Shown here in pieces: positions 1 through 64,000 of a DNA stretch of 64,000 bases. How positions within the stretch are numbered: position 1 is the stretch's first letter; every line of letters starts with the position of its first letter. A program made the position numbers and the translations under genes. Below the pieces are notes generated by a model. That model saw only the letters and a program-made list of their open reading frames with translations. It was not told the DNA's origin and did no database searches. Source of the stretch: Bryum argenteum (taxonomy: Eukaryota > Streptophyta > Bryopsida > Bryales > Bryaceae); the NCBI GenBank assembly GCA_037043015.1, contig CM073321.1:5001-69000 (forward strand), in the 5' to 3' direction.

Positions 1-1174
1 GGAGCGGAATCAAGTAGATCAATCCTACAAAGATCAATCCTACCTGCGTAAGTTGGTATGCTCATAACGTTATCAATCTCCCTCGTTTTAAGTCTTCACA
101 TCTGACATATTGGATTGAGATTACAGTCCGTGCTTAGAGTTCTTCACTAATTTCCTTCACTGTTTGTTTAAAATGGTTCTCTTTGATGTTTGATTTCAAA
201 GTTAGGACAAGTTTTATTATTGCAACGTAATTATCTACTTGAAAAGGGTTAAACTTTAATTTATTTAACCTACATTAGGTAATTTTGTATGCAATAAGCA
301 TATTGTTAGCAAGGAACGGAATAAAGTATAAACGCTCAATTCAAATTGCATTTAATTTATGTGTGAAGAATGCACATGATTGCAAATCTACATTTCCTCA
401 TTTAGCAAGGAAATATTCTAATGAAACAAAACATAATAAAAATTCACATTCGACTACTAGAACTAATAGACACGAAATATTATTAAAAAAATTCAAAGTA
501 CAATAGATTATTCTATGTATAATAGTAAAAATTCAAAGTATAATAGTATAATATAACATAACTTAACATGATATGATATAATAATAATTATTCTAATATA
601 TTTTAATATAGTAAAATAGTATATAATAGCATATTTGGTAATAGTTATTATACTTAAATAAGAAATATATTTTCATATAGCATAATATACTAATATAAAA
701 CATATTAGTATATTAAATAAAAATTAATATAGTTTAATATAATAAAATAATAAATCTGGTTTGATATAGTTTAATAAACTATAAAATCGAAAAACTTCTC
801 GCATTTTTGCTGTAATGTGAACCGGCCCTTTGAAGTACTCATAGTATTCCTCATCAAAAAAAATTAAAAACACTAAAAATTGGGCCATAACTTCAGATTC
901 CCAAGACAGTGATCCTATAGACGTCCAAGGTTATAAAATAAACTGGAATTGATATAAGAGATACATCATTCTAGAGGCAGTCACAATCAGTCAATTTCAA
1001 TCTACGTGAAATCTATCGATCACATTGATCCATGTCTTCTTCTAAGTCTTTAAGTAAACGACTCACCTCACGTTCATCTTCATGTTGTTTCTTCTCAACC
1101 TTCAAAACTTGCGAAAATGCTTCTCGAGTCTCTGTAATCATAACGTTGCTAGTAGCATCTCGGTCACCTTTTTG

Positions 1175-1207
1175 TATAATATAATATAATATAATATAAT
1201 ATAATAT
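1175..1207. repeat. (TATAA)n microsatellite
   Basis: About six to seven uninterrupted TATAA units inside AT-rich DNA. Confidence 0.85.
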
Positions 1208-1689
1208 ACTTTTAAAACATAATACAAGTTTATTGGCCGCCGCACCATTCTTTAATTTAAGAGGCCATATATATACCTAATGCATACTTACGTGTAATGT
1301 CACGTGTCTTGTGTTAGTTGTACAAATAAGAGTTATGTTCAAAAATAGTATATAACTTCAATCATAAGGATAAATTGCTAAAAGCCTTACTTCATAATAA
1401 TTTTAACCTAGTTTAATAAATAATAACTTCATATTTAAGCATTGTCTAAGTTATTTTTTTACATATGGTTTCTATTCTTTATTCTATAAAACAATTTATT
1501 TTTTATATTCTTAAAAAAGTTTACGTTATACTAAAAAATACCTTTAACTTTAAAATACCTGTAATCTCAAAAATTATCTAGTGTTCGACGAGCAAATTCT
1601 AAAATTTGTGTTTTTCGATATTTTTCGATAATTACGGATTGGAGTTCAAAGTAACTACCAAATTTAAAATATTTTACAGTGTAGTAGTT

Positions 1690-1815
1690 ATGATTCATGG
1701 TTGGGTGTTTAAAGTTAAGGGTTTAGTATAGGGTTTACTATATAGAATTTAGGCTATAGAGTTTAGGAATTAAGGTTTTGGTTATAGGGTAAAGGGTTCA
1801 GGGTTAAAGGTTAAT
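1690..1815 (+). repeat. Degenerate interstitial telomere-like repeats
   Basis: Many variants of the plant telomere unit TTTAGGG (such as AAGGGTTTAG, TAGGGTTTAC and GTTCAGGGTTAAAGG) lie head to tail in one orientation. Such patches occur in plant genomes away from chromosome ends. The units are degenerate, so this is not a functional telomere. Confidence 0.5.
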
Positions 1816-3871
1816 TATTTTTGAAGTTAAAGATTTAGGATTAAAAAGTAAAGATAGAAGCTAGATAGCAACTTTATGGAAGAAAGCGTAAATGCGGATA
1901 CTATCTAAATTTTTGAAAATAGGTTTAGAATACCATAGTATAAAAATCACCTTAGCATAAGAATTGAAGTAAAACTAAATATTATTACGTTTGAATATCA
2001 CACATAGAATGCTAAACCTGCAAAATATATTTACTCACTGAATGTTAACAAGACTTGATTCTAAACTAATAATATTATACTTTAAATATCATATATGGAA
2101 ATAATACACTTGAAAAAAGTAAGTAATAAACTTATAATTCCTCAACTTATTCACTGTCTAAATACTTATATAATAGTATCTCACATAAAGATATTGAATA
2201 TTATGTTTATAAAATCCATTTGTAGAATATCACGTTCAACATAATTGATTATCATAGTTAATATACTACACCTAATCAAGTAGAAACTAATCTTATAGAA
2301 TGACATTTATATAAATTCAATATTTTATTTACTATAACTGTTTTAATGTACAAAGTATTAATCTTTTAATATTACACGTCTTTTAGTAAATACGAATCTT
2401 ACAATACTTCACATCAATTGTTGATTTTGATAAATTGAGCATAAACGCTAGACATAAAGGCTTAGCAAATGTTAATAGCGTTCACCATTTCACATACTAA
2501 TTCACTAAAATAATCCTAGCAATTGCTAGGATTGAAATATGGAAGTAAAGCAAACAGATTCACATGATTACTCTATAATTCTACTCTCCATTTCCTACTC
2601 TATCAAAGCTCTATGAAACTATTTGAAGTTCTGCGTACTTAATTTAGTATGAAATAAAATTAAAATAGTTAAGACTACATCAATCTAAGGTACATGACGA
2701 AAACAATTTGTTTTTCCTCTGAACATTTATTAAGTAGAAGTTTCATGTAATTAAATATTTTCATGTTTTTCTCTCTATACTCAATTTATGGTAATCTTGT
2801 AAAGGTTCAAATAACAAATGACACTATCTCTTTAACAACTAGAAGTTTCTTTTTCTCTTTGTGTAGTCGGATGAATTGTGGTAAAAAATATTTGCAATTA
2901 TGGTAAAAGTTTTATTATTAAAGTTATCGATTTTTAAAATATCAAAAGTTAAGTTAGTTATGGTCCAGGGTTTAGAGTTTTTCATTACGGTTTTATGGTT
3001 TGATGTAAACCTGACTAATTTCTTTACTAATAATACATTAACTCGCCACAAAAATTAGTTTCTCAAAATTCTTGGCTCAAATAAAACCATGTAAATGAAT
3101 GCCTTGGTAAAAACTACCGTAAATTTTACAAAGGAAAAATAGTCGAAAACTAGAACCTTTGCATTAAATATCATGCCTTATCTTCAAAACATCTTAGATC
3201 TAGTTAAGGTTTCTATCACTTAGACTAGATTGTAATTATAGGCCATCCCAAAAAATTAAGTTGAAATCCAACGGTGGATGAAGGAGATATAGCTCCTCAA
3301 ATATCATCCATTTTGTTACTTTTTATGTTGACGAAACATCATTGCAAATTGAATAGCAAATCATTATAATCAGTAAACTTGTCACTATAAAGTTGTTAAG
3401 AATCACCTTAAAATCATGACCATGAAAAAGCAAATCATGAAAAACTATTTTTAATTTCACATAATTGGCTTCCAATGATAATACATGCCCCATGCTTGGA
3501 GGTCCAATCAAATAGAAGAGCTGTCTTCACTAAAGTGCATTCCATTAATTCATACTTTATTGCAAATTTTACAATACAAACTAGACTTGATTTGGAGCAT
3601 AACCCAAGTGATTTCATCCAAAATAGACCTCGGATGAAGAAGATATGGCTATTCAAAGTTCTGCCTTCCATCAAAAATGTCGTTTTTCGACATTTTGCGC
3701 ATTTAGGGGTTAACATTCTAGTGCCCAATATGTGATTATTTTGTTAATTTGAGTTTGGGTTATCCATTTTCCTCGCGAATCCGATTTTTTTAATTACAAT
3801 TATGTAATTTCTATTTTTAGAAATATTCCGGATTTCTTGGTGACTTAACTTCAAATGATTTTTACTCCCCC

Positions 3872-3952
3872 CACGATGTCCCCGTTCCTCCCAAAGTTCC
3901 GAAGATGTCCCCGTTCCTCGTGAAGTTCCCCGTTCCTCCCAAAGTTCCCAAC
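3872..3952. repeat. Short tandem repeat, GATGTCCCCGTTCCTC-like
   Basis: The string CCCCGTTCCTC occurs three times and CCCAAAGTTCC twice in about 80 bp, immediately upstream of the pyrimidine-rich leader of pseudogene A. It may be part of that gene's promoter region. Confidence 0.5.
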
Positions 3953-3979
3953 CACATCTCTTTTACTCAAAATTCTCTG

Positions 3980-4370
3980 ACCGTTAGTGGCCTTTTTTGG
4001 CGCCCTTTCTATCTCTAGTTTGTGCTCTTTTTTGGTGCCATTTCTCTTCCCGCTTGGTGTTGCTCACTCTTCTTTCTCATTGCGCACTATCCCGCTCCTC
4101 CGCTCCTCCACTCTTCTGTTGCTCCGCTTCTCTGCACCTTTGTATTTTCACACATTTTCCCTTTGCCTCACCTCCGCACCTCCACACCTCTGCCCTTCGT
4201 CTCACTATACTACGTTTCGCCTATACTCCGTTTCCCATTTGTGCTTCCGGTTTAGTAAATTCTGAATAGGGTTTGGGACTCTTAGTAGCTTTGGGGTTGA
4301 TGCGCGTGCCGCTTTTGAGGATGCCCAGGGCCTTCGTTGAAGTATTGCAGCTGTCGGGCACGTTGTGAGG
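3980..4370 (+). promoter_or_regulatory. Pyrimidine-rich leader (probable 5' exon) of pseudogene A
   Basis: A CT-rich, GC-elevated block rises abruptly from AT-rich DNA and ends at a good donor site (GTGAGT at 4371). The next exon that fits is at 5278, just before the start codon of pseudogene A. Genes B and C in this window have the same arrangement: GC-rich leader, long repeat-filled leader intron, then the coding start. Three overlapping open frames here (3987-4269) differ only by frame and reflect composition, not proteins. The leader role is inferred from position and the splice sites. Confidence 0.5.
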
Positions 4371-5277
4371 GTGAGTTCGATCAATAACCACAGTTTCAAT
4401 GTGTAACAAGAATTTGTTGTTGATTGGTCATATGTTGCCTTCATCGTCGTGCATTCCTGATGGCAAAGTGGATTTCGTCGGAGTTGGTGTGCACGGAAAT
4501 CGAGGCAAATATACTATTTTACTTGTGCACAGTTCTCAAGAACCATTTTCACAAATTACTGTGCACGAATATCGAGGCACTTTCTTATCACGAATGCATG
4601 AAATATGGACAAGCTCATCTAGCTCGAGTCGAGCTAAATGAACATCCACATCCAAATGCTTCGAGTTCACGAAGTCTTGTAATTGAATGATTTATTGGAA
4701 GTCCATTTAGCTCGACTTGAGCTAAATGGGCATCTACATAAAAACCCTTCGACTTCATGAAGTCCTGTACTTGATGATTCATTGGAAGACCATTTAGCTC
4801 GACTCGAGCTAAATGGTCTTCCAACTAAGTATTATTGTTTATTTTAGGAGATGATTGTAGAAGGACCAATTAGCTCGAGTTGAGCTAAATGGTCTTCTTT
4901 AGACACATGCATTGTGAGCGTGCCGAACATTTTTCCTGATGCCCATTTAGCTCGACTCGAGCTAAATGGGCATCCACATCAAAATGCTTCGGGTTCACGA
5001 AGTCACGAAGTCGAGTCGAGTTAAATGGTCATCCACCTAAGTATTATTTGATTTTTCTTGGGAGATGATTGTAGGAGGATCATTTAGCTCGAATTGAGCT
5101 TAATGGTCTTCTTTATACACATGCATCGTGAGCGTGACGAACTGTTTTCTTGATGCCCATTTAGCTCGAGTCGAGCTGAATGGCCATACATTCTCAATGG
5201 TCATACACATTTCTGACTGCAGTTATATTGATTTACCAGTGATTTCTCATGATTGTGTGTTTATTGCTAGCATTCAG
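4371..5277 (+). other. Putative leader intron of pseudogene A, filled with palindromes
   Basis: GTGAGT donor at 4371 and CAG acceptor at 5275-5277, six bases before the ATG at 5284. The 907-bp interval is mostly the palindrome cluster described separately. The intron is inferred from splice consensus and from the same layout in genes B and C; a cDNA would decide it. Confidence 0.45.
4612..5195. repeat. Cluster of eight TTTAGCTCGA/TCGAGCTAAA palindromes
   Basis: Near-perfect palindromes with half-site ATTTAGCTCGA and its complement occur at about 4616, 4703, 4790, 4867, 4943, 5011, 5083 and 5156. Flanking text is duplicated too: an ~87-bp unit repeats around 4616-4800 and a ~217-bp unit repeats from 4851 to 5068. 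When read in frame the palindrome yields a recurring L-A-R-V-E-L-N-G peptide, which makes shadow open frames. It is the same motif family seen in and around genes B, C and D. Confidence 0.9.
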
Positions 5278-5283
5278 GTTATC

Positions 5284-8215
5284 ATGGAATTGAGAGAATC
5301 CGATGGCGACGGAGATTTTCAGCGTCTTCTTTCTAAGGTATTGGATTTACTAATTTTGCTTAATATATTTTTGTCTTGAATTTATCCATTCGTACTAATT
5401 CGTCTTTGTTTGTGGTCTAATAGGACTTGGATGTCCCTTCCGAGCTTGTTTTCCGGACCATTTAAAAGATTGTCCCGGACTGCCCAGAAGTAAATGGGTT
5501 ACGAAATTTGTGACACTTCTCAACGATAGTTGGGACGTTGTAGGTGAAGGCATTTGTCAGACTCTGAACGCTGAAAGAATGTTAGAGAGTAATGACGAGC
5601 CCGTATGTGAAGATCAGGTAGTTGTGTAGATCGTGAAGTGCTTGAATTTCAACTTCGTACCTGCTGAAACCATATATGGAACTAGGAGTTGGAAGCTTAG
5701 CCATGCTATCCATGAGGGTTGGTCACTACTTGATCAATTTAATGTCGTTGTTTATGCCCGCAATCATACTAAGAGAAAGGGGGTGCGGCCGTATGAGTTA
5801 GGACATCGGAACGCAGGATTCTTAAAGACCAAGAGAGAAGAGGAGCTCCTGAAGTTAGATTCAGTCAACTTGGTTGCAAGCAAGATTTGTTGCAGTAAGA
5901 ACTGTTGCCAACCCTTCCCTCGAGACAAAATTATGGCTCTCCGAAAGCAGATTACAAGGCATCGGGTTTTAAATTCAAGTCTAAGTCACATTTCAAGATA
6001 GATGTTCATAATCGTTTTCATCAGGCACGAGAGGGTTCAATGATGGTAGCCACTGAAGGCATCGACATTTGCGCGCGTGCATGGCAACATATAAGTGGAG
6101 TTCCGATTTCAACATTCTACAGGACGAAGGCAGAAGCTGCAGCTGGACTACGTGCTCGCCACCATGGCAATGTTGGTCAGAAGAAACCACGATTGCATGT
6201 TAAGCAAGCTGTAGCTACTCTGAAGACATTCATTGACAATGCTGCTGATCATATGCCTCACAGGACGAATATATTGACATCTGGTGAGAAGGTTGTGTCT
6301 CGGTCCTTGCCGTCGTCCTTCAGATGGAAGGATGCCATACCTGTGATTAATGACATCAATGAGAGGTTGGGCTTGAAATCCATTTCTCAGAGCACACTTA
6401 GCAGGATTAGGAGGTCAAAATTTTCTGATTATTCAAAGAAGGCGCCGGGGGACAACTTTGCTCGTTGCTCAACCTGTGACATGATGGAGACAATGATCAA
6501 GTCAATGGTATCTGATTCATGTGAAGAGAATATGTGGATCAAGAAGCTAGAGGAGCATTTGCATCATCAAGAAACGCATTGTGAGTATTATTACTCAAAT
6601 CGTTCTCTTCTATTCAGAGGCCGAGAGATGTACTTTGTATAATACATGACAAAATGGATCATGCAAAGACTGCGTGCCTTGTATTTTCACATAAAACAAA
6701 GGCAAATGATGCATTGATGAAGCTTCCAATTGCTGTGACTGGCATGATTGCGCACGGGCATAGCGATGTCCGGTATGCTCATTATGGGCTCGATATTTAT
6801 CCAAGTGATTGCAATCACACTGTTGGATAATATTGAAGCTTTTACGAGATCTAGAAGGTGTTCCGATCTCGTATTCGAAATCATTATTTGCAAATTCAGG
6901 GTCGTTGCCTTTATTTGAAGCTATATTGTTTGGAAAAGAAGGGTTTTTAAACTCTCTTCTACCTGAAAGTGAAGTTTCTGGGGTGGCGGAGCCTCTACCT
7001 CCTGTCCTGCATGTGCAACTGGACAGCGCAGCTTCTGACAACAAGAATAGATTTATGTTTTGCTTTTGGTCTCTTCTGGTACACATGGGTGTGTTCCGTG
7101 AAGTATATGTCAATATCTTGTTAGTTGGACATACCCACGAAGATATTGACGCCCTCTTCGGACGTTGGAGCATGAATCTCAAAGAGAATGACTTTCTCAC
7201 ACTTTCTCAGTTGATGAAGTCATTTATGGACGCAGAGTCTTTGCCGGTCATTTCTCATTTGATAGAGGAAATACCTGACTTCAAGGGTTATATCATAGAC
7301 TACATTGGTTCTAGAGATGAAATTCTAGTTGGGCATTTGGAGGGTCAGCAATTCAAGTTTTACAAGCATGACAATGGATGGCCCATGATGCAGTATAAGA
7401 TGTTATGCACAGACAATGAGTGGTTACCTTCTACTAATGGAGGTATAAAATTGTGGAAAGAGGATAGAAGTACAGGAAATCCATTGTTACCTATAGGTGA
7501 GATGAAACCTTTGGCGCCCATTCCCATGAAGAACCGTGATGACATTGTAAAAGGCATTTGAGGGTTTATTAAGATGTGGGAGACTTCATGTGCGGAGGAC
7601 ATATCTGGAGAATTTGGTCGGCGTCATGAATTTGTTATTCGCTATTGGCGAGCTGTGAACCTTGCGTTGGTTGAGCCTATAGAAGTGTCTTTATTATTGA
7701 AGAACAGGTGTTGGCCTTTAACTCGAGTACCTGCGACACGAGAATTCTTAAATACTAGCAAATTGCGAGGGGAATATGGGCGTGATCCGCATTTTATCGG
7801 ACGGTTGTGTGATAGACGAAGGGAGTCGTTTTGGATTAGTCGAGATGTTTTTGCTGGATATTTTGTAGCTCTACGTCGAGCCAATGGGGATGCTCGTCCT
7901 TTTTGGATTGCTAGGGCTTTAACTGATTTCGATGTTGATCACAGCTGTCCAGGCTGTATCTAAATGCAATATTTTCAACATGCATCAAAAAATAGTGTTG
8001 TTCATGAAACCTATGCTGGTTGGGATACAAAGAAGACTTTCAAATGGACAGTTGAAGACACTCACATTCCGGAATGGCTTCATGCTGATCTTAATTTTAA
8101 GACATGGAAATCAAGTGCAAAACTTGGCTTTCGGCGTCCGGTTATTTCATTATCGGAGCGTCAAATCGACATCAACAAACAAAGTATTGAGCGGTTCGAC
8201 GGTGGAGAGGAGTAG
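5284..8215 (+). pseudogene. Pseudogene A: DUF7869-type transposase-like protein
   Basis: Closely related along its whole length to gene B at 26689-29623. Exon 1 (5284-5337, 18 codons) ends at a GT donor; exon 2 starts at 5424 after TAG. Both exon lengths and the intron phase match gene B. Conserved pieces in order: a Cys-rich K-x-C-C-S-K-N-C-C segment near 5890, a G-L-R-A-R-H-H block near 6150, a C-x-x-C pair near 6465, the D-K-M-D motif near 6650, the D-S-A-A-S-D-N-K-N motif near 7020 and the G-H-T-H-E-D-I-D motif near 7130. The copy is dead: frameshifts near 5465, 5955, 6609 and 6830, and in-frame stops at 5627, 7559 and 7961. Another palindrome follows at 8243. No CACTA-type ends were found around it, so its parent element is decayed. 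Function of the intact family is probably transposition, by inference. Confidence 0.85.
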
Positions 8216-8665
8216 CCTGACATCCCTAGTTTATTTGGGCATGCCACTTTAGCTCTAGTCAAGCTAAATGACCTCAGTGCAATTTGAGCATTCAATTTAT
8301 CGTGTCGTGACTTTTTGCCAATAGAATCATCTTAGAAATGCACGTAGAAGTCCTATCTCTTATATTTGCTAGCGGTTGATATCCGTAGTTAAGTATTGGT
8401 ACAGTTATTGTGCCTTAAAGATCAATGATTCAAGTGTTTGTATTTTTTCGGCGTTAATTGTCGATTTCCAGTTTAATTGAGTTTATCGTTTTATTGTGCT
8501 CTTTTGCAAATTGATGTCGGAATGCATTTTGCGTTTGCTACTTTCATCATCTTTTGTATTCACTTTAGCTCTACAACGCGCGCTTTTAGCTCGATACATA
8601 TGTTGGAATTTAGGTCGATTGGTTTTTGAGAGTTTGAATTTTACCATTACAACGAATTACGTGTT
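8216..8665. other. 3' flank of pseudogene A, no gene
   Basis: Holds one further palindrome copy (about 8243-8270, half-site CTTTAGCT... and ...AGCTAAATG). Also a CATTACAACGAATTACGTGTT-like string at 8643-8665, which recurs near 34862 and 48683. No coding signal seen. Confidence 0.6.
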
Positions 8666-8669
8666 CTAA

Positions 8670-8996
8670 GAGGATTTTGGCATTGACATGTTCAGCTTCA
8701 TCATGTGAGATGAATTGGAGCATGTTCTCTTTCATGCACAACAAAGTGAGGAGTCGGCTGTCTAACTCTAAAGCAGAGGCCCTTGTGTACATCTATGAAA
8801 ACACCAAATTTGAGCGCGAGAAACGTAGACAATCGCCGAGAACGTGGTATGAAAATTATTTAGAAGAAGAGAACTCAAACCAATAAGAGGATATACCGGA
8901 CAATGAATGGAATGATGGTGTATTCGGGGATATCTCAAAGGCGGATTACAACAACTATCTCAATGACGATAGCAAACACGACAACGTAGAGAAATG
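8670..8996 (+). pseudogene. hAT transposase C-terminal (dimerisation) remnant
   Basis: The frame reads S-S-C-E-M-N-W-S-x-F-S-F-M-H-N-K, then R-L-S-N-S-K-A-E-x-L-V-Y-I-Y. This matches the conserved C-terminal dimerisation region of plant hAT transposases (usual form C-E-R-N-W-S-x-F-x-x-I-H-x-K-x-R-N-R-L). It is stopped at 8884-8886 and continues in the same frame, acidic, to about 8996. No upstream catalytic part is present, so this is an orphan fragment. It is not the missing end of the hAT copy at 15182/49638, which is on the other strand. Confidence 0.75.
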
Positions 8997-9119
8997 AGAC
9001 GACGACAAAGGAAACATGACTATTGATGGCAAGGACCCAATGAGTTCAATGACGATGAGGATGTTCCACAACAACCTCTCCAGTTTGCGGTTTTTGCCAA
9101 TGACACAGAGGGAGAAGGA

Positions 9120-9947
9120 GTGGCAAATTTACAGCTTCAAGAGAGTACTTGCTTACCGAAAGAAGACTTAGTAAACTGGATTGATGAAGAAAACATTGGT
9201 GCACTTAAAGGCAGCCTACACTCTAACAACGACGGTGAACTTGACAGTGTGAAGTGCACGGTTATCTTGGCAGGAGTTGAAATGGGCCAAATTAAAGTGG
9301 AACATGACAATGTGTCCAATTCAGGTTGCATGGAAGTGGGGTCACCTAGAGTTTCAACCATCCGATCAAGAAGTGCAACTCATAACGGAGATGACTCCGA
9401 TGTACCACTACAACAGTTGTTCCCAAGGGTTACCCAACCTAAAGGGGCCCATACAACTCGTGTGATATTGCCAAAGATGGAGGTCAAAATAGAAGCAACA
9501 AGTTCAACATGTACCCAAGCATTGGCAGTGTCACAAGAAATTGGGCCATCTTCACAACCTCGCAATCGTATTACACGAGGTCAGAAGCGTTTGAGAAAGG
9601 CGCACGATCGACGAAGTTGGAAAGGAGCACGGGTACATGAAGAAGTCCATGCATGTATTGATTCCTCCAATAATCCGACTACACGTACAATGCAACATCT
9701 ACCACTCAACGCAAACGAGATTACTAATGCTTTACGGTTCTTGAAGCGCCTTGTTACTAGGAACGAGAAAACAACTACAAACACGGAAGTGCGCAATTTG
9801 GCGAGTGAGGTTGAGTGTGTAGTACGCAATAATACAGAAAATGAGGTCAAGGATGGGGACCAAAGCACTGATGAGTCTCTAGATGAAACCGATCCAAACG
9901 CAGATGAAGTATCAAGCGACTATACATATACATTGGAAGATACCTAA
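9120..9947 (+). CDS. Hypothetical acidic protein, possible hAT-associated tail
   Basis: Open frame of 275 codons following the hAT remnant on the same strand. The product is hydrophilic, with a basic patch around residues 150-170 (R-G-Q-K-R-L-R-K-A) and a strongly acidic Ser/Asp/Glu C-terminus; no transmembrane segment. I do not recognise a domain. It could be the tail of a decayed transposase-derived gene or a second exon of the same transcript. The chosen ATG is simply the first in frame. The length makes chance less likely, but there is no independent evidence of function. Confidence 0.4.
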   Translation: MANLQLQESTCLPKEDLVNWIDEENIGALKGSLHSNNDGELDSVKCTVILAGVEMGQIKVEHDNVSNSGCMEVGSPRVSTIRSRSATHNGDDSDVPLQQLFPRVTQPKGAHTTRVILPKMEVKIEATSSTCTQALAVSQEIGPSSQPRNRITRGQKRLRKAHDRRSWKGARVHEEVHACIDSSNNPTTRTMQHLPLNANEITNALRFLKRLVTRNEKTTTNTEVRNLASEVECVVRNNTENEVKDGDQSTDESLDETDPNADEVSSDYTYTLEDT

Positions 9948-10260
9948 AGATGTGTTATTAGAATTTTTTTATTTTGAGTTGGAAGCAGGAAGTTGGTAGT
10001 TAGTACAATACTACAATGTACTGCAAGTAGTGCAACTATTAGTTTACAATATTTTGGTAATTTAGTATGTTTTGGAGTATCATATATATAGTTTGGTATA
10101 TGTAATAGTTACATCATATATACGAATACTATGATTATAGACATGGACGACTTTTTACTCTGAAATGCACTGTTGATCTTGTTTCGCATAAAAAGGTATT
10201 TATAAATTGCATTGGTGCTCGTTTTGTACCAATATAAAATTATCTTGGTTGTTTTGTATT

Positions 10261-10515
10261 TGTCGTGAGTTACCAAACCAAGTAGGACCAAAACAACTCA
10301 GTTACCAATAATACTTAACAAAAAGGGTCCACCTTCCGGGTAACGTTCCTCGGAGACTTTGTGAAGTGCGAAACAAGCCTCAATCTGGTTAGGACAACCG
10401 GTTTTACGCTACAACAATCTTCCACAATCCGGTTGACAAAACCGGTGACTCACACAATCGGATCCGGTCGTACTCAACCCAAAACCCTAGAGTAGCCTGT
10501 TAATTCCTGATCCGG
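10261..10515. repeat. Left direct repeat (LTR-like)
   Basis: Aligns by eye with 14923-15181, sharing TGTCGTGAGTTACCAAACC, CCTCGGAGACT and GGTTTTACGCTACAACAA. Sequence beyond 10515 has no counterpart on the right because that copy is cut off. Confidence 0.75.
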
Positions 10516-11533
10516 TTTCCCTCCTCAGTTGAACACTCTATTAACCGGATACCGTGTAGTAACAAATGTTGATATAGTTTTACCTCCGTAAATCCTCGAA
10601 GGGATCCTTCCTCGTAATTTTCGGAGTGCGGAATTACTTCACTTCCTACTGGTTGATTTAGGTGGTTGGAGCTCCCCCCGGATTTTTACTCGAAAACTAT
10701 TTTCTCTATCTCCCCTCCAGAGTTCCTCCCTTACACTTGCCTCTACTTTCTGGTTTCTAGCACCGAATGGCGGTCACTCAGACAAGTGTCCGGTTCTCTC
10801 CTCAACCACGTCAAACAACACTAGCCTCGGGAATTCGGTGAACGATATCCCGCCGTTCAGCCCGCGAGATTTCTACAGGAAATTCTTACTGTCAACCCCT
10901 CGTAGATAATTGGGATGAGTTCCAGCAAAGTATCCTCAACCGGACATCCCGTCCCAGAGGTCAGTATTCCGCATTAGCCTTACTACCAACGCGCTCACCC
11001 TTCTCTATCGGAAAACAAGACCCTGATCTACAGCTACAACCGCACTTGCAAGTTCTCGAACTCTCCCACTTGGACTTTTTACTCTCAGTGCGCACCATCA
11101 CGACCATTCTCTGACCGCTCGAGGGGGGTGCAAACCGGTTGTACGAGGGACTTTCTGCTATGGACACCAGATTCGGACAGTACTCAAATCAGACAACACA
11201 AACTCCACAAAGCAAATGCAAGAGTACTTGGAGTTTGAGATGCAATACAGACCTTTACTCACAGGTGCGGAATTACAAAAAAGACCCGGAGCACTCCTTA
11301 GAGGCCCCGGTTAGTACAGGGATCTCAGGATTTCCCAGAAACCCTTATCAGATCCGAAATACCCGGAATCCGATATTTCCGGGGTGAGCGGGCTAAACAA
11401 GCATCTACAGTTTCTGCCTATGTCTAACTAATTCTAAATCCTATCTTCTACCGGTTGGCCACTTGGCGAATTCGAGGGCGATGATGGCAGCACCGCCTTC
11501 CTAGAGATGTCGATATTTGAAAAGGAGGTGACC

Positions 11534-13180
11534 TGTTGTCAGCCAAAAAACCACCAAGGAGGTGGCAATTGGTTACAAGGGGATTAACATACAAGATTAC
11601 ATGAAGAGAAGAGGATTAGACGAGAGAAGACAAAGAGAAAACAAGAAGCAAAGGAGAGAAGAAGAAAAAAACCACCGGGGAGGAGAACTCTTTCAACACC
11701 CCCAACTTTGGGAGGTCATTTCTCCCTCCCTATGTATTGGAATACATCATGCCATATATCATTGAAAAGCTCTACTGGCGCTCTATTCACCCTAGAAATT
11801 TCAAAATCATACACCCAAAACTCTGTGACTGATTGCCAAATTATTGCGGCTGACTTGTTTACCGCCGAGGGAAAACCACTGTAAGAAAACCCTAAGTTTT
11901 TTGATGTCTAATAAATAACTTTTAGACTAAAAGACATCTTAAGACTAACGCCAAACATCTTTATAGACATCTTGGTAGACATCCATAGACGTGCCAAGAT
12001 GTCTATAAAGATGTTTGGAGGAAGTCTTAGGATGTCTTATAGTCTAAAAGTTATTTATTAGACATCAAAAAAATCAGGGTTTTCTTATAGTTAACTCTTC
12101 CAATACCCCGACTTCGAGCGCGAATATCTCACTCCCTATAACTCCAATTTGAACGTCCTTACCACCATTGGAAAGCTCTAATAGAGATCTATAATCATGT
12201 CAAATCTCATTGAACTTGGACTAAAATCGAGTGACTGATGGGCATTTGACCGAACGGCCTTGAATGGAGATTGATAGAAAAACACTTGAATTCAATGCAA
12301 CTCCTAACCTAATAGAAAAGGAGGTCAAGATGATTGAGAAGGAGGCCAATACCTTCCTTCTCCTATTTATCAAATATTATAAGAGGAAGAGGGGGAGAAA
12401 CAAGAATTAAGAAGGAGGCGCAAGGCCTTCCTTCTTCTAAAACCTAGACATCATAAAAGAAGGACAAGAAGAGGGAGAAGGAGGCCCATGGCCTTCCTTC
12501 TCCTATTAACTAATTATTACAAAAGAAGAGATAGATAGACGCAAAGAGAGGCTTCCAATTAGTTTGAAAACAAGCTCTTAAGTACAAAATATGGAACCAC
12601 CAAAGTAGCGGCTTACCCTAACCCTAACCAAGGCTCAAAGCCCTAACTAAGGTGTTCTTAGATGAATGTTGTCACTACTTCACACGCTCCATCCTTCAAG
12701 CATCTAATCTATCACCGGCCCCATTAATGCAAGTAGCTCACACATACCACCCAAAGTTAAGTGAATAAAATCAAGACAAACAATCATAAACACTAACATG
12801 GACATCTAAGGTTAAATGTGAAAGGCCGACGGTAAAATGTCCGAGTCTAATTTAAGCAACTAGCCTATTTTTACTTTTTGGGTTCACTAGGGGGGATCTT
12901 CCCTCCTCTAGTCCTTCCCCATCATTCATTGGATTCACTAGGGGGGATCTTCCTTCCTCTAGTCCTTCTCCACTAATTCTAACCTAAAGCTTAATTCCGC
13001 GCCAAACAATCTACCGAAGGCCTTCGAACAACTAACTCTTAACATACATATTACATTCATAATTAAATTATCCTAATTGCATCAATTTACTTCCAAATGA
13101 CATGGTTTGCTAACTTTTCATTAATAAAAACTACATTAAATGATACTTTAACAAGAGCGTGTTTACACGCTCTCATAGGT
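11534..13180 (+). repeat. Dispersed repeat, copy 1
   Basis: Begins near AAAAAACCACCAAGGAGGTGG and ends near the TTACACGCTCTC string. It includes purine-rich gaagaaga tracts, a GGCTTACCCTA block and two copies of the string CACTAGGGGGGATCTTCC. Copy 2 lies at 13340-14490 and an inverted copy at 53600-54500. Copy 1 is longer partly because it contains the MITE at 11877-12092. Probably a non-autonomous retroelement LTR family; no protein coding was found. Confidence 0.6.
11877..12092. mobile_element. 216-bp CACTA-type MITE
   Basis: Almost perfect inverted repeat over its full length. The left end is CACTGTAAGAAAACCC; the right end is the complement of AACTATAAGAAAACCC. A 3-bp AAC duplication lies on each side (11874-11876 and 12093-12095). 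The arms share TTTTTTGATGTCTAATAAAT and GACTA-rich subterminal text. TIR and 3-bp duplication fit the CACTA/EnSpm superfamily. It sits inside repeat copy 1 and must be younger than it. Confidence 0.8.
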
Positions 13181-13339
13181 GGTGGTCATCTGGGACGACT
13201 CAAAGTGGAGAAGAACCCAAACTATTGCTAAGAAATCAATGATTAACGGGCGACACGCTCATTAGATAATTGTCTTCCAAGCAATGGACCTTTAAGGCTA
13301 GCAAGCCTATATAGAAAGCTTCCGTCAAACGCACCATTT

Positions 13340-14490
13340 TGTGAGTGAAAAAACCACCAAGGAGGTGGCAATTGGTCACAAGGGGATTAAGGAACAAGAT
13401 TACATGAAGAGAAGAAGAAGAGAGAAGAGGAGAAAAAAAGAGAATGAGGGAGAAAGGAAAGAAGAAGAAAAGAACCACCGGCTGGATGCCTTGGAAGTGA
13501 CCTGTAGTCTTTTGATCACCATTTGTCTATTTCCAAATTAGACATGTCATTAACCAATAGAAAGCTACTAAAGAGATCTACCATTATCTTAAATCTTGAA
13601 GTATTTGGACAAAAACTGAGGTACAGAGGCGGAAAAAACTGAGAGGTAGTTAATGGGAGTTGATAGAATTGATAGAAGAGGCCCACGGCCTCCTTCTACC
13701 AACAATTAAGCAATTCAAGAAGAGATCAAGAGAAACAAAATTGAGAGGGTAGTCCACCTACCTCCCTACTCCTACTCTAATTAAGTATTACAAAGAAGAA
13801 GACGTAGACAAACAAGAGATTGATGAGACAAACAAGATGGAGGAGAAGGAGGCCCTTGGTCTTCCTTCTCTTACTCTTACTAGATTGAGTGGTCAAGATA
13901 GCTTGGAAACAAGCTATTAAGTATAAAGTAGGAGCCGCCAAAGAGGCGGCTTACCCTAGCCCTAACTAAGGCTCAAGCCCTAACTAGGCCTCTAAGGATG
14001 AATGGTGCTCCTCCACAGTGTGCCATCTTGAAGAACCTTCATAATGGATGTAACTCACAACTACCACCACGAAGTTAAATGAACAAAACCGAGACAATCA
14101 AGCCATAAACACAAACATGAACATTAAAAGCTAATTGTGCAAGGCTCATGGTAGAACACTCAAACCTAAATTAAGCAATTAACCATATTCTTAATTCAAG
14201 GATTCACTAGGGGAGATCTTCCCTCCTCTAGTCCTTCTCCATCATCAATTGGATCCACTAGGGGGGATCTTATCTCCTCTAGTCTTTTCATACTAAATCT
14301 AACCTAAAGCTTAAATTAGTACCAAACGTCCTATCTGAAGCCATGCAACAACCATCTTCTAACATGCATATTGTATTCACAATTTAATTAATTTAAACTT
14401 CATCAAATTACTTCATAAAGGCATTGCTTGTTAACATTACATTCATAAAGGTAACAAATAAACAATAACAAAACAAGAGAGTCACTTTGA
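13340..14490 (+). repeat. Dispersed repeat, copy 2
   Basis: Direct copy of 11534-13180 without the MITE. It shares the CCACCAAGGAGGTGGCAATTG start, the GGCGGCTTACCCTA block and the CACTAGGGGxGATCTT doublet. Purine-rich simple tracts make the open frame at 13341-13541 meaningless. Confidence 0.6.
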
Positions 14491-14643
14491 GCTCTCACAC
14501 CTGTCCTCCGGGTGTTGCTCCGTCGTATCCGGAGAGACTTCTTGGGTTCCTGCGGTGATGGCCCCCGGAGCTACTGAGTTCTCCTGCTCTTCTACCTATT
14601 CCGGAGCGCCTTGAGCTTCGATGGTGGGCTCCTCCGTTTCGAT

Positions 14644-14889
14644 CTATTCCTCCCTGACCTCCATTTCCTCCCCTTTGGACACCGGCTGAGGGCCAAACTC
14701 CTCGGGTGGACCGGTAGTAGGCTTTGTCCCCTCCCTCTCTGGTGTGATTCCCCTAGCCTGCTGTTGAGGAGGAGACATCGCGTACGGATCCTCATCCGGT
14801 TTATGGGGCGGGTCCCCTATCACTTCTTCCCCTAAGTCCGCCGCATTCTCCTCCATGGGGACCCCAATAGGTTCCGGTGTTGGATCCAC
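14644..14889 (-). CDS. Pro/Glu-rich hypothetical fragment
   Basis: An 81-codon frame rich in Pro, Glu and Gly on the strand opposite to the flanking repeats, just inside the right LTR-like repeat. It could be the start of a gag-like polyprotein reading leftward, since it lies next to the LTR on the side where gag would begin. No zinc knuckle or capsid signature is seen and the frame is short. Low certainty. Confidence 0.25.
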   Translation of the reverse strand: MDPTPEPIGVPMEENAADLGEEVIGDPPHKPDEDPYAMSPPQQQARGITPEREGTKPTTGPPEEFGPQPVSKGEEMEVREE

Positions 14890-14922
14890 CTGCCTCTCCT
14901 CCGAAGGGACCCCTGGTGCCTC

Positions 14923-15181
14923 TGTCGTGAGTTACCAAACCAAGTAGGACCAAAACAACCCAATTCAGCACAAATACTTAACAAAAATGTCCACCTTCCT
15001 GGTAACGTTCCTCGGAGACTCTGTGAAGTGTGAAACAAGAGTCAGTCCTGTGTAGACTACCGGTTTTACGCTACAACAACCTACTGCAATCTGGTTGGCA
15101 GGACCGATGACTCACACTATCGGATCCGGTCAGCCTCAAACCAAAACCCCAGGGTAACAGGCCTAACCGGGTAATTCCTGG
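14923..15181. repeat. Right direct repeat (LTR-like), truncated
   Basis: Direct repeat of 10261-10515, cut at 15181 by the junction with hAT coding sequence. Confidence 0.75.
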
Positions 15182-15791
15182 ACATGCTTCTCAAGATCAC
15201 GAATGATATGCCAAGCTTTTACAGTACTAGGAGTTCTGCCATCAAATGCTCTCGGCACATAGACTACACGGGCCACCACATCCCGTAATTTTTTGCATTG
15301 CTCCCAAAATTCGTCGCTCAAAACCACATCTTGACCTTACGGTAGAATATAATCTTATCTCTAGGTGATACTATCTTCTTTGAGGTATAGGCTGTTAACA
15401 AAGGATCAACAATAACTTGCTCCAATGATGTCTTGATCTCCAAGAAACGATCTATTATTGGCTAGCAAATCTTGTTTTTCCACGCATCAGTAAGCTGAAT
15501 CTCGCCTCATGTTTACGAAACACCGCTAGGGGCATTTGCCGCCTCTTGATAAAATAAAAACCAATCTCTTTGCCACTAACAAACTTATTGCCATCCATCG
15601 AGCCTTGCTTGAATCCTCCAACAACAAGTCCATTGCATGTGACAAACACCCTTGCATAAATATGTGTGGATATTTCACAAGGATTGTTCGCGAGGCATTG
15701 AGCATCACAGAAGCATTGTTAGTGCATAAGAGGACAATGTACTCTTGTCCAACTTGTTCTATGTACTCCAATATGAGAGATGACACGTACA
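15182..15791 (-). pseudogene. hAT transposase, catalytic-region piece (downstream part)
   Basis: Read leftward from 15791 it continues, in frame and in sense, the N-terminal piece at 49638-50453 across the gypsy insertion. It contains the hAT/DUF659 signature T-N-N-A-S-V-M followed by K-Y-P-H and G-C-L-S-H-A-M-D-L-L-L-E-D. Further on (about 15340-15182) comes a segment with W-E-Q-C and A-W-H-I-I-R-D-L-E. Internal frame breaks are present. The piece stops at 15181 against the LTR-like repeat, so the C-terminal dimerisation domain is missing. Non-functional. Confidence 0.85.
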
Positions 15792-16529
15792 TGTTAGCCC
15801 GGTAAATATAAAAGTGCTTTGTGAGCCTACTCAATTCGATCAATGTCCGTATTTTTCAGGCAGCATAGGGTGCCTTGGTGTAGTAAGAGAGGGAAGAGGT
15901 ACAGACTTAAAGGAACAACGTTCAAGGGAACAGTAGGGGAACCGTCTATGGTGATCGTTGACAGCAAGGTTTACTTCAAGTGAACACTCGGCTAACTCAA
16001 TGGTGACCTAGGGTGCTTTCGCGAGCCTCAGAAGTAGGCGTCATTAGAATCAACGGTGACTTCGTAGTATTGAGGGAAAGTGAAGTTCGGCCTCTTAGCC
16101 GGCGAAGACGTGAGAGAAGTAAGGGTGGTGAGATTGGTTAGACAACCACAGTTGCCTTACGTTGGCTATTGAACAGACAAGGAAGGGGGAGTTGTTCCCT
16201 CGGAGAATCGCCCAAGGCAGGCAACGACGTTAGAGTAGCTCAATTAGCCAAGAAAGAGGGCAAGTACAAGAGTAGCAAGAAGAGCATAACGTAAGAGAAA
16301 CATATAGAGAAAAGAATGGCCTTTTGCCTTCTATTGATAACGTAATAAGAGTACAAGATTTTGTAACCCCTAGTCTTACGTCTCAATGCCCTAACAAAAA
16401 AAGGTCCCTACTATGTGTTTGTCACGCTCTTAAGTATCGCTGATGTCTCCCCAGTCTTCTGCTGCCGATCCATGGCTTTATCCTCCTGGGTTAACTGCAC
16501 CCCTGTTGTCAACGTTGGCTCGGGTAACA
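15792..16529 (-). repeat. Gypsy LTR, left copy (3' LTR)
   Basis: Starts TGTTAGCCCGG and ends GGGTAACA. Aligns with 48973-49632 over its length, including GTGCTTTGTGAGCCTACTCA and GGTGTAGTAAGAGAGGGAAG, with an extra ~80-bp block around 16290-16400. Many substitutions separate the copies, so the insertion is old. Confidence 0.85.
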
Positions 16530-18830
16530 TTTTGCCTTCCTTGTGAGAGCGCAATCCGTCCTCGGATTGGTCAACGGCGGGATGTTTGTTCTGCAGGTTG
16601 TCTGTTGGCTCAAGTGACTTTCCGAGGCATTTGATGTCCTTGTCGAGGTGGTACCTCCCCACCATAGAGGACTTTAATAGCCGCAACAGTCCCTCGATGT
16701 ACAAGGGATTTGTTACGGACATTGATGGCGTAGGTGTAGATGTCGTGGACTGTCTTTCCTAACATCTTGTTACTCCCTGGGCAAGTGACATTGGTGGCTT
16801 ATAGGTTGGAGAATATCCGTGCTAAGTCGGGGTAGTCAACAAAGTACTTGGAGTCCTCTTCCTGAGCGTTGCTGATCTCCTCTTTGTCGTCGCTAGTGTC
16901 TCGTGTCGGTACACCCCACGATGCATCATCTGACAGTCCAATCAAGTGTTTTCTATGTTGAGCAAATGATCTAGGTGTGGAGTTTACCGATAGTCGTTGT
17001 GGGCTTGGCAACGTAGGTTTTGGCGAGGGTTGATGAATGGGGGCGGTCTCCTCCGGCGGTGGTGGTCGTGGGGACGTCAACGGCGTCTTATCGGCATCGG
17101 TGAAGTGATCGGGTATCTGTACTTGGTCCTCATGTTGCTCCACCGGTACCACTTGAAATCTCTCCTCATGTACAGTTAGGTCAATAATAGTGGATTGGTC
17201 ATCAGTAGAGGGCACCATGGTACCTTACGCAAATGGCAGACAGTTACTTATTTCGTCTTCTGCCAAGTCGCCGGTAGTGGCCGTATCAATTACTTCGAGA
17301 CTAGTTGGGTTGTCGTAGGACCCTTGGTAATCCGGCTCGTCCAATCCTAAATCCCTATGTGCTTCGTCGACACATTGCATCATAAAATCCTCTCGCAACG
17401 TTTGGCTTGCAGGGTATTTGCACATTGTCTTGAACATTATTGACGCAATTGCATTGGCAGCATTGTTCACCTATAGCCTCTTGTAGGCCTCAAAGTTGTC
17501 GATGTTGTTCTGCTGCTCCCTCTGCTGCATGGCCTCTGCGGGGGTTCCTTGTTGCCATTGGTTGGCGTCCGAGAGCTGTTGGAATTGCTCCCGGAGTGAT
17601 GCCTGGTTGGCCTCCAGGGCCTTAACATAGACTTGTGCTAGGTCACGCTCTTGCTCAATTGTTCGTATATAATTGTTGGCCGTCTGTAGGTCTTATTCTA
17701 GGATGCCAACTCTGATGCTCGATAGCTGCTTGACATCCTTTGGTTGGCTCAAGTCACGCTAAAGCTGTAACAACTTCTCTTCCCTCTTGCGTACTTCAGC
17801 ATTTGCGGCTCGCAACTTCCGAGCATTATCGACTTCTAATTTGTGCAAACGGATTTCTAGGGCACCTCTGTTGGCTTCGGTGGCGTCAAACTGTGCCAGT
17901 AGTGTTTGTACGCACAGAGTTAGAGCATTGGCTTATGCATGTAGCTGCTCCGGAGGCGAATTTTGTGTTGCCTCTCCGGATGTCTGCGCCTCAAATTGGA
18001 TTCAAGGGCGCGTGTTCGAACTAGGCATTGTAGTGGTTGGCACAGGCAACGGTGGCAGTGGTGGGTTGCTATGCTGATGTTGTTGGATGTCTGCAAACGT
18101 CATCAGTGGAGGCATCGACCGATGCTCCTTGTGGTACGCCAACGTTCGATTGATGAAGGCAAAAAAGAAGGGGCCAATGGGGCTTGCATACCCTCGCTTG
18201 CGCTGGTAGTTTTTCAACTCGAGTCGCAGATTTTGCTCCATCAGAAGCCCCTAGTTGATCTTGGCTCCGGCCTTTGTCAACAGTAGCAGTTCCATTCATT
18301 GCGGTGCGATGTTGTTGCAATTGATACGGAAGTAGATCTGGCTAATTATACCACAAACCCGCACGTACCAGGGCTCGGAAAGTGCGGCGCCTACGTGCCG
18401 AACATTGTATCCCTTGCCTTGGTCAAGGTTCATATTTGGCAACCTCTCCTGCAAGTCGGGTTTCTCATACCCGCAATCCTCCGTCCACCTCGTGAGTCCT
18501 GTTCCATCCCACCAAGACTGCTGGAATAGATGATAGGACGAGAACTGCACCTCCACGCCATCCACGATGCCCGTTGGAAATGTATTCGCGTCGGCATGCA
18601 TCACCGTGGTGTCGATGAATTGACGGCAAAGACCGATGTCTAGCTGCCAGAGGTGCATGTAGTCTCGGGGGCGTTGAATGCCTCTGCTGCCCACACGGTG
18701 TCAATTCTAGAAATCCAATCCGTCATGTGTTTGGAAGTGTGAAAAGGAGGCAACTGAGGAGGTCGCTGCGTGTCTCTTTGTCGCTAAGCCATGGTTATAA
18801 AAGGTAGGCGAAAAACACGGAGGGGCAACG
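16411..18830 (-). pseudogene. Extra 3' ORF of the gypsy element, unknown function, broken
   Basis: A run of minus-strand frames lies between the integrase end and the 3' LTR: 18296-18694, 18002-18241, a coiled-coil stretch around 17470-17980, 17225-17470, 16799-17218 and 16411-16722. Together they could encode one protein of 700 or more residues, broken by several stops and frameshifts. It starts near an ATG at about 18789 that follows a TATA-like TTTTATAA. It has a Trp-rich N-terminal region, a long helical middle, and a Pro/Asp/Glu-rich tail with an I-I-D-L-T (SUMO-interaction-like) string. I do not recognise a family. The position is that of env-like or accessory ORFs in plant gypsy elements, or a captured host gene. 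A diverged inverted copy of its end is at 51430-51915. Confidence 0.5.
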
Positions 18831-19154
18831 GTGTGAGTGAGTAACGCTGCAAGGGCTGAAGACAAAGGCAGAGTGAGAGAGTGAGTGAGGGCGAGAGCAG
18901 CGAGACTGGGCGTAAGTTGGCTTGGCGCAGAAAGAGAGGCACTCATTGCCAGTGCTCCCTCATAAGTAGCCCCTAGTGCCTGAAATAATGGATGTCTTTG
19001 GCAGCGGGAAGTTGCCTGATGGAATAGAAAATGAGTGTCTGGGGGTATGTTTGGCGGCATGGATAGGCTTTTGAGTGCCTACAATTGTTGGCGGCAGGTT
19101 GTCAATTATGGAGTTATCATGGTTGGCGTTGATGGCCTAATCACCCGGACATCT

Positions 19155-20208
19155 CTATTGGCTATGATGATTGTACCCCTTATTACATGGGGTATCATGG
19201 GCAACATGGATGTGTTTAATGTGTACGACCATGATGGCATCCCCCCCTTCTTTGTTGCCTGGGGTTGGTGTAGCTGTTTCTGCAGGTTCTGTCTGCGTTA
19301 CCAACTGTTGCGCTTCATTAACTAAGCTGTCATATAGTTGCCTCAGACTAAGTCTTGGCTCTGTCTGGTTGTTCTGGCCGTGGTTGTGTTTGAGCTTGGC
19401 GGAGTTGACAATGGTTGTCTGTGTATCAAAGTTGTCTTCGTTGACAAGCAGCATTGTGTTGTTGCTTTTGTGAAACACACGTGGAGGTTCAGACCCTTCA
19501 ATGTATCTGGTAGTAAGTGCGTGTTTGTGTAAGATGCTTCTGTGAGCGTCATCGCGGAGTTCTTTCAACTTATGGATATCTTCCATCATGGCTGCCAACA
19601 CCCGATAAGGTGCAATGGTCTCAATTTCTTCCCCATCTTTGGAATGGTCTCAACGGAGGTATGGGTTTCAGGGGCATTTTTCCTTGGTATTGGAAATTTG
19701 TAGTTGCTGTTTGACACACATACCAATTGATATAAGCGAAGGTGTCTTTGTGCAACGTCGGCCACCAGTATTTTGCTGCCAATATCTTCTTGATCGTTGT
19801 TTCCGGTCCTAAATGCCCTCCTGCTAGCTCATCGTGTAAGTGAGAAATGATTGTTTGTTGCTCGTGAGATGGCACGCACAAACGAATCTTGTAGTCTGGT
19901 CCTTTGCGGTATAACTGCCCTTTAACAATTGTGTATAGCAATGTGGTGCGTACAAATTTGATCTTTTGTATTCCTATAACACCTTCAAGAAGTCCTCCTT
20001 GGGTTAGATCTCCCACGATTTGTTGCCTCCAGTCGTTGTCTTTTGGTAACTCCGTTGTCTGTATAGTCGCCGTTTGTATGTATGGTTCATTGAATGAGTC
20101 ATCAATGCCTTCCTCAGTCGTGTTGGTGTCTCGAGACAAATAATCCGCCACTATGTGTCTCTTACCTCGAATGTATACTACTTCAAAATCGTACTCCATA
20201 AGAATCAT
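19155..20208 (-). pseudogene. Gypsy RNase H end and integrase, catalytic core deleted
   Basis: 20208-19621 begins with the end of RNase H (a D-Y-L-S-R string). It then has an integrase zinc-finger region (H-L-H-D-E-x-A-G-G-H-x-G near 19830, C near 19720) and F-Q-R-W-G. In intact gypsy integrases the D,D-35-E core follows here. Instead the sequence jumps at about 19610 to a C-terminal type segment (L-R-D-D-A-H-R) and then a Q/T/N-rich tail to 19155. The core of roughly 150 residues is absent, so integration activity is lost. Confidence 0.75.
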
Positions 20209-20214
20209 GATCCA

Positions 20215-22396
20215 TCACGCAACTCTCCCAGTAATCAATGGCTGATTCACGAGATAAGACAGACTGTGATAATCCACCATGAACCTAAATTTGTTCTCGA
20301 GCAAGTAGTGTCGAAATTTCTTCACGGCATATATCATGGCGAGCGCTTCCCTTTCTGTGGTTGAATAATTCCTTTCCGCCTGATTATGTAGTCTGTTAGC
20401 GTAGGCGACAGGTTGATCATGTTTGCCATCCACATTTTGGGCTATCATGACCCCCACGGCAATCTGAGAGGCGTCTGTGTGTACATGGAATGGTTTCGTC
20501 CACTTTGGTGCCAACAGTATGGGTGCCTTTGAATATGCTTGTTTAATTTTTTCTAAGGCAACTTAGGCTTCTGGTGTCGAGTCGCGTAGGTATGAATAGC
20601 CAACTTGGTTCAACTTGGTTATCGAAGCAATCATATGGGCCAATTTCTCGATGAACATTATTTTAAACGGAGACAAATCGAACAGCCTCTGTACGCCATT
20701 CTGAGCAGTCGGAGGAGTCATGTCCATAATGTCTTGAATCTTGGCCGGATCGGGGAGTTTGCCATATTTGCACACAATATATTCCAGTAATACTTCTGCA
20801 AAGAACAGAAACATACATTTGACTGCGTTTAGACGAACTCCATTACGTCGACAAGCTTGGAAGATTTGCCTTAGGTGGTCAACGTGGTCTTTCATTCGCC
20901 CTTATGCAGTTCCATCATCCAAGTATATGCAAAAAAACCTTTTTAAGTAAAGACGAAATATTAACTCCATGACTCTCTGGAATGTCATCAGTGCATTTGT
21001 AGCTCCAAATGGCATCGTTTCAAATTGATAAGGCCCCCACTCCGTCGAAAATGCCATCTTGTTTTTGTCTTGTTCTGCCATGGTAATATCCTGAGAAACA
21101 ATCCAAGAACAAATACATTTCTTGTCCATCAACTTCATCTATGATTTCCTCCATGTGTGGCAACGGGTAGTGATCTTTCCTTCTGGCGGCATTTCGTTTT
21201 TGAAAGTCTACACAGATACGCAAGGCACCATTCTTTTTGGGTATAATAACCATGGAAGACAAGCAAGGGGCGTCGTCGACTGGTGAGATGAACTTGGCAC
21301 TAAGTAACTTTTCTAGCTCAGTTGCCACTTTGGCACTATAGTTTGGATTTATCCGATATCTTTGTTGTTGGACTGGTTGTGTGTGGGGCTTCAAATCAAT
21401 TGTATGTTCTGCTATGTTCCTTGGTATTTCATTGTGGTCCTTATGTGTCCATGGAAATATGTCCTGATATTCTTTGAATAGTGCAATCGTTGCCTGTGGG
21501 ATGGCATCAGGTGCGTCACCGTTGATTTTTACATACCTTGGTTCTTCATTGCTGCCCAGGTTGACTAATTTGATTTTCTCCTTGGCGCTGTTGATCCATC
21601 TAGTGACAACAGGTTCCTCCAGTGCCTTTGTAGCCGGGGTGGCGTTCACCGTATTGGCTTCTTGGACTTCTTTTGTAGAACGAGAAGGTATGTCTGAAGC
21701 TTCCTCATGTGGTACAAGGCTGGCCAAGTGTATTTTGGCAACAGAGATTAACGAGAGGTCTGCGTGGAAATCTAATGCTTCTTGTTCTTGGGTTAAGGCC
21801 TTGACCCAATATATCCCTGCTTTGTTGCGAATTTGGCGAGCTTTAGCTTTGGTGATGCATCTGTCCGTTGGGATCACCACTGTTTTGTCATGGTGCTGCA
21901 ACCAAATTTGATTCCGTGCCCAATGATGTACTGCATCCACGTCTCGCAACCATGGTCTAAACAGTGTGATAGGGAAATTAGTGCTATCATGCATATCAAT
22001 AATGACAAAGGTTGTCGGTGTGGATACGCCATGCGTAATGATAGCCACAATAGCTAAAATTTTGAGAGGCGTCACTAGAGCATCGTAAGCCATCCTTAAT
22101 ATGAACATGGCCATCTTAGGTGACGGTAGGCCTAAGTGTTGTCGGAGACTATCTCTTATAGCGATGACACCGGAGCCTCCATCTACTAAGACGTTAGACA
22201 ACTTGTGTTGGCCTAGTCGCAAATGTATCACAGCGGCGTCTGGATCAATCGTAGTATTGTTGGAGTCCACAGTCATCAAAGCTGTCGTAGTCTTTGGCAA
22301 GGCAGTCTGTTGCAAGTATTTTTGCAATTCACGGCTAATCTTTAGCAAGCTAGTTAACGAGATACTTACAGTGGTGTTGTCGAGTACTTGCTGCAT
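20215..22396 (-). pseudogene. Gypsy protease, reverse transcriptase and RNase H
   Basis: Protease: a V-D-G-G-S-G motif near 22165, the form used by many plant gypsy elements. Reverse transcriptase: a conserved P-x-x-M-E-E-I-I-D region near 21150 and the catalytic Y-L-D-D near 20915. A stop codon lies a few residues after Y-L-D-D and a frame break near 20560. RNase H: H-T-D-A-S near 20480 with T-x-x-E-R-E-A-L near 20350. Order and spacing are typical of Ty3/gypsy pol. The lesions make it inactive. Confidence 0.9.
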
Positions 22397-23004
22397 ATTG
22401 ACATTTGAGGGCGACTCTAGGTCTTCTTGGATTTGCTTTCAAATGTTGTGCTATCGTTTCCAATGTTATTCTGGAAATCGCTTGCGATGTTCTACAACAT
22501 GTTTTGGTGCTGTAGCCTTGGATCTCCTGGTGCCGGTTGCGGTGCTAATGGTGGAGACATTGGTTTCAGACCCATGGACTTCTGTCAATGTCACCCCTCC
22601 TCCACCTATTCCGGCTGGGTTTTTGGTTGTCCATAGACGTCGTAGTCTAGTTGTTTGTTTCTAAGAAGGGACAATTCTCGGAAACCATCGATGTTTAAGG
22701 ACGGAATATTGCCCTCGCCTATGGTGCACGGAGCCACATTCCCAACATCCGTCACTTCTACCAGGCTGAAAGGCGTCTACATGGACTTCTTCTAGGTACA
22801 TGGGAGTAGTAGTAGGGCGTGGTCACCTTGTGTCATCATTGCGAGTGTTGCCCAAAGCGAACCAACAATGCCCATTGTGTACTTTTCCACAAGTTGTTTA
22901 TAAGGTCAATGTTATACAAGCATCATTTTGTTGGGTTGGTAAAGGCAACAGGGGAACTTGGGTTCTATTGAGTAGCCCTAGCTCTCTACTGATGTTGTTG
23001 GCGG

Positions 23005-23703
23005 CTAGTAGCATGTCTCGCACGGTCCCACTCCCCTAATCACCATGCCTTGTTGAATCCAAGGTAACAGTCTCTTCTTGAACCATACACACAAGTAGTC
23101 TTCTGTTGGCCTCTGATTGAGTTTGTCTACCAAATGTTTGAATCGGTCATAGAATGTGTCTACAATTTCTCCTTTTTCTTGCGTGATATTTCCTAAGGCA
23201 CGGAGTATTTCAGAAGGCGTCTTTAGCTTTCGAAGTTTCTGTAGGAAACTTCTTTCCATGTCTTCCCAGGTAGGATTGACATGTTCGGCTTCAAAGTCAA
23301 TATACCAATTAATGTGGTTCCCCTGTAACGTAGTACCGAAGATGTTTTGTAAGTCAGCAGTGGTGGAGACTCTATTAGTGTGGGCTATAACTTCAAAGCG
23401 CCGGGTATGCAAGTCGGGGTCAACAGCGTTGTCAAACATCCGATATGGTGTCTTAGGCAACTTAATGAGTCTATCACTTTCTCCTGAGTCCATTGATGTG
23501 GCTATAGTAGGATTTACAGAAGGCACCGATGTCGACAGTGATGGCATCGTTGCAATCCCTGGGCTAGGTATGGCAGCCGAAGTGGTTGTGCCTTGCAAGT
23601 GCTCATATTGGTAACTAAGCATTTCCAATTTGGCATTGTAGCGTCATTTTTGGCAACAAGGTCTGTCATTTGATGCTTCATCCATTGTAAAAATTTGTTG
23701 GTA
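23005..23703 (-). pseudogene. Gypsy gag, main part (downstream of the CACTA insertion)
   Basis: Contains the plant gypsy capsid pattern (W-Y-I-D-F-E, then W-E-D-M-E-R-S-F-L-Q-K-L, then Y-D-R-F-K-H-L-V) around 23130-23320. The first 22 or so codons lie at 48837-48901 beyond the CACTA element, and the two parts meet at the GTA duplicated target site. A one-base shift lies just after the junction, near 23645. A degenerate zinc-knuckle-like C-W-E-C-G motif follows near 22720. Confidence 0.8.
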
Positions 23704-25640
23704 CACTAGAGGAAAACAGTGATTTGTCCAGCGTTATTTCGCGTTAAAAGTGACGTTTACCCTGACTAGTCAAAATTAGTGTGGGTAACTTGACCACAGT
23801 GACTTTCTGCATGTTAATCGCTTTAACATACTTTTGTCACTATTGACTATGGTTTAACAGCGAGTGTCATAGTAACACTCATAGATTTTGGAAGAACGGA
23901 ACCGCGTTAAATCGAACAGAACCACGTCAACGTTGACATGTACGCCCCTGGGGGGGTAACTTTAGCACTTCATTTTTTACCCTCTAGTAATACTTAAATG
24001 ATTAAATTTATGCATGATCCATGTTAGCACGTTTCTTTGAACTTTGATGACGTTTAAAGTGACATGGGCGACGTTCAGTGTGTTACTTTTGACATATTCA
24101 TAAATCCTATGTGGAATGCCTTGGTGATGTAGAAGGCTTATGTGGATGATAGAGGTGACTAAGACAAGTTGGTGTTTGTCCCACGTGGATGTCAATAGTG
24201 ACGTTGGTGTTTATTTTGACGCACAATTGTGTCAACGTGTGTTTAAGGATACGTAATGACATAGCTGACGTGTCAAGTGCATTTATGGTAGGATGACGTG
24301 GTTATTAGGGTTTGACTTGGTCAATGATCCTAGAGAGTGTCAATGGTGACGTGAATGTCAGAAGTAACATATATTATTTTATACTGTGCTTTAGGGTTAG
24401 GGTTTGACCTGCGGCGGCTAGGGTTTGGCATGCGTCAAAATTGACGCACATGTCTAAAAAGACATAGGATGTGTTAAACAATAATCCTAAAGATGTCATC
24501 ATCCATACGTTTCTATTGACGCATGGTTAACGCCAGCAAGTCATTACTGACGTCGTATTACTTATATAACGTGAACGTTGTCACTTTTGACATGACCACA
24601 TTAACACAAGCATGTGAAGAAAGAATTCTACTATGACGTCTAGAATAATGTACTTTAGTCCATCCAGAGGGATGACATTCATCGGGGTGGATGAACAAAA
24701 GCGGCTAGGGTTAGCCGCCATAGTTAGGTCATGGTACTTTTAGGGAAGATATAAGCTAGAATCTCACTCTTGCTTTCATTTCTACACATTTTGTGTTAGA
24801 GTTCTACAGTTTTAGAGATTAACATGTTAGATTGTTAAAGTATGAGTTGTAGTATGATCTGCATCCCAGTTTGATTGCATGACGTGCCTTATTAAACTCA
24901 ACGTGTCCGTGGTAATGTGTGCTGTGCAGATCAAGAAAAATCCAGCATGAGGAAACCCAGAAAATCACTCTAAGGCGGCTAGGGTTTCTGCATCAAAAGT
25001 GACTTAGGTTGTGTTAATCTCTGTTTTTAGAGAATTATCATATAGGGTACATAAATGTGTAACTATTGACGCAGGTTTGACGCCAGCGCGTCACTTTTGA
25101 CGTAGTATAACGTAAGGAGTACCCTATCACATAGCACATACATGTAGCCTTTATGCTACTCAATACTTGCAATTTTGTATCAGTGGCCATTTTTCCATCT
25201 AATACATCGAAAGCACTGACCAGCTTCATGTTGCACTCTATTTTGTGTATGTTTCTGTCACAGTGTGTTATTTTTGACATTGCATTTACGTTATCAAATG
25301 TGTCATGTAACGTCACTTTTAACGTTTTCATTTCCGTCATATTGTGTCATGTTGTGTTTCTTTTGACACACGTCTGCCATCAAATTGCGTCGAATGGCGA
25401 ACGTCATCCTACGTCTTGTCTCTTTACTCGAAACACCCTAAACACGTGACATTCGGGTTTAAGTGCGTCAACTTTGACACGAGGCCCTGTTTCTTTTGAC
25501 ACATAACGTGATAACGTGAATGTCATCCTACGTCTAAAGACACATCCGAAATGCGTTAAAACAAACGACATTTGTGTTTAACAATATTAAACAACGTCTA
25601 AGGACGTTTTGGAAATCGCGTTAAAACAGAGGACATAAGT
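23704..25640. repeat. Left subterminal region, TGACG/CGTCA-rich
   Basis: Dozens of TGACG, CGTCA and CGTTAAA/TTTAACG strings occur in both orientations, some as longer forms such as GTCACTTTTGACG (about 25096 and, imperfectly, 24588). GGCGGCTAGGGTTT-like strings recur at about 24413, 24700 and 24973. CACTA elements carry such subterminal arrays as binding sites for their own TnpA-type protein. No convincing gene lies here; frames on both strands are short and follow the repeats. Confidence 0.75.
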
Positions 25641-26470
25641 GTTCCTCAACGTCAATGTGGACACTATCTCCTGTTTCTTTGGACACAAACTCCAAACTTC
25701 TTTCACATTCCAGGATGTGGCAACGTGTCACGATCTCAGGCACCGAAATTTAAATGCCACGTCAGATTTCCGATGCCACATCAGATCAGATTTCATCCAT
25801 TACAAGGATGAAAACTTGTCCCACGTGGCATGTACAAATGCAGGAAAAGCTAACGTGGAAAGTATTTTACTTACCAAGTTCCTCACCCTAGGTAACTTCC
25901 CCAACTCGAAAAATGTCATTTTAACATCGCATGTTAAATCATTTGTCCCCGTAAACATTTTGAACACTACACGTTAAACCCAAAAAACACGTAATTCATT
26001 ATAATGGGAATATTCAAATTATCATCAAATAACATATTTCGTTAAAGTGAGAATATTTCTATTATCATCGGCCTAAATTCCACAAAAAGGACTATAGGGC
26101 GACCTAAAGTGAAAAACAAGAAACTCAAAACTCTCTAATATAAGCAAAACATCCCATTAAAACAAGAAACTCAACTATATTGAGAACATATATTTGGAAT
26201 GGTCAAAACACATTCCATATCTAATCTAAAAAGAATAGCACATCAGAACGGAAAACACATTAAAATGAGAAATCAGAACAATGTCAAATATTACATACAG
26301 TTCTAAACATACGATTCTATGTAATATATCAGTTACAATACAGTTCCGCTACAAAAAAATTACACCAATCTACTTATCTAATTCTGCCTAGACATGAAAA
26401 CTCTAATCAACTTCAACGTAATTGAGCTTAAATCCAATTCGAGCAAAAATTATGGACGAGCTCTTGCCAA
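25641..26470. other. Region downstream of gene B, no gene
   Basis: AT-rich, with strings such as CACGTAATTCATTATAATGG (25989) that recur inverted at 48683 and in related form at 34487 and 34735. Contains the likely 3' untranslated region of gene B. No coding signal seen. Confidence 0.5.
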
Positions 26471-26735
26471 CTTTGTCCTACATACTAACTAAAGCCGCGA
26501 TTGACTATTTAGGTTGACGTGAGCTAAATACCAATGCTTCAGTAACCGAAATGTTTCTTCCTCCTCCGCCTGAAAACCCACGATACTTTGTTGCTCTTCT
26601 CCACTTTGTCCTCCATAATAGCTAAAGCCGCGATTGACTATTTAGGTCGACATGACCTAAATACCAATGTCTTGAGTGATCAAAAATCTTATTCCTCCTC
26701 GCCCTCGAAACGCAGAATACTTTGTTTGATGATAG
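26471..26735. repeat. 133-bp tandem duplication over the 3' end of gene B
   Basis: The string AAAGCCGCGATTGACTATTTA begins at 26491 and again at 26624. The unit includes a TTTAGGT palindrome (two variants: about 26511-26531 and 26638-26660) and the last codons of gene B. A degenerate second copy of the gene's C-terminal coding therefore sits downstream of the real stop. Confidence 0.8.
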
Positions 26736-29623
26736 TAACCTGTTGCTCAGATATTGAGATTGTTGGACGTTGAGAACCAGCTTTGGCACTCGATTTCCAA
26801 GCTGTAAAAATAGCACCTGCATATAGCCAGACTGAGTCATGGCTGTCATCAAAGACCCATTTAAAGTTCTTCTGTGTGTCCCAGCCAACATAGGTATCTT
26901 GAACAAGAGCACGCTTGCTAAAAGGTTTAAAATATTGAATTTGAATACATCCCGGATTGTTGCGATCTACATCGAAATCAGTCAAAGCCCTCGCAATCCA
27001 AAAAGGTCGAGCATCTCCATCTGCAGGACGTAAAGCCAAAAAGTAGCCGGCAAATACATCTCGACCAACGCGAAAAGACTCTCTTGGTTTATCACACAAG
27101 CGGCCAATAAAATGGGAGTCTTGCCCATATTCCTCGCGTAATTCGCCTGTGTGCAGATATTCTCGAATCAACGGTACTCGAGACAAAGGCCAACATCCAT
27201 TCTTTAAAGTAGTAGAAACCTCCATGGGCGCCAACAATAAATCATTTACTGCACGCCAATATCGTAAAACAGAATCATGTCGTCGACGAAATTCTCCTGA
27301 CAAGTCTTGAGCACATGAGGTTTCCCACAACTTAATGAAACCTGCTATACCTTTCACAATTTCATCGAGATTCTTCATAGGAATTGACGCTAGAGTCTTC
27401 ATTTCTCCTATAGGCAATAGAGGCATACCGGTAATAGAATTCTCTTTCCACAATTAATTCCTTCACTAGTCGATGGAAGTAACTCATTGTCAGAACATAA
27501 CATCTTGTACTTCATCATGGGCCACCCGTTGTCATGTTTGAAAAATTTAAATCGTTGCCCTTCAAAATGACCAACAAGAACTTCGTCTTTAAAAGCAATG
27601 AAATCCTTGATATATCCTTTAAAATCGAGAATCTCCTCAATCAAATGCGGAATAACTGGGAGTGCCTCAGCGTCTATGAAGGATTTCATCAAAAGAGGAA
27701 TCGTCAAATAGTCATTCTTTTTTAAAATCATACTCCAGCGTCCAAACAGAGCGTCAATATCTTCATGAGTATGTCCAACTAAAAGAAAATTAACGTAAAT
27801 TTCACGGAAAACGCCCATATGTACCAAAAGGGACCAAAAGCAAAACATGAATTGATTTTTGTTATCGGAGGCGGCGTTGTCAAGTTGCACATGTAAAACA
27901 GGAGGAAGGGATTCCGTAGCACCTGATGACTCACTCTCAGGCAAAAGAGAGTTTAAACAAGCATCTTTACCGATAAGCAAAGCCTCAAACAAAGGATGCG
28001 TTCCAGATCCAGCAAACAATGACTTCGAATGTGATATCGGAACTCCTTCTAAATCTCGGAGAAGCTTCAAAATAGATCCAACAGTGTGATTGCAATCACT
28101 CGGATAAATGTCAAGTCCATAGTGAGCATAACGAACATCGCAATGTCCGTGGGCAATCATTCCCGTCACAGCAATAGGGAGCTTCATAAGCGCATCATTT
28201 GTTTTTGTTTTGTGAGAAAATAAAGGACAAGCCGTTTTTGCATGATCCATTTTGTCGTGGATAATGCAAAGAACATCTTTGGGTCTTTGAATAGATAAAG
28301 AGCGGTTTGTATAATAATACTCACGATGTGTTCGCTGATGGTCCAAGTGCAGTTTAAGCTTTTTGATCCACATGTTCTCTTCACTTGAATCTGGCACCAT
28401 GGACTTGATCATGGTCTCAAGTTTATCACACGTTGCACATCGTGCAAAATTGTCTCCGGGTGCTTTCTTCGAATACTCGGAGAATATAGTTCGCCTAATC
28501 TTGCTGAGAGTACTTTGAGCGATGAATTTCAGCCCCAACCTCTCGTTGATAAGATTGATATCTGGGATCGTATCTTTCCATTTGAAGGACGAAGGCAATG
28601 ACCGTGATACTACTTTGAGTCCATTACTCAGCATCTTCGCTTTGTGCGGCATATGATCAGCTGTGTTGTCGATTAACACTTTCATCGTTGCAGCAGCTTG
28701 TTTCACATGAAGTCGTGGTTTCTTCGAGCCAACATTCCCGTGATGTCGAGCCCGTAAGCCAGCAGCCGCCTCTGCTTTCTTCCTGTAAAACGTTACAGGA
28801 GGAACTCCAGTAATATTCTGCCATGCTCGAGCACAAATATCAATACCTTCCGTTGTAACCATCATACTTCCGTCAGCAGTTTTATGAAATCGATGATGTA
28901 CATCAATCTTAAAGTGCGCCTTGAACTTAAAATCTGAGGACTCGTACATCTGCTTTCTCAAGGTCAGAATCTTTTGGCGAGGGAATGGCTGACAGCAATT
29001 TTTACTGCAACACTTCATACTCGCAACCAAATTGACAGACTCTACGGTCAATAGTTGCTCTTCCCTCCTAGTTCTGTGGATCTTTGGATGTCTTTCTCCC
29101 AAAGTATACGGACGAACTCCTTTCCTCTTTGGTTGATCACGAGCATAAACCGCAACATTGTATTTCTCCCGATGCAAATGATCAAGTAAAGACCAACCAT
29201 CATGAATGGCGTGGCTGAGATCCCATTTTAATGACTGAAATATTGTATCAGAAGGCAGAAACTCTAAATCCAAGCACTTTACGATCTGAACAACTACTTG
29301 ATGATCTCGCAAAGGCTCGTCATCAGAACCCAGTACACAATCAGATCCCACACTTTGACAAATACCCTCTGCAACAGCGGCCCCTCCAGGATTCAATAGT
29401 GTCACAAATTTGGTTATCCATTTGCATCTCGGGGGTCCAAGACAATCCTTCAGTCGATCCGGCAGAACGAGCTCAACATCTTCCAAATCCTAATAACCAA
29501 AAAACAATTACGTTAAACAAGGAACCACCTTAGACGTTGATGGAAACAAAGCCGTAAAGATTCTAATACCTCTGAAGAAAGACCTCGATTGTCCCAGTCG
29601 TCATCGGACGCACTAGTCGCCAT
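26689..29623 (-). CDS. Gene B: DUF7869-type protein, candidate transposase
   Basis: Two exons: 29623-29570 (18 codons, acidic start) and 29489-26689, joined in phase 0 across an 80-bp GT-AG intron. The product is about 950 residues. Visible elements: a Cys cluster K-C-C-S-K-N-C-C; a G-L-R-A-R-H-H segment; C-A-T-C-D zinc-like pair; then three spaced acidic motifs, H-D-K-M-D (about 28240), L-D-N-A-A-S-D-N-K-N (about 27870) and G-H-T-H-E-D-I-D (about 27765). These are the hallmarks of DUF7869 proteins and look like the D-D-D core of an RNase H-fold transposase. A single frameshift near 27450 splits the frame; pseudogene A shows the expected reading there. It is the only transposase-like gene in the giant element. 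DUF7869 is recognised by motif; the enzymatic role is inferred. Confidence 0.85.
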
Positions 29624-30140
29624 GTAGAGCGGTCACACCCTGATTATAGCTCCGTGAATAAGCTATACAACATGACAAAAGATACAAATAACCATCAGTA
29701 AAAATGAGCACGCAAACATGAAACCTCAGAACATGCTGAGAAAAACCTATGTAATTAGTAATAAGGATCGACCTAAACACTACGTTTACCATACAGCGAC
29801 CTAACCACTGCCTCAAGCTGGGTTCGACCTAAACATTCCCTGTTTAGCAGGCAGCGACCTAAACACTGTGCGCTGAAAACAAAGGCGTCCAAACACTTCG
29901 TGCAGATCAGAGAGTACTTACAACTGTGCGTTTAGGAGGAGGCAAAGAACCTAAACATCACGTAAACACGCAGAGACCAACTAAGTGCTCTTAGCAGGCA
30001 GGGACCTAGTCACTCACTGAATAGCAGGCAGCGACCTTTACACTATGTTCAACGCCATACACACCGCGTATTTACCAGGCACCGACCGAATATCTCTGCG
30101 TTAAGCAGGTAGCGACCTAATCATACTGCATATAACAAAA

Positions 30141-30800
30141 TTGACCTTACAATGTGCGTTTAGCAGACAGCGACCTAAACAATGTGCGTTTAGCAGACAC
30201 CGACCTAAACAATGTGCGTTTAGCAGACACCGACCTAAACAATGTGCGTTTAGCAGACAGCGACCTAAACAATGTGCGTTTAGCAGACAGCGACCTAAAC
30301 AATGTGCGTTTAGCGACAAAATGACCTAAACAATGTGCGTTTAGCGACAAATGACCCTAAACAATGTGAGTTTAGCGACAAATGACCTAAACAATGTGAG
30401 TTTAGCAGACAGCGACCTAAACAATGTGAGTTTAGCAGACAGCGACCTAAACAATGTGAGTTTAGCAGACAGCGACCTAAACAATGTGAGTTTAGCAGAC
30501 AGCGACCTAAACAATGTGAGTTTAGCAGACAGCGACCTAAACAATGTGAGTTTAGCGACAAAATGACTAAACAATGTGAGTTTAGCGGACAAACCCTAAA
30601 CAATGTGAGTTTAGCAGACAGCGACCTAAACAATGTGAGTTTAGCAGACAGCTCGACCTAAACAATGTGAGTTTAGCAGACAACGACCTAAACAATGTGA
30701 GTTTAGCAGACAGCGACCTAAACAATGTGAGTTTAGCAGACAGCGACCTAAACAATGTGCGTTTAGCAGACAGCGACCTAAACACACTAGGTTAAAAAGA
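30141..30800 (-). repeat. 30-bp tandem array (about 21 units)
   Basis: The unit on the plus strand consists of GTTTAGCAGACAGC followed by GACCTAAACAATGTG and one variable base, period 30. There are two subtypes: GTGC units at both ends and GTGA units in the middle. CGACCTAAAC is the complement of GTTTAGGTCG, so each unit carries one perfect and one degenerate half of the palindrome found elsewhere. The 30-bp period keeps several reading frames open, which explains the repetitive open frames here. Some units are disturbed (for example GTTTAGCGACAAA around 30310-30380). Confidence 0.93.
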
Positions 30801-31546
30801 CATCGACCATTACAGTGTGCGTTTACCAGCCAGCGACCTGAACACAATGTATTTAGCTGACATTGGCCTACAGAATGGGTGTTTAGCAGACAGCAAGCTA
30901 ACAGTGCGTTAAGATGGGAGAGTCAAAACCACTCCGTTTATGAAGTAGCGACCTAACACTGTGTTAAACAGGCATCGACGTTTACACCATGCGTTCGGCC
31001 GGTAGCGACCCTAAATGCAATGCGATTAGCGGCAAAGAACGTAAAGCTCGCGTTTAGCGGTCACGACCTAAAATTTGTGCGTTTAGCAGGCTACGACCTA
31101 AAATCTGTGACTTTGGCAGGCTGCGACCAAACAGCTATTCATTTGTCCAGGACACGAAAGTCATGCGGTTAGCGGTGGAACCTACCACCATGCGATTAGC
31201 GGTGCGACCTAAAAGTCGTGCGTTTAGCAGTGCGACCTAAAAGTCATGTTTTAGCGTGCGACCTAAAAGTTGTGCGTTTAGCAGGCTGCGACCTAAAATT
31301 TGTGCGTTTAGCAGGCTACGACCTAAAATCTGTGACTTTGGCAGGCTGCGACCATACAGCTATTCATTTGTCTGGGACCTGAAAGTTGTGCGGTTAGCAG
31401 GCTGGGACCTACCAGCTGTGCGATTAGCAGGCTGCGACCTAAAAGTCATGCGTTTAGCGGTGTCGACCTAAAAGTCGTGTGCGTTTAGCGGTCACGACCC
31501 TAAATTTGTGCGTTTAGCAGGCAAAATAGAAAATACCAGATTTTGG

Positions 31547-31622
31547 GACCTAAATGCACACCCATCGACCTAAATGCACACCCATTGACCTAAATGCACA
31601 CCCATCGACCTAAATGCACACT
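31547..31622 (-). repeat. 20-bp tandem array at the upstream end of leader intron B
   Basis: CGACCTAAATGCACACCCAT repeats almost perfectly four times. Its exact inverse complement is repeated at 39866-39920 at the equivalent place of gene C. Confidence 0.9.
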
Positions 31623-31770
31623 GTGATTCTAGTATTTCTAGGAAGGTAAAATGAATCCCGCGGGGAAGTCGCAAAGAGCAAGATAAAAGAACAAATCAAT
31701 TGCGCATGGAATTGCAATTGCGTATGGAAATGGCGAACCTGATACAGAGCACCAAGAAACCCTAGCTTAC

Positions 31771-32255
31771 TGACGAACACCGTGGAACAGAGACCGAATG
31801 CAAGAGCAAACGCAAGCAGCAAATCGATGAGGAGATGGTGCGCATCGACGAGGAGCAGAGCGCTGACAGGACGCAGCGGAGCGGAGCGAGTGAGCTGCTG
31901 TGAGCGGAGCGGAGTGCGCTCGCAAGACGCAGAGGAGCAGAACGAGTGGGAGGGTGGCTCGCTTGTGAGCGCGCGCCGCCGAGCGCCGCGAGCGAGCGCG
32001 GCCGCCGGAGCGCCGGCGGGGATCGGCCGGGCATAGCGAGCCGGGTGAGGGCCCCGGGCACACGGCGAGGCGGGAGCCGTTCGACTTCGGGCGGGAAGCT
32101 CCCGCCAACGGGCGGCGGGTCGCCTGGGGCCGCTTCATGGCGCCACGCCCGCCGCCCGGCGACGACGCGGCGCGTGGGTCACGCTGCCGGGAAGCCCAAG
32201 GGTGCCCACGGGTGCCCACGGGTGCCCGGGGGTGCTCGAATCGCCCGCTGCCCCA
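31771..32255 (-). promoter_or_regulatory. GC-rich CpG-dense leader / promoter of gene B
   Basis: An abrupt GC-rich island between AT-rich spacer and leader intron, dense in CG and GCGG strings, with a small GGGTGCCCAC tandem repeat at 32201-32230. Several overlapping open frames on both strands are products of composition. Read with gene B it occupies the same position as the island at 38900-39757 does for gene C. Interpreted as promoter plus 5' untranslated exon; the transcription start is not determined. Confidence 0.5.
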
Positions 32256-34639
32256 GATTATTTAATAACGACATATATTAAAATTAGAAAATTAAGACAT
32301 ATTTTTGGATTGCAATTAACTGATTTGTTACAAAATCATTGATAAAAATTTTAATTCTACATAGGTTAATAAATAATTTACTACTCTTTCTATCACAAAT
32401 TCTAACGTTGTGATAAATTATTCACTTTAGATCAATCTCAAAAGAGGTGAATAAAATTAATTCATACCGAATCATAGAATAACACATTCTAAAGAACTAA
32501 ATTATTCCATACCTAGAATAGTATATATACTTTACGAGTTACTAAACTTCGAATATTGATCATCAAATAACTCATTTCAAATCTTAGAATATTTATCTTA
32601 CAATATCTAGATTTGTATCGTAATAAACCAATTTGTAATCAAAATTCTTATATATTATAGCTATCATATCAAACTTCATTTACGTAATATTTATTTTAGT
32701 ATACCACAGCAAATCTAGTAAATAAATATAATAACAAGACAAAACATAATGTACGTAGGTAATAAAATTTGAATATTGCAATTACAACAATTTTAATCAT
32801 AGAATACCTCTATTAGAAATTATTAGTACTAATATATGTAGGTTACTGAACCGTAACGTTATTTTCCATGTACTTAGATTAGAATATTTTTATCACTTAA
32901 AATAAATAAACACAGGAATTAGGGTTGTACTACTTATTAAATGTTTGAAACCTAATTATTCTTATATTACGTCACCGAATTTAGTAAGAATTATGTTAAT
33001 ATAAGTTTATACTTATTTACTAAATACTAACTTAAGTATACTTCACTCTAAATTTGATCAGACTATTATCTATAAAGGAAAAGCAAATAATTTAATATTA
33101 TTTTCATACCATTAAAGATGTAACAAATATTATATTTAAACTTATTAGATTATAAAGATTATTAAGGCTTTAGATAAAGTATAACTATTTATTTTTATAA
33201 CTTTTTGTAAACTAAATCATTCCTATAACTTTTTAGAAAAATTTAATATTTTTCAGATAATAAATTCATCTTATGTTGTTAACTTTAATATAGTCTTCAG
33301 CTTATTACGTATCATTTGATATAAATTTTTTATAGATGTTCTATATTATATTTATCAAAAACGTATTTATTCACTAAAATACTACCTATGATTCAATGTA
33401 TAATATAAATACATGAACCAGTTATAAATCATCAAACTGAGCGTATATTTCTCTATATAATCATTAAAATCAAACAAAAAAACATAAATTAAAAAACAAG
33501 AATAAAAAATTTAAACAATCAGAGTATTTTAATGTACATAAATCTAAGAACAAATTAAAATATATTTTAAAAGAGTAAAGTTATTCTTAAATTTTATAGA
33601 ATTTTATAATACTCAAATGTAAATGATAAATCAAATTTTCATAAATAAATAAATAAAGAAATATATAAACACGATTTTCAACTTAAATATTTATTTTATA
33701 TTAAGTTAGATATACATGTCATTCGTATTAAACGGTCAACTTATATTACGGTATAATATTATGTTAATATATACTTATCTACCTGCGTCGATTTTACCGT
33801 AGTAGTAACGGTAATTTTTTTACGACAACTTTAATATCCATACGATTACATTTACATTAAAATTTGTGACAAACATACACTTTTTTTTATTGAGTTATAT
33901 TATAACTCGGATCTGTTGTTTGAATGAAGTTTGCGCAAAACTACCTCCACATAAAATTAGTATAATTTCGTTCAACTTATAATCTCAATATTTTGGACGT
34001 TAGCTAGTGTATAAGCGTGACATATGCAAACACCATTTTGCAATGCAATCACTCTTTCATTTACAACGTTTGAATAAGCAATTTGATGCTTTCAAATGAA
34101 AACATATATTTCCGAGAAGAAAAAATTTTATCAATTATCGCTAAGTTGTATTGTAACTAAAAGTAAAGGTACATTAACTTAAACTGAATACGAATTTATA
34201 ATTGTACAAGAGAGAAAATTTAATCTATTGTGACAATTTTTAATTAATTAACCATTTTTAATATTACTTATTTTACAACGTTATATGGTGTTATAAGCGG
34301 GCATCAAGAGGCAGGTAGGGCAACCTAAAATATTAATCAAAATCTAATTGTGAGAAATTAAAACTATTAGATGTTTATGTCTTGGATTATTTGATCTTGT
34401 GTAACCATAGGAATAAGAATTATGAAAAGTAATTAAAGAAATGTAATTTTTTAGTACTGAACGTTTTTGAACTTAAACTTAGGATTAAAACACGTAATTC
34501 GTTAGAATAGGAATATTGATATTATGAAATTGATGAAAATTGGGCTACGTTAGAACAAAATATATTGTGAGAATACATCTAGTTCGACCCAGTTAAGCAC
34601 ACATTTATGCGTATTTTAACTAAAATTACTTTCGATCTA

Positions 34640-34700
34640 TTTATGGTTTAGGATTTAGAGTTTTGAGTTTAGGGTTTAGGGTTTGGGATTTAGGGTTTAT
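34640..34700 (+). repeat. Interstitial telomere-like repeat inside the spacer
   Basis: Several TTTAGGG-type units in tandem, including two perfect TTTAGGG copies around 34670-34685, with variants such as TTTAGGA, TTTAGAG and TTTGGGA. Confidence 0.7.
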
Positions 34701-35136
34701 ACTAATTATAGAACGCACATTCTTCATATTTAGTCAAAACACGTAATACGTTATAATGTGAATATTAAGATTATCAAATTGAGCTTGGTTTAAGTCAAAT
34801 GTACTGTGTGTGTACATTTAGCTCGACTCCACCTAAACCAACATTTCTCAAAAGCAGTGATAATACCATTATAACGAATTAAGTGTTTCAAATATGTAAT
34901 ATATTTCAATCAGTAAATAATTATATGATATTGAATTACAACACTTTTTACGATAAATAATATCTATATATTCAATGACAATTTTTCTCATTGTTCGCCT
35001 TAGAGAAGGTGTATTCAGCGGTTGTTTCTGACGTCATTCCGAACAATCGACTCACTATCCGACTGGCACTCTTCTACGCGTTAACTACCTCATCAGCTAT
35101 TGAGCTCACGTTCTTTCATTATGTTGTCTGGACGAA

Positions 35137-35607
35137 GTGACGAACTTTTCAGAAGATCACTTCAATAAATTCCTAAGTAGCAACAATGTACATACATCTA
35201 AGGGATTCAATACAACACTTTCTATAATGAGCGGCATTACTAGAAGTTCTTACTTTGTCATTAATGATGAACAATCGAGCTGTAAAAATCCGACTATTGA
35301 GAGTGCGATCCGAGAGATTGAGTCTGATTATTGAGGTGTAGAGTACAACTTACTAGTGTCGATAGGCATTAACGATGTGAAAATCATGGAGTTTAAAATT
35401 TCTGAAGAAAAACTCGAAGTGCTTTCTATGTTGCAGAAGAGCTTATACTTTAAGAAGACTAACGCACTAAGTACTCAGAAACTCACCACTCTATTGCCAT
35501 ATCCACGTGCTGTTGAATCTTTCTTTCAAAGTAGAAATGAATCAGCATTATTGAGACCTTTTCAACATCGGCAAAGCATTCGATACGTAGTATGTTCAGC
35601 GTTTTAG
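35137..35607 (+). CDS. Two adjacent short frames, possible degenerate gene
   Basis: Frames of 65 and 83 codons (35137-35334 and 35356-35607) lie in a stretch with higher GC than the surrounding spacer. They give ordinary hydrophilic peptides without repeats. They could be exons of a small gene or a relic. I recognise no domain; chance is a real alternative. Confidence 0.2.
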
Positions 35608-38600
35608 GTTCATGGCTGTCTACAACGACAAATTCGCTTGATGTCGAGTGGGTTCTAACTCTCTTCGAATTGTGTACCTATGTTATTTAATTTATTAAGT
35701 TTTAAATCTGGGCAAACAACGTCGTACGCGGAATCGATTGTACTAACGTTTACGAAAACATAAACCAATGAATTGCTTGTGAAAATCGAAACGAATGAAA
35801 GTATTCGATCATACATAATCTATTTGATGTTTCATCAATATGAATAAATTTATCAGCTGGCGTGCACTTTAATACTTTCTTACATTTATTAGAGGAAGTG
35901 AGAGACGACATTCGACTCGTGTTCAGTTTCAATTTAGTGCAAAAAGATTGCAATATGCCTTATATATTTTGCATTCTTCTATGTTGAGGAATGTTACATT
36001 GCTACATATATGATAAAAGATTGTGGAATCGTGAAATACAAAGTTCTTTCCTACCATGTTTGCAATTGTGTTTCTGATAGAACGAATGCACATAAACGAA
36101 TATCAGTTTTGATACATACGAAGAATGAAGAATTATGAATCTTTATTTATTGTAATCTGTGAACTTTCATTAGTTATACATTGAAATTGTTTTATACACA
36201 CTGTTGCTTATTGGAAATACACTGTTATTTATTTGATATATAACATTACCAATATGATATACACCGTTTCTTGTTTGGTATATAACGTCGTTTAAAAAAA
36301 CGAAAAAAAACTAAGAAATGATGTTTAGAAAAAGAAGAAATGTAACTTAACGGAATTATTTTCATTTAAAATCTACTTTAATTGTAAATGCTTGCAAATA
36401 TATATCATATAAATTAAATGTTGATCAAGTTTGCAATTTAATTTAACTGACTAATATCTTAAAGATTTGTAAATTTGAAATATTCATACTTTTATGAAAC
36501 AAATAAACTATTTTACTCTATTTATCGAGGAATTATACTAATTGTTATAAATTTTAAAAAAAGAAGTAAACCAAAAAATGAATAACTAAGAAAAATTATT
36601 AATTCTGATTAAACTAAAAATTAACGCGTATAAATTATATAATGTAATATATAGAGTTATATCAGTATTACATCTATACGGTGTTTACTAATTAATAATG
36701 TACAGAATGAATGAAATATTAAAAAATGATGAAAATATAGATTAATGAAACGAAGACAAAAATTTCATTATTTGTCTATAGAAGTATCATTTTATGATAC
36801 TTATTAAAAAAAAAAAAAAAAAAAAAATTTGTGGAAGTGGAAAGAAATATTAGTAACATAATCGCATCTAGATGTAATGTTAGGATTGCAATTGAACTAA
36901 CTAACATTATTTAATAAGTAAGGCATGAAAAAGTAGAATGTAAATGTAATAACAGTTTAAACATTCAAAATATATTAGAAAATGAAATGAAGGTGTTATT
37001 TTTGAATTTTTTGTTTTGAAGTTTAAATTTACGTAACTCGATTTATAGCAAATAATTAAAGTATTTAGAATACAACTACAATAAACGTGTAGTTACAAAT
37101 ATATTAATAACATATAAAACAGTTGAATTCGAGCTAATAATGACTATATAGAAATAGTACAATTTGGACAAAAACAAACGTATAAAGCAAGTAGTGTATT
37201 AATTTATATGAGTTGACGAGATTTGAAATTCTTCAAACTTGAAAAGTAAAAAGAAGAACTTAGATGTTTTATACATTATGAACATATTTATCATGAAGCA
37301 TCATCTTAATAACTGTATAATTATCGTAAATTTTGAATTGTGTGTATTTGAACAATGTTTGTAAATTATGTATCATTTGTTTTATAGTTAATTAGGTTAT
37401 ATATAATCTTTAAAATTTTAGTTAGTACTTGTAAATAATTATGATTAACTAAAATAAGTCATTATATGATTATCTTTTGGGCTATTTCTAGCAAAATAGC
37501 ACATTTCATAGAAATCATTTCAGCTAAAAATCATTGGAAGCTTGTGTAAGTTAAATCGTACAAACATGTAATACTCTTATCGAAGATACAGTCAACCAAT
37601 ATTTGGAATCTTATAAATTGGAAGATCATAACATAGTAATATCAAAAATAAACTGCAAAATTTTATTATTTATATTTTGAGGTAAAATTGCTACTTATAA
37701 ACATATTGCAATGAAATTATAACCAACGGGATTTAGTTGTTCGCATTTATTTTCATGAGATTTTTATTCAAGTAAAATACACCAAATAAAATTCTTGGCT
37801 AAAATAAAAGTCATGCAATGGTAAAACTACTAAACATTAGAAATTATTGGAACATAATTTTCTTAGTTAGTAATTGGAAACAGTTATCTTTAAGTACAAA
37901 GTAATAAAGTAGAAATAAATAATGAGAATTTATAATATTTACGTCTAATTCTTACAATAAGAAAAATTAGAGGTGTTTGTGATTGAAGGCTTATTTAGAA
38001 CAATGTACGAAAACAAAGACAATGCTATGAATAGAATGGCGTTTATAACTTAACATATTTGTAATATGTTACAAAATGAATAAAAAAGTAACTTTCATAA
38101 TTTGCTGATTGCCCTTTCAAATTGGGGTTGGATCATTATCCGCTTGATTGAACTCATTGGGGTTAAATAAATCTCAAAAAGTGTAGTTAAGTGGTTTAGA
38201 GAATATTCTATAGCTTAGAAAATTAATAAGTGTAGACATTTTGTAAGTAATGAAAGTGCTAAAAAAACATACAAAAATAGATATTCATTTGTGGATTAGA
38301 GTGATTGAATTTAACAACGTGTAGCAATTTAAGCCCTAAAGACTCGAGGAGTTTGAAGAAAAACTTAGATGTGTTATAAAATATGAATTCGATAACCTTT
38401 ATGAAGTAGCGCTTCAAAGATAGTATAAAAATCTTATTCCCTAAATTAGATCTATACGGTTAAATTTTCCCAAAATAAGTAAGATTCATTTAATAATTAA
38501 ATAAAGAGAGTAAAACTTTGAAAATCCATATAAAGTTTAATTTCTATTATTAGTATTTGGAAATTTCTATGATTGACTAAAATCACATATTATATGATAA

Positions 38601-38899
38601 AATGGAGAGAGGCTACAAGTAAGCTATGAGAAACCTTATTAGTTTCCCTAAATAGTAAATTTTCTTACACTAAGAAAACTTTGCATTATTTGTGTTTGAA
38701 GGCTTATTGTGAACAATATATGAAATGAAATGGGATCCAGAATTGGGTGTGGTTCCCAACTTACCAAACTTTTGGAATGTTAAAAGAAATTCCAAAGAAA
38801 TTCTTTTTTTATCCAAGTAGAACCTCCCAAAAATCGGGAACGACCATAAAATGGACTTTTGGGCTCTGCGGGATTAAGTACTAAAATATTACATTGTTT

Positions 38900-39757
38900 G
38901 GGCAAATGGGCATCATGGGGGCGGGTAGGGCAAGCTGCAGGCGTGCCTATCATCATCACGGACGGGCGGCGGGCGGCCAGGCACCACTGGCAGGCGTCAC
39001 GCCCATCACCTGAGGGTGCAGCGGAGAGAGGGCGGCCGGGCAGCGCCCTTGCGCCGCCGATAGCCCGTGGGCCAGCCCGAGCAACCGCCACGCGTCGGGG
39101 TTTCTTGGGCAGCCGGCGAGGTCGCCGACATCTCCCGCGCAGGCGCCCCGCCGACACTCGCTCTCTTTTTGTTTTTTTCGTCCACGACTCCTCGCGTTTG
39201 TCGTTTCTAGCTCCCCCCGCGTTTGTCGTTTGCGACTCGCGCTTCTTGTTTGCCATTGCCGCCGTTTGCGGCTCCGCGTTAGTGTTCATTTCAGCTCCGC
39301 CGCCGTTGCTTGTTTGCATTTGCGGCTCTTGCGGCGTTTTTTGTTTGCATTTGCAGGTCCTCGGTCCGCCTTTTTCGCTGCTCTCCGCCCTTTTGCGCCG
39401 ATCGCGCCGTGTGTGTCTTTGGTTTCGCCTCGCCCTCCTCTCGCGGCTCGCGCACCTCCTCGTCGCGGCCCCGTGCTTCCGCGGCTCGCTTTTGATCCGC
39501 TTTCTGTTGATCCGCTCTTGATCCTCTTTTTGTTGCTCGCCGATATTGACGCCGTTTTCTTCGTTGCGCAAACCTTTTTCCGCGGTCCTGCTTTGGTGGG
39601 TGTTTTGAATTTGTTTCATCTTCACATTGTTTCTCTCCTTGTGTTCCATCTCCTTATCTCACATTTTCTAACCCCGATTTTGTGGCTAGGTATCTGCGCA
39701 TTCGGATCGCTACTTTGTGCGCTCTAAAACGGCCTTTGCTTTCTCCATATTTTTCAG
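38900..39757 (+). promoter_or_regulatory. GC-rich CpG-dense leader / promoter of gene C
   Basis: An abrupt GC-rich island followed by a stretch dominated by GTTTGCGGCTC/GTTTGTCGTTT-type text. It ends at a strong donor (CAG followed by GTATGC at 39758). The next exon with a fitting acceptor starts at 40757, two bases before the start codon of gene C. The long frames on both strands (38780-39727) are compositional and give low-complexity Arg/Ala or Leu/Phe-rich products. Confidence 0.5.
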
Positions 39758-40756
39758 GTATGCAATTTGTTACAGCATTGCAATTTGAACGCAATTCCAT
39801 TTGAATTTGATGTTGCGTTTTGCAACCTCTCAGCACGATTAATTTTCCATAACTAGAATAAGATTGTGCATTTAGGTCGATGGGTGTGCATTTAGGTCGA
39901 TGGGTGTGCATTTAGGTCGCAAAATGAGAAAATTCCTATTTCACGAGCTAAACGCACATCTTTTAGGTGGAAATTTCTGGTATCTCCCATTTCACGAGCT
40001 AAACGCACAGCTTTTAGGTAGCTGCCTCCTAAACGCACATCTTTTAGATAACTGCCTCCTAATTGCAAACTTTTTAGGTATCTGCCTCCTAATTGCACAT
40101 TATTTAGGTAGCTGCCTTCTAAACGCACAGCTCTCTCGTAGCTGCCTGCTTCATCAACTGCTTTTAGGTAGCTGATTTCTAAACGCACAGCTTATACGTA
40201 TCTGCTTCCTAAACGAACAGATTTTAGGTAGCACCCTGCTAAATGCACATTTTTAGGTAGTTGCCTCCTTAACGCACATCCCGTACGTAGCTTCCTCCTA
40301 AACGCACAGACGTTATGTACATACCTTCTTATCGCAGATCTTTTATGTACGTGCCTGCTTAACGCTTATCTTTAGGAAGCTGCCTGCTAATCGCACATCT
40401 TTTAGATAGCTGCTTGCTAAACTGACAGCTTTTAAGTAGATCCCTGCTAAATGCACTCTTTTCGGTAGCTGCACCCTTATTTTACAGCTCTTTCGTAGCT
40501 GCCTCCTTTACACACTGCCGTTAGGTATCTGCATTTGAAGCGTACCTTAGTATTGCTCATCTCTTACCTAGGTGCCTGCTACACACCGGTTCTATGTAGG
40601 TGCCTGCTAAACGAACATATTTTAGGTAGCTGCTTGCTAAACGCACAGTTCTTTCGTAGATGCCACCAAAACGCACAGCTGTTAGGTAGATGCCTGATAT
40701 TGCTATGCTTTTAGATAGTTGCCTGCTGAACGAACAGTTATTGTGCTGAATTGCAG
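39758..40756 (+). other. Putative leader intron of gene C, carrying the 30-bp array
   Basis: GT donor at 39758 and TTGCAG acceptor ending at 40756; 999 bp. It holds a 20-bp array (39866-39920) and a degenerate 30-bp array (39940-40740). An in-frame TGA at 40747-40749 lies four codons before the ATG at 40759, so translation cannot start further upstream if this DNA is retained in the mRNA. Confidence 0.5.
39866..40740 (+). repeat. 20-bp then 30-bp repeat arrays, same family as array B
   Basis: First, TGCATTTAGGTCGATGGGTG repeats about three times, the inverse complement of 31547-31622. Then units of TTTTAGGTAGCTGCCTCC plus TAAACGCACATC recur with a 30-bp period, more diverged than array B. 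Relative to its gene this array has the same orientation as array B has to gene B. Confidence 0.85.
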
Positions 40757-40758
40757 AC

Positions 40759-43700
40759 ATGGCTCGCACCAAGCAGACCGCTACAATTGTTCCCGCTTCC
40801 GCAGAGAGGGACATCCCTTCTGGGAGTCATGATGAATCTCATGACAATCAGGTATGATTTTTTCTTGTACTTTAATGGTTTGTTTTAGAATTCTGATGTT
40901 TTGTTTTTAAATTCATATCTAGTGGATGTTAGGTAGATGACATCATAGCGCACATCTTTTAGGTAGATGCCTGCTAAACGCACATCTTTTAGGTAGATGC
41001 CTGCTAAACGCACATCTTGTTGCTTCTTTAAAATCAGGTACCGTTTGACCTTAGTACCATTGAAGGGTACCTGGAGCCCCTTGTTGTCGAGCCTACAGAT
41101 GTACTTGCCTCTGCTGTCGCGGACGTGGAGAATTACGGCATGTTGTGGACTCCTAAGCCCAATTCCATTCTGTCGTGGTCCTTGTACCCGAAGGAGAAAG
41201 GAATTTTCCACCTGTTTCAACAGTCTGGAACTAATCCTGCCCATCTCCCATTCTGCAACGACACTTTTATTTACGCGGTGAACTATGAGGAGTCACACCT
41301 TTTCATCACGCTGAGGGTGACCTACGTTCGTGGATACGTCTTCACCATCGTCTTTCCCCAGCATGAGGTGCGATACTCGCACGACACCATCAAGTCTTAC
41401 ATGGTCGGGAAGACGGAGGCGGGGCTCCTGAACCACATCGTAAGTGGCATTCTGAATGTGAGCACTCCGAAGAAGTTCGTGCAGACCTACCAGCAGTATT
41501 GCATGCACATCTGGAGTGCTCTGAATGACTTCGAGAGATGCAAGGCGAAAGGCAAAGCACCCGTAAGGAAGGCACTCATGCCTGCTTTTGAGGAGGGTAC
41601 GGGGTCAGGAACAGCGCGGTCTGGTATGGCCTCCATCGAGGTAACTCCTACGCCTTCGCGGAAACGCCGCAACTCAAACCCATCGCCAGTAAAGCAGCAG
41701 AAGAGAATCAAGAGTAGTTTGGCAGGCAGTACAATTACGTATATGAATCCTTCTATCAAGCATGCCACAACCGAGAAGGACATCGACTACGAAGCTGCCA
41801 GTAAGACTCTGAAAGACTTCTGGGAGAAGTTCGAGCCTTGTTACGTTTTGGGCAAGGACTCGGCTCCTGTCAATGTGGACATCGACCTCCTGGAGAAAGC
41901 TGATGCGCGATTCATCGTCCGGAAGCTTGAGCCTGCTGGAGTTGTCCATTACAAGAACATCCTGACGAATTCAATCGATTTGAATTCAAGGCAGACCATC
42001 ATCATCATGCCCATCATCACTGTGGCTCCTCCGACTTGGGACTGGAATGCACTTCTCGAGTCAAAGTGCAACTTCCGTGTGATCGATGGGCAGCATCACG
42101 TCGAAGCTGCCAAGGAGCTTATCAAGGAGGCTAGAATCTCCGAGGATAAGATTACCGCCTTGAAGACCTGGCTCATGTTGTCTGGCATTCAGACGCCAAG
42201 ATGATCATGGACGTTTCCATCATGGCGAACAAGACCAACAACGCGGGAACATTCACACCCTCGTGGGCCACAAACATATTGGCCGCGAGAAGTGTTTGGA
42301 TTGAATACGGGTCGCCCGCGAAGTGTGGTGCGAAGCCCAAGTCTGGTCGGGAGACAATCGAGCAAGCTATCGCTCGAAAAAACTATGAGGTAAGTCTTGC
42401 ATTTGTTCATAATTTTCTCTGCTTGATTTGTGGCGTTTAGGTCGACGCCACCTAAGTTCCAGGTGTTTAGGTCGATGCGAGCTAAATTCTGTGCGTTTAG
42501 GTAGACTCGACCTAAATCCGTGCGTTTAGCTGGACTCGAGCTAAATGATCATCCCGTCATTTTCTTGAATTGATGTCGACCTTTCGTTTTCAGGATTTTG
42601 AAGAGGCCATGGTGAAACGCTTCATGAGCATCAACACGAAACCCCATGACAAGCTCTTGAAGCCAGCGGACCTCCTCAACGAACTAGAAATCATCACCGC
42701 TTCTGAGGAGGTGTACCAGCTGTGGTCCGAGGTTATCATTGCAGTCCAGATGGGAGAGTTGATAGACCCCGACACTTGCGAGCCTTTCAACCGGAATCTC
42801 GACTGGGAGACCAAGTCCAAGGATGTCGTCTTGACTCGCGATACCTTCAGGCAGATGTCTGGATTCGAGGAGCACGACTTCAAGACACTAGCGCTTCATC
42901 TTTTGAATAGGACTCCGGACCGGGACCTTCCGTATCCCAAGGTGTCCTTGAAGAAACCGAAGCTGAACTACTGGGAGTGCGTTGCGATAAAGGTTTGGCT
43001 GGAGAAGCGCAAGAGGAAGAAATGCGTTGCAAGAGAGTTCCACAACATCAAGCCATCACTGGGGTTATTCGACAGTGCTGACAAGTTTGTGGTTGAAAAG
43101 TGGAAGCTTTTCAAATTCGAATACAACGTAAATCGGCAGACCATGTCGATGCTTCTTTCCGTGCTCGGGGACGTGTTCTTCAGCGACTACCGGCAGAAGA
43201 GGACGAAGAACAAGAGTTCTGAAGAGATTTCCGAGTACGCTACGGAGTTCTTCAAGAAGTTCTTGGAAGTGAAAGGGGATTTTTCGCTGCCAACCCCGGA
43301 AGTTCATACAAGAATGTTTGATGCTGAGGCGTTTCAGTTCGCTGGCTGGGATAATGGGTATGCTTGGGACGATGGAAGATGCGCGTTGGGCATCATCGAC
43401 CTGAGATGCGTCCCCGGCCATAGTAGCAGGGTGGATGACATTTCGAATGTGTATTTCAAGGACTTCCTGAATGCTTGGAAGGATTCTGTGTATGACCCCT
43501 CCATCAAGAATCCTGACGTCTGGCTTATCATAACGGAGACTAGCGATCGTCATTGCCAGGCCGTCGTATATTTCAACACATTCAAGGATATGTACAAGTC
43601 GAAGGCAGTTCATTACGCACCCGCGAACAACGAGCGTCTCAACGGTATCATGGAGGGGAAGGTCGTGGACAAACACCGCGTTCCGCTCTTGTTTCTCCTC

Positions 43701-46486
43701 AAGAGAAGCTCCCATGTATCGGAGGTATTCGATGAAATTCCGGAGGTATTCTATGCCCCGGACTTGCCTCTGTATCACAAGCCAAGAGCTTACAGGGAAT
43801 TCGATTTCTGCATCAACGACAACGAGTTGCGCTTGGAATTTTACATTCGCGTGCTGCGAATGTTTACAGTTCCAGGAAACAGATTTCTGTCCATCATGGG
43901 TGGATCTAAGCCCATGCTTGCAGGAATTGTAAGTTTGTCATTCCTTTGGGCGTTTAGGTCGATGCCACCTAAATGCCTGTTTTTGTCAAGTTCGCATTGT
44001 CTGTTCCGTATTACTTGTCATCTTTATTCGTCTCTATCTAAATTACACTTGATTTACTTGGCGTTCGTCAGACTTGACAGTGATTTGGGCGTTTAGGTCG
44101 ATGCCACCTAAATGTCTGTTTATTTAAGTTCACATCTGCTCTTCTGTTCTTCTTAGTGGACTAACTTTGTGTTTTCATTTCACAGATGCTTAATCTTCAA
44201 ACTCATATTGTCTACGAGGACAAAGATGAGTTGGAGAAGTACGAAGCCGTCCGTGACAGTAGTTTCAATCTGGATCCGAACGACTTCTGTGTGGACGCTT
44301 ATGTGAATCCAGAATGGGTTCATGGTCCGAAGCCTGGGTCCTCGCCTAAGGCTGGGGTTACCGGAACTTCTCGTCGTGGTCGTGGCGAGGCATCGGCATC
44401 TGGTGGTCATACTCGTCGTGGTAAGGCAGCCTCTCATACTGTCGCTCCTCAAGGGGAACCATCGTCTGCTGGTGGTGGGAATCCTTCGTCTGCTGGTGGT
44501 GGTGATCCGTCCTCTGCTGGTGGTAGTGATCCGTCGTCTGCTGTTGGTGGCGATCCGTCCTCTGCTGGTGTTGCTCGTGGTGGTCCTTCTTCGTCTGGTG
44601 GCCGTGCTCGTGGTAGTAATCCCTCGTCTGGTGGCGCTCCTTCATCCGGTGCTCGTGGTGGGCGTGGTCGTGGTCGTGGTCGCGGTCGGGCATCTACTGG
44701 GCCTTCTGGCGTGCGGGCTTTGAGTATTGAGCCCATACAGAGCATCGATCCTGTTTACAGGAACCTGCTCATAGATATTGGCCCCGATGACGACGTTGAT
44801 GAAGCTATTCCATTTGTCAGGCGGCGCAGATCCTTGGCCAGCGGTGGGGATTTAGGTCGCGTCGACCTAAATCCCCCTACACTCCTCGAGGAGACACTTG
44901 CCTCCACGGGCCTCCCCGTAACTCTTAGCGACGATAACAATGAAGAAGACAACTCAGATCATCGTCGAGAGACCCGCACCAAGGCTGCAAATGACGTTTT
45001 CGGGTCTGAATCGGAGGAGGAGGTGGTTCTCGGGCAAGAGAGGTTGCCCAGAGATGCGCCTACTTCGGATAGTTCTGACGGAGAGAACGCCGAAGAGGGT
45101 GCCGAGGAGGGTACTGCAGCGTCTGAAGAGGATAACAATATCGATCCCTCTCCTATGAATTTGGGAGATGATGTTGTTTCCTCCCCGGCTCCTGTGCAAG
45201 CCGGTTCGTCGGATCCAGCAGTTCCAAGACAGCCATCACCGCCTGCGCCACCTACAAGAGAGTCATCCTTGCCTCCGCCGTCTGTTGTGCTCGCATTGCC
45301 TGCTCCTGCCCCTGTTCGCAGACGGTACCTCCCTTTCATGAAGAAGGGGGTTTGGAATAATCACGCCGACTGAGAAAGTGGAGACTACATTTTTCGATTT
45401 CTCAGCTGAGCCGGATTCCCCCACGCCAGCAAAGGAGGCTGACGATCCGCTTATCAATCTTGGTCTTGGTCCGCAAGAGAAGGGTGAACCTTCACAGCCG
45501 CGAGTCAAGATTGAGGCGAACATTCCCGTTCCACTCTCGAAGGATGCCAAGCGTGCCCTGCGTGAGAAGGAAAAGGAAGAGAGAAGGGCAGCAAAACGAG
45601 CTGAAGAAGAAGGTGCGAACGCAAGACGGGAGGCGCAAAGGCTTGCAGACCTTGCGAGATTGGAAGAGCAACGGCGAGAGGATCAACAGCGCGTCGAATC
45701 AAAGTTTGCGAATTTGGAGAACTCAAATTCCAGAGTTTTTGGCGATTTGAGTGATTTGAGGGTCTTGTTGACGCAGATAGCACAAGTGGCTCAGCCCCTT
45801 GCCTCCTTCAATCCCGTCAATCAGCCTACTCTGGCTATCTGTGGGCCTTCAACCTCCACCAGCCAAACGCAACCCCAACTCGCAGCACCTCCGAATCCGG
45901 CAGTTCCAGCCTGCATTCTTCCTGCTTTGTCGACGCCAGTACCCGACGTTGTAGTTGAGGAGATCATCAGTGACGCATCTCGTTCGGAAGCTGATATCGC
46001 CAAGCAAGATGAGTACCATGGCGATCATCCGCTCGAGACGCAAGACCAGCGAAACGACGTCGTGGACTACGAGGCTAGCGACCACGGACGAACACATGAA
46101 GATCTTCGTGATGGTGCTTGCTCACTCTTGGTGACCTCTGTTTCGGTTGATGCAACCTCCGTGCAAGAGGTTCCCTCGGGTAGTCATGACTTACAGGAAG
46201 ATGCACAAAGAGCGCTACAGGGTGCCCCAATCTCCCCGAACAACGATCAACGAACTCTCTCTGCGAGTCTCGAACAGGACTCAGTACCTGCGACAAATCC
46301 CACGGTAAGCTTCTTATCAATGGTTTTTAAATGTATTTTAGGTCGGGTCGACCTAAATTTCTGTTTATCTTGTTGATGATCATCTGCTGAAATTATTCTC
46401 TGCTTGTATCATTTTTCATATTGTAATAATTTTTTAAGCCGGCGCTCCTTGTTTCACAGGAGTCCGGCATTGAAGACGACGAGTAG
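40759..46486 (+). CDS. Gene C: ParB/DGQHR-like plus degenerate DNA methyltransferase-like protein with a histone H3-like N-terminus
   Basis: Six exons by GT-AG and frame, all phase 0: 40759-40851, 41038-42389, 42594-43928, 44186-46304 and 46460-46486, plus the leader exon; about 1,640 residues. Residues 1-8 are MARTKQTA, the H3 tail. About residue 381 is I-D-G-Q-H-H-V-E-A-A-K-E-L, resembling the ParB/Srx or DGQHR superfamily (I-D-G-H-H-R-x-E-A-A). Exon 3 follows the order of beta-class N4/N6 DNA methyltransferases: G-I-I-D-L-R-C (about 751) where D/S-P-P-Y is expected, then Y-H-K-P, then F-T-V-P-G-N-R-F-L-S-I-M-G-G-S (motif I-like) and V-Y-E-D (exon 4). The catalytic Pro-Pro motif is absent, so methylation is unlikely. 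Exon 4 adds RGG/Gly-Ser repeats, acidic tracts and a coiled coil (45540-45730). Two frame breaks (about 42160-42195 and a G5 run near 45348) leave its integrity uncertain. Palindromes lie in three of the introns and in exon 4. Confidence 0.75.
42436..42547 (+). repeat. Four palindromes in intron 2 of gene C
   Basis: Four consecutive copies with half-sites GTTTAGGTCG, GTTTAGGTAG or GTTTAGCTGG paired with CACCTAAG, GAGCTAAAT or CGACCTAAAT, ending 47 bp before the exon 3 acceptor. Confidence 0.9.
43951..44114 (+). repeat. Two identical palindromes in intron 3 of gene C
   Basis: CGTTTAGGTCGATGCCACC followed by TAAATG occurs at 43951-43975 and, identically, at 44091-44115. The identity of the copies suggests recent duplication or selection. 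Confidence 0.9.
44846..44876 (+). repeat. Perfect 14-bp-arm palindrome inside exon 4 of gene C
   Basis: GGGGATTTAGGTCG, three bases, then its exact complement. It lies in the open frame and encodes G-D-L-G-R-V-D-L-N-P without disturbing it. Confidence 0.95.
46336..46358 (+). repeat. Palindrome in the last intron of gene C
   Basis: TTTTAGGTCG, GG, then TCGACCTAAA, about 30 bp after the donor site of the 155-bp intron 46305-46459. Confidence 0.9.
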
Positions 46487-46562
46487 GTCTTGTGAGTTAG
46501 TCTTCGAATAATTGGATGGTGTGCCACGATTGTAGATATTACCATGTAGTGACTCCCCATTC

Positions 46563-46568
46563 AATAAA
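46563..46568 (+). terminator. AATAAA poly(A) signal of gene C
   Basis: AATAAA 77 bases after the stop codon at 46484-46486, in a short 3' region before gene D. Confidence 0.6.
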
Positions 46569-46775
46569 ATGAAGACTTTTTTATTTATCACTTGCGTCTG
46601 CACTGCGTCCGCGTCGTTCTCCCTCATTCTTGGCGCTAAATATCGTCATTCTTCTATCAGGCCGCGCCTCTAAGTACCTTATTCCGTCCGCTTGCCACCA
46701 GATCCCCCACCGACCACCTTGACCTGTGCGTCGGTGCGGTGGTCCGGTCCTCAATCACTCCGAGCAGTCATTTGC

Positions 46776-48351
46776 ATGCTTCAGCATTTCACAAGGTAAC
46801 ACTCTTGTTTTAATATCATCCACTATTGTCATTGGTCGTGCTGCAGGCTAGATTGCCCAAATCTTCGAGCAAGACTTTTCCTACAACCCTCAGTCAACCC
46901 CTACCGCGTGTGCCATCAGTTAATGGATACCGTTCCATGCCCAAGTGGTTGAACGTGGTGTTGGAGTTGAACGGCGTCCTTTGTTCTACTACCCCTATGT
47001 CTCAAGCCCCATTCCAGTACCTTATTTTTCCTGATCCCAAACACCCTCCTGTTCTGTCGTCAACTATCCCCACCGTAGTTGCTAACACGGTAGTATACTG
47101 TCGTCCTGGCCTTACCCCATTCCTCAATGTGTTAGACCGTTTCTGCCACATCCACGTTTGGAGTACCCTTCAACCTGAAGTAGTCGACGGTCTCTGCACC
47201 TTCCTTTTCTCTAGATCTGTTGCCGTTCCGCAGATCATACTGGCCTCAAACTCCTGCGATGGTCTCTTGTTGAAGAATTACACGACGGCCATGTACCCTG
47301 GCACGACTAATCCTATCTTACTTAAATATCCACGTCGACGTCTCTTGACTAGAAGGGATGCTAATTTCAACGCCCAGAACTTTATTATGGTCGATAGCAA
47401 TCCTGCGGCTTGTATGGCTGTTCCTCCACTGAACACTCTCTTTCCTGATCCTTGGGTCCATTCACATCTGGGCCCACCCTCTGACTCTTATCCACTGAAA
47501 TTAATCCACGAGTTTTGTTTTGCCGTACATTTGAGAGGTCCGCAGAACTTCTGCCAAGTTATGACTAGTAGACCCTCTCACAATGACTTGTCCAAGGACT
47601 CGGAGTTGTACGGCATTATGTCTCGGAATTTGCCCTATGTGTGGAACCAGCTCCTACTAAATGGAAGAACCATGTCGTGATTACTTTCATTTACGGTATT
47701 GCTTAAAATTTGTTTTTTTGCTTTTTCTTTGACTTAGTGTTGTAATGCCTGGTCAGATCATCACCATTTCGTAGTCATGGATTTGCGAATTGCCACTTTC
47801 GATTGTTCTTGTGAGTCTACCATTAGAATGCCTTTTAAAGATTTAGTGTTTCTTTTTATTATTCTCAGGTTTTCAGCGATGGACAACAAAGTGGCTCCGT
47901 GGATGATATTCCTCCAATGGATCTCTCTACGATGTCAGATCCGTCTTACAATAGTGAGGGGTCGAGGACACTCTCGGAGTTGGAGCGAGGGCGGTACATT
48001 TATCTTGCTCGAGATGACGCATCTGCTGTGGACTACACCAAAGACGTCTTGGATGATGATGATGATGATGTTGTTGATAGTTACGCCGATGTACCGAGTC
48101 GAATTGTGGCGGCTTCTCGTGAGAACATCCCGCTACGGCGACGGAGCACCGCGGCACGGATTACTAATACCTCTAGTCGTTCTACGGCCCTTGGTGTTCC
48201 CTGCGATTTAGCTCCCGTCAACCTAAATCATCCTTTGCGAACTTCAATGGCCCGTGTGGGACTATCCTTTGAAGGAGACTATCCCCGAGTTGTTGGGAAG
48301 CGTGACAGAAATGAGGCTTTTGGTGATGCTCGTCCACGTAGTACTATGTAG
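46776..48351 (+). CDS. Gene D: FCP1/NIF-type HAD phosphatase-like protein, catalytic site degenerate
   Basis: Probable exon 1 is 46776-46795 (ATG, 6 codons plus 2 bases); exon 2 then starts at 46852 after TAG and runs to a stop at 47680 unless spliced earlier. A further exon probably covers 47869-48351 (acidic, Asp-run, Arg-rich end) after a CAG acceptor. The exon 2 product has the FCP1-homology order: W-L-N-V-V-L-E-L-N-G-V-L (motif I, usually D-L-D/N-G), C-R-P-G-L-T-P-F-L, V-W-S-T-L (motif II-like) and F-I-M-V-D-S-N-P (motif III-like). The nucleophilic Asp is replaced by Glu and the second Asp by Asn, so phosphatase activity is doubtful; a binding role is possible. It starts only 290 bp after gene C on the same strand within the giant element. 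The junction of exons 2 and 3 is unresolved. Confidence 0.65.
48205..48229 (+). repeat. Palindrome inside the last exon of gene D
   Basis: GATTTAGCTCCCGTC followed by AACCTAAATC, in frame within the coding sequence, analogous to the one in exon 4 of gene C. Confidence 0.8.
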
Positions 48352-48419
48352 ATTTTTCTGGGCTTTACTTTAGGAGGTCTACAATTACACCAATAATTTG
48401 TTTTCTGGATTTTTCAATC

Positions 48420-48425
48420 AATAAA
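48420..48425 (+). terminator. AATAAA poly(A) signal of gene D
   Basis: AATAAA 69 bases after the stop at 48349-48351. Confidence 0.6.
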
Positions 48426-48649
48426 CCTTTCTCCTTTAGTAAATTTGTATTAATCATTGATTGTATTTTGAATGTATTCTTCTTTTTGATTAAGTATAGT
48501 TTGTATATTCATTACTATGTCTTTTTATTTTGAGAATATTCTACTATATTGATAAAACGTGCTCTTTATTTTGAGAATACTTCTCTCTATATTGATAAAC
48601 TTACATTATTTGGTAATGTATTTGGCTTGGTGCACTCTAAGTGCGATTG

Positions 48650-48833
48650 TATTACCGTAAATCGTATTTACCATTTTGTGTATATATTCCCATTATAATG
48701 AATTACGTGTTAAAAGACGTCCGTGACATTTTCGATTTATTTGCGTCACTTTTTCTGTCCGCGTTAAACTACGTTAAACCGCGTTAAAAACAACGTTAAA
48801 AACAGTGTCCGAGGACCCTGTTTTCCTCTAGTG
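48650..48833. repeat. Right subterminal region of the giant element
   Basis: Contains GCGTCACTTTTTCTG, several CGTTAAA strings in a row (48770-48805) and a CATTATAATGAATTACGTG string (48690). The same motifs occur at the left end. It ends with the complement of CACTAGAGGAAAACAG. Confidence 0.8.
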
Positions 48834-48836
48834 GTA

Positions 48837-48901
48837 GCATCGAGGTCATCAGTAGGTGAAACTACTTCTCGTTCTTTGTCTTTTTGCTGTCGAGGCAGCA
48901 T
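48837..48901 (-). pseudogene. Gypsy gag, first codons
   Basis: Read leftward from the ATG at 48901, about 22 hydrophilic codons run to the CACTA insertion site and continue at 23703. It lies 70 bp inside the 5' LTR. Confidence 0.7.
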
Positions 48902-48951
48902 TTTGTTTTGCGTAGGGCTTCTAATCGACTTCTGAGTATCTCAACACTCCA

Positions 48952-48972
48952 TCCCCGGCATGGTCGCCAAAA
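48952..48972 (-). other. Probable primer-binding site of the gypsy element
   Basis: Immediately inside the 5' LTR the minus strand reads TTTTGGCGACCATGCCGGGG. TGGCGxC...TGCCGGGG resembles the primer sites of several plant gypsy elements; the tRNA was not assigned. Confidence 0.5.
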
Positions 48973-49632
48973 TGTTAGCCGCGTAAATATAGAAGTGCTT
49001 TGTGAGCCTACTCAATTCGACCAATGTCCGTATTTTCAGGTAGCGGAGGGTACCTTGGTGTAGTAAGAGAGGGAAGAGGTACAGACTTAAAGAGACAACG
49101 TTCAAGGGAACAGTAGGGGAACCATCCATGGTGAGCGTTGACAGCAAGGTCTTTGAGTGAACACTCGGCTTACTCAATGGTGGCTTAGGGTGCTCTCGCA
49201 AGCCTCAGAAGAGGGGCGTCATTGGCATCAACGCTGGCTTTGTAGTATCTGGGGGAAAGTGAAGTTTGTCCTCCTAGCCGGCGAAGACGTGAGAGAAGTA
49301 AGGGTGGTGAGACTGGTTAGACAACCACAGTTGCCTTACATTAGCTATCGGACAGGCAGCAAAGGGGGGAGTGGTTCCTTTGGTGAATCGCCCAAGGCAA
49401 AAAACGGCGTTAGAGTAGCATAATTAGCGAGGAAAGAGGGCAAGTTCAAGAATAGCAAGAAGACAACAGTTAGGAATCAGAAGAGCATAACGGTGAGACG
49501 AAAAGGTCCCTACTCTGTGTTTGCTACGCTCTTAAGTACCGCTGATGTCTCCGCAATCTACTACTGCCGATTGGTGGCCCTATCCTTGCGATTTGATAGC
49601 GCACGTTGTTGTCAACATTGGCTGCGGTAGCA
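48973..49632 (-). repeat. Gypsy LTR, right copy (5' LTR)
   Basis: Starts TGTTAGCCGCG, ends GCGGTAGCA; direct repeat of 15792-16529. Confidence 0.85.
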
Positions 49633-49637
49633 ATACA

Positions 49638-50453
49638 CTGTTGTCTTTTCTATGCCTGTAGTATCCACAGCTCCAAGAAAAAGCTCTCCAGCCTTAGTCA
49701 CAAGCATTGCATTCACCAAAAGGCGACTAGTCACAGAATACCATCCATGGCCAAAGTTTTTCTAAACTTCCGAAGGCTCTCCGAGAGTCTACTATCTAGT
49801 TTCATTTGTAGCTTGGCCTTTACTTCTCCCAACAACCTTGTTCGGATGTCATGGTAAGATGGTAGAGCATAGGATTTTCTAAATCGAGCAGTCTTCGTTA
49901 CAATTGCTTTGAATGCAATATTCCGTGCTACAGAAAATGGTATATTTGCTTTGTAGAAAAAATTCGGCCAAAGCTTATCTAACTCCCTCCCATCTGCTTC
50001 TGCAAAAGAAGCTTCAATTGAAGATTGCTTGATCTGCTTCACAAAGCCAATCATAGGGCGATTATCCTTAATTCCCTTCATAAGGATGGAAGATGAGGAG
50101 GTCGCTCCAACTATAGATTTTGCTAAATTCACGGTGGTACCTAAAGAGGACCCAACACAAGTGTTATCTGAAGGGAACTCTAGAATGCCATGTTTTGAGG
50201 CAAACGAAATGCCCAATGATGGAGTGAGAAAAAGTTTAGTAAGAAATTGATCCAATTCTCCATTATATGGAGGGAACTCCATGCTACATCTTAAAAATAG
50301 CTGTCTAATTTGGGTAGGCAGCTTTGGGCAAAGAACAAAACTCGGATCGCAATATCTAGGAATCTTTTTGTACCCATAATGACTCAGATTTCGACTCTTC
50401 TTCTTGGAAACTTTTACGAGACATAAAGAGCACTGTATGAAGGACCCGGACAC
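49638..50453 (-). pseudogene. hAT transposase, N-terminal piece
   Basis: Begins at about 50453 with a BED-like zinc-finger pattern (Q-C-S-L-C, then L-S-H-Y). The hAT/DUF659 region follows: I-P-F-S-V-A-R-N-I-A-F, then L-P-S-Y-H-D-I-R-T-R-L-L. After a frame break near 49725 it continues as L-V-N-A-M and A-G-E-L-F-L-G-A-V-D-T-T-G up to the gypsy insertion site. The frame resumes at 15791. Together the two pieces cover the N-terminal two thirds of a hAT transposase. Confidence 0.85.
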
Positions 50454-50749
50454 TTTGCCTTCCTTCTCGATGTCTACAAACCAAGGGTCATATTAAGCGA
50501 GGCCCATTTTCATAAAAAAGACACCTTAAAGTTATAATTGTGATAGAACCGGTACATAGAAAAAAAATGTCAAGAGTTCCTAGCGATCCTCCTAAATCCT
50601 CACTTCTAAACTCAATGCTTACTTCACAATGTATACATAACCAAATTATCTGGCTTAAAGCTCTTGGGAAGTATTCAAAATTCAGAAGTGAAGTGAAACT
50701 CTATGTCTTTCCCTTATATATCATCGAACTCTAAATATGACCATTGCAA

Positions 50750-51235
50750 TTTGAAAATGACATGCTCCAGGGACCGTTGACCATTGCCAGCCATACGCCT
50801 TGACCAAAGACCGGTCGCCCAGGCCAAAGATCGGTTGCACGGGCCGACGGCCGGCTTGGACGACCGGTCTCCTCGACCGAAAACCGGACCCTTATGCCCA
50901 CGACTAGCTCGGAGGCCGGTCCCTCAGGCCGATGGCTAGCCTAGAGGCCGAAACCTGGGCCGACGGCCACCGCGGAGGTCGGTCGCCCGGGCCAAAGATT
51001 GTACGCGCGGGCTGACGGCCCGCAAGGGCGATTGGTCGCCCAGACTAAAGATCGGTCGCGCAGGCCGACAGCTAGCCCAGACGCCGATCTCCTAGATCAG
51101 TCGCCTAGGCGTGCCGGCCAATCGACGCACACCAATGGTCATTTACGCTTTGTAAAAGTCCAAAATCTCTAAGTCACAGACGCTAATCAATCGGTCGCGC
51201 AGGCTAACAGCTAGCCCAGACGCCGAAAACTAGAC
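50750..51235. repeat. GGCCGA/CGGTCG-rich imperfect repeats
   Basis: Units such as GGTCGCCCAGGCCAAAGATCG and GGCCGACGGCC recur with variation, giving a GC-rich block in AT-rich surroundings. Possibly part of an LTR; no coding recognised. Confidence 0.6.
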
Positions 51236-51429
51236 CACTTTACAAATGCCGAGGAAAAACTGATGCCATTATCACGACCGCCCCCGCGCGAGGATACAAC
51301 ACCAAACCGACAATCCTCGCCAATATAGTCGTCACCAAGCCCATGCCGCCAATCGCTAACTCCGGATCTAGAACATTTGCTAAGCATAGACAACATTTAA
51401 TCTGAATGTTGAGGATGCATCGTAGGGTG

Positions 51430-51915
51430 TCAGAATAAGGGACACCAGCAACGACAAAGAGGAGATCAATGACGCTGAGGACGAGGTCTGCAAGTACTTC
51501 GTCCAATACCTGGACTTAGCCCAAAGGTTTTTCCGATCCAGAAGCCAGCGATGTCTATTTTCAGGGATGCAACAAGATGTAAAAGAAGACAGTCCACGAC
51601 ATCTACAGCCATGATGTCAACATTTGCGACAAACCTCTCTTAGACAAAAGAATTGCTGCAGCCATCAAAATCATCTATGGGGGTGAGGAACCCTCTCAAA
51701 GCAAACATCAGATGCCTAGAGAAGTTACCGAACCCAGCCGACGACGAGAAGAGCAAACTTCCCGCCGTTGACCAATCTGAGGACAAATTGCACACTCACA
51801 AAGAAGGCGAAACATTACCCGAGTCAACGTTGTCAGCAAATGGAACGATCAAGTCGGGAGGAGAGGGTCACCGTTTGGCACCTGGCGACTATGGCAGCAA
51901 CAGTATTATTTAGAG
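51430..51915 (+). pseudogene. Inverted fragment of the gypsy 3' ORF
   Basis: Its plus-strand translation (L-P-A-V-D-Q-S-E-D near 51765, then H-K-E-G-E) matches the minus-strand sequence at 16440-16870 (H-P-A-V-D-Q-S-E-D, H-K-E-G-K). It is a diverged, separate copy of the terminal ORF of the same retroelement family in opposite orientation. Confidence 0.7.
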
Positions 51916-51959
51916 GCGTAGAAAACAAAGAGTAGGTCTTCTTCCCTTAGTCGTCTAAT

Positions 51960-53600
51960 TGTAGTGATAGAAACAAGGTTACAACAATTGTCCTCTTATT
52001 GCACACTATCAATACAAAGGCTAGGAGCCAGTTCTTCTCTCTATCCGCTTAATGTCTATGCTTTCAACTATTCACATTCATTTGCTTCCTTTTCTACTTC
52101 TCTCTACGCTACATACGTTGTGCTAGCTTTGTCACAATCCCTTGTGCAAATCTCCAACGCACACAGTTGACCTCGGTTGTCGCTGTCGTTAGGCAATCTA
52201 GGACGACGTTGGGCTGCCTTTAAGTCAAGCTTCGTTAGGACTACACCCTGCTGCTCCCATTTTGTGTCCCTTCGATCTCTCTTTGCACATCAGACTTAGC
52301 TCAAGAGAGTCACCCAGGGCGACTGTATAGTCTATAGAGGAAGTTCTCCTCGGTTGACCTAACTACCTGATCAGCCAAGTAGGCCAACGATGACTATGCT
52401 ATCGGAGAAGAAGTTACCACACATTCCCCTTAGCCAAGCATGACTGTTGATTACTTGATATAGTTCGTCTTTCTTAAGTATCCTCCTCCCTTGCTGGCTA
52501 AAATAGACATTTGGTCAACTTTAGTAGGCTCGTAAAGTGTTAAGGGGGTTTTTCAAGAAACTAACCTTAGCTTGTCTAAGTTAGTTTTCCTACTTGTCGC
52601 AATCACGTCGGATCATAGAAACTGCAACTAACAAGAAGAGGGAGTTGTTTAGTCTACCCGCTAGTAATCGACTAGGGTGACTTGACAACTTTACTTCGGA
52701 TTTGTCAAAGCCTAAAGGAAGAGAAAACAAACAACTGTAACAAACATATCAGAGACTCTGCAAAAAGAGGTCGGTTACCCTCATCAAACGTATACTACAA
52801 AAGAACAGAATAGAAGACTCTGCAAGACTCTGAGATTGCCAACAAAAAAATGTAGATAGGCTAAACCTCAATTCTGTTAAAATGGTGTGAGCCAACAAAT
52901 GTGCAACATTCATTTGTTTGGCTCAATGTTTATGTTTTGTCAAATGTTAATTGAATATTGTGATATAAGTAGGAGGAGTTAAGGGTTTTGAATGAAAATC
53001 CTTAAATGTTAATTGGAAGGTTAGAAAGTATTAACTTTTTGAGAAGACTTTTTAGAGGAAGTGGAGTCAATTTGAACACTGGAGTAGGGTAAGAAGAAAA
53101 GGGGTAGTTGGTAGAGTAGGAAAATTAAACAATTAGATTAGGGACCCCACGATGGAAGCCCAAAGTGGTGAAGGAAGAGTGGGGATTTGATGAGTAGAGT
53201 AGAAGGCCCCACGATTGAAGCCCAAAGTGGTGAGGAAAGAGTGGGGGCTATCCCTTTCCTTCAAGTCGGCACTCCTTCGACAAACAAGATCAAGCTACAA
53301 TCAATAGGTCTCTCATGGTTAATATCTTGTATGTTAGTAAAATTGTTAGTCCTTGTTGGATGGCTTCCATAGTGATTATTTATCACCTTGTGGCAATGGA
53401 AGCCACCATTGACCCTCCATCCAAGTGGCATTGTGGAGGGATCATGGGACTTTTATATATTTATAGTAGTAGGTAGAGCATGGGCATGGGACTTGCTCCC
53501 TTGCATGGGTGGCAAGTTGGCTCCATTGTTAGTACTTACCCTTAGTTACCGGCCAAGTAAATGGCCGGGTTAAAACTTGAGAGCAAGGGTATTTAAGTCT
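51960..53600. other. No recognisable gene
   Basis: Moderate GC without long frames. Text such as CCCCACGATxGAAGCCCAAAGTGGTGA is duplicated at 53148 and 53205. Probably retroelement non-coding sequence belonging with the inverted fragment upstream. Confidence 0.4.
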
Positions 53601-54500
53601 TGCTCCCAAACTTGTTTATCATCTCTTTGTAATGACCCGCTCAATCTAGTTAAAGTAGGAGAAGGAAGGCCATGGGCCTCCTTCTCCTCCATCTTGTTTG
53701 TCTCATATCTTGTTTGTCTACCTCTTCTTCTTTGTAATGTTTAGTTAGAGTAGGAGTAGGGAGGCAGGTGGACCTCTTTCTCAATTTTGTTTGTCTACCT
53801 GTTCTTCTTTGTAATGCTTAGTTAGAGTAGGAGTAGGGAGGCAGGTGGACCTCCCTCTCAATTTCGTTTCTTTTCTGATAGGTAACTTGTGAGTAGAGCT
53901 TTCCAACGGTAGTAAGCATGCTCAAATCCGAGTTGTAGAGAGGGAGAAATTTGCTCCCAAAGACGGGGTGTCGAAAACAATTTCCCCCCGGCAGTGAACA
54001 AATCAGCTGTGTTCAAACAGCAATCAGTCCCAGAGTTTTCTTGCTATGCTGTTGAGATTTCTAGGGTGGACAGAGCTCCAAGAGAGCTTTCCAGGGGTAT
54101 ATGGCATGCCCCGATCCGATCTTTCAAAAAGGAGAAATTGGCTCCCAAAGTCGGGGCGTTGGAAAAGTTTCCCCCCCCGACAGTGGCAAAAACTGCCACG
54201 GTCAAAGTGGAATCAGTCCTAGGATTTTCACTCTTTGCTCTTGAGATTTTGTGGGTAGGTGGGAAATCAAGTAAGCTTTCTAAAAAGCTATGGCACGCTT
54301 GATTCCGAGCTAGGATGACGACTTGGTGGCCCAAAAACCAAGAGGCACTTTCAAGGTCATCCGGCGGGGGAGTTTTCTCCTCATTTACCTTCTTGTTTTT
54401 TCCTCTTCTTCTTGTCTCCTCCTCTTCTTTGTTCCTTCTTCTTGTGATTTCCTTCAATTCACCCCTTATGACCAAAGGCCACCTACATGGTGGTTTTTAA
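53600..54500 (-). repeat. Dispersed repeat, copy 3 (inverted)
   Basis: Complement of the family at 11534-13180 and 13340-14490: pyrimidine-rich CTCCTTCTCCTCC tracts, and CACCCCTTATGACC near 54460 with CCACCTACATGGTGG at its end. An internal block with the strings AGAGCTTTCC and TTGGCTCCCAAAG is duplicated (about 53900-54130 and 54130-54300). The frame at 54044-54475 is low-complexity shadow. Confidence 0.6.
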
Positions 54501-54507
54501 AGCTCAC

Positions 54508-54921
54508 AAATGGCACTATTCTATGTGCCATTTTAGCGGAGCTAAAGTGCCATATTGTGCAAACGTGCCATTTTACAAGCATATTTTTGAACTGAAGTTC
54601 AAAAGTATTTATGCCTACAAAATGGCATGTTTATTAATATCACACATGTACTTCGTAATATCACCAAAACTTCTGTAATATCACCAAAATTTCCATAATA
54701 TCACACATTTTTATGGTTTTTGATCTTTGGAAACAGTAAAAGGGCAAATATTTCCGAACGGCCGTTCATAAATATTGTTGTTTTTGAACGGCCGTTCAGA
54801 AATATTTACCCAATCAAGTCAAAACTGGACAAAAACTCGACAAAAACCAGCATCATTTTTTTCATTTTAAGCACCCCAAAAAGCGCCATTTTAGCGGAAT
54901 AACGCCATTTTAACGGAATTG
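54508..54921. mobile_element. MITE related to 55369-55621, left end truncated
   Basis: The right end is GCCATTTTAACGGAATTGAGG, identical to the right end of the neighbouring MITE. The left side begins inside the terminal repeat. The interior shares GTGCCATTTTA and AATATCAC-rich text. Confidence 0.5.
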
Positions 54922-55368
54922 AGGTTGCTAGCAACATCTCTCACATAGTGGAGAGTGATGCATATAGTCTGTTGGGTCTGACTGTTAGATCCCGCTGATT
55001 AAAATATGTCAGCTGACCTGGGCCTAGTTAGTGACATGTCGAATGTCTAAAACGAGTCTAGGACTCTAATCCTGCTGAATAGATATCCAACCTAATGAAC
55101 CTACTCGGTATCGACTAGCGGGTCTATACATGTCGGGTATAGACCAGACTGAATAGCCTACTAAATAGGCTACGAATATTCCGTTAACATAGAGCATTTT
55201 TATACTTGCCCGGCTAACAGACTTACCAGTAGATAACCGGCAGAGTCGGCAGTATTTGGGGTTGATACTCGACAGATTGATCGACCTTCCTACAGGTCAA
55301 GTCGACCTTAGAGTCGACCGCGTCTCAGACCCGCAACCTATATGTAATCACCTTCTCTCTCAAAAGAT

Positions 55369-55621
55369 CCCCAATTCCGTTAAAGTGGCGTTACGCCGCT
55401 AAAATGGCACACCTCAACTTTCTGAACTAAAGTTCAAAAATCATGTGATATAACAGAATTTGAAGGTGATATCATGGAAAATGAGTGACACTGTATATAA
55501 AGGAGTGATATCATTCAAAAAATTGTGATATTATAGAATACACCATTCCATGTGAGCACATATGTAAGATTTGGTGTGACAAAATGGCACATGGCATAGT
55601 GCCATTTTAACGGAATTGAGG
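55369..55621. mobile_element. 253-bp MITE with CCCCAATTCCGTTAAA ends
   Basis: The left end CCCCAATTCCGTTAAAGTGG pairs with the right end CCATTTTAACGGAATTGAGG as an inverted repeat of about 20 bp with two mismatches. No coding capacity. The superfamily was not assigned because the flanking duplication is unclear. Confidence 0.65.
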
Positions 55622-55983
55622 TTAAAGGCGTTACTCAGTTTTATATTATGATATCTTTTGCTCGTAACCCAAATAGCGACGATCTGGATACTATATGTTT
55701 GTGTGTTATCCACTTATTAGTTTAGTGGTCGAGTCTATTGCCATTCCTTGTCATCTACGTCTGTGCCATACCTCTAAGATTGGCTCTCTAGCCGAATAGT
55801 ATCGACGAGGCGTAAAGAGTATATCAATTGAGTCTGTGTCATTGATTTATTTGTTTTAGGCTTTCACTTACATCTAGTAGTCAATTCCTTGAGTCGACTA
55901 CCAATGTCGACTCTTCTCCTCGTTTAGTCGGCTTAATACAAAACCCCCTTGACAAAAACTGCCCGATCGGTGGCTTGGAGTGC

Positions 55984-56217
55984 CTAAAGTACACCTTCCT
56001 GCTCCTTCATCTTCTTCCTCAAGGTCAAGGCCTCCCTCTCTGCCTCTATCTTTTCTACCCAGAGATCGGTCATCTCTTTGATCAAAACTTCTACATACGC
56101 CAGATACCTGCAGACATTGCGTAATCGGAATAGCTTACTGAGGTCAGATAGCGCAGAAAAGAGTTGCTGATTGTCCTCCTCCATCGTCTTGAGTGCAACC
56201 GGATTGGTTGCAAGCAC
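55984..56217 (-). pseudogene. Coiled-coil fragment, possibly retroelement gag
   Basis: A 77-codon frame, helical and charged (K-I-E-A-E-R-E-A-L-x-L-R-K-K), cut at its start by a CACTA-type terminus at 56214. No domain recognised. Confidence 0.3.
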
Positions 56218-57130
56218 TATAAGAAAACCCTGTTTTTTTTATGTCTAAGCTAGACATCCGAAACGTCTGAGGATGTCCGCGTTGAAACTTTAAGATCTAA
56301 GAAGACATCTCGATTTGTTGGATGTCTAATATGATGTCTTAGAGATTAAGATTACGTTAAGACGGGGATGTCTAGGGATGTTGGTCGAAACGTCTAAGTT
56401 TTCTAGATGTCTGACTAGACATCGCCGAAGATATCAAGTTGCCACACTGACAAGGGATTTTGGACCAGCAAGGTAAAAATGACCAAAAGTTATCGTTGGA
56501 CTGGGTAAAAAGCATTTCTAATGTTAGAAAAGTAGGTGAATGGGCAGCGGTTTTCAAGAGTGAAAAAAAAACATCACACTTTTTTTCTTTTTTAAAAAAT
56601 ATTAAATCATTATGTGACGTGGCAATATTGAAAATACAAATTTCAGGTTATTCTCACTATTTTCCATTGGTCTATTTTTTGATGATATTAAAATATAAAA
56701 TTATATTCCAATAAAAAATATATTTCATAAATTTTTATTATATTCGAATAAATTAGAATATTATAATTTTGTAAATTTTTTATGATCTAAAATTATTTAA
56801 ATATTTAAAAAATTTTATATATAAAATATAATAATATCTATAAAATAACAATGGTGCCGAATGATAGAATTTCAAAGTAAAAGTAATTTCATGGATATTT
56901 AATCCTCAAAAAACACGTGGACATAGGTTAAAAAAGTTATTTTCAGCGCTTTATCTACATGACAATGAAAACTCCACGTCAGACCACTGGACAAGTCATA
57001 CAACATATAGTCGAATGTCTAACACGATGTCCAACTTACCATAACTACGGTCAGGCATGAATGTCCGCGTAGACGTCTACTGGGATGTTTACGAAGATGT
57101 TTTGCTCGACATCCTCCTAGACGTCATTTA
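56214..57130. mobile_element. CACTA-type element fragment (second family)
   Basis: Starts CACTATAAGAAAACCCTG, the same terminus as the MITE at 11877. It is followed by many GATGTCTA/TAGACATC strings in both orientations up to about 57120. The right terminus was not found, so it is truncated or diverged. The interior is AT-rich with no transposase. Confidence 0.5.
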
Positions 57131-57520
57131 CCAAAAAGCAGCAGTACTTAAGGGTCTCTTAAGAATAATATCAACTTCTTCTCTTACTGCTTGCCTTCCA
57201 TTGGCGGGGGTTTGTGATTAGGCTCTGTCTCTAATAACCTTCAATCCTCGAATACTTAAAGAAAATATAAAAAGAAAAAAAAACAATAAACAGTATTTTT
57301 TGGCTAACTTCAAGAAGGAATTAAATATTATGGGTTACTTATAGATTAGAGTATTATAGTCTATTAGTAAGATTATACATTACTCTATCATCAACAATCA
57401 ATATTAGACAATTGGAAGCCAATGTATAAGAGATATGAATTTATGAAAGTAGCTATTTTATACAGTTTAAGGGACAATTCTAGAATAGAATTATTATTAG
57501 GAAAGTTAGTTGGAAAGTTA

Positions 57521-58923
57521 GGGCCGGTTTAAACTACGGTGGAGAAGGCCTCCGGTCGGTCAAGAATGCTTGGCCAAGACATGGTTATATGAGGCAAATG
57601 GTGAATGCGTCGGAGAAGAATTAAATGCAATTAAAAATTTCTTAAAGAGTCTTGACCGGTTGTAGTCTTAACACCTAGAGGAGAAGTTTAGCGGTGATTT
57701 CCACCGGAGAAGTCTACCGGTGAAGAGAAGCTCACCTAATGGTGAAGATTTTTTGTGATACTAAATCATAATTCCTATCATTCACATTGTATGAAAATAC
57801 ATCAACAAATTTTTCTTTTCATCAAAATCAATATGCATATGTATGACAAATTGAGTAAACTTCAAATTAAATTTAATAATCAATTTGCGCCGTAGACTAA
57901 TGATTTCTATGGTTCATTTTTACATCAAATAGTATAGACACATAATATCCTCATTTTATGTTCAATGTCATTCAAAAATAGTAATGCAAAGCTTGGTTTT
58001 GAAACTAGTTATTCTTTGAGGCAGTTGATTATGCGGATTGAATCATGGTAGTCGCCGCTTGAATTTCACCTTCATTAGCATTTGTTAAGTTTTCTTGTCC
58101 TCACACACTAGTGTTGTCCACTCACGTCTTTCATAACGAAACCGGCTTGATGCCACCAATGAATTGTAAAACTTACATTCATGGTGGTCATTTCACGTAA
58201 TCAAGTTAGCAAGTTTGTCCTCCTTGTATTGCTATAAAACTATCTCAAATTTCTTTCGACATACCTTGACCGTATGTGAAAATCCAAGAATTGTCACTAT
58301 CATTAGTGCTTAAAGTCGAACCCATATATCAACACCTAATTAATATCAATTTTTATATCTCACTTGCTCGTGTGCATGAAAATATGATAAAATGCCAAAA
58401 AAATGAGCTCTAAGCCTTCAAAATGGCTTTAAAAAATTTACTACAGCATGTGAAGCTAGAGTAGCAAGTGTATATATACATCACTAATGTGATTTGAAGA
58501 TAAGGAAATGGTGGGGATGGATGGCTACCCTAGGGGGCTTGGATAGTAGTCATGAGGTGCAAGGTTCAAGTCTTGTTGGACTATACCTTAGGTTTTTGAA
58601 AGTCAGATTTGAGATCTACGGCCGAGATTCAGTTTTGAAAATAATTTTTTTATTGACGAGATGTTCTCCAGAATAGTGATTTTTTGTCTGACCTCAAATG
58701 GCCGGACAAGAAATCACTGTTCCGGAAAACATCTCGAGCAAAAAGTACCGCCACCTAAGCGGCCATGTCATTTTTTCATCCATGACAAAAGTTCTCCACC
58801 TTTGATTTCTTCACCAAGTGTAAACACCCACCGGTCAAGAATGGCGTTTTCGACCAATCACATTGGAGAAACGCCCTTTTTTTCTTGACCGGTGGACTAC
58901 TCCACCGTAGTGTAAACCGGCCC
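57521..58923. mobile_element. 1.4-kb PIF/Harbinger-type non-autonomous element
   Basis: Inverted ends GGGCCGGTTTAAACTACGGTGG (57521) and the complement of GGGCCGGTTTACACTACGGTGG (ending 58923), flanked by TTA at 57518-57520 and 58924-58926. GGGCC-type ends with a 3-bp TTA/TAA duplication are typical of PIF/Harbinger. No transposase inside. A second inverted pair, CCGGTCAAGAATGGCG and its partner, lies near the right end (58832-58905). Confidence 0.8.
58658..58738. repeat. Long imperfect hairpin nested in the PIF/Harbinger element
   Basis: CGAGATGTTCTCCAGAAT with GTGATTTTTTGTC pairs with GACAAGAAATCAC and TTCCGGAAAACATCTCG across a short loop, giving a stem of more than 30 bp. It may be a nested miniature element or a small-RNA source. 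Confidence 0.7.
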
Positions 58924-58929
58924 TTAGTT

Positions 58930-59680
58930 AGGGTAGAAATAAAAGGTAGTTAAGAGTTTGAAAGAGAGCCTATCACCATGTGAGACTATAAATAGTCTCA
59001 TGATTGTAATTCCACACTTTTTCTATCAATAAAGATTATTTGATTTGTTGTGGAAGAAACACTATGACTTACAATACGTGCTTTGTTGTAGAAAGAACTT
59101 TGAAGCATCTGGTATTTGATTTGTAGTGGAGGAAAATGAAAAACTTTTTATAGTTAATGTGTTGTGGTTGAAATCCTGAAGATGTCAGTAGAAATAGAGG
59201 TTGCACGAAGCTCAGTTTTGCCTTCATTTTTTCAAGGAGTTAGTGGTTAGAGTGTAGAGGCTAGGGTTTGCTTCTTCATGAAGCTAAGGTTTGTTGCCGC
59301 TGCCATAGTTAGGTCATGAGACCTTTGAATAGAAGTACAAAGCTCATTTTTGCCTTAGTTTTTCCAAAGAGTTAGTGTTTGAAGTGTAGAGTATTTCAAA
59401 TTTGTACTGGATTTCAAAGAGGTACTGGATTTCAAAAGCATCATATACAATAAACCGTAGGACTTGTAGTATTTGATTTGTTGTGAAAGAAACTCTAGTT
59501 GAGAAACTTGTTGAGAAACATGTATCTAATGGAGTAGATAGTGTACGTGGAGCCTTAGGAGTAGAACTACACACTTAGTTAGTTCTTAGATTCCTTTAAG
59601 TGTTGCTTGCAATCAAAGGCAGCCCATAGTGTTAAGTTATTCTACATGGTTAGGTCATCACTAGAAGAGCCTTCCTCCTA
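58930..59680. other. LTR-like sequence upstream of the copia remnant
   Basis: Contains a TATA-like CTATAAATAG at about 58986 and an AATAAAG at about 59028, in the arrangement typical of an LTR promoter and poly(A) site. Short duplicated phrases (TTTGATTTGTxGTGGA) follow. A matching second LTR was not identified. Confidence 0.35.
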
Positions 59681-59683
59681 CTT

Positions 59684-61374
59684 ATGTTCAGCCAATGCTT
59701 GGCTGATGTTATCCAGCACCATCTAAGTGAAGTCTTTCCCTTTAATCTCAATAGGTTATGGGCCACTCACTTGGTGGTGCGCTTGAAGGAGAAATTCAAG
59801 GGGTGGTGCACGAGAGGCAACCACCATGTAAGGAGATTGGAGAGGAGCAGTGTGCAATGGGCACAAGGTACCTGCAAGAGAGAGGCTGTTGCTTGAAGAT
59901 TGGTGGTTGGATCACATTCTTCCACCATCTAGCAAGGTACAACATGCATATGTGGCTTGATTTTGATGATTCTTTGAGTTTGGGTGATGCTTTCAAAAGT
60001 GTAGATGCAAAAAAGTGGGAATTGGCCATGCATGAGGAGTATGCATCTCTAATGGCCAATGGCACATGGGAGTTAGCCCCATTGCCAAAAAGCCGCAAGA
60101 GTGTTGGTTGCAAGTGGGTGTTTAGGACCAAGAGGGATGCACAAGGCAACGTGGTGTGCTACAAGGCACGGTTGGCGGCAAGGGGCTTTACTCAAGTGGA
60201 AGGTGTGGATTTCCATGAGACCTTTGCACTCGTGGCAAAGTTTACCACCATTCGTTGCAGTTGGCAATTTGGGCAGCCATGGACTTGGAGATTTACCGAA
60301 TGGATGTGAAGACGGCGTTTTTAAATGGTCAGTTGGACGAGGACATCTACATGGACATGCTCCTTGGTTTTGTGGAGGAGGGCACTCAACACCTTGTTTG
60401 TAAGCTCAAGAAGTTCTATCATAGGCTCAAGCAATCACCAAGGGCGTGGTACCATAGGATTGACATGTTTTTCACAAAGAAGGGTCTTTTAGGAGCCATG
60501 CCGATCACTCCTTGTATGTGAAGCAAAGAAAAGATTTTTTGTTGATTATAATCATCTATGTGGATGATTTGATTATCTTGGCTAGTGATGATGCAGTTTT
60601 GAGGTGGTTGAAGGTTAAGCTTGAGAAGAAGTTTGAGATGAGTGACACTTGGAGTTTTGCCTTGAAATTGTGTTTGAGAATAATTGCAGCACACGCATCA
60701 TTACCATGAGGCCAAGACGAGTACGTTGAGGAGGTGCTCAAGCGGATCCAAATAGAGGAGTGCAAACCCATTGGCACTTTGCTTGATGTGAAGGGGTTGT
60801 TGTTGAAGCTTTCAAATGAGGAATTTAAGGAGGTTGAAGAGGAGATGAAGGCTAATCCATACAAGGCTACGGTGGGCTCGTTGATATATGTAAAGGTGGC
60901 CACAAGGGCTGACCTTGCATTTCCAGTGAGCATCGTGAGCCAATTTATGGCAAAGACTGGTCGTCAACATTGGATGGCGATAGAACGCATCATTGACTAC
61001 AAATTGTGCCTTGGTGGTAACAACCTTGAGTTGAAAGAATATAGTGATGCAGATTGAGCGGAGTGCATGGCAACTAGCCATTGCTTGAAGGAGGCATTGT
61101 GGCTAAGGCAACTATAGAGGATGCTGGTTTTGTGGCAGTGGAGACCACAAGGATCATGTATGACAACCAAGGTTGGATTGCGCTTGCCAAAGACTCGAGG
61201 CACGACTCTTGTACAAAGCACATAGATGTGCAACTCCATTTCATTTGTGAGAATTTGGATGATGGAGAGGTAAGCTTGTCCTATTGTCCAACGGTCGACA
61301 TTGTAGCGGATGTGTTGACCAGATCGCTTGATAAAGTGTGGCATGAGAAGCTATCAAAGATACTCGCAGAGTGA
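59684..61374 (+). pseudogene. Ty1/copia reverse transcriptase and RNase H remnant
   Basis: In order: W-E-L-A-M-H-E-E-Y near 60030; C-K-W-V-F-R-T-K near 60110; A-R-L-A-A-R-G-F-T-Q near 60175; M-D-V-K-T-A-F-L-N-G near 60305; the catalytic Y-V-D-D near 60560; V-G-S-L-I-Y near 60880; an RNase H-like end with H-I-D-V-Q-L-H-F near 61225. These are classic Ty1/copia pol signatures. At least four frame breaks (about 60255, 60500, 60690, 61055) and the missing gag/integrase make it a fossil. Confidence 0.9.
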
Positions 61375-63000
61375 GAGTGTTGAAGATTAGGTTGCTCGTA
61401 GTTAATAAGAGTTATTAGGGTTTATTAGACTATGAGGAGAAGGTTGGATGTCTCGAGCCTTATTGTATATGGAGAGGGTTAGTCCACAAGAGCCTTATTG
61501 TGTGTAGAGAGGGATAATTCAATAGAGCCTTATTGTATGTAGAAAAATGGTCCTTCGAGACATTTCTGTCTAGAGGCTGAGATGATGGAAAACTGAGCTC
61601 TATGAATTTTGTTGTCTTGAGTGCAAGGAGATAGTCTCCAGAGATAGGTTTGTAGACAACAAGTGAGGGCTGGTACTTGTTGTGAGAGTCCTTGCAAGCT
61701 TAGATATGTGACTTGTGTTGTATGTATGCATTGAGAGTGTTAGAAAAGGGCTGTAAAGGACACATTCATGATAGATCTACTCGTGTTGAGCTCTAAAAAC
61801 ATAGATCTATAACCCTAGAAGGCAGATCTGAAAAGCGATGCAATGTATAGTGTTGGAACTTGACTCTAGATCTAGATCTGCGCCATTAGAGTTTCTCAAT
61901 CACTAGATCTATACTGATCTATTCTCTAGCAGTTGTAGCAAACATACTCACACTTGATACTCCTACACCAATTCACACTTGCACTCGTACACCGATTCGC
62001 TACGCAAACTTATTGCAACAACACATTATCATATGCAACCGCGAACTAATAGTAGCTATCAGCAGATCTACCATAATTGAAATAGCAAGAGGTGGCAGCA
62101 CCAAAGAACGCATATCTAGCAAGCAACAACTGGTGTAGATCTCTAGCAAGCAAACAGTATTGAAGGCAACACTACCAAAACTGAGGCATAGAAACCGCCG
62201 TGACCATCACTGCTAAAGTATCGGAGCTTACATCGTTGGTGGACATCAATTGATTCTTATCTTCACCTGATGCTGCATCGAAGCCTGCAGACTGAATGGC
62301 AGACCATTTTAAGCACAAGCACAGCGATACTGACATTAGCGACAACGACATTACTGGCAAAAGCGATCTGATAAGCCTTTCCTTACCCCCAATCTTCAAT
62401 GTGCGTTGCTGTGATTCAAGCACTCTATAATTAACTCCAACAAAAAAATCCCCAATCTATGTTGCACTCTTGCTAAGATTGACTTGCCCTGTAACCAACG
62501 TTAACCAAAAAAACCTTCAATTCTATTACCGACCCTGTGAACCGTCGAAACGGTTCACGCTTGTACGAAACTTTATCTACAAGCATTAGTCTAATATTTT
62601 TATGTTTAAAATCCCCAATAGGGACATTTAGGCTAATTCTTTCGGTTTCCAGAAATTCTATGATAATTGGAGGGGTCTTGCCTAAATGGCCCGGTAGTGT
62701 TTAGTTTATACTAAATTAGCAATATTAAAATTGTGTCAAAGTAGTATGACATGTTTTTTATTATGTTTTATGAATTTATCATTATTCATAATTACCTAGA
62801 ATCATCCTAATGAATAAGCATAATCAAAGTAATTAGTTAAATATTGCGGATGAAATGCTGGATGAACAAAGTTTTATCCGGTAAAACCGGATGAAACTCT
62901 ACCACATCCAAGTATCCAACTAGGAAGAGAGAGAGAAATTAGGGTTCTAGTTTTTTTGGGAGGGGATGTGTGAGTGGATTGTGTGCGTGCTAGGAGGAGA
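61375..63000. other. No recognisable gene
   Basis: The start may be the copia 3' LTR (TGTTGAAGATTAGG at 61378). Phrases with AGAGCCTTATTGTxTGTAGA are repeated at 61465, 61488 and 61525. The frame at 62172-62423 (minus) has no known features. Confidence 0.4.
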
Positions 63001-63164
63001 TCTAGAGTTTTTGGGGAAAAAAGAAGTGTGTGTGTGTGGTTTTTGGAAAAAACCTTAGGTAGTTTTGGCAAGTTTTTTGAGATCTAAGTATTTGGGTGCG
63101 TTTTTGGGGAGAGGCCGTTAGTGTGTGTGTGGGGATGCGTGTAGGTGGAAGGGACAAAGGGAGA

Positions 63165-63700
63165 GGAGTTTGGTAGCCGCCAAATAGGAGCAGCAGAACT
63201 TTCAAGGGCGATAGCACACGTTCTACAGCGATTCAGGAGCTGAGCTTTGGGGACAACCTAGATTAGGTCGTCCTCTCTCCGAGGACACCTTGCACACCCA
63301 ACTCGAAGCAACCAACTAGGATTTACAGCCGTTAGAAGAAAGAAGAGTTTGGTAGCCGCCGAATCGGAGCAGCAGAACTTCCAAGGGCGATAGCGCACGA
63401 TCTACAGCGATTCAGGAGCTGAACTTTGGGGACAACCTAGATCAGATCGTCTTCTCTCCGAGAACACCTTGCACACCCAATTCGAAGCAACCAACTAGGA
63501 TTTACAGCCGTTAGAAGAAAGAGGAGTTTGGTAGCTGCCGAATCGGAGCAGCAGAACTTCCAAGGGCGATAGCGCACGATCTACAGCAATTCAGGAGCTG
63601 AGCATTGGAGACGACCTAGATCAAGTCTTCCTCTTTTCAACGACACCTTGCACGTTTGGTTTGGAGCAACGAGCTAGGAGCTAGAGCCGTTAGGAGGAGG
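63165..63700 (+). repeat. Three-copy tandem repeat, period about 180 bp
   Basis: GAGTTTGGTAGCCGCC-type starts at 63165, 63345 and 63524. Each is followed by GGGCGATAGC, CTACAGCGATTCAGGAGCTGA and CACCTTGCAC. The third copy is more diverged at its end. It could be a satellite fragment or a duplicated LTR/leader segment. Confidence 0.85.
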
Positions 63701-64000
63701 AGTGATGCGGCAGCGTGGGATCACGGAAGGGCTAATTGATTTAGACTCCGTGCCACCGCTAGGGAGTTCTTTCCCTCATCCTTGTCGATTTCATGAGTTA
63801 GCTTGTTAAGATTGAATTGCTGAAGCGTGTTTGTTGTGTGAAAGAAAGGCAAGGTTAATTGCCGTAAAATTCTATGGTGCATGAATTGGTTGAAAGTGTG
63901 TGAATAGTTGAATGTTAGTATGACTGCTGATTGGAGTTTCTTGTTGGCACGGGGCAAGGACTAAGGCGGAAGCGCTGCCCAAATTGCCCCGACCACTATG
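63701..64000. other. Window end, no recognisable gene
   Basis: No frame above 80 codons and no family recognised; the sequence continues beyond the window. Confidence 0.4.

Follow-up and report, generated by a model that had tools for sequence, protein, structure and literature searches.

Whether a transposon gene of Bryum argenteum can begin with a copy of the histone H3 tail, and for what such a copy would be kept, is the question raised by the start of gene C. In the window (the whole 64,000-nucleotide stretch of DNA that was analyzed), positions 40759-40782 read ATG GCT CGC ACC AAG CAG ACC GCT and encode M-A-R-T-K-Q-T-A, followed by TIVPASAERDIPSGSHDESHDNQ. They open the first coding exon of gene C (40759..40851, + strand), which begins MARTKQTATIVPA, encodes MARTKQTATIVPASAERDIPSGSHDESHDNQ with its H3-tail-like N-terminus, and closes with ...NQ at a consensus donor (CAG|GTATG). 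Host H3, read at two loci of the B. argenteum genome (L148 and L149), begins with MARTKQTARKSTGG; residues 1-7 after the Met are identical in the two proteins, and residue 8 is Thr in gene C versus Arg in H3. An earlier, sequence-only reading had placed ARTKQTA directly after the initiator Met and a clean splice donor at the exon end, and both are borne out. It had also held that the match is hard to explain by chance: the degenerate pattern M-x-RTKQTA occurs at 112 places genome-wide and at none in the reversed control, so the match to H3 is indeed beyond chance. By codon type, 100 of these 112 places were listed as 38 A-type, 50 P-type, and 12 histone-type, of which last two were read, both being H3. 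The A-type (ARTKQTA) is the subfamily of the window, and its exon 2 is about 48% identical to that of the P-type (PRTKQTA). Neither carries the full H3 N-terminus ARTKQTARKSTGG, the A-type having seven residues only and the P-type RTKQTAR after Pro. No histone family or histone fold domain was found in a Pfam scan of gene C exons 2-4, and the P-type N-terminus retrieved nothing when searched against PDB sequences.

Gene C is an accessory gene of an inverted-repeat DNA transposon of ∼22.7 kb (25986-48711), in agreement with its earlier description as transposon-borne. Terminal inverted repeats of 28 bp lie at 25986..26013 (left, + strand) and 48684..48711 (right, − strand) and match each other at 100% in inverted orientation. 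A 26-bp part of the repeat recurs at 459 places genome-wide with at most one mismatch (reversed control, 0); among the 100 of the 459 that were listed, 21 adjacent facing pairs lie less than 40 kb apart, 15 of them spanning 18.9-24.7 kb. The order within the element is a leftward DUF7869 gene, an AT-rich spacer, gene C rightward, an NIF-domain gene, and a small open frame. The main exon of the DUF7869 gene (27411..29489, − strand; Pfam PF25273, E 7.3e-42) would encode the putative transposase; its 5′ part (30149..31621, − strand) contains arrays of 20- and 30-bp TTTAGGTCG repeats detected by TRF, and TTTAGGTCG occurs 31 times on the minus strand of 25950-32240. Named relatives of this gene among the matches listed come from Ceratodon purpureus and Physcomitrium patens. 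When 64 DUF7869 matches were compared (64 of 2380 candidates scored; 66 rows, two extra pieces dropped), 50 had a divergent gene C within 25 kb, at a median of 10.1 kb; measured against a pooled, incomplete list of gene C loci, 14 of the 64 were without gene C, and four had it otherwise oriented. It is the paired terminal repeats together with the divergent DUF7869/gene C pair that mark out the ∼22.7-kb unit. No target-site duplication was obvious by eye at the ends of the window copy, and an Rfam scan of 25900-48800 gave no matches.

The divergent genes flank the AT-rich spacer (32300..38700, by composition), and the gene-to-gene distance is similar in many other copies; at 34640-34699, in this AT-rich middle, lie 8.6 copies of the plant telomere-type repeat TTTAGGG. 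Gene C continues with exon 2 (41038..42389, + strand), a repeat array in the following intron (42432..42546, + strand), exon 3 (42594..43928, + strand), exon 4 (44186..46304, + strand; Gly/Arg-rich, then coiled-coil-like by eye), and a last exon, assigned by reading, that encodes ESGIEDDE and the stop (46460..46486, + strand). In the window copy the reading frame is broken in exon 2 and apparently also in exon 4. The motif TTTAG[GC]T[CA]G occurs 25 times in 38701-48760, 23 of them outside the gene C exons, whose share of these 10060 bp is 4926 bp. The second rightward gene (46940..47680, + strand) has an NIF (FCP1/SCP-like) domain (Pfam, E 4.7e-8) and a 61% identical counterpart in the P-type element. 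The NIF active site usually starts DxDxT; here it reads ELNGV, and ELDGV in the P-type copy, so this gene may encode a pseudo-phosphatase. The third, small frame, with DDASAVDYTKDV (47839..48351, + strand), has a similar counterpart that likewise comes next in the P-type element. Elsewhere in the window, TTTAGCTCGA palindromic repeats at 4616-7558 adjoin a second DUF7869 frame (Pfam, E 4.4e-34; + strand) and may be what is left of a P-type element, P-type gene C not having been found there; and 63162-63653 is a tandem array of 2.7 copies of a 179-bp unit.

The gene C family has well over 100 copies in the B. argenteum genome. Exon 1 gave at least 89 matches and exon 2 at least 112 (109 of 825 candidates scored); two P-lineage exon-2 queries gave at least 150 each (150 of 284 and 150 of 280 candidates scored), with both lineages among them. 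Contig C1 (44 of 259 Mb) holds 73 of the 89 exon-1 matches and may be a transposon-rich or sex chromosome. A set of 142 loci (L009-L150), from which the two host H3 loci and L107 (exon 1 not clear) were dropped, yielded 120 unique exon-1 copies once duplicates were merged. ARTKQTA is present in 43 of 63 copies of the window subfamily and its KM offshoot. Among 21 P-lineage copies picked by exon 2 alone, 13 encode PRTKQTA, and 19 have R-T at residues 2-3 together with K-Q, K-H, or N-Q at 4-5; the eight that depart from PRTKQTA comprise PRTKHTA (two), PRTKQTV (two), PRTNQTA, PRTKQSA, ARTRTIA, and one disrupted copy. The other A-lineage copies are mostly without ARTKQTA (31/33), the two that encode it having a frame that breaks inside exon 1. 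Among the 30 exon-2 matches closest in sequence to the window copy, MARTKQTA is intact in 24; another carries it ahead of a frame break, two are without the ATG, and three are changed at residue 5 or 7. Of all 120 unique copies, 111 have Ala or Pro at residue 1 and 107 have Arg at residue 2. Ala or Pro at residue 1 permits removal of the Met, which is consistent with a free N-terminus.

Purifying selection acts clearly on the first codons and far more weakly on the remainder of exon 1. In 53 A1 copies, nonsynonymous and synonymous changes per site were 0.035 and 0.169 for codons 1-7, compared with 0.071 and 0.065 from codon 11 to the exon end; the corresponding values for 19 P copies were 0.020 and 0.079, and 0.045 and 0.096. 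Membership of the A1 set depended in part on residue 8 and on Met being absent from residue 5, and that of the P set on Pro at residue 1; these columns were therefore not free to vary in the counts, from which three motif-picked P-type loci (L146, L147, and L150) were excluded. One-sided Fisher tests that counted distinct variants and set codons 1-10 against the remaining codons gave p 0.015 for A1 and p 0.0011 for the pooled sets, values that are rough because variants are shared by descent. In all 28 pairs of eight lineage representatives, pN was lower than pS over codons 1-10 (the A1 representative, merged with a duplicate, is absent from these, and the KM sister L112 is included). The N-terminus is kept as a peptide, and the linker after it drifts. 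Conservation in other copies had been proposed as a check on the sequence-only reading: the peptide is kept across copies and in a subfamily only ∼48% identical, and the first residues do not vary freely. The H3K4 epitope that had been read into it is kept as ARTKQTA or PRTKQTA in two subfamilies; the pairing of Lys4 with Gln5 does not extend to every lineage, and the other large subfamily has Pro at residue 1.

That Lys4 with Gln5 is not universal follows from the other lineages, which carry ARTRTTAR, ARIKSTAR, or ARTKMTAT, that is, RT, KS, or KM at residues 4-5; L097, whose frame is open over exon 2, belongs to them. Family forms include ARTRTTARII, ARIKSTARIV, ARTKMTATIV, MPRTRTTAKIV, and MARTRLTATIV, and with this variation at residues 4-5, the family motif becomes [A/P]R[T/I][K/R]xTA[R/K/T]I[V/I]. 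Searched loosely genome-wide, the Arg/Ser-4 form of the motif occurs at 26 places and the Lys-4 form at 138 (with 12 of the matched strings listed), versus 0 and 1 in the reversed controls. Arg-4/Ser-4 places with an exon-2 match show 79-86% identity to L083 and, with the K-Q copy P72 as query, 71-81%. These values say little because the parts of exon 2 covered by the two queries differ, and L083 is also slightly closer than P72 to some K-Q copies, C1:3031791 for example (85 versus 81). In the exon-2 tree, the K-Q copies fall into two nested groups, both of which have non-K-Q neighbors (the long-branched L090 and L110 were in a first tree and left out of a second). Parsimony on this tree gives three changes, with K4Q5 not ancestral. 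A single clade of the K-Q rows, with L068 (KM) and L073 (NQ) counted in, is rejected by an AU test (p 3.6e-63); this group was defined with the tree already in view, and repeated loss of an ancestral K-Q is compatible with the result. A two-state likelihood model gives P(KQ) of 0.21-0.29 for the A-lineage ancestor, 0.37-0.43 for the P-lineage ancestor, and 0.50 for the root. The third base of the residue-4 codon differs by lineage (A has AGG/AAG, P has AGA/AAA). Two gains of K-Q are the shorter account, and convergence is likely; the exact H3 letters belong to two subfamilies and were perhaps reached twice.

The variation at residues 4-5 between lineages makes it nearly as likely as H3 mimicry that the peptide is a basic N-terminal arm kept for some other role, for instance contact with the DNA minor groove, import into the nucleus, or a partner other than a histone, the exact match of two lineages to H3 having arisen by drift within the family motif. 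Such an arm would accommodate Arg4 as well as the Thr, Met, Ser, Leu, Ile, Pro, or Arg that lineages and copies have at residue 5, and Gln arising twice is not very improbable (0.02-0.075 for two Gln among 6-12 replacements, a guessed number). It fits less well with conservation that starts at residue 1 after the Met and fades past residue 10, with Ala or Pro at residue 1, and with the fact that Thr to Gln takes at least two base changes, yet both large lineages have and keep K-Q. The reading as an H3 mimic is plausible and has gained support from the second subfamily.

A further reading would make the first coding exon the captured 5′ end of a host H3 gene, functionless or re-used. Transposons capture pieces of genes, and 23 bp are close to the host H3 coding sequence. 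Capture is nevertheless very improbable: the similarity to H3 ends at residue 7 or 8 of the gene C protein, the lineages differ in the codons of five of the six shared residues (GCTCGCACCAAGCAGACCGCT versus CCGAGAACCAAACAAACTGCC), and K4Q5 is not ancestral by parsimony, the likelihood model being less decided at the root.

The MARTKQTA ATG is likely the true start of gene C, on good indirect support. As had been noted, a TGA lies four codons before the ATG in the unspliced frame. In 127 of 139 exon-1 loci, counting duplicates, the bases AG stand at −4/−3 of the ATG, in both deep lineages, which probably puts the end of an intron two bases ahead of the start codon. A non-coding leader exon probably precedes what had been called exon 1, which would make the latter the first of the coding exons. 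The putative leader (38950..39757, + strand) has a likely donor, CAG|GTATGC, at 39757/39758, and the leader intron contains arrays of 20- and 30-bp repeats (39865..40740, + strand). In the 557 bp before the likely donor (39201-39757), there is no ATG in any frame versus 4.6 expected (P 0.009), and in 808 bp (38950-39757), none versus 5.5 (P 0.0038), the left bound of 38950 having been chosen after the ATG positions were seen. A start elsewhere, with MARTKQTA internal or untranslated, would be permitted by an acceptor two bases before the ATG, which could join an upstream coding exon, and is the least probable reading of all, given a spliced leader that (with the donor at 39757) has an in-frame stop and no in-frame ATG ahead of MARTK, a leader free of ATG, and selection that is strong from the codon after the ATG onward.

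For the body of the protein, a structure model from the L042 copy points to a probable ParB/sulfiredoxin-like fold in the C-terminal part of exon 2, profile scores for ParB/sulfiredoxin families all being below the family cut-off (DndB, E 0.11 and 0.045; phrog ParB-like, E 0.042). In a homology search with exons 1-3 (928 aa), none of the 7995 scored candidates reached E <= 0.001, and an alignment of exons 1 and 2 contained 11 exon-2-level proteins, all without exon 1. Exon 3 matched no family in Pfam or in other profile and homology searches, and its predicted model (pLDDT 35) was useless. By eye, the end of exon 3 and the start of exon 4 (43860-44250) resemble motif I of amino-methyltransferases; a Pfam scan of this part did not support a methyltransferase, and an origin of gene C as a ParB-methyltransferase fusion is a guess. 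A likeness of exon 2 to WDR5 (E 0.69-0.8), which lies in a Ser/Pro/Lys-rich stretch, was given no weight.

The reading that we favor, with a probability of roughly 0.4, is that gene C encodes a SNAG-like, free N-terminal ligand modeled on the H3 tail, set on a probable ParB-fold body and serving a transposon that follows a VANC-like logic. Removal of the Met would leave a free N-terminal ARTKQTA or PRTKQTAR, a short ligand for host readers of the H3 N-terminus such as LSD1-like demethylases, PHD fingers, or WDR5. The body would bind or clamp the repeat arrays of the element itself, and a host factor hooked to the element, or decoyed from it, would loosen silencing. A stronger version is unlikely: here, a ParB-like clamp would spread over the repeats and show many H3 look-alikes, a coat of decoy chromatin that would absorb or redirect the readers and erasers of the H3 tail, with the exact H3 letters reached twice independently under selection. 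Histone mimicry is already known from viruses and host repressors. A selected seven-residue N-terminal H3 copy on a plant transposon protein would, if true, be a new route into chromatin control; none was found published in literature listings whose scope left out most subscription journals. The natural variants at residues 1, 4, 5, and 8 provide a ready-made test series.

Known systems resemble gene C in parts. Compared with ParB, Noc, and DndB-like proteins, gene C differs at the position of the ParB motif GERR, which reads GQHH. The SNAG domain has the letters PRSFLV with a hydrophobic FLV core; this core is absent from gene C copies, which have KQTA, KMTA, or RTTA instead. SNAG proteins (Snail1, GFI1) and gene C share a peptide right after the Met, Pro-Arg or Ala-Arg at residues 1-2, and a variable linker next, and PRTKQTAR of the P-type is intermediate between PRSFLV and ARTKQTAR of H3. 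Unlike gene C, SNAG sits on host transcription factors, and residues 4-7 differ; no zinc finger was found in a Pfam scan of the gene C exons. The host genome has four SWIRM-domain places. According to PMC5896174 and PMC12612597, SNAG is an N-terminal mimic of the H3 tail that occupies the LSD1 cleft, and altering the Pro after the Met of GFI1 blocks it. VANC of the Arabidopsis VANDAL elements is likewise encoded by the second gene of a DNA transposon whose introns and upstream regions contain tandem repeats, and the repeat motifs of the gene C element also differ between related lineages. In the available text of PMC5735166, VANC binds motifs in such repeats and removes DNA methylation, and it carries DUF1985, of which Pfam scans found no match in gene C; that text makes no mention of an H3-like N-terminus. 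Viral H3 mimicry, such as ARSK of influenza NS1, is reviewed in PMC10208167, whose reference list includes work on mimicry of the H3 N-terminus in effector networks. NS1 is, like gene C, a parasite protein that copies a stretch of the H3 tail, but with four residues at its C-terminus, whereas gene C would present seven, at the N-terminus as in H3 itself, and on the protein of a plant transposon.
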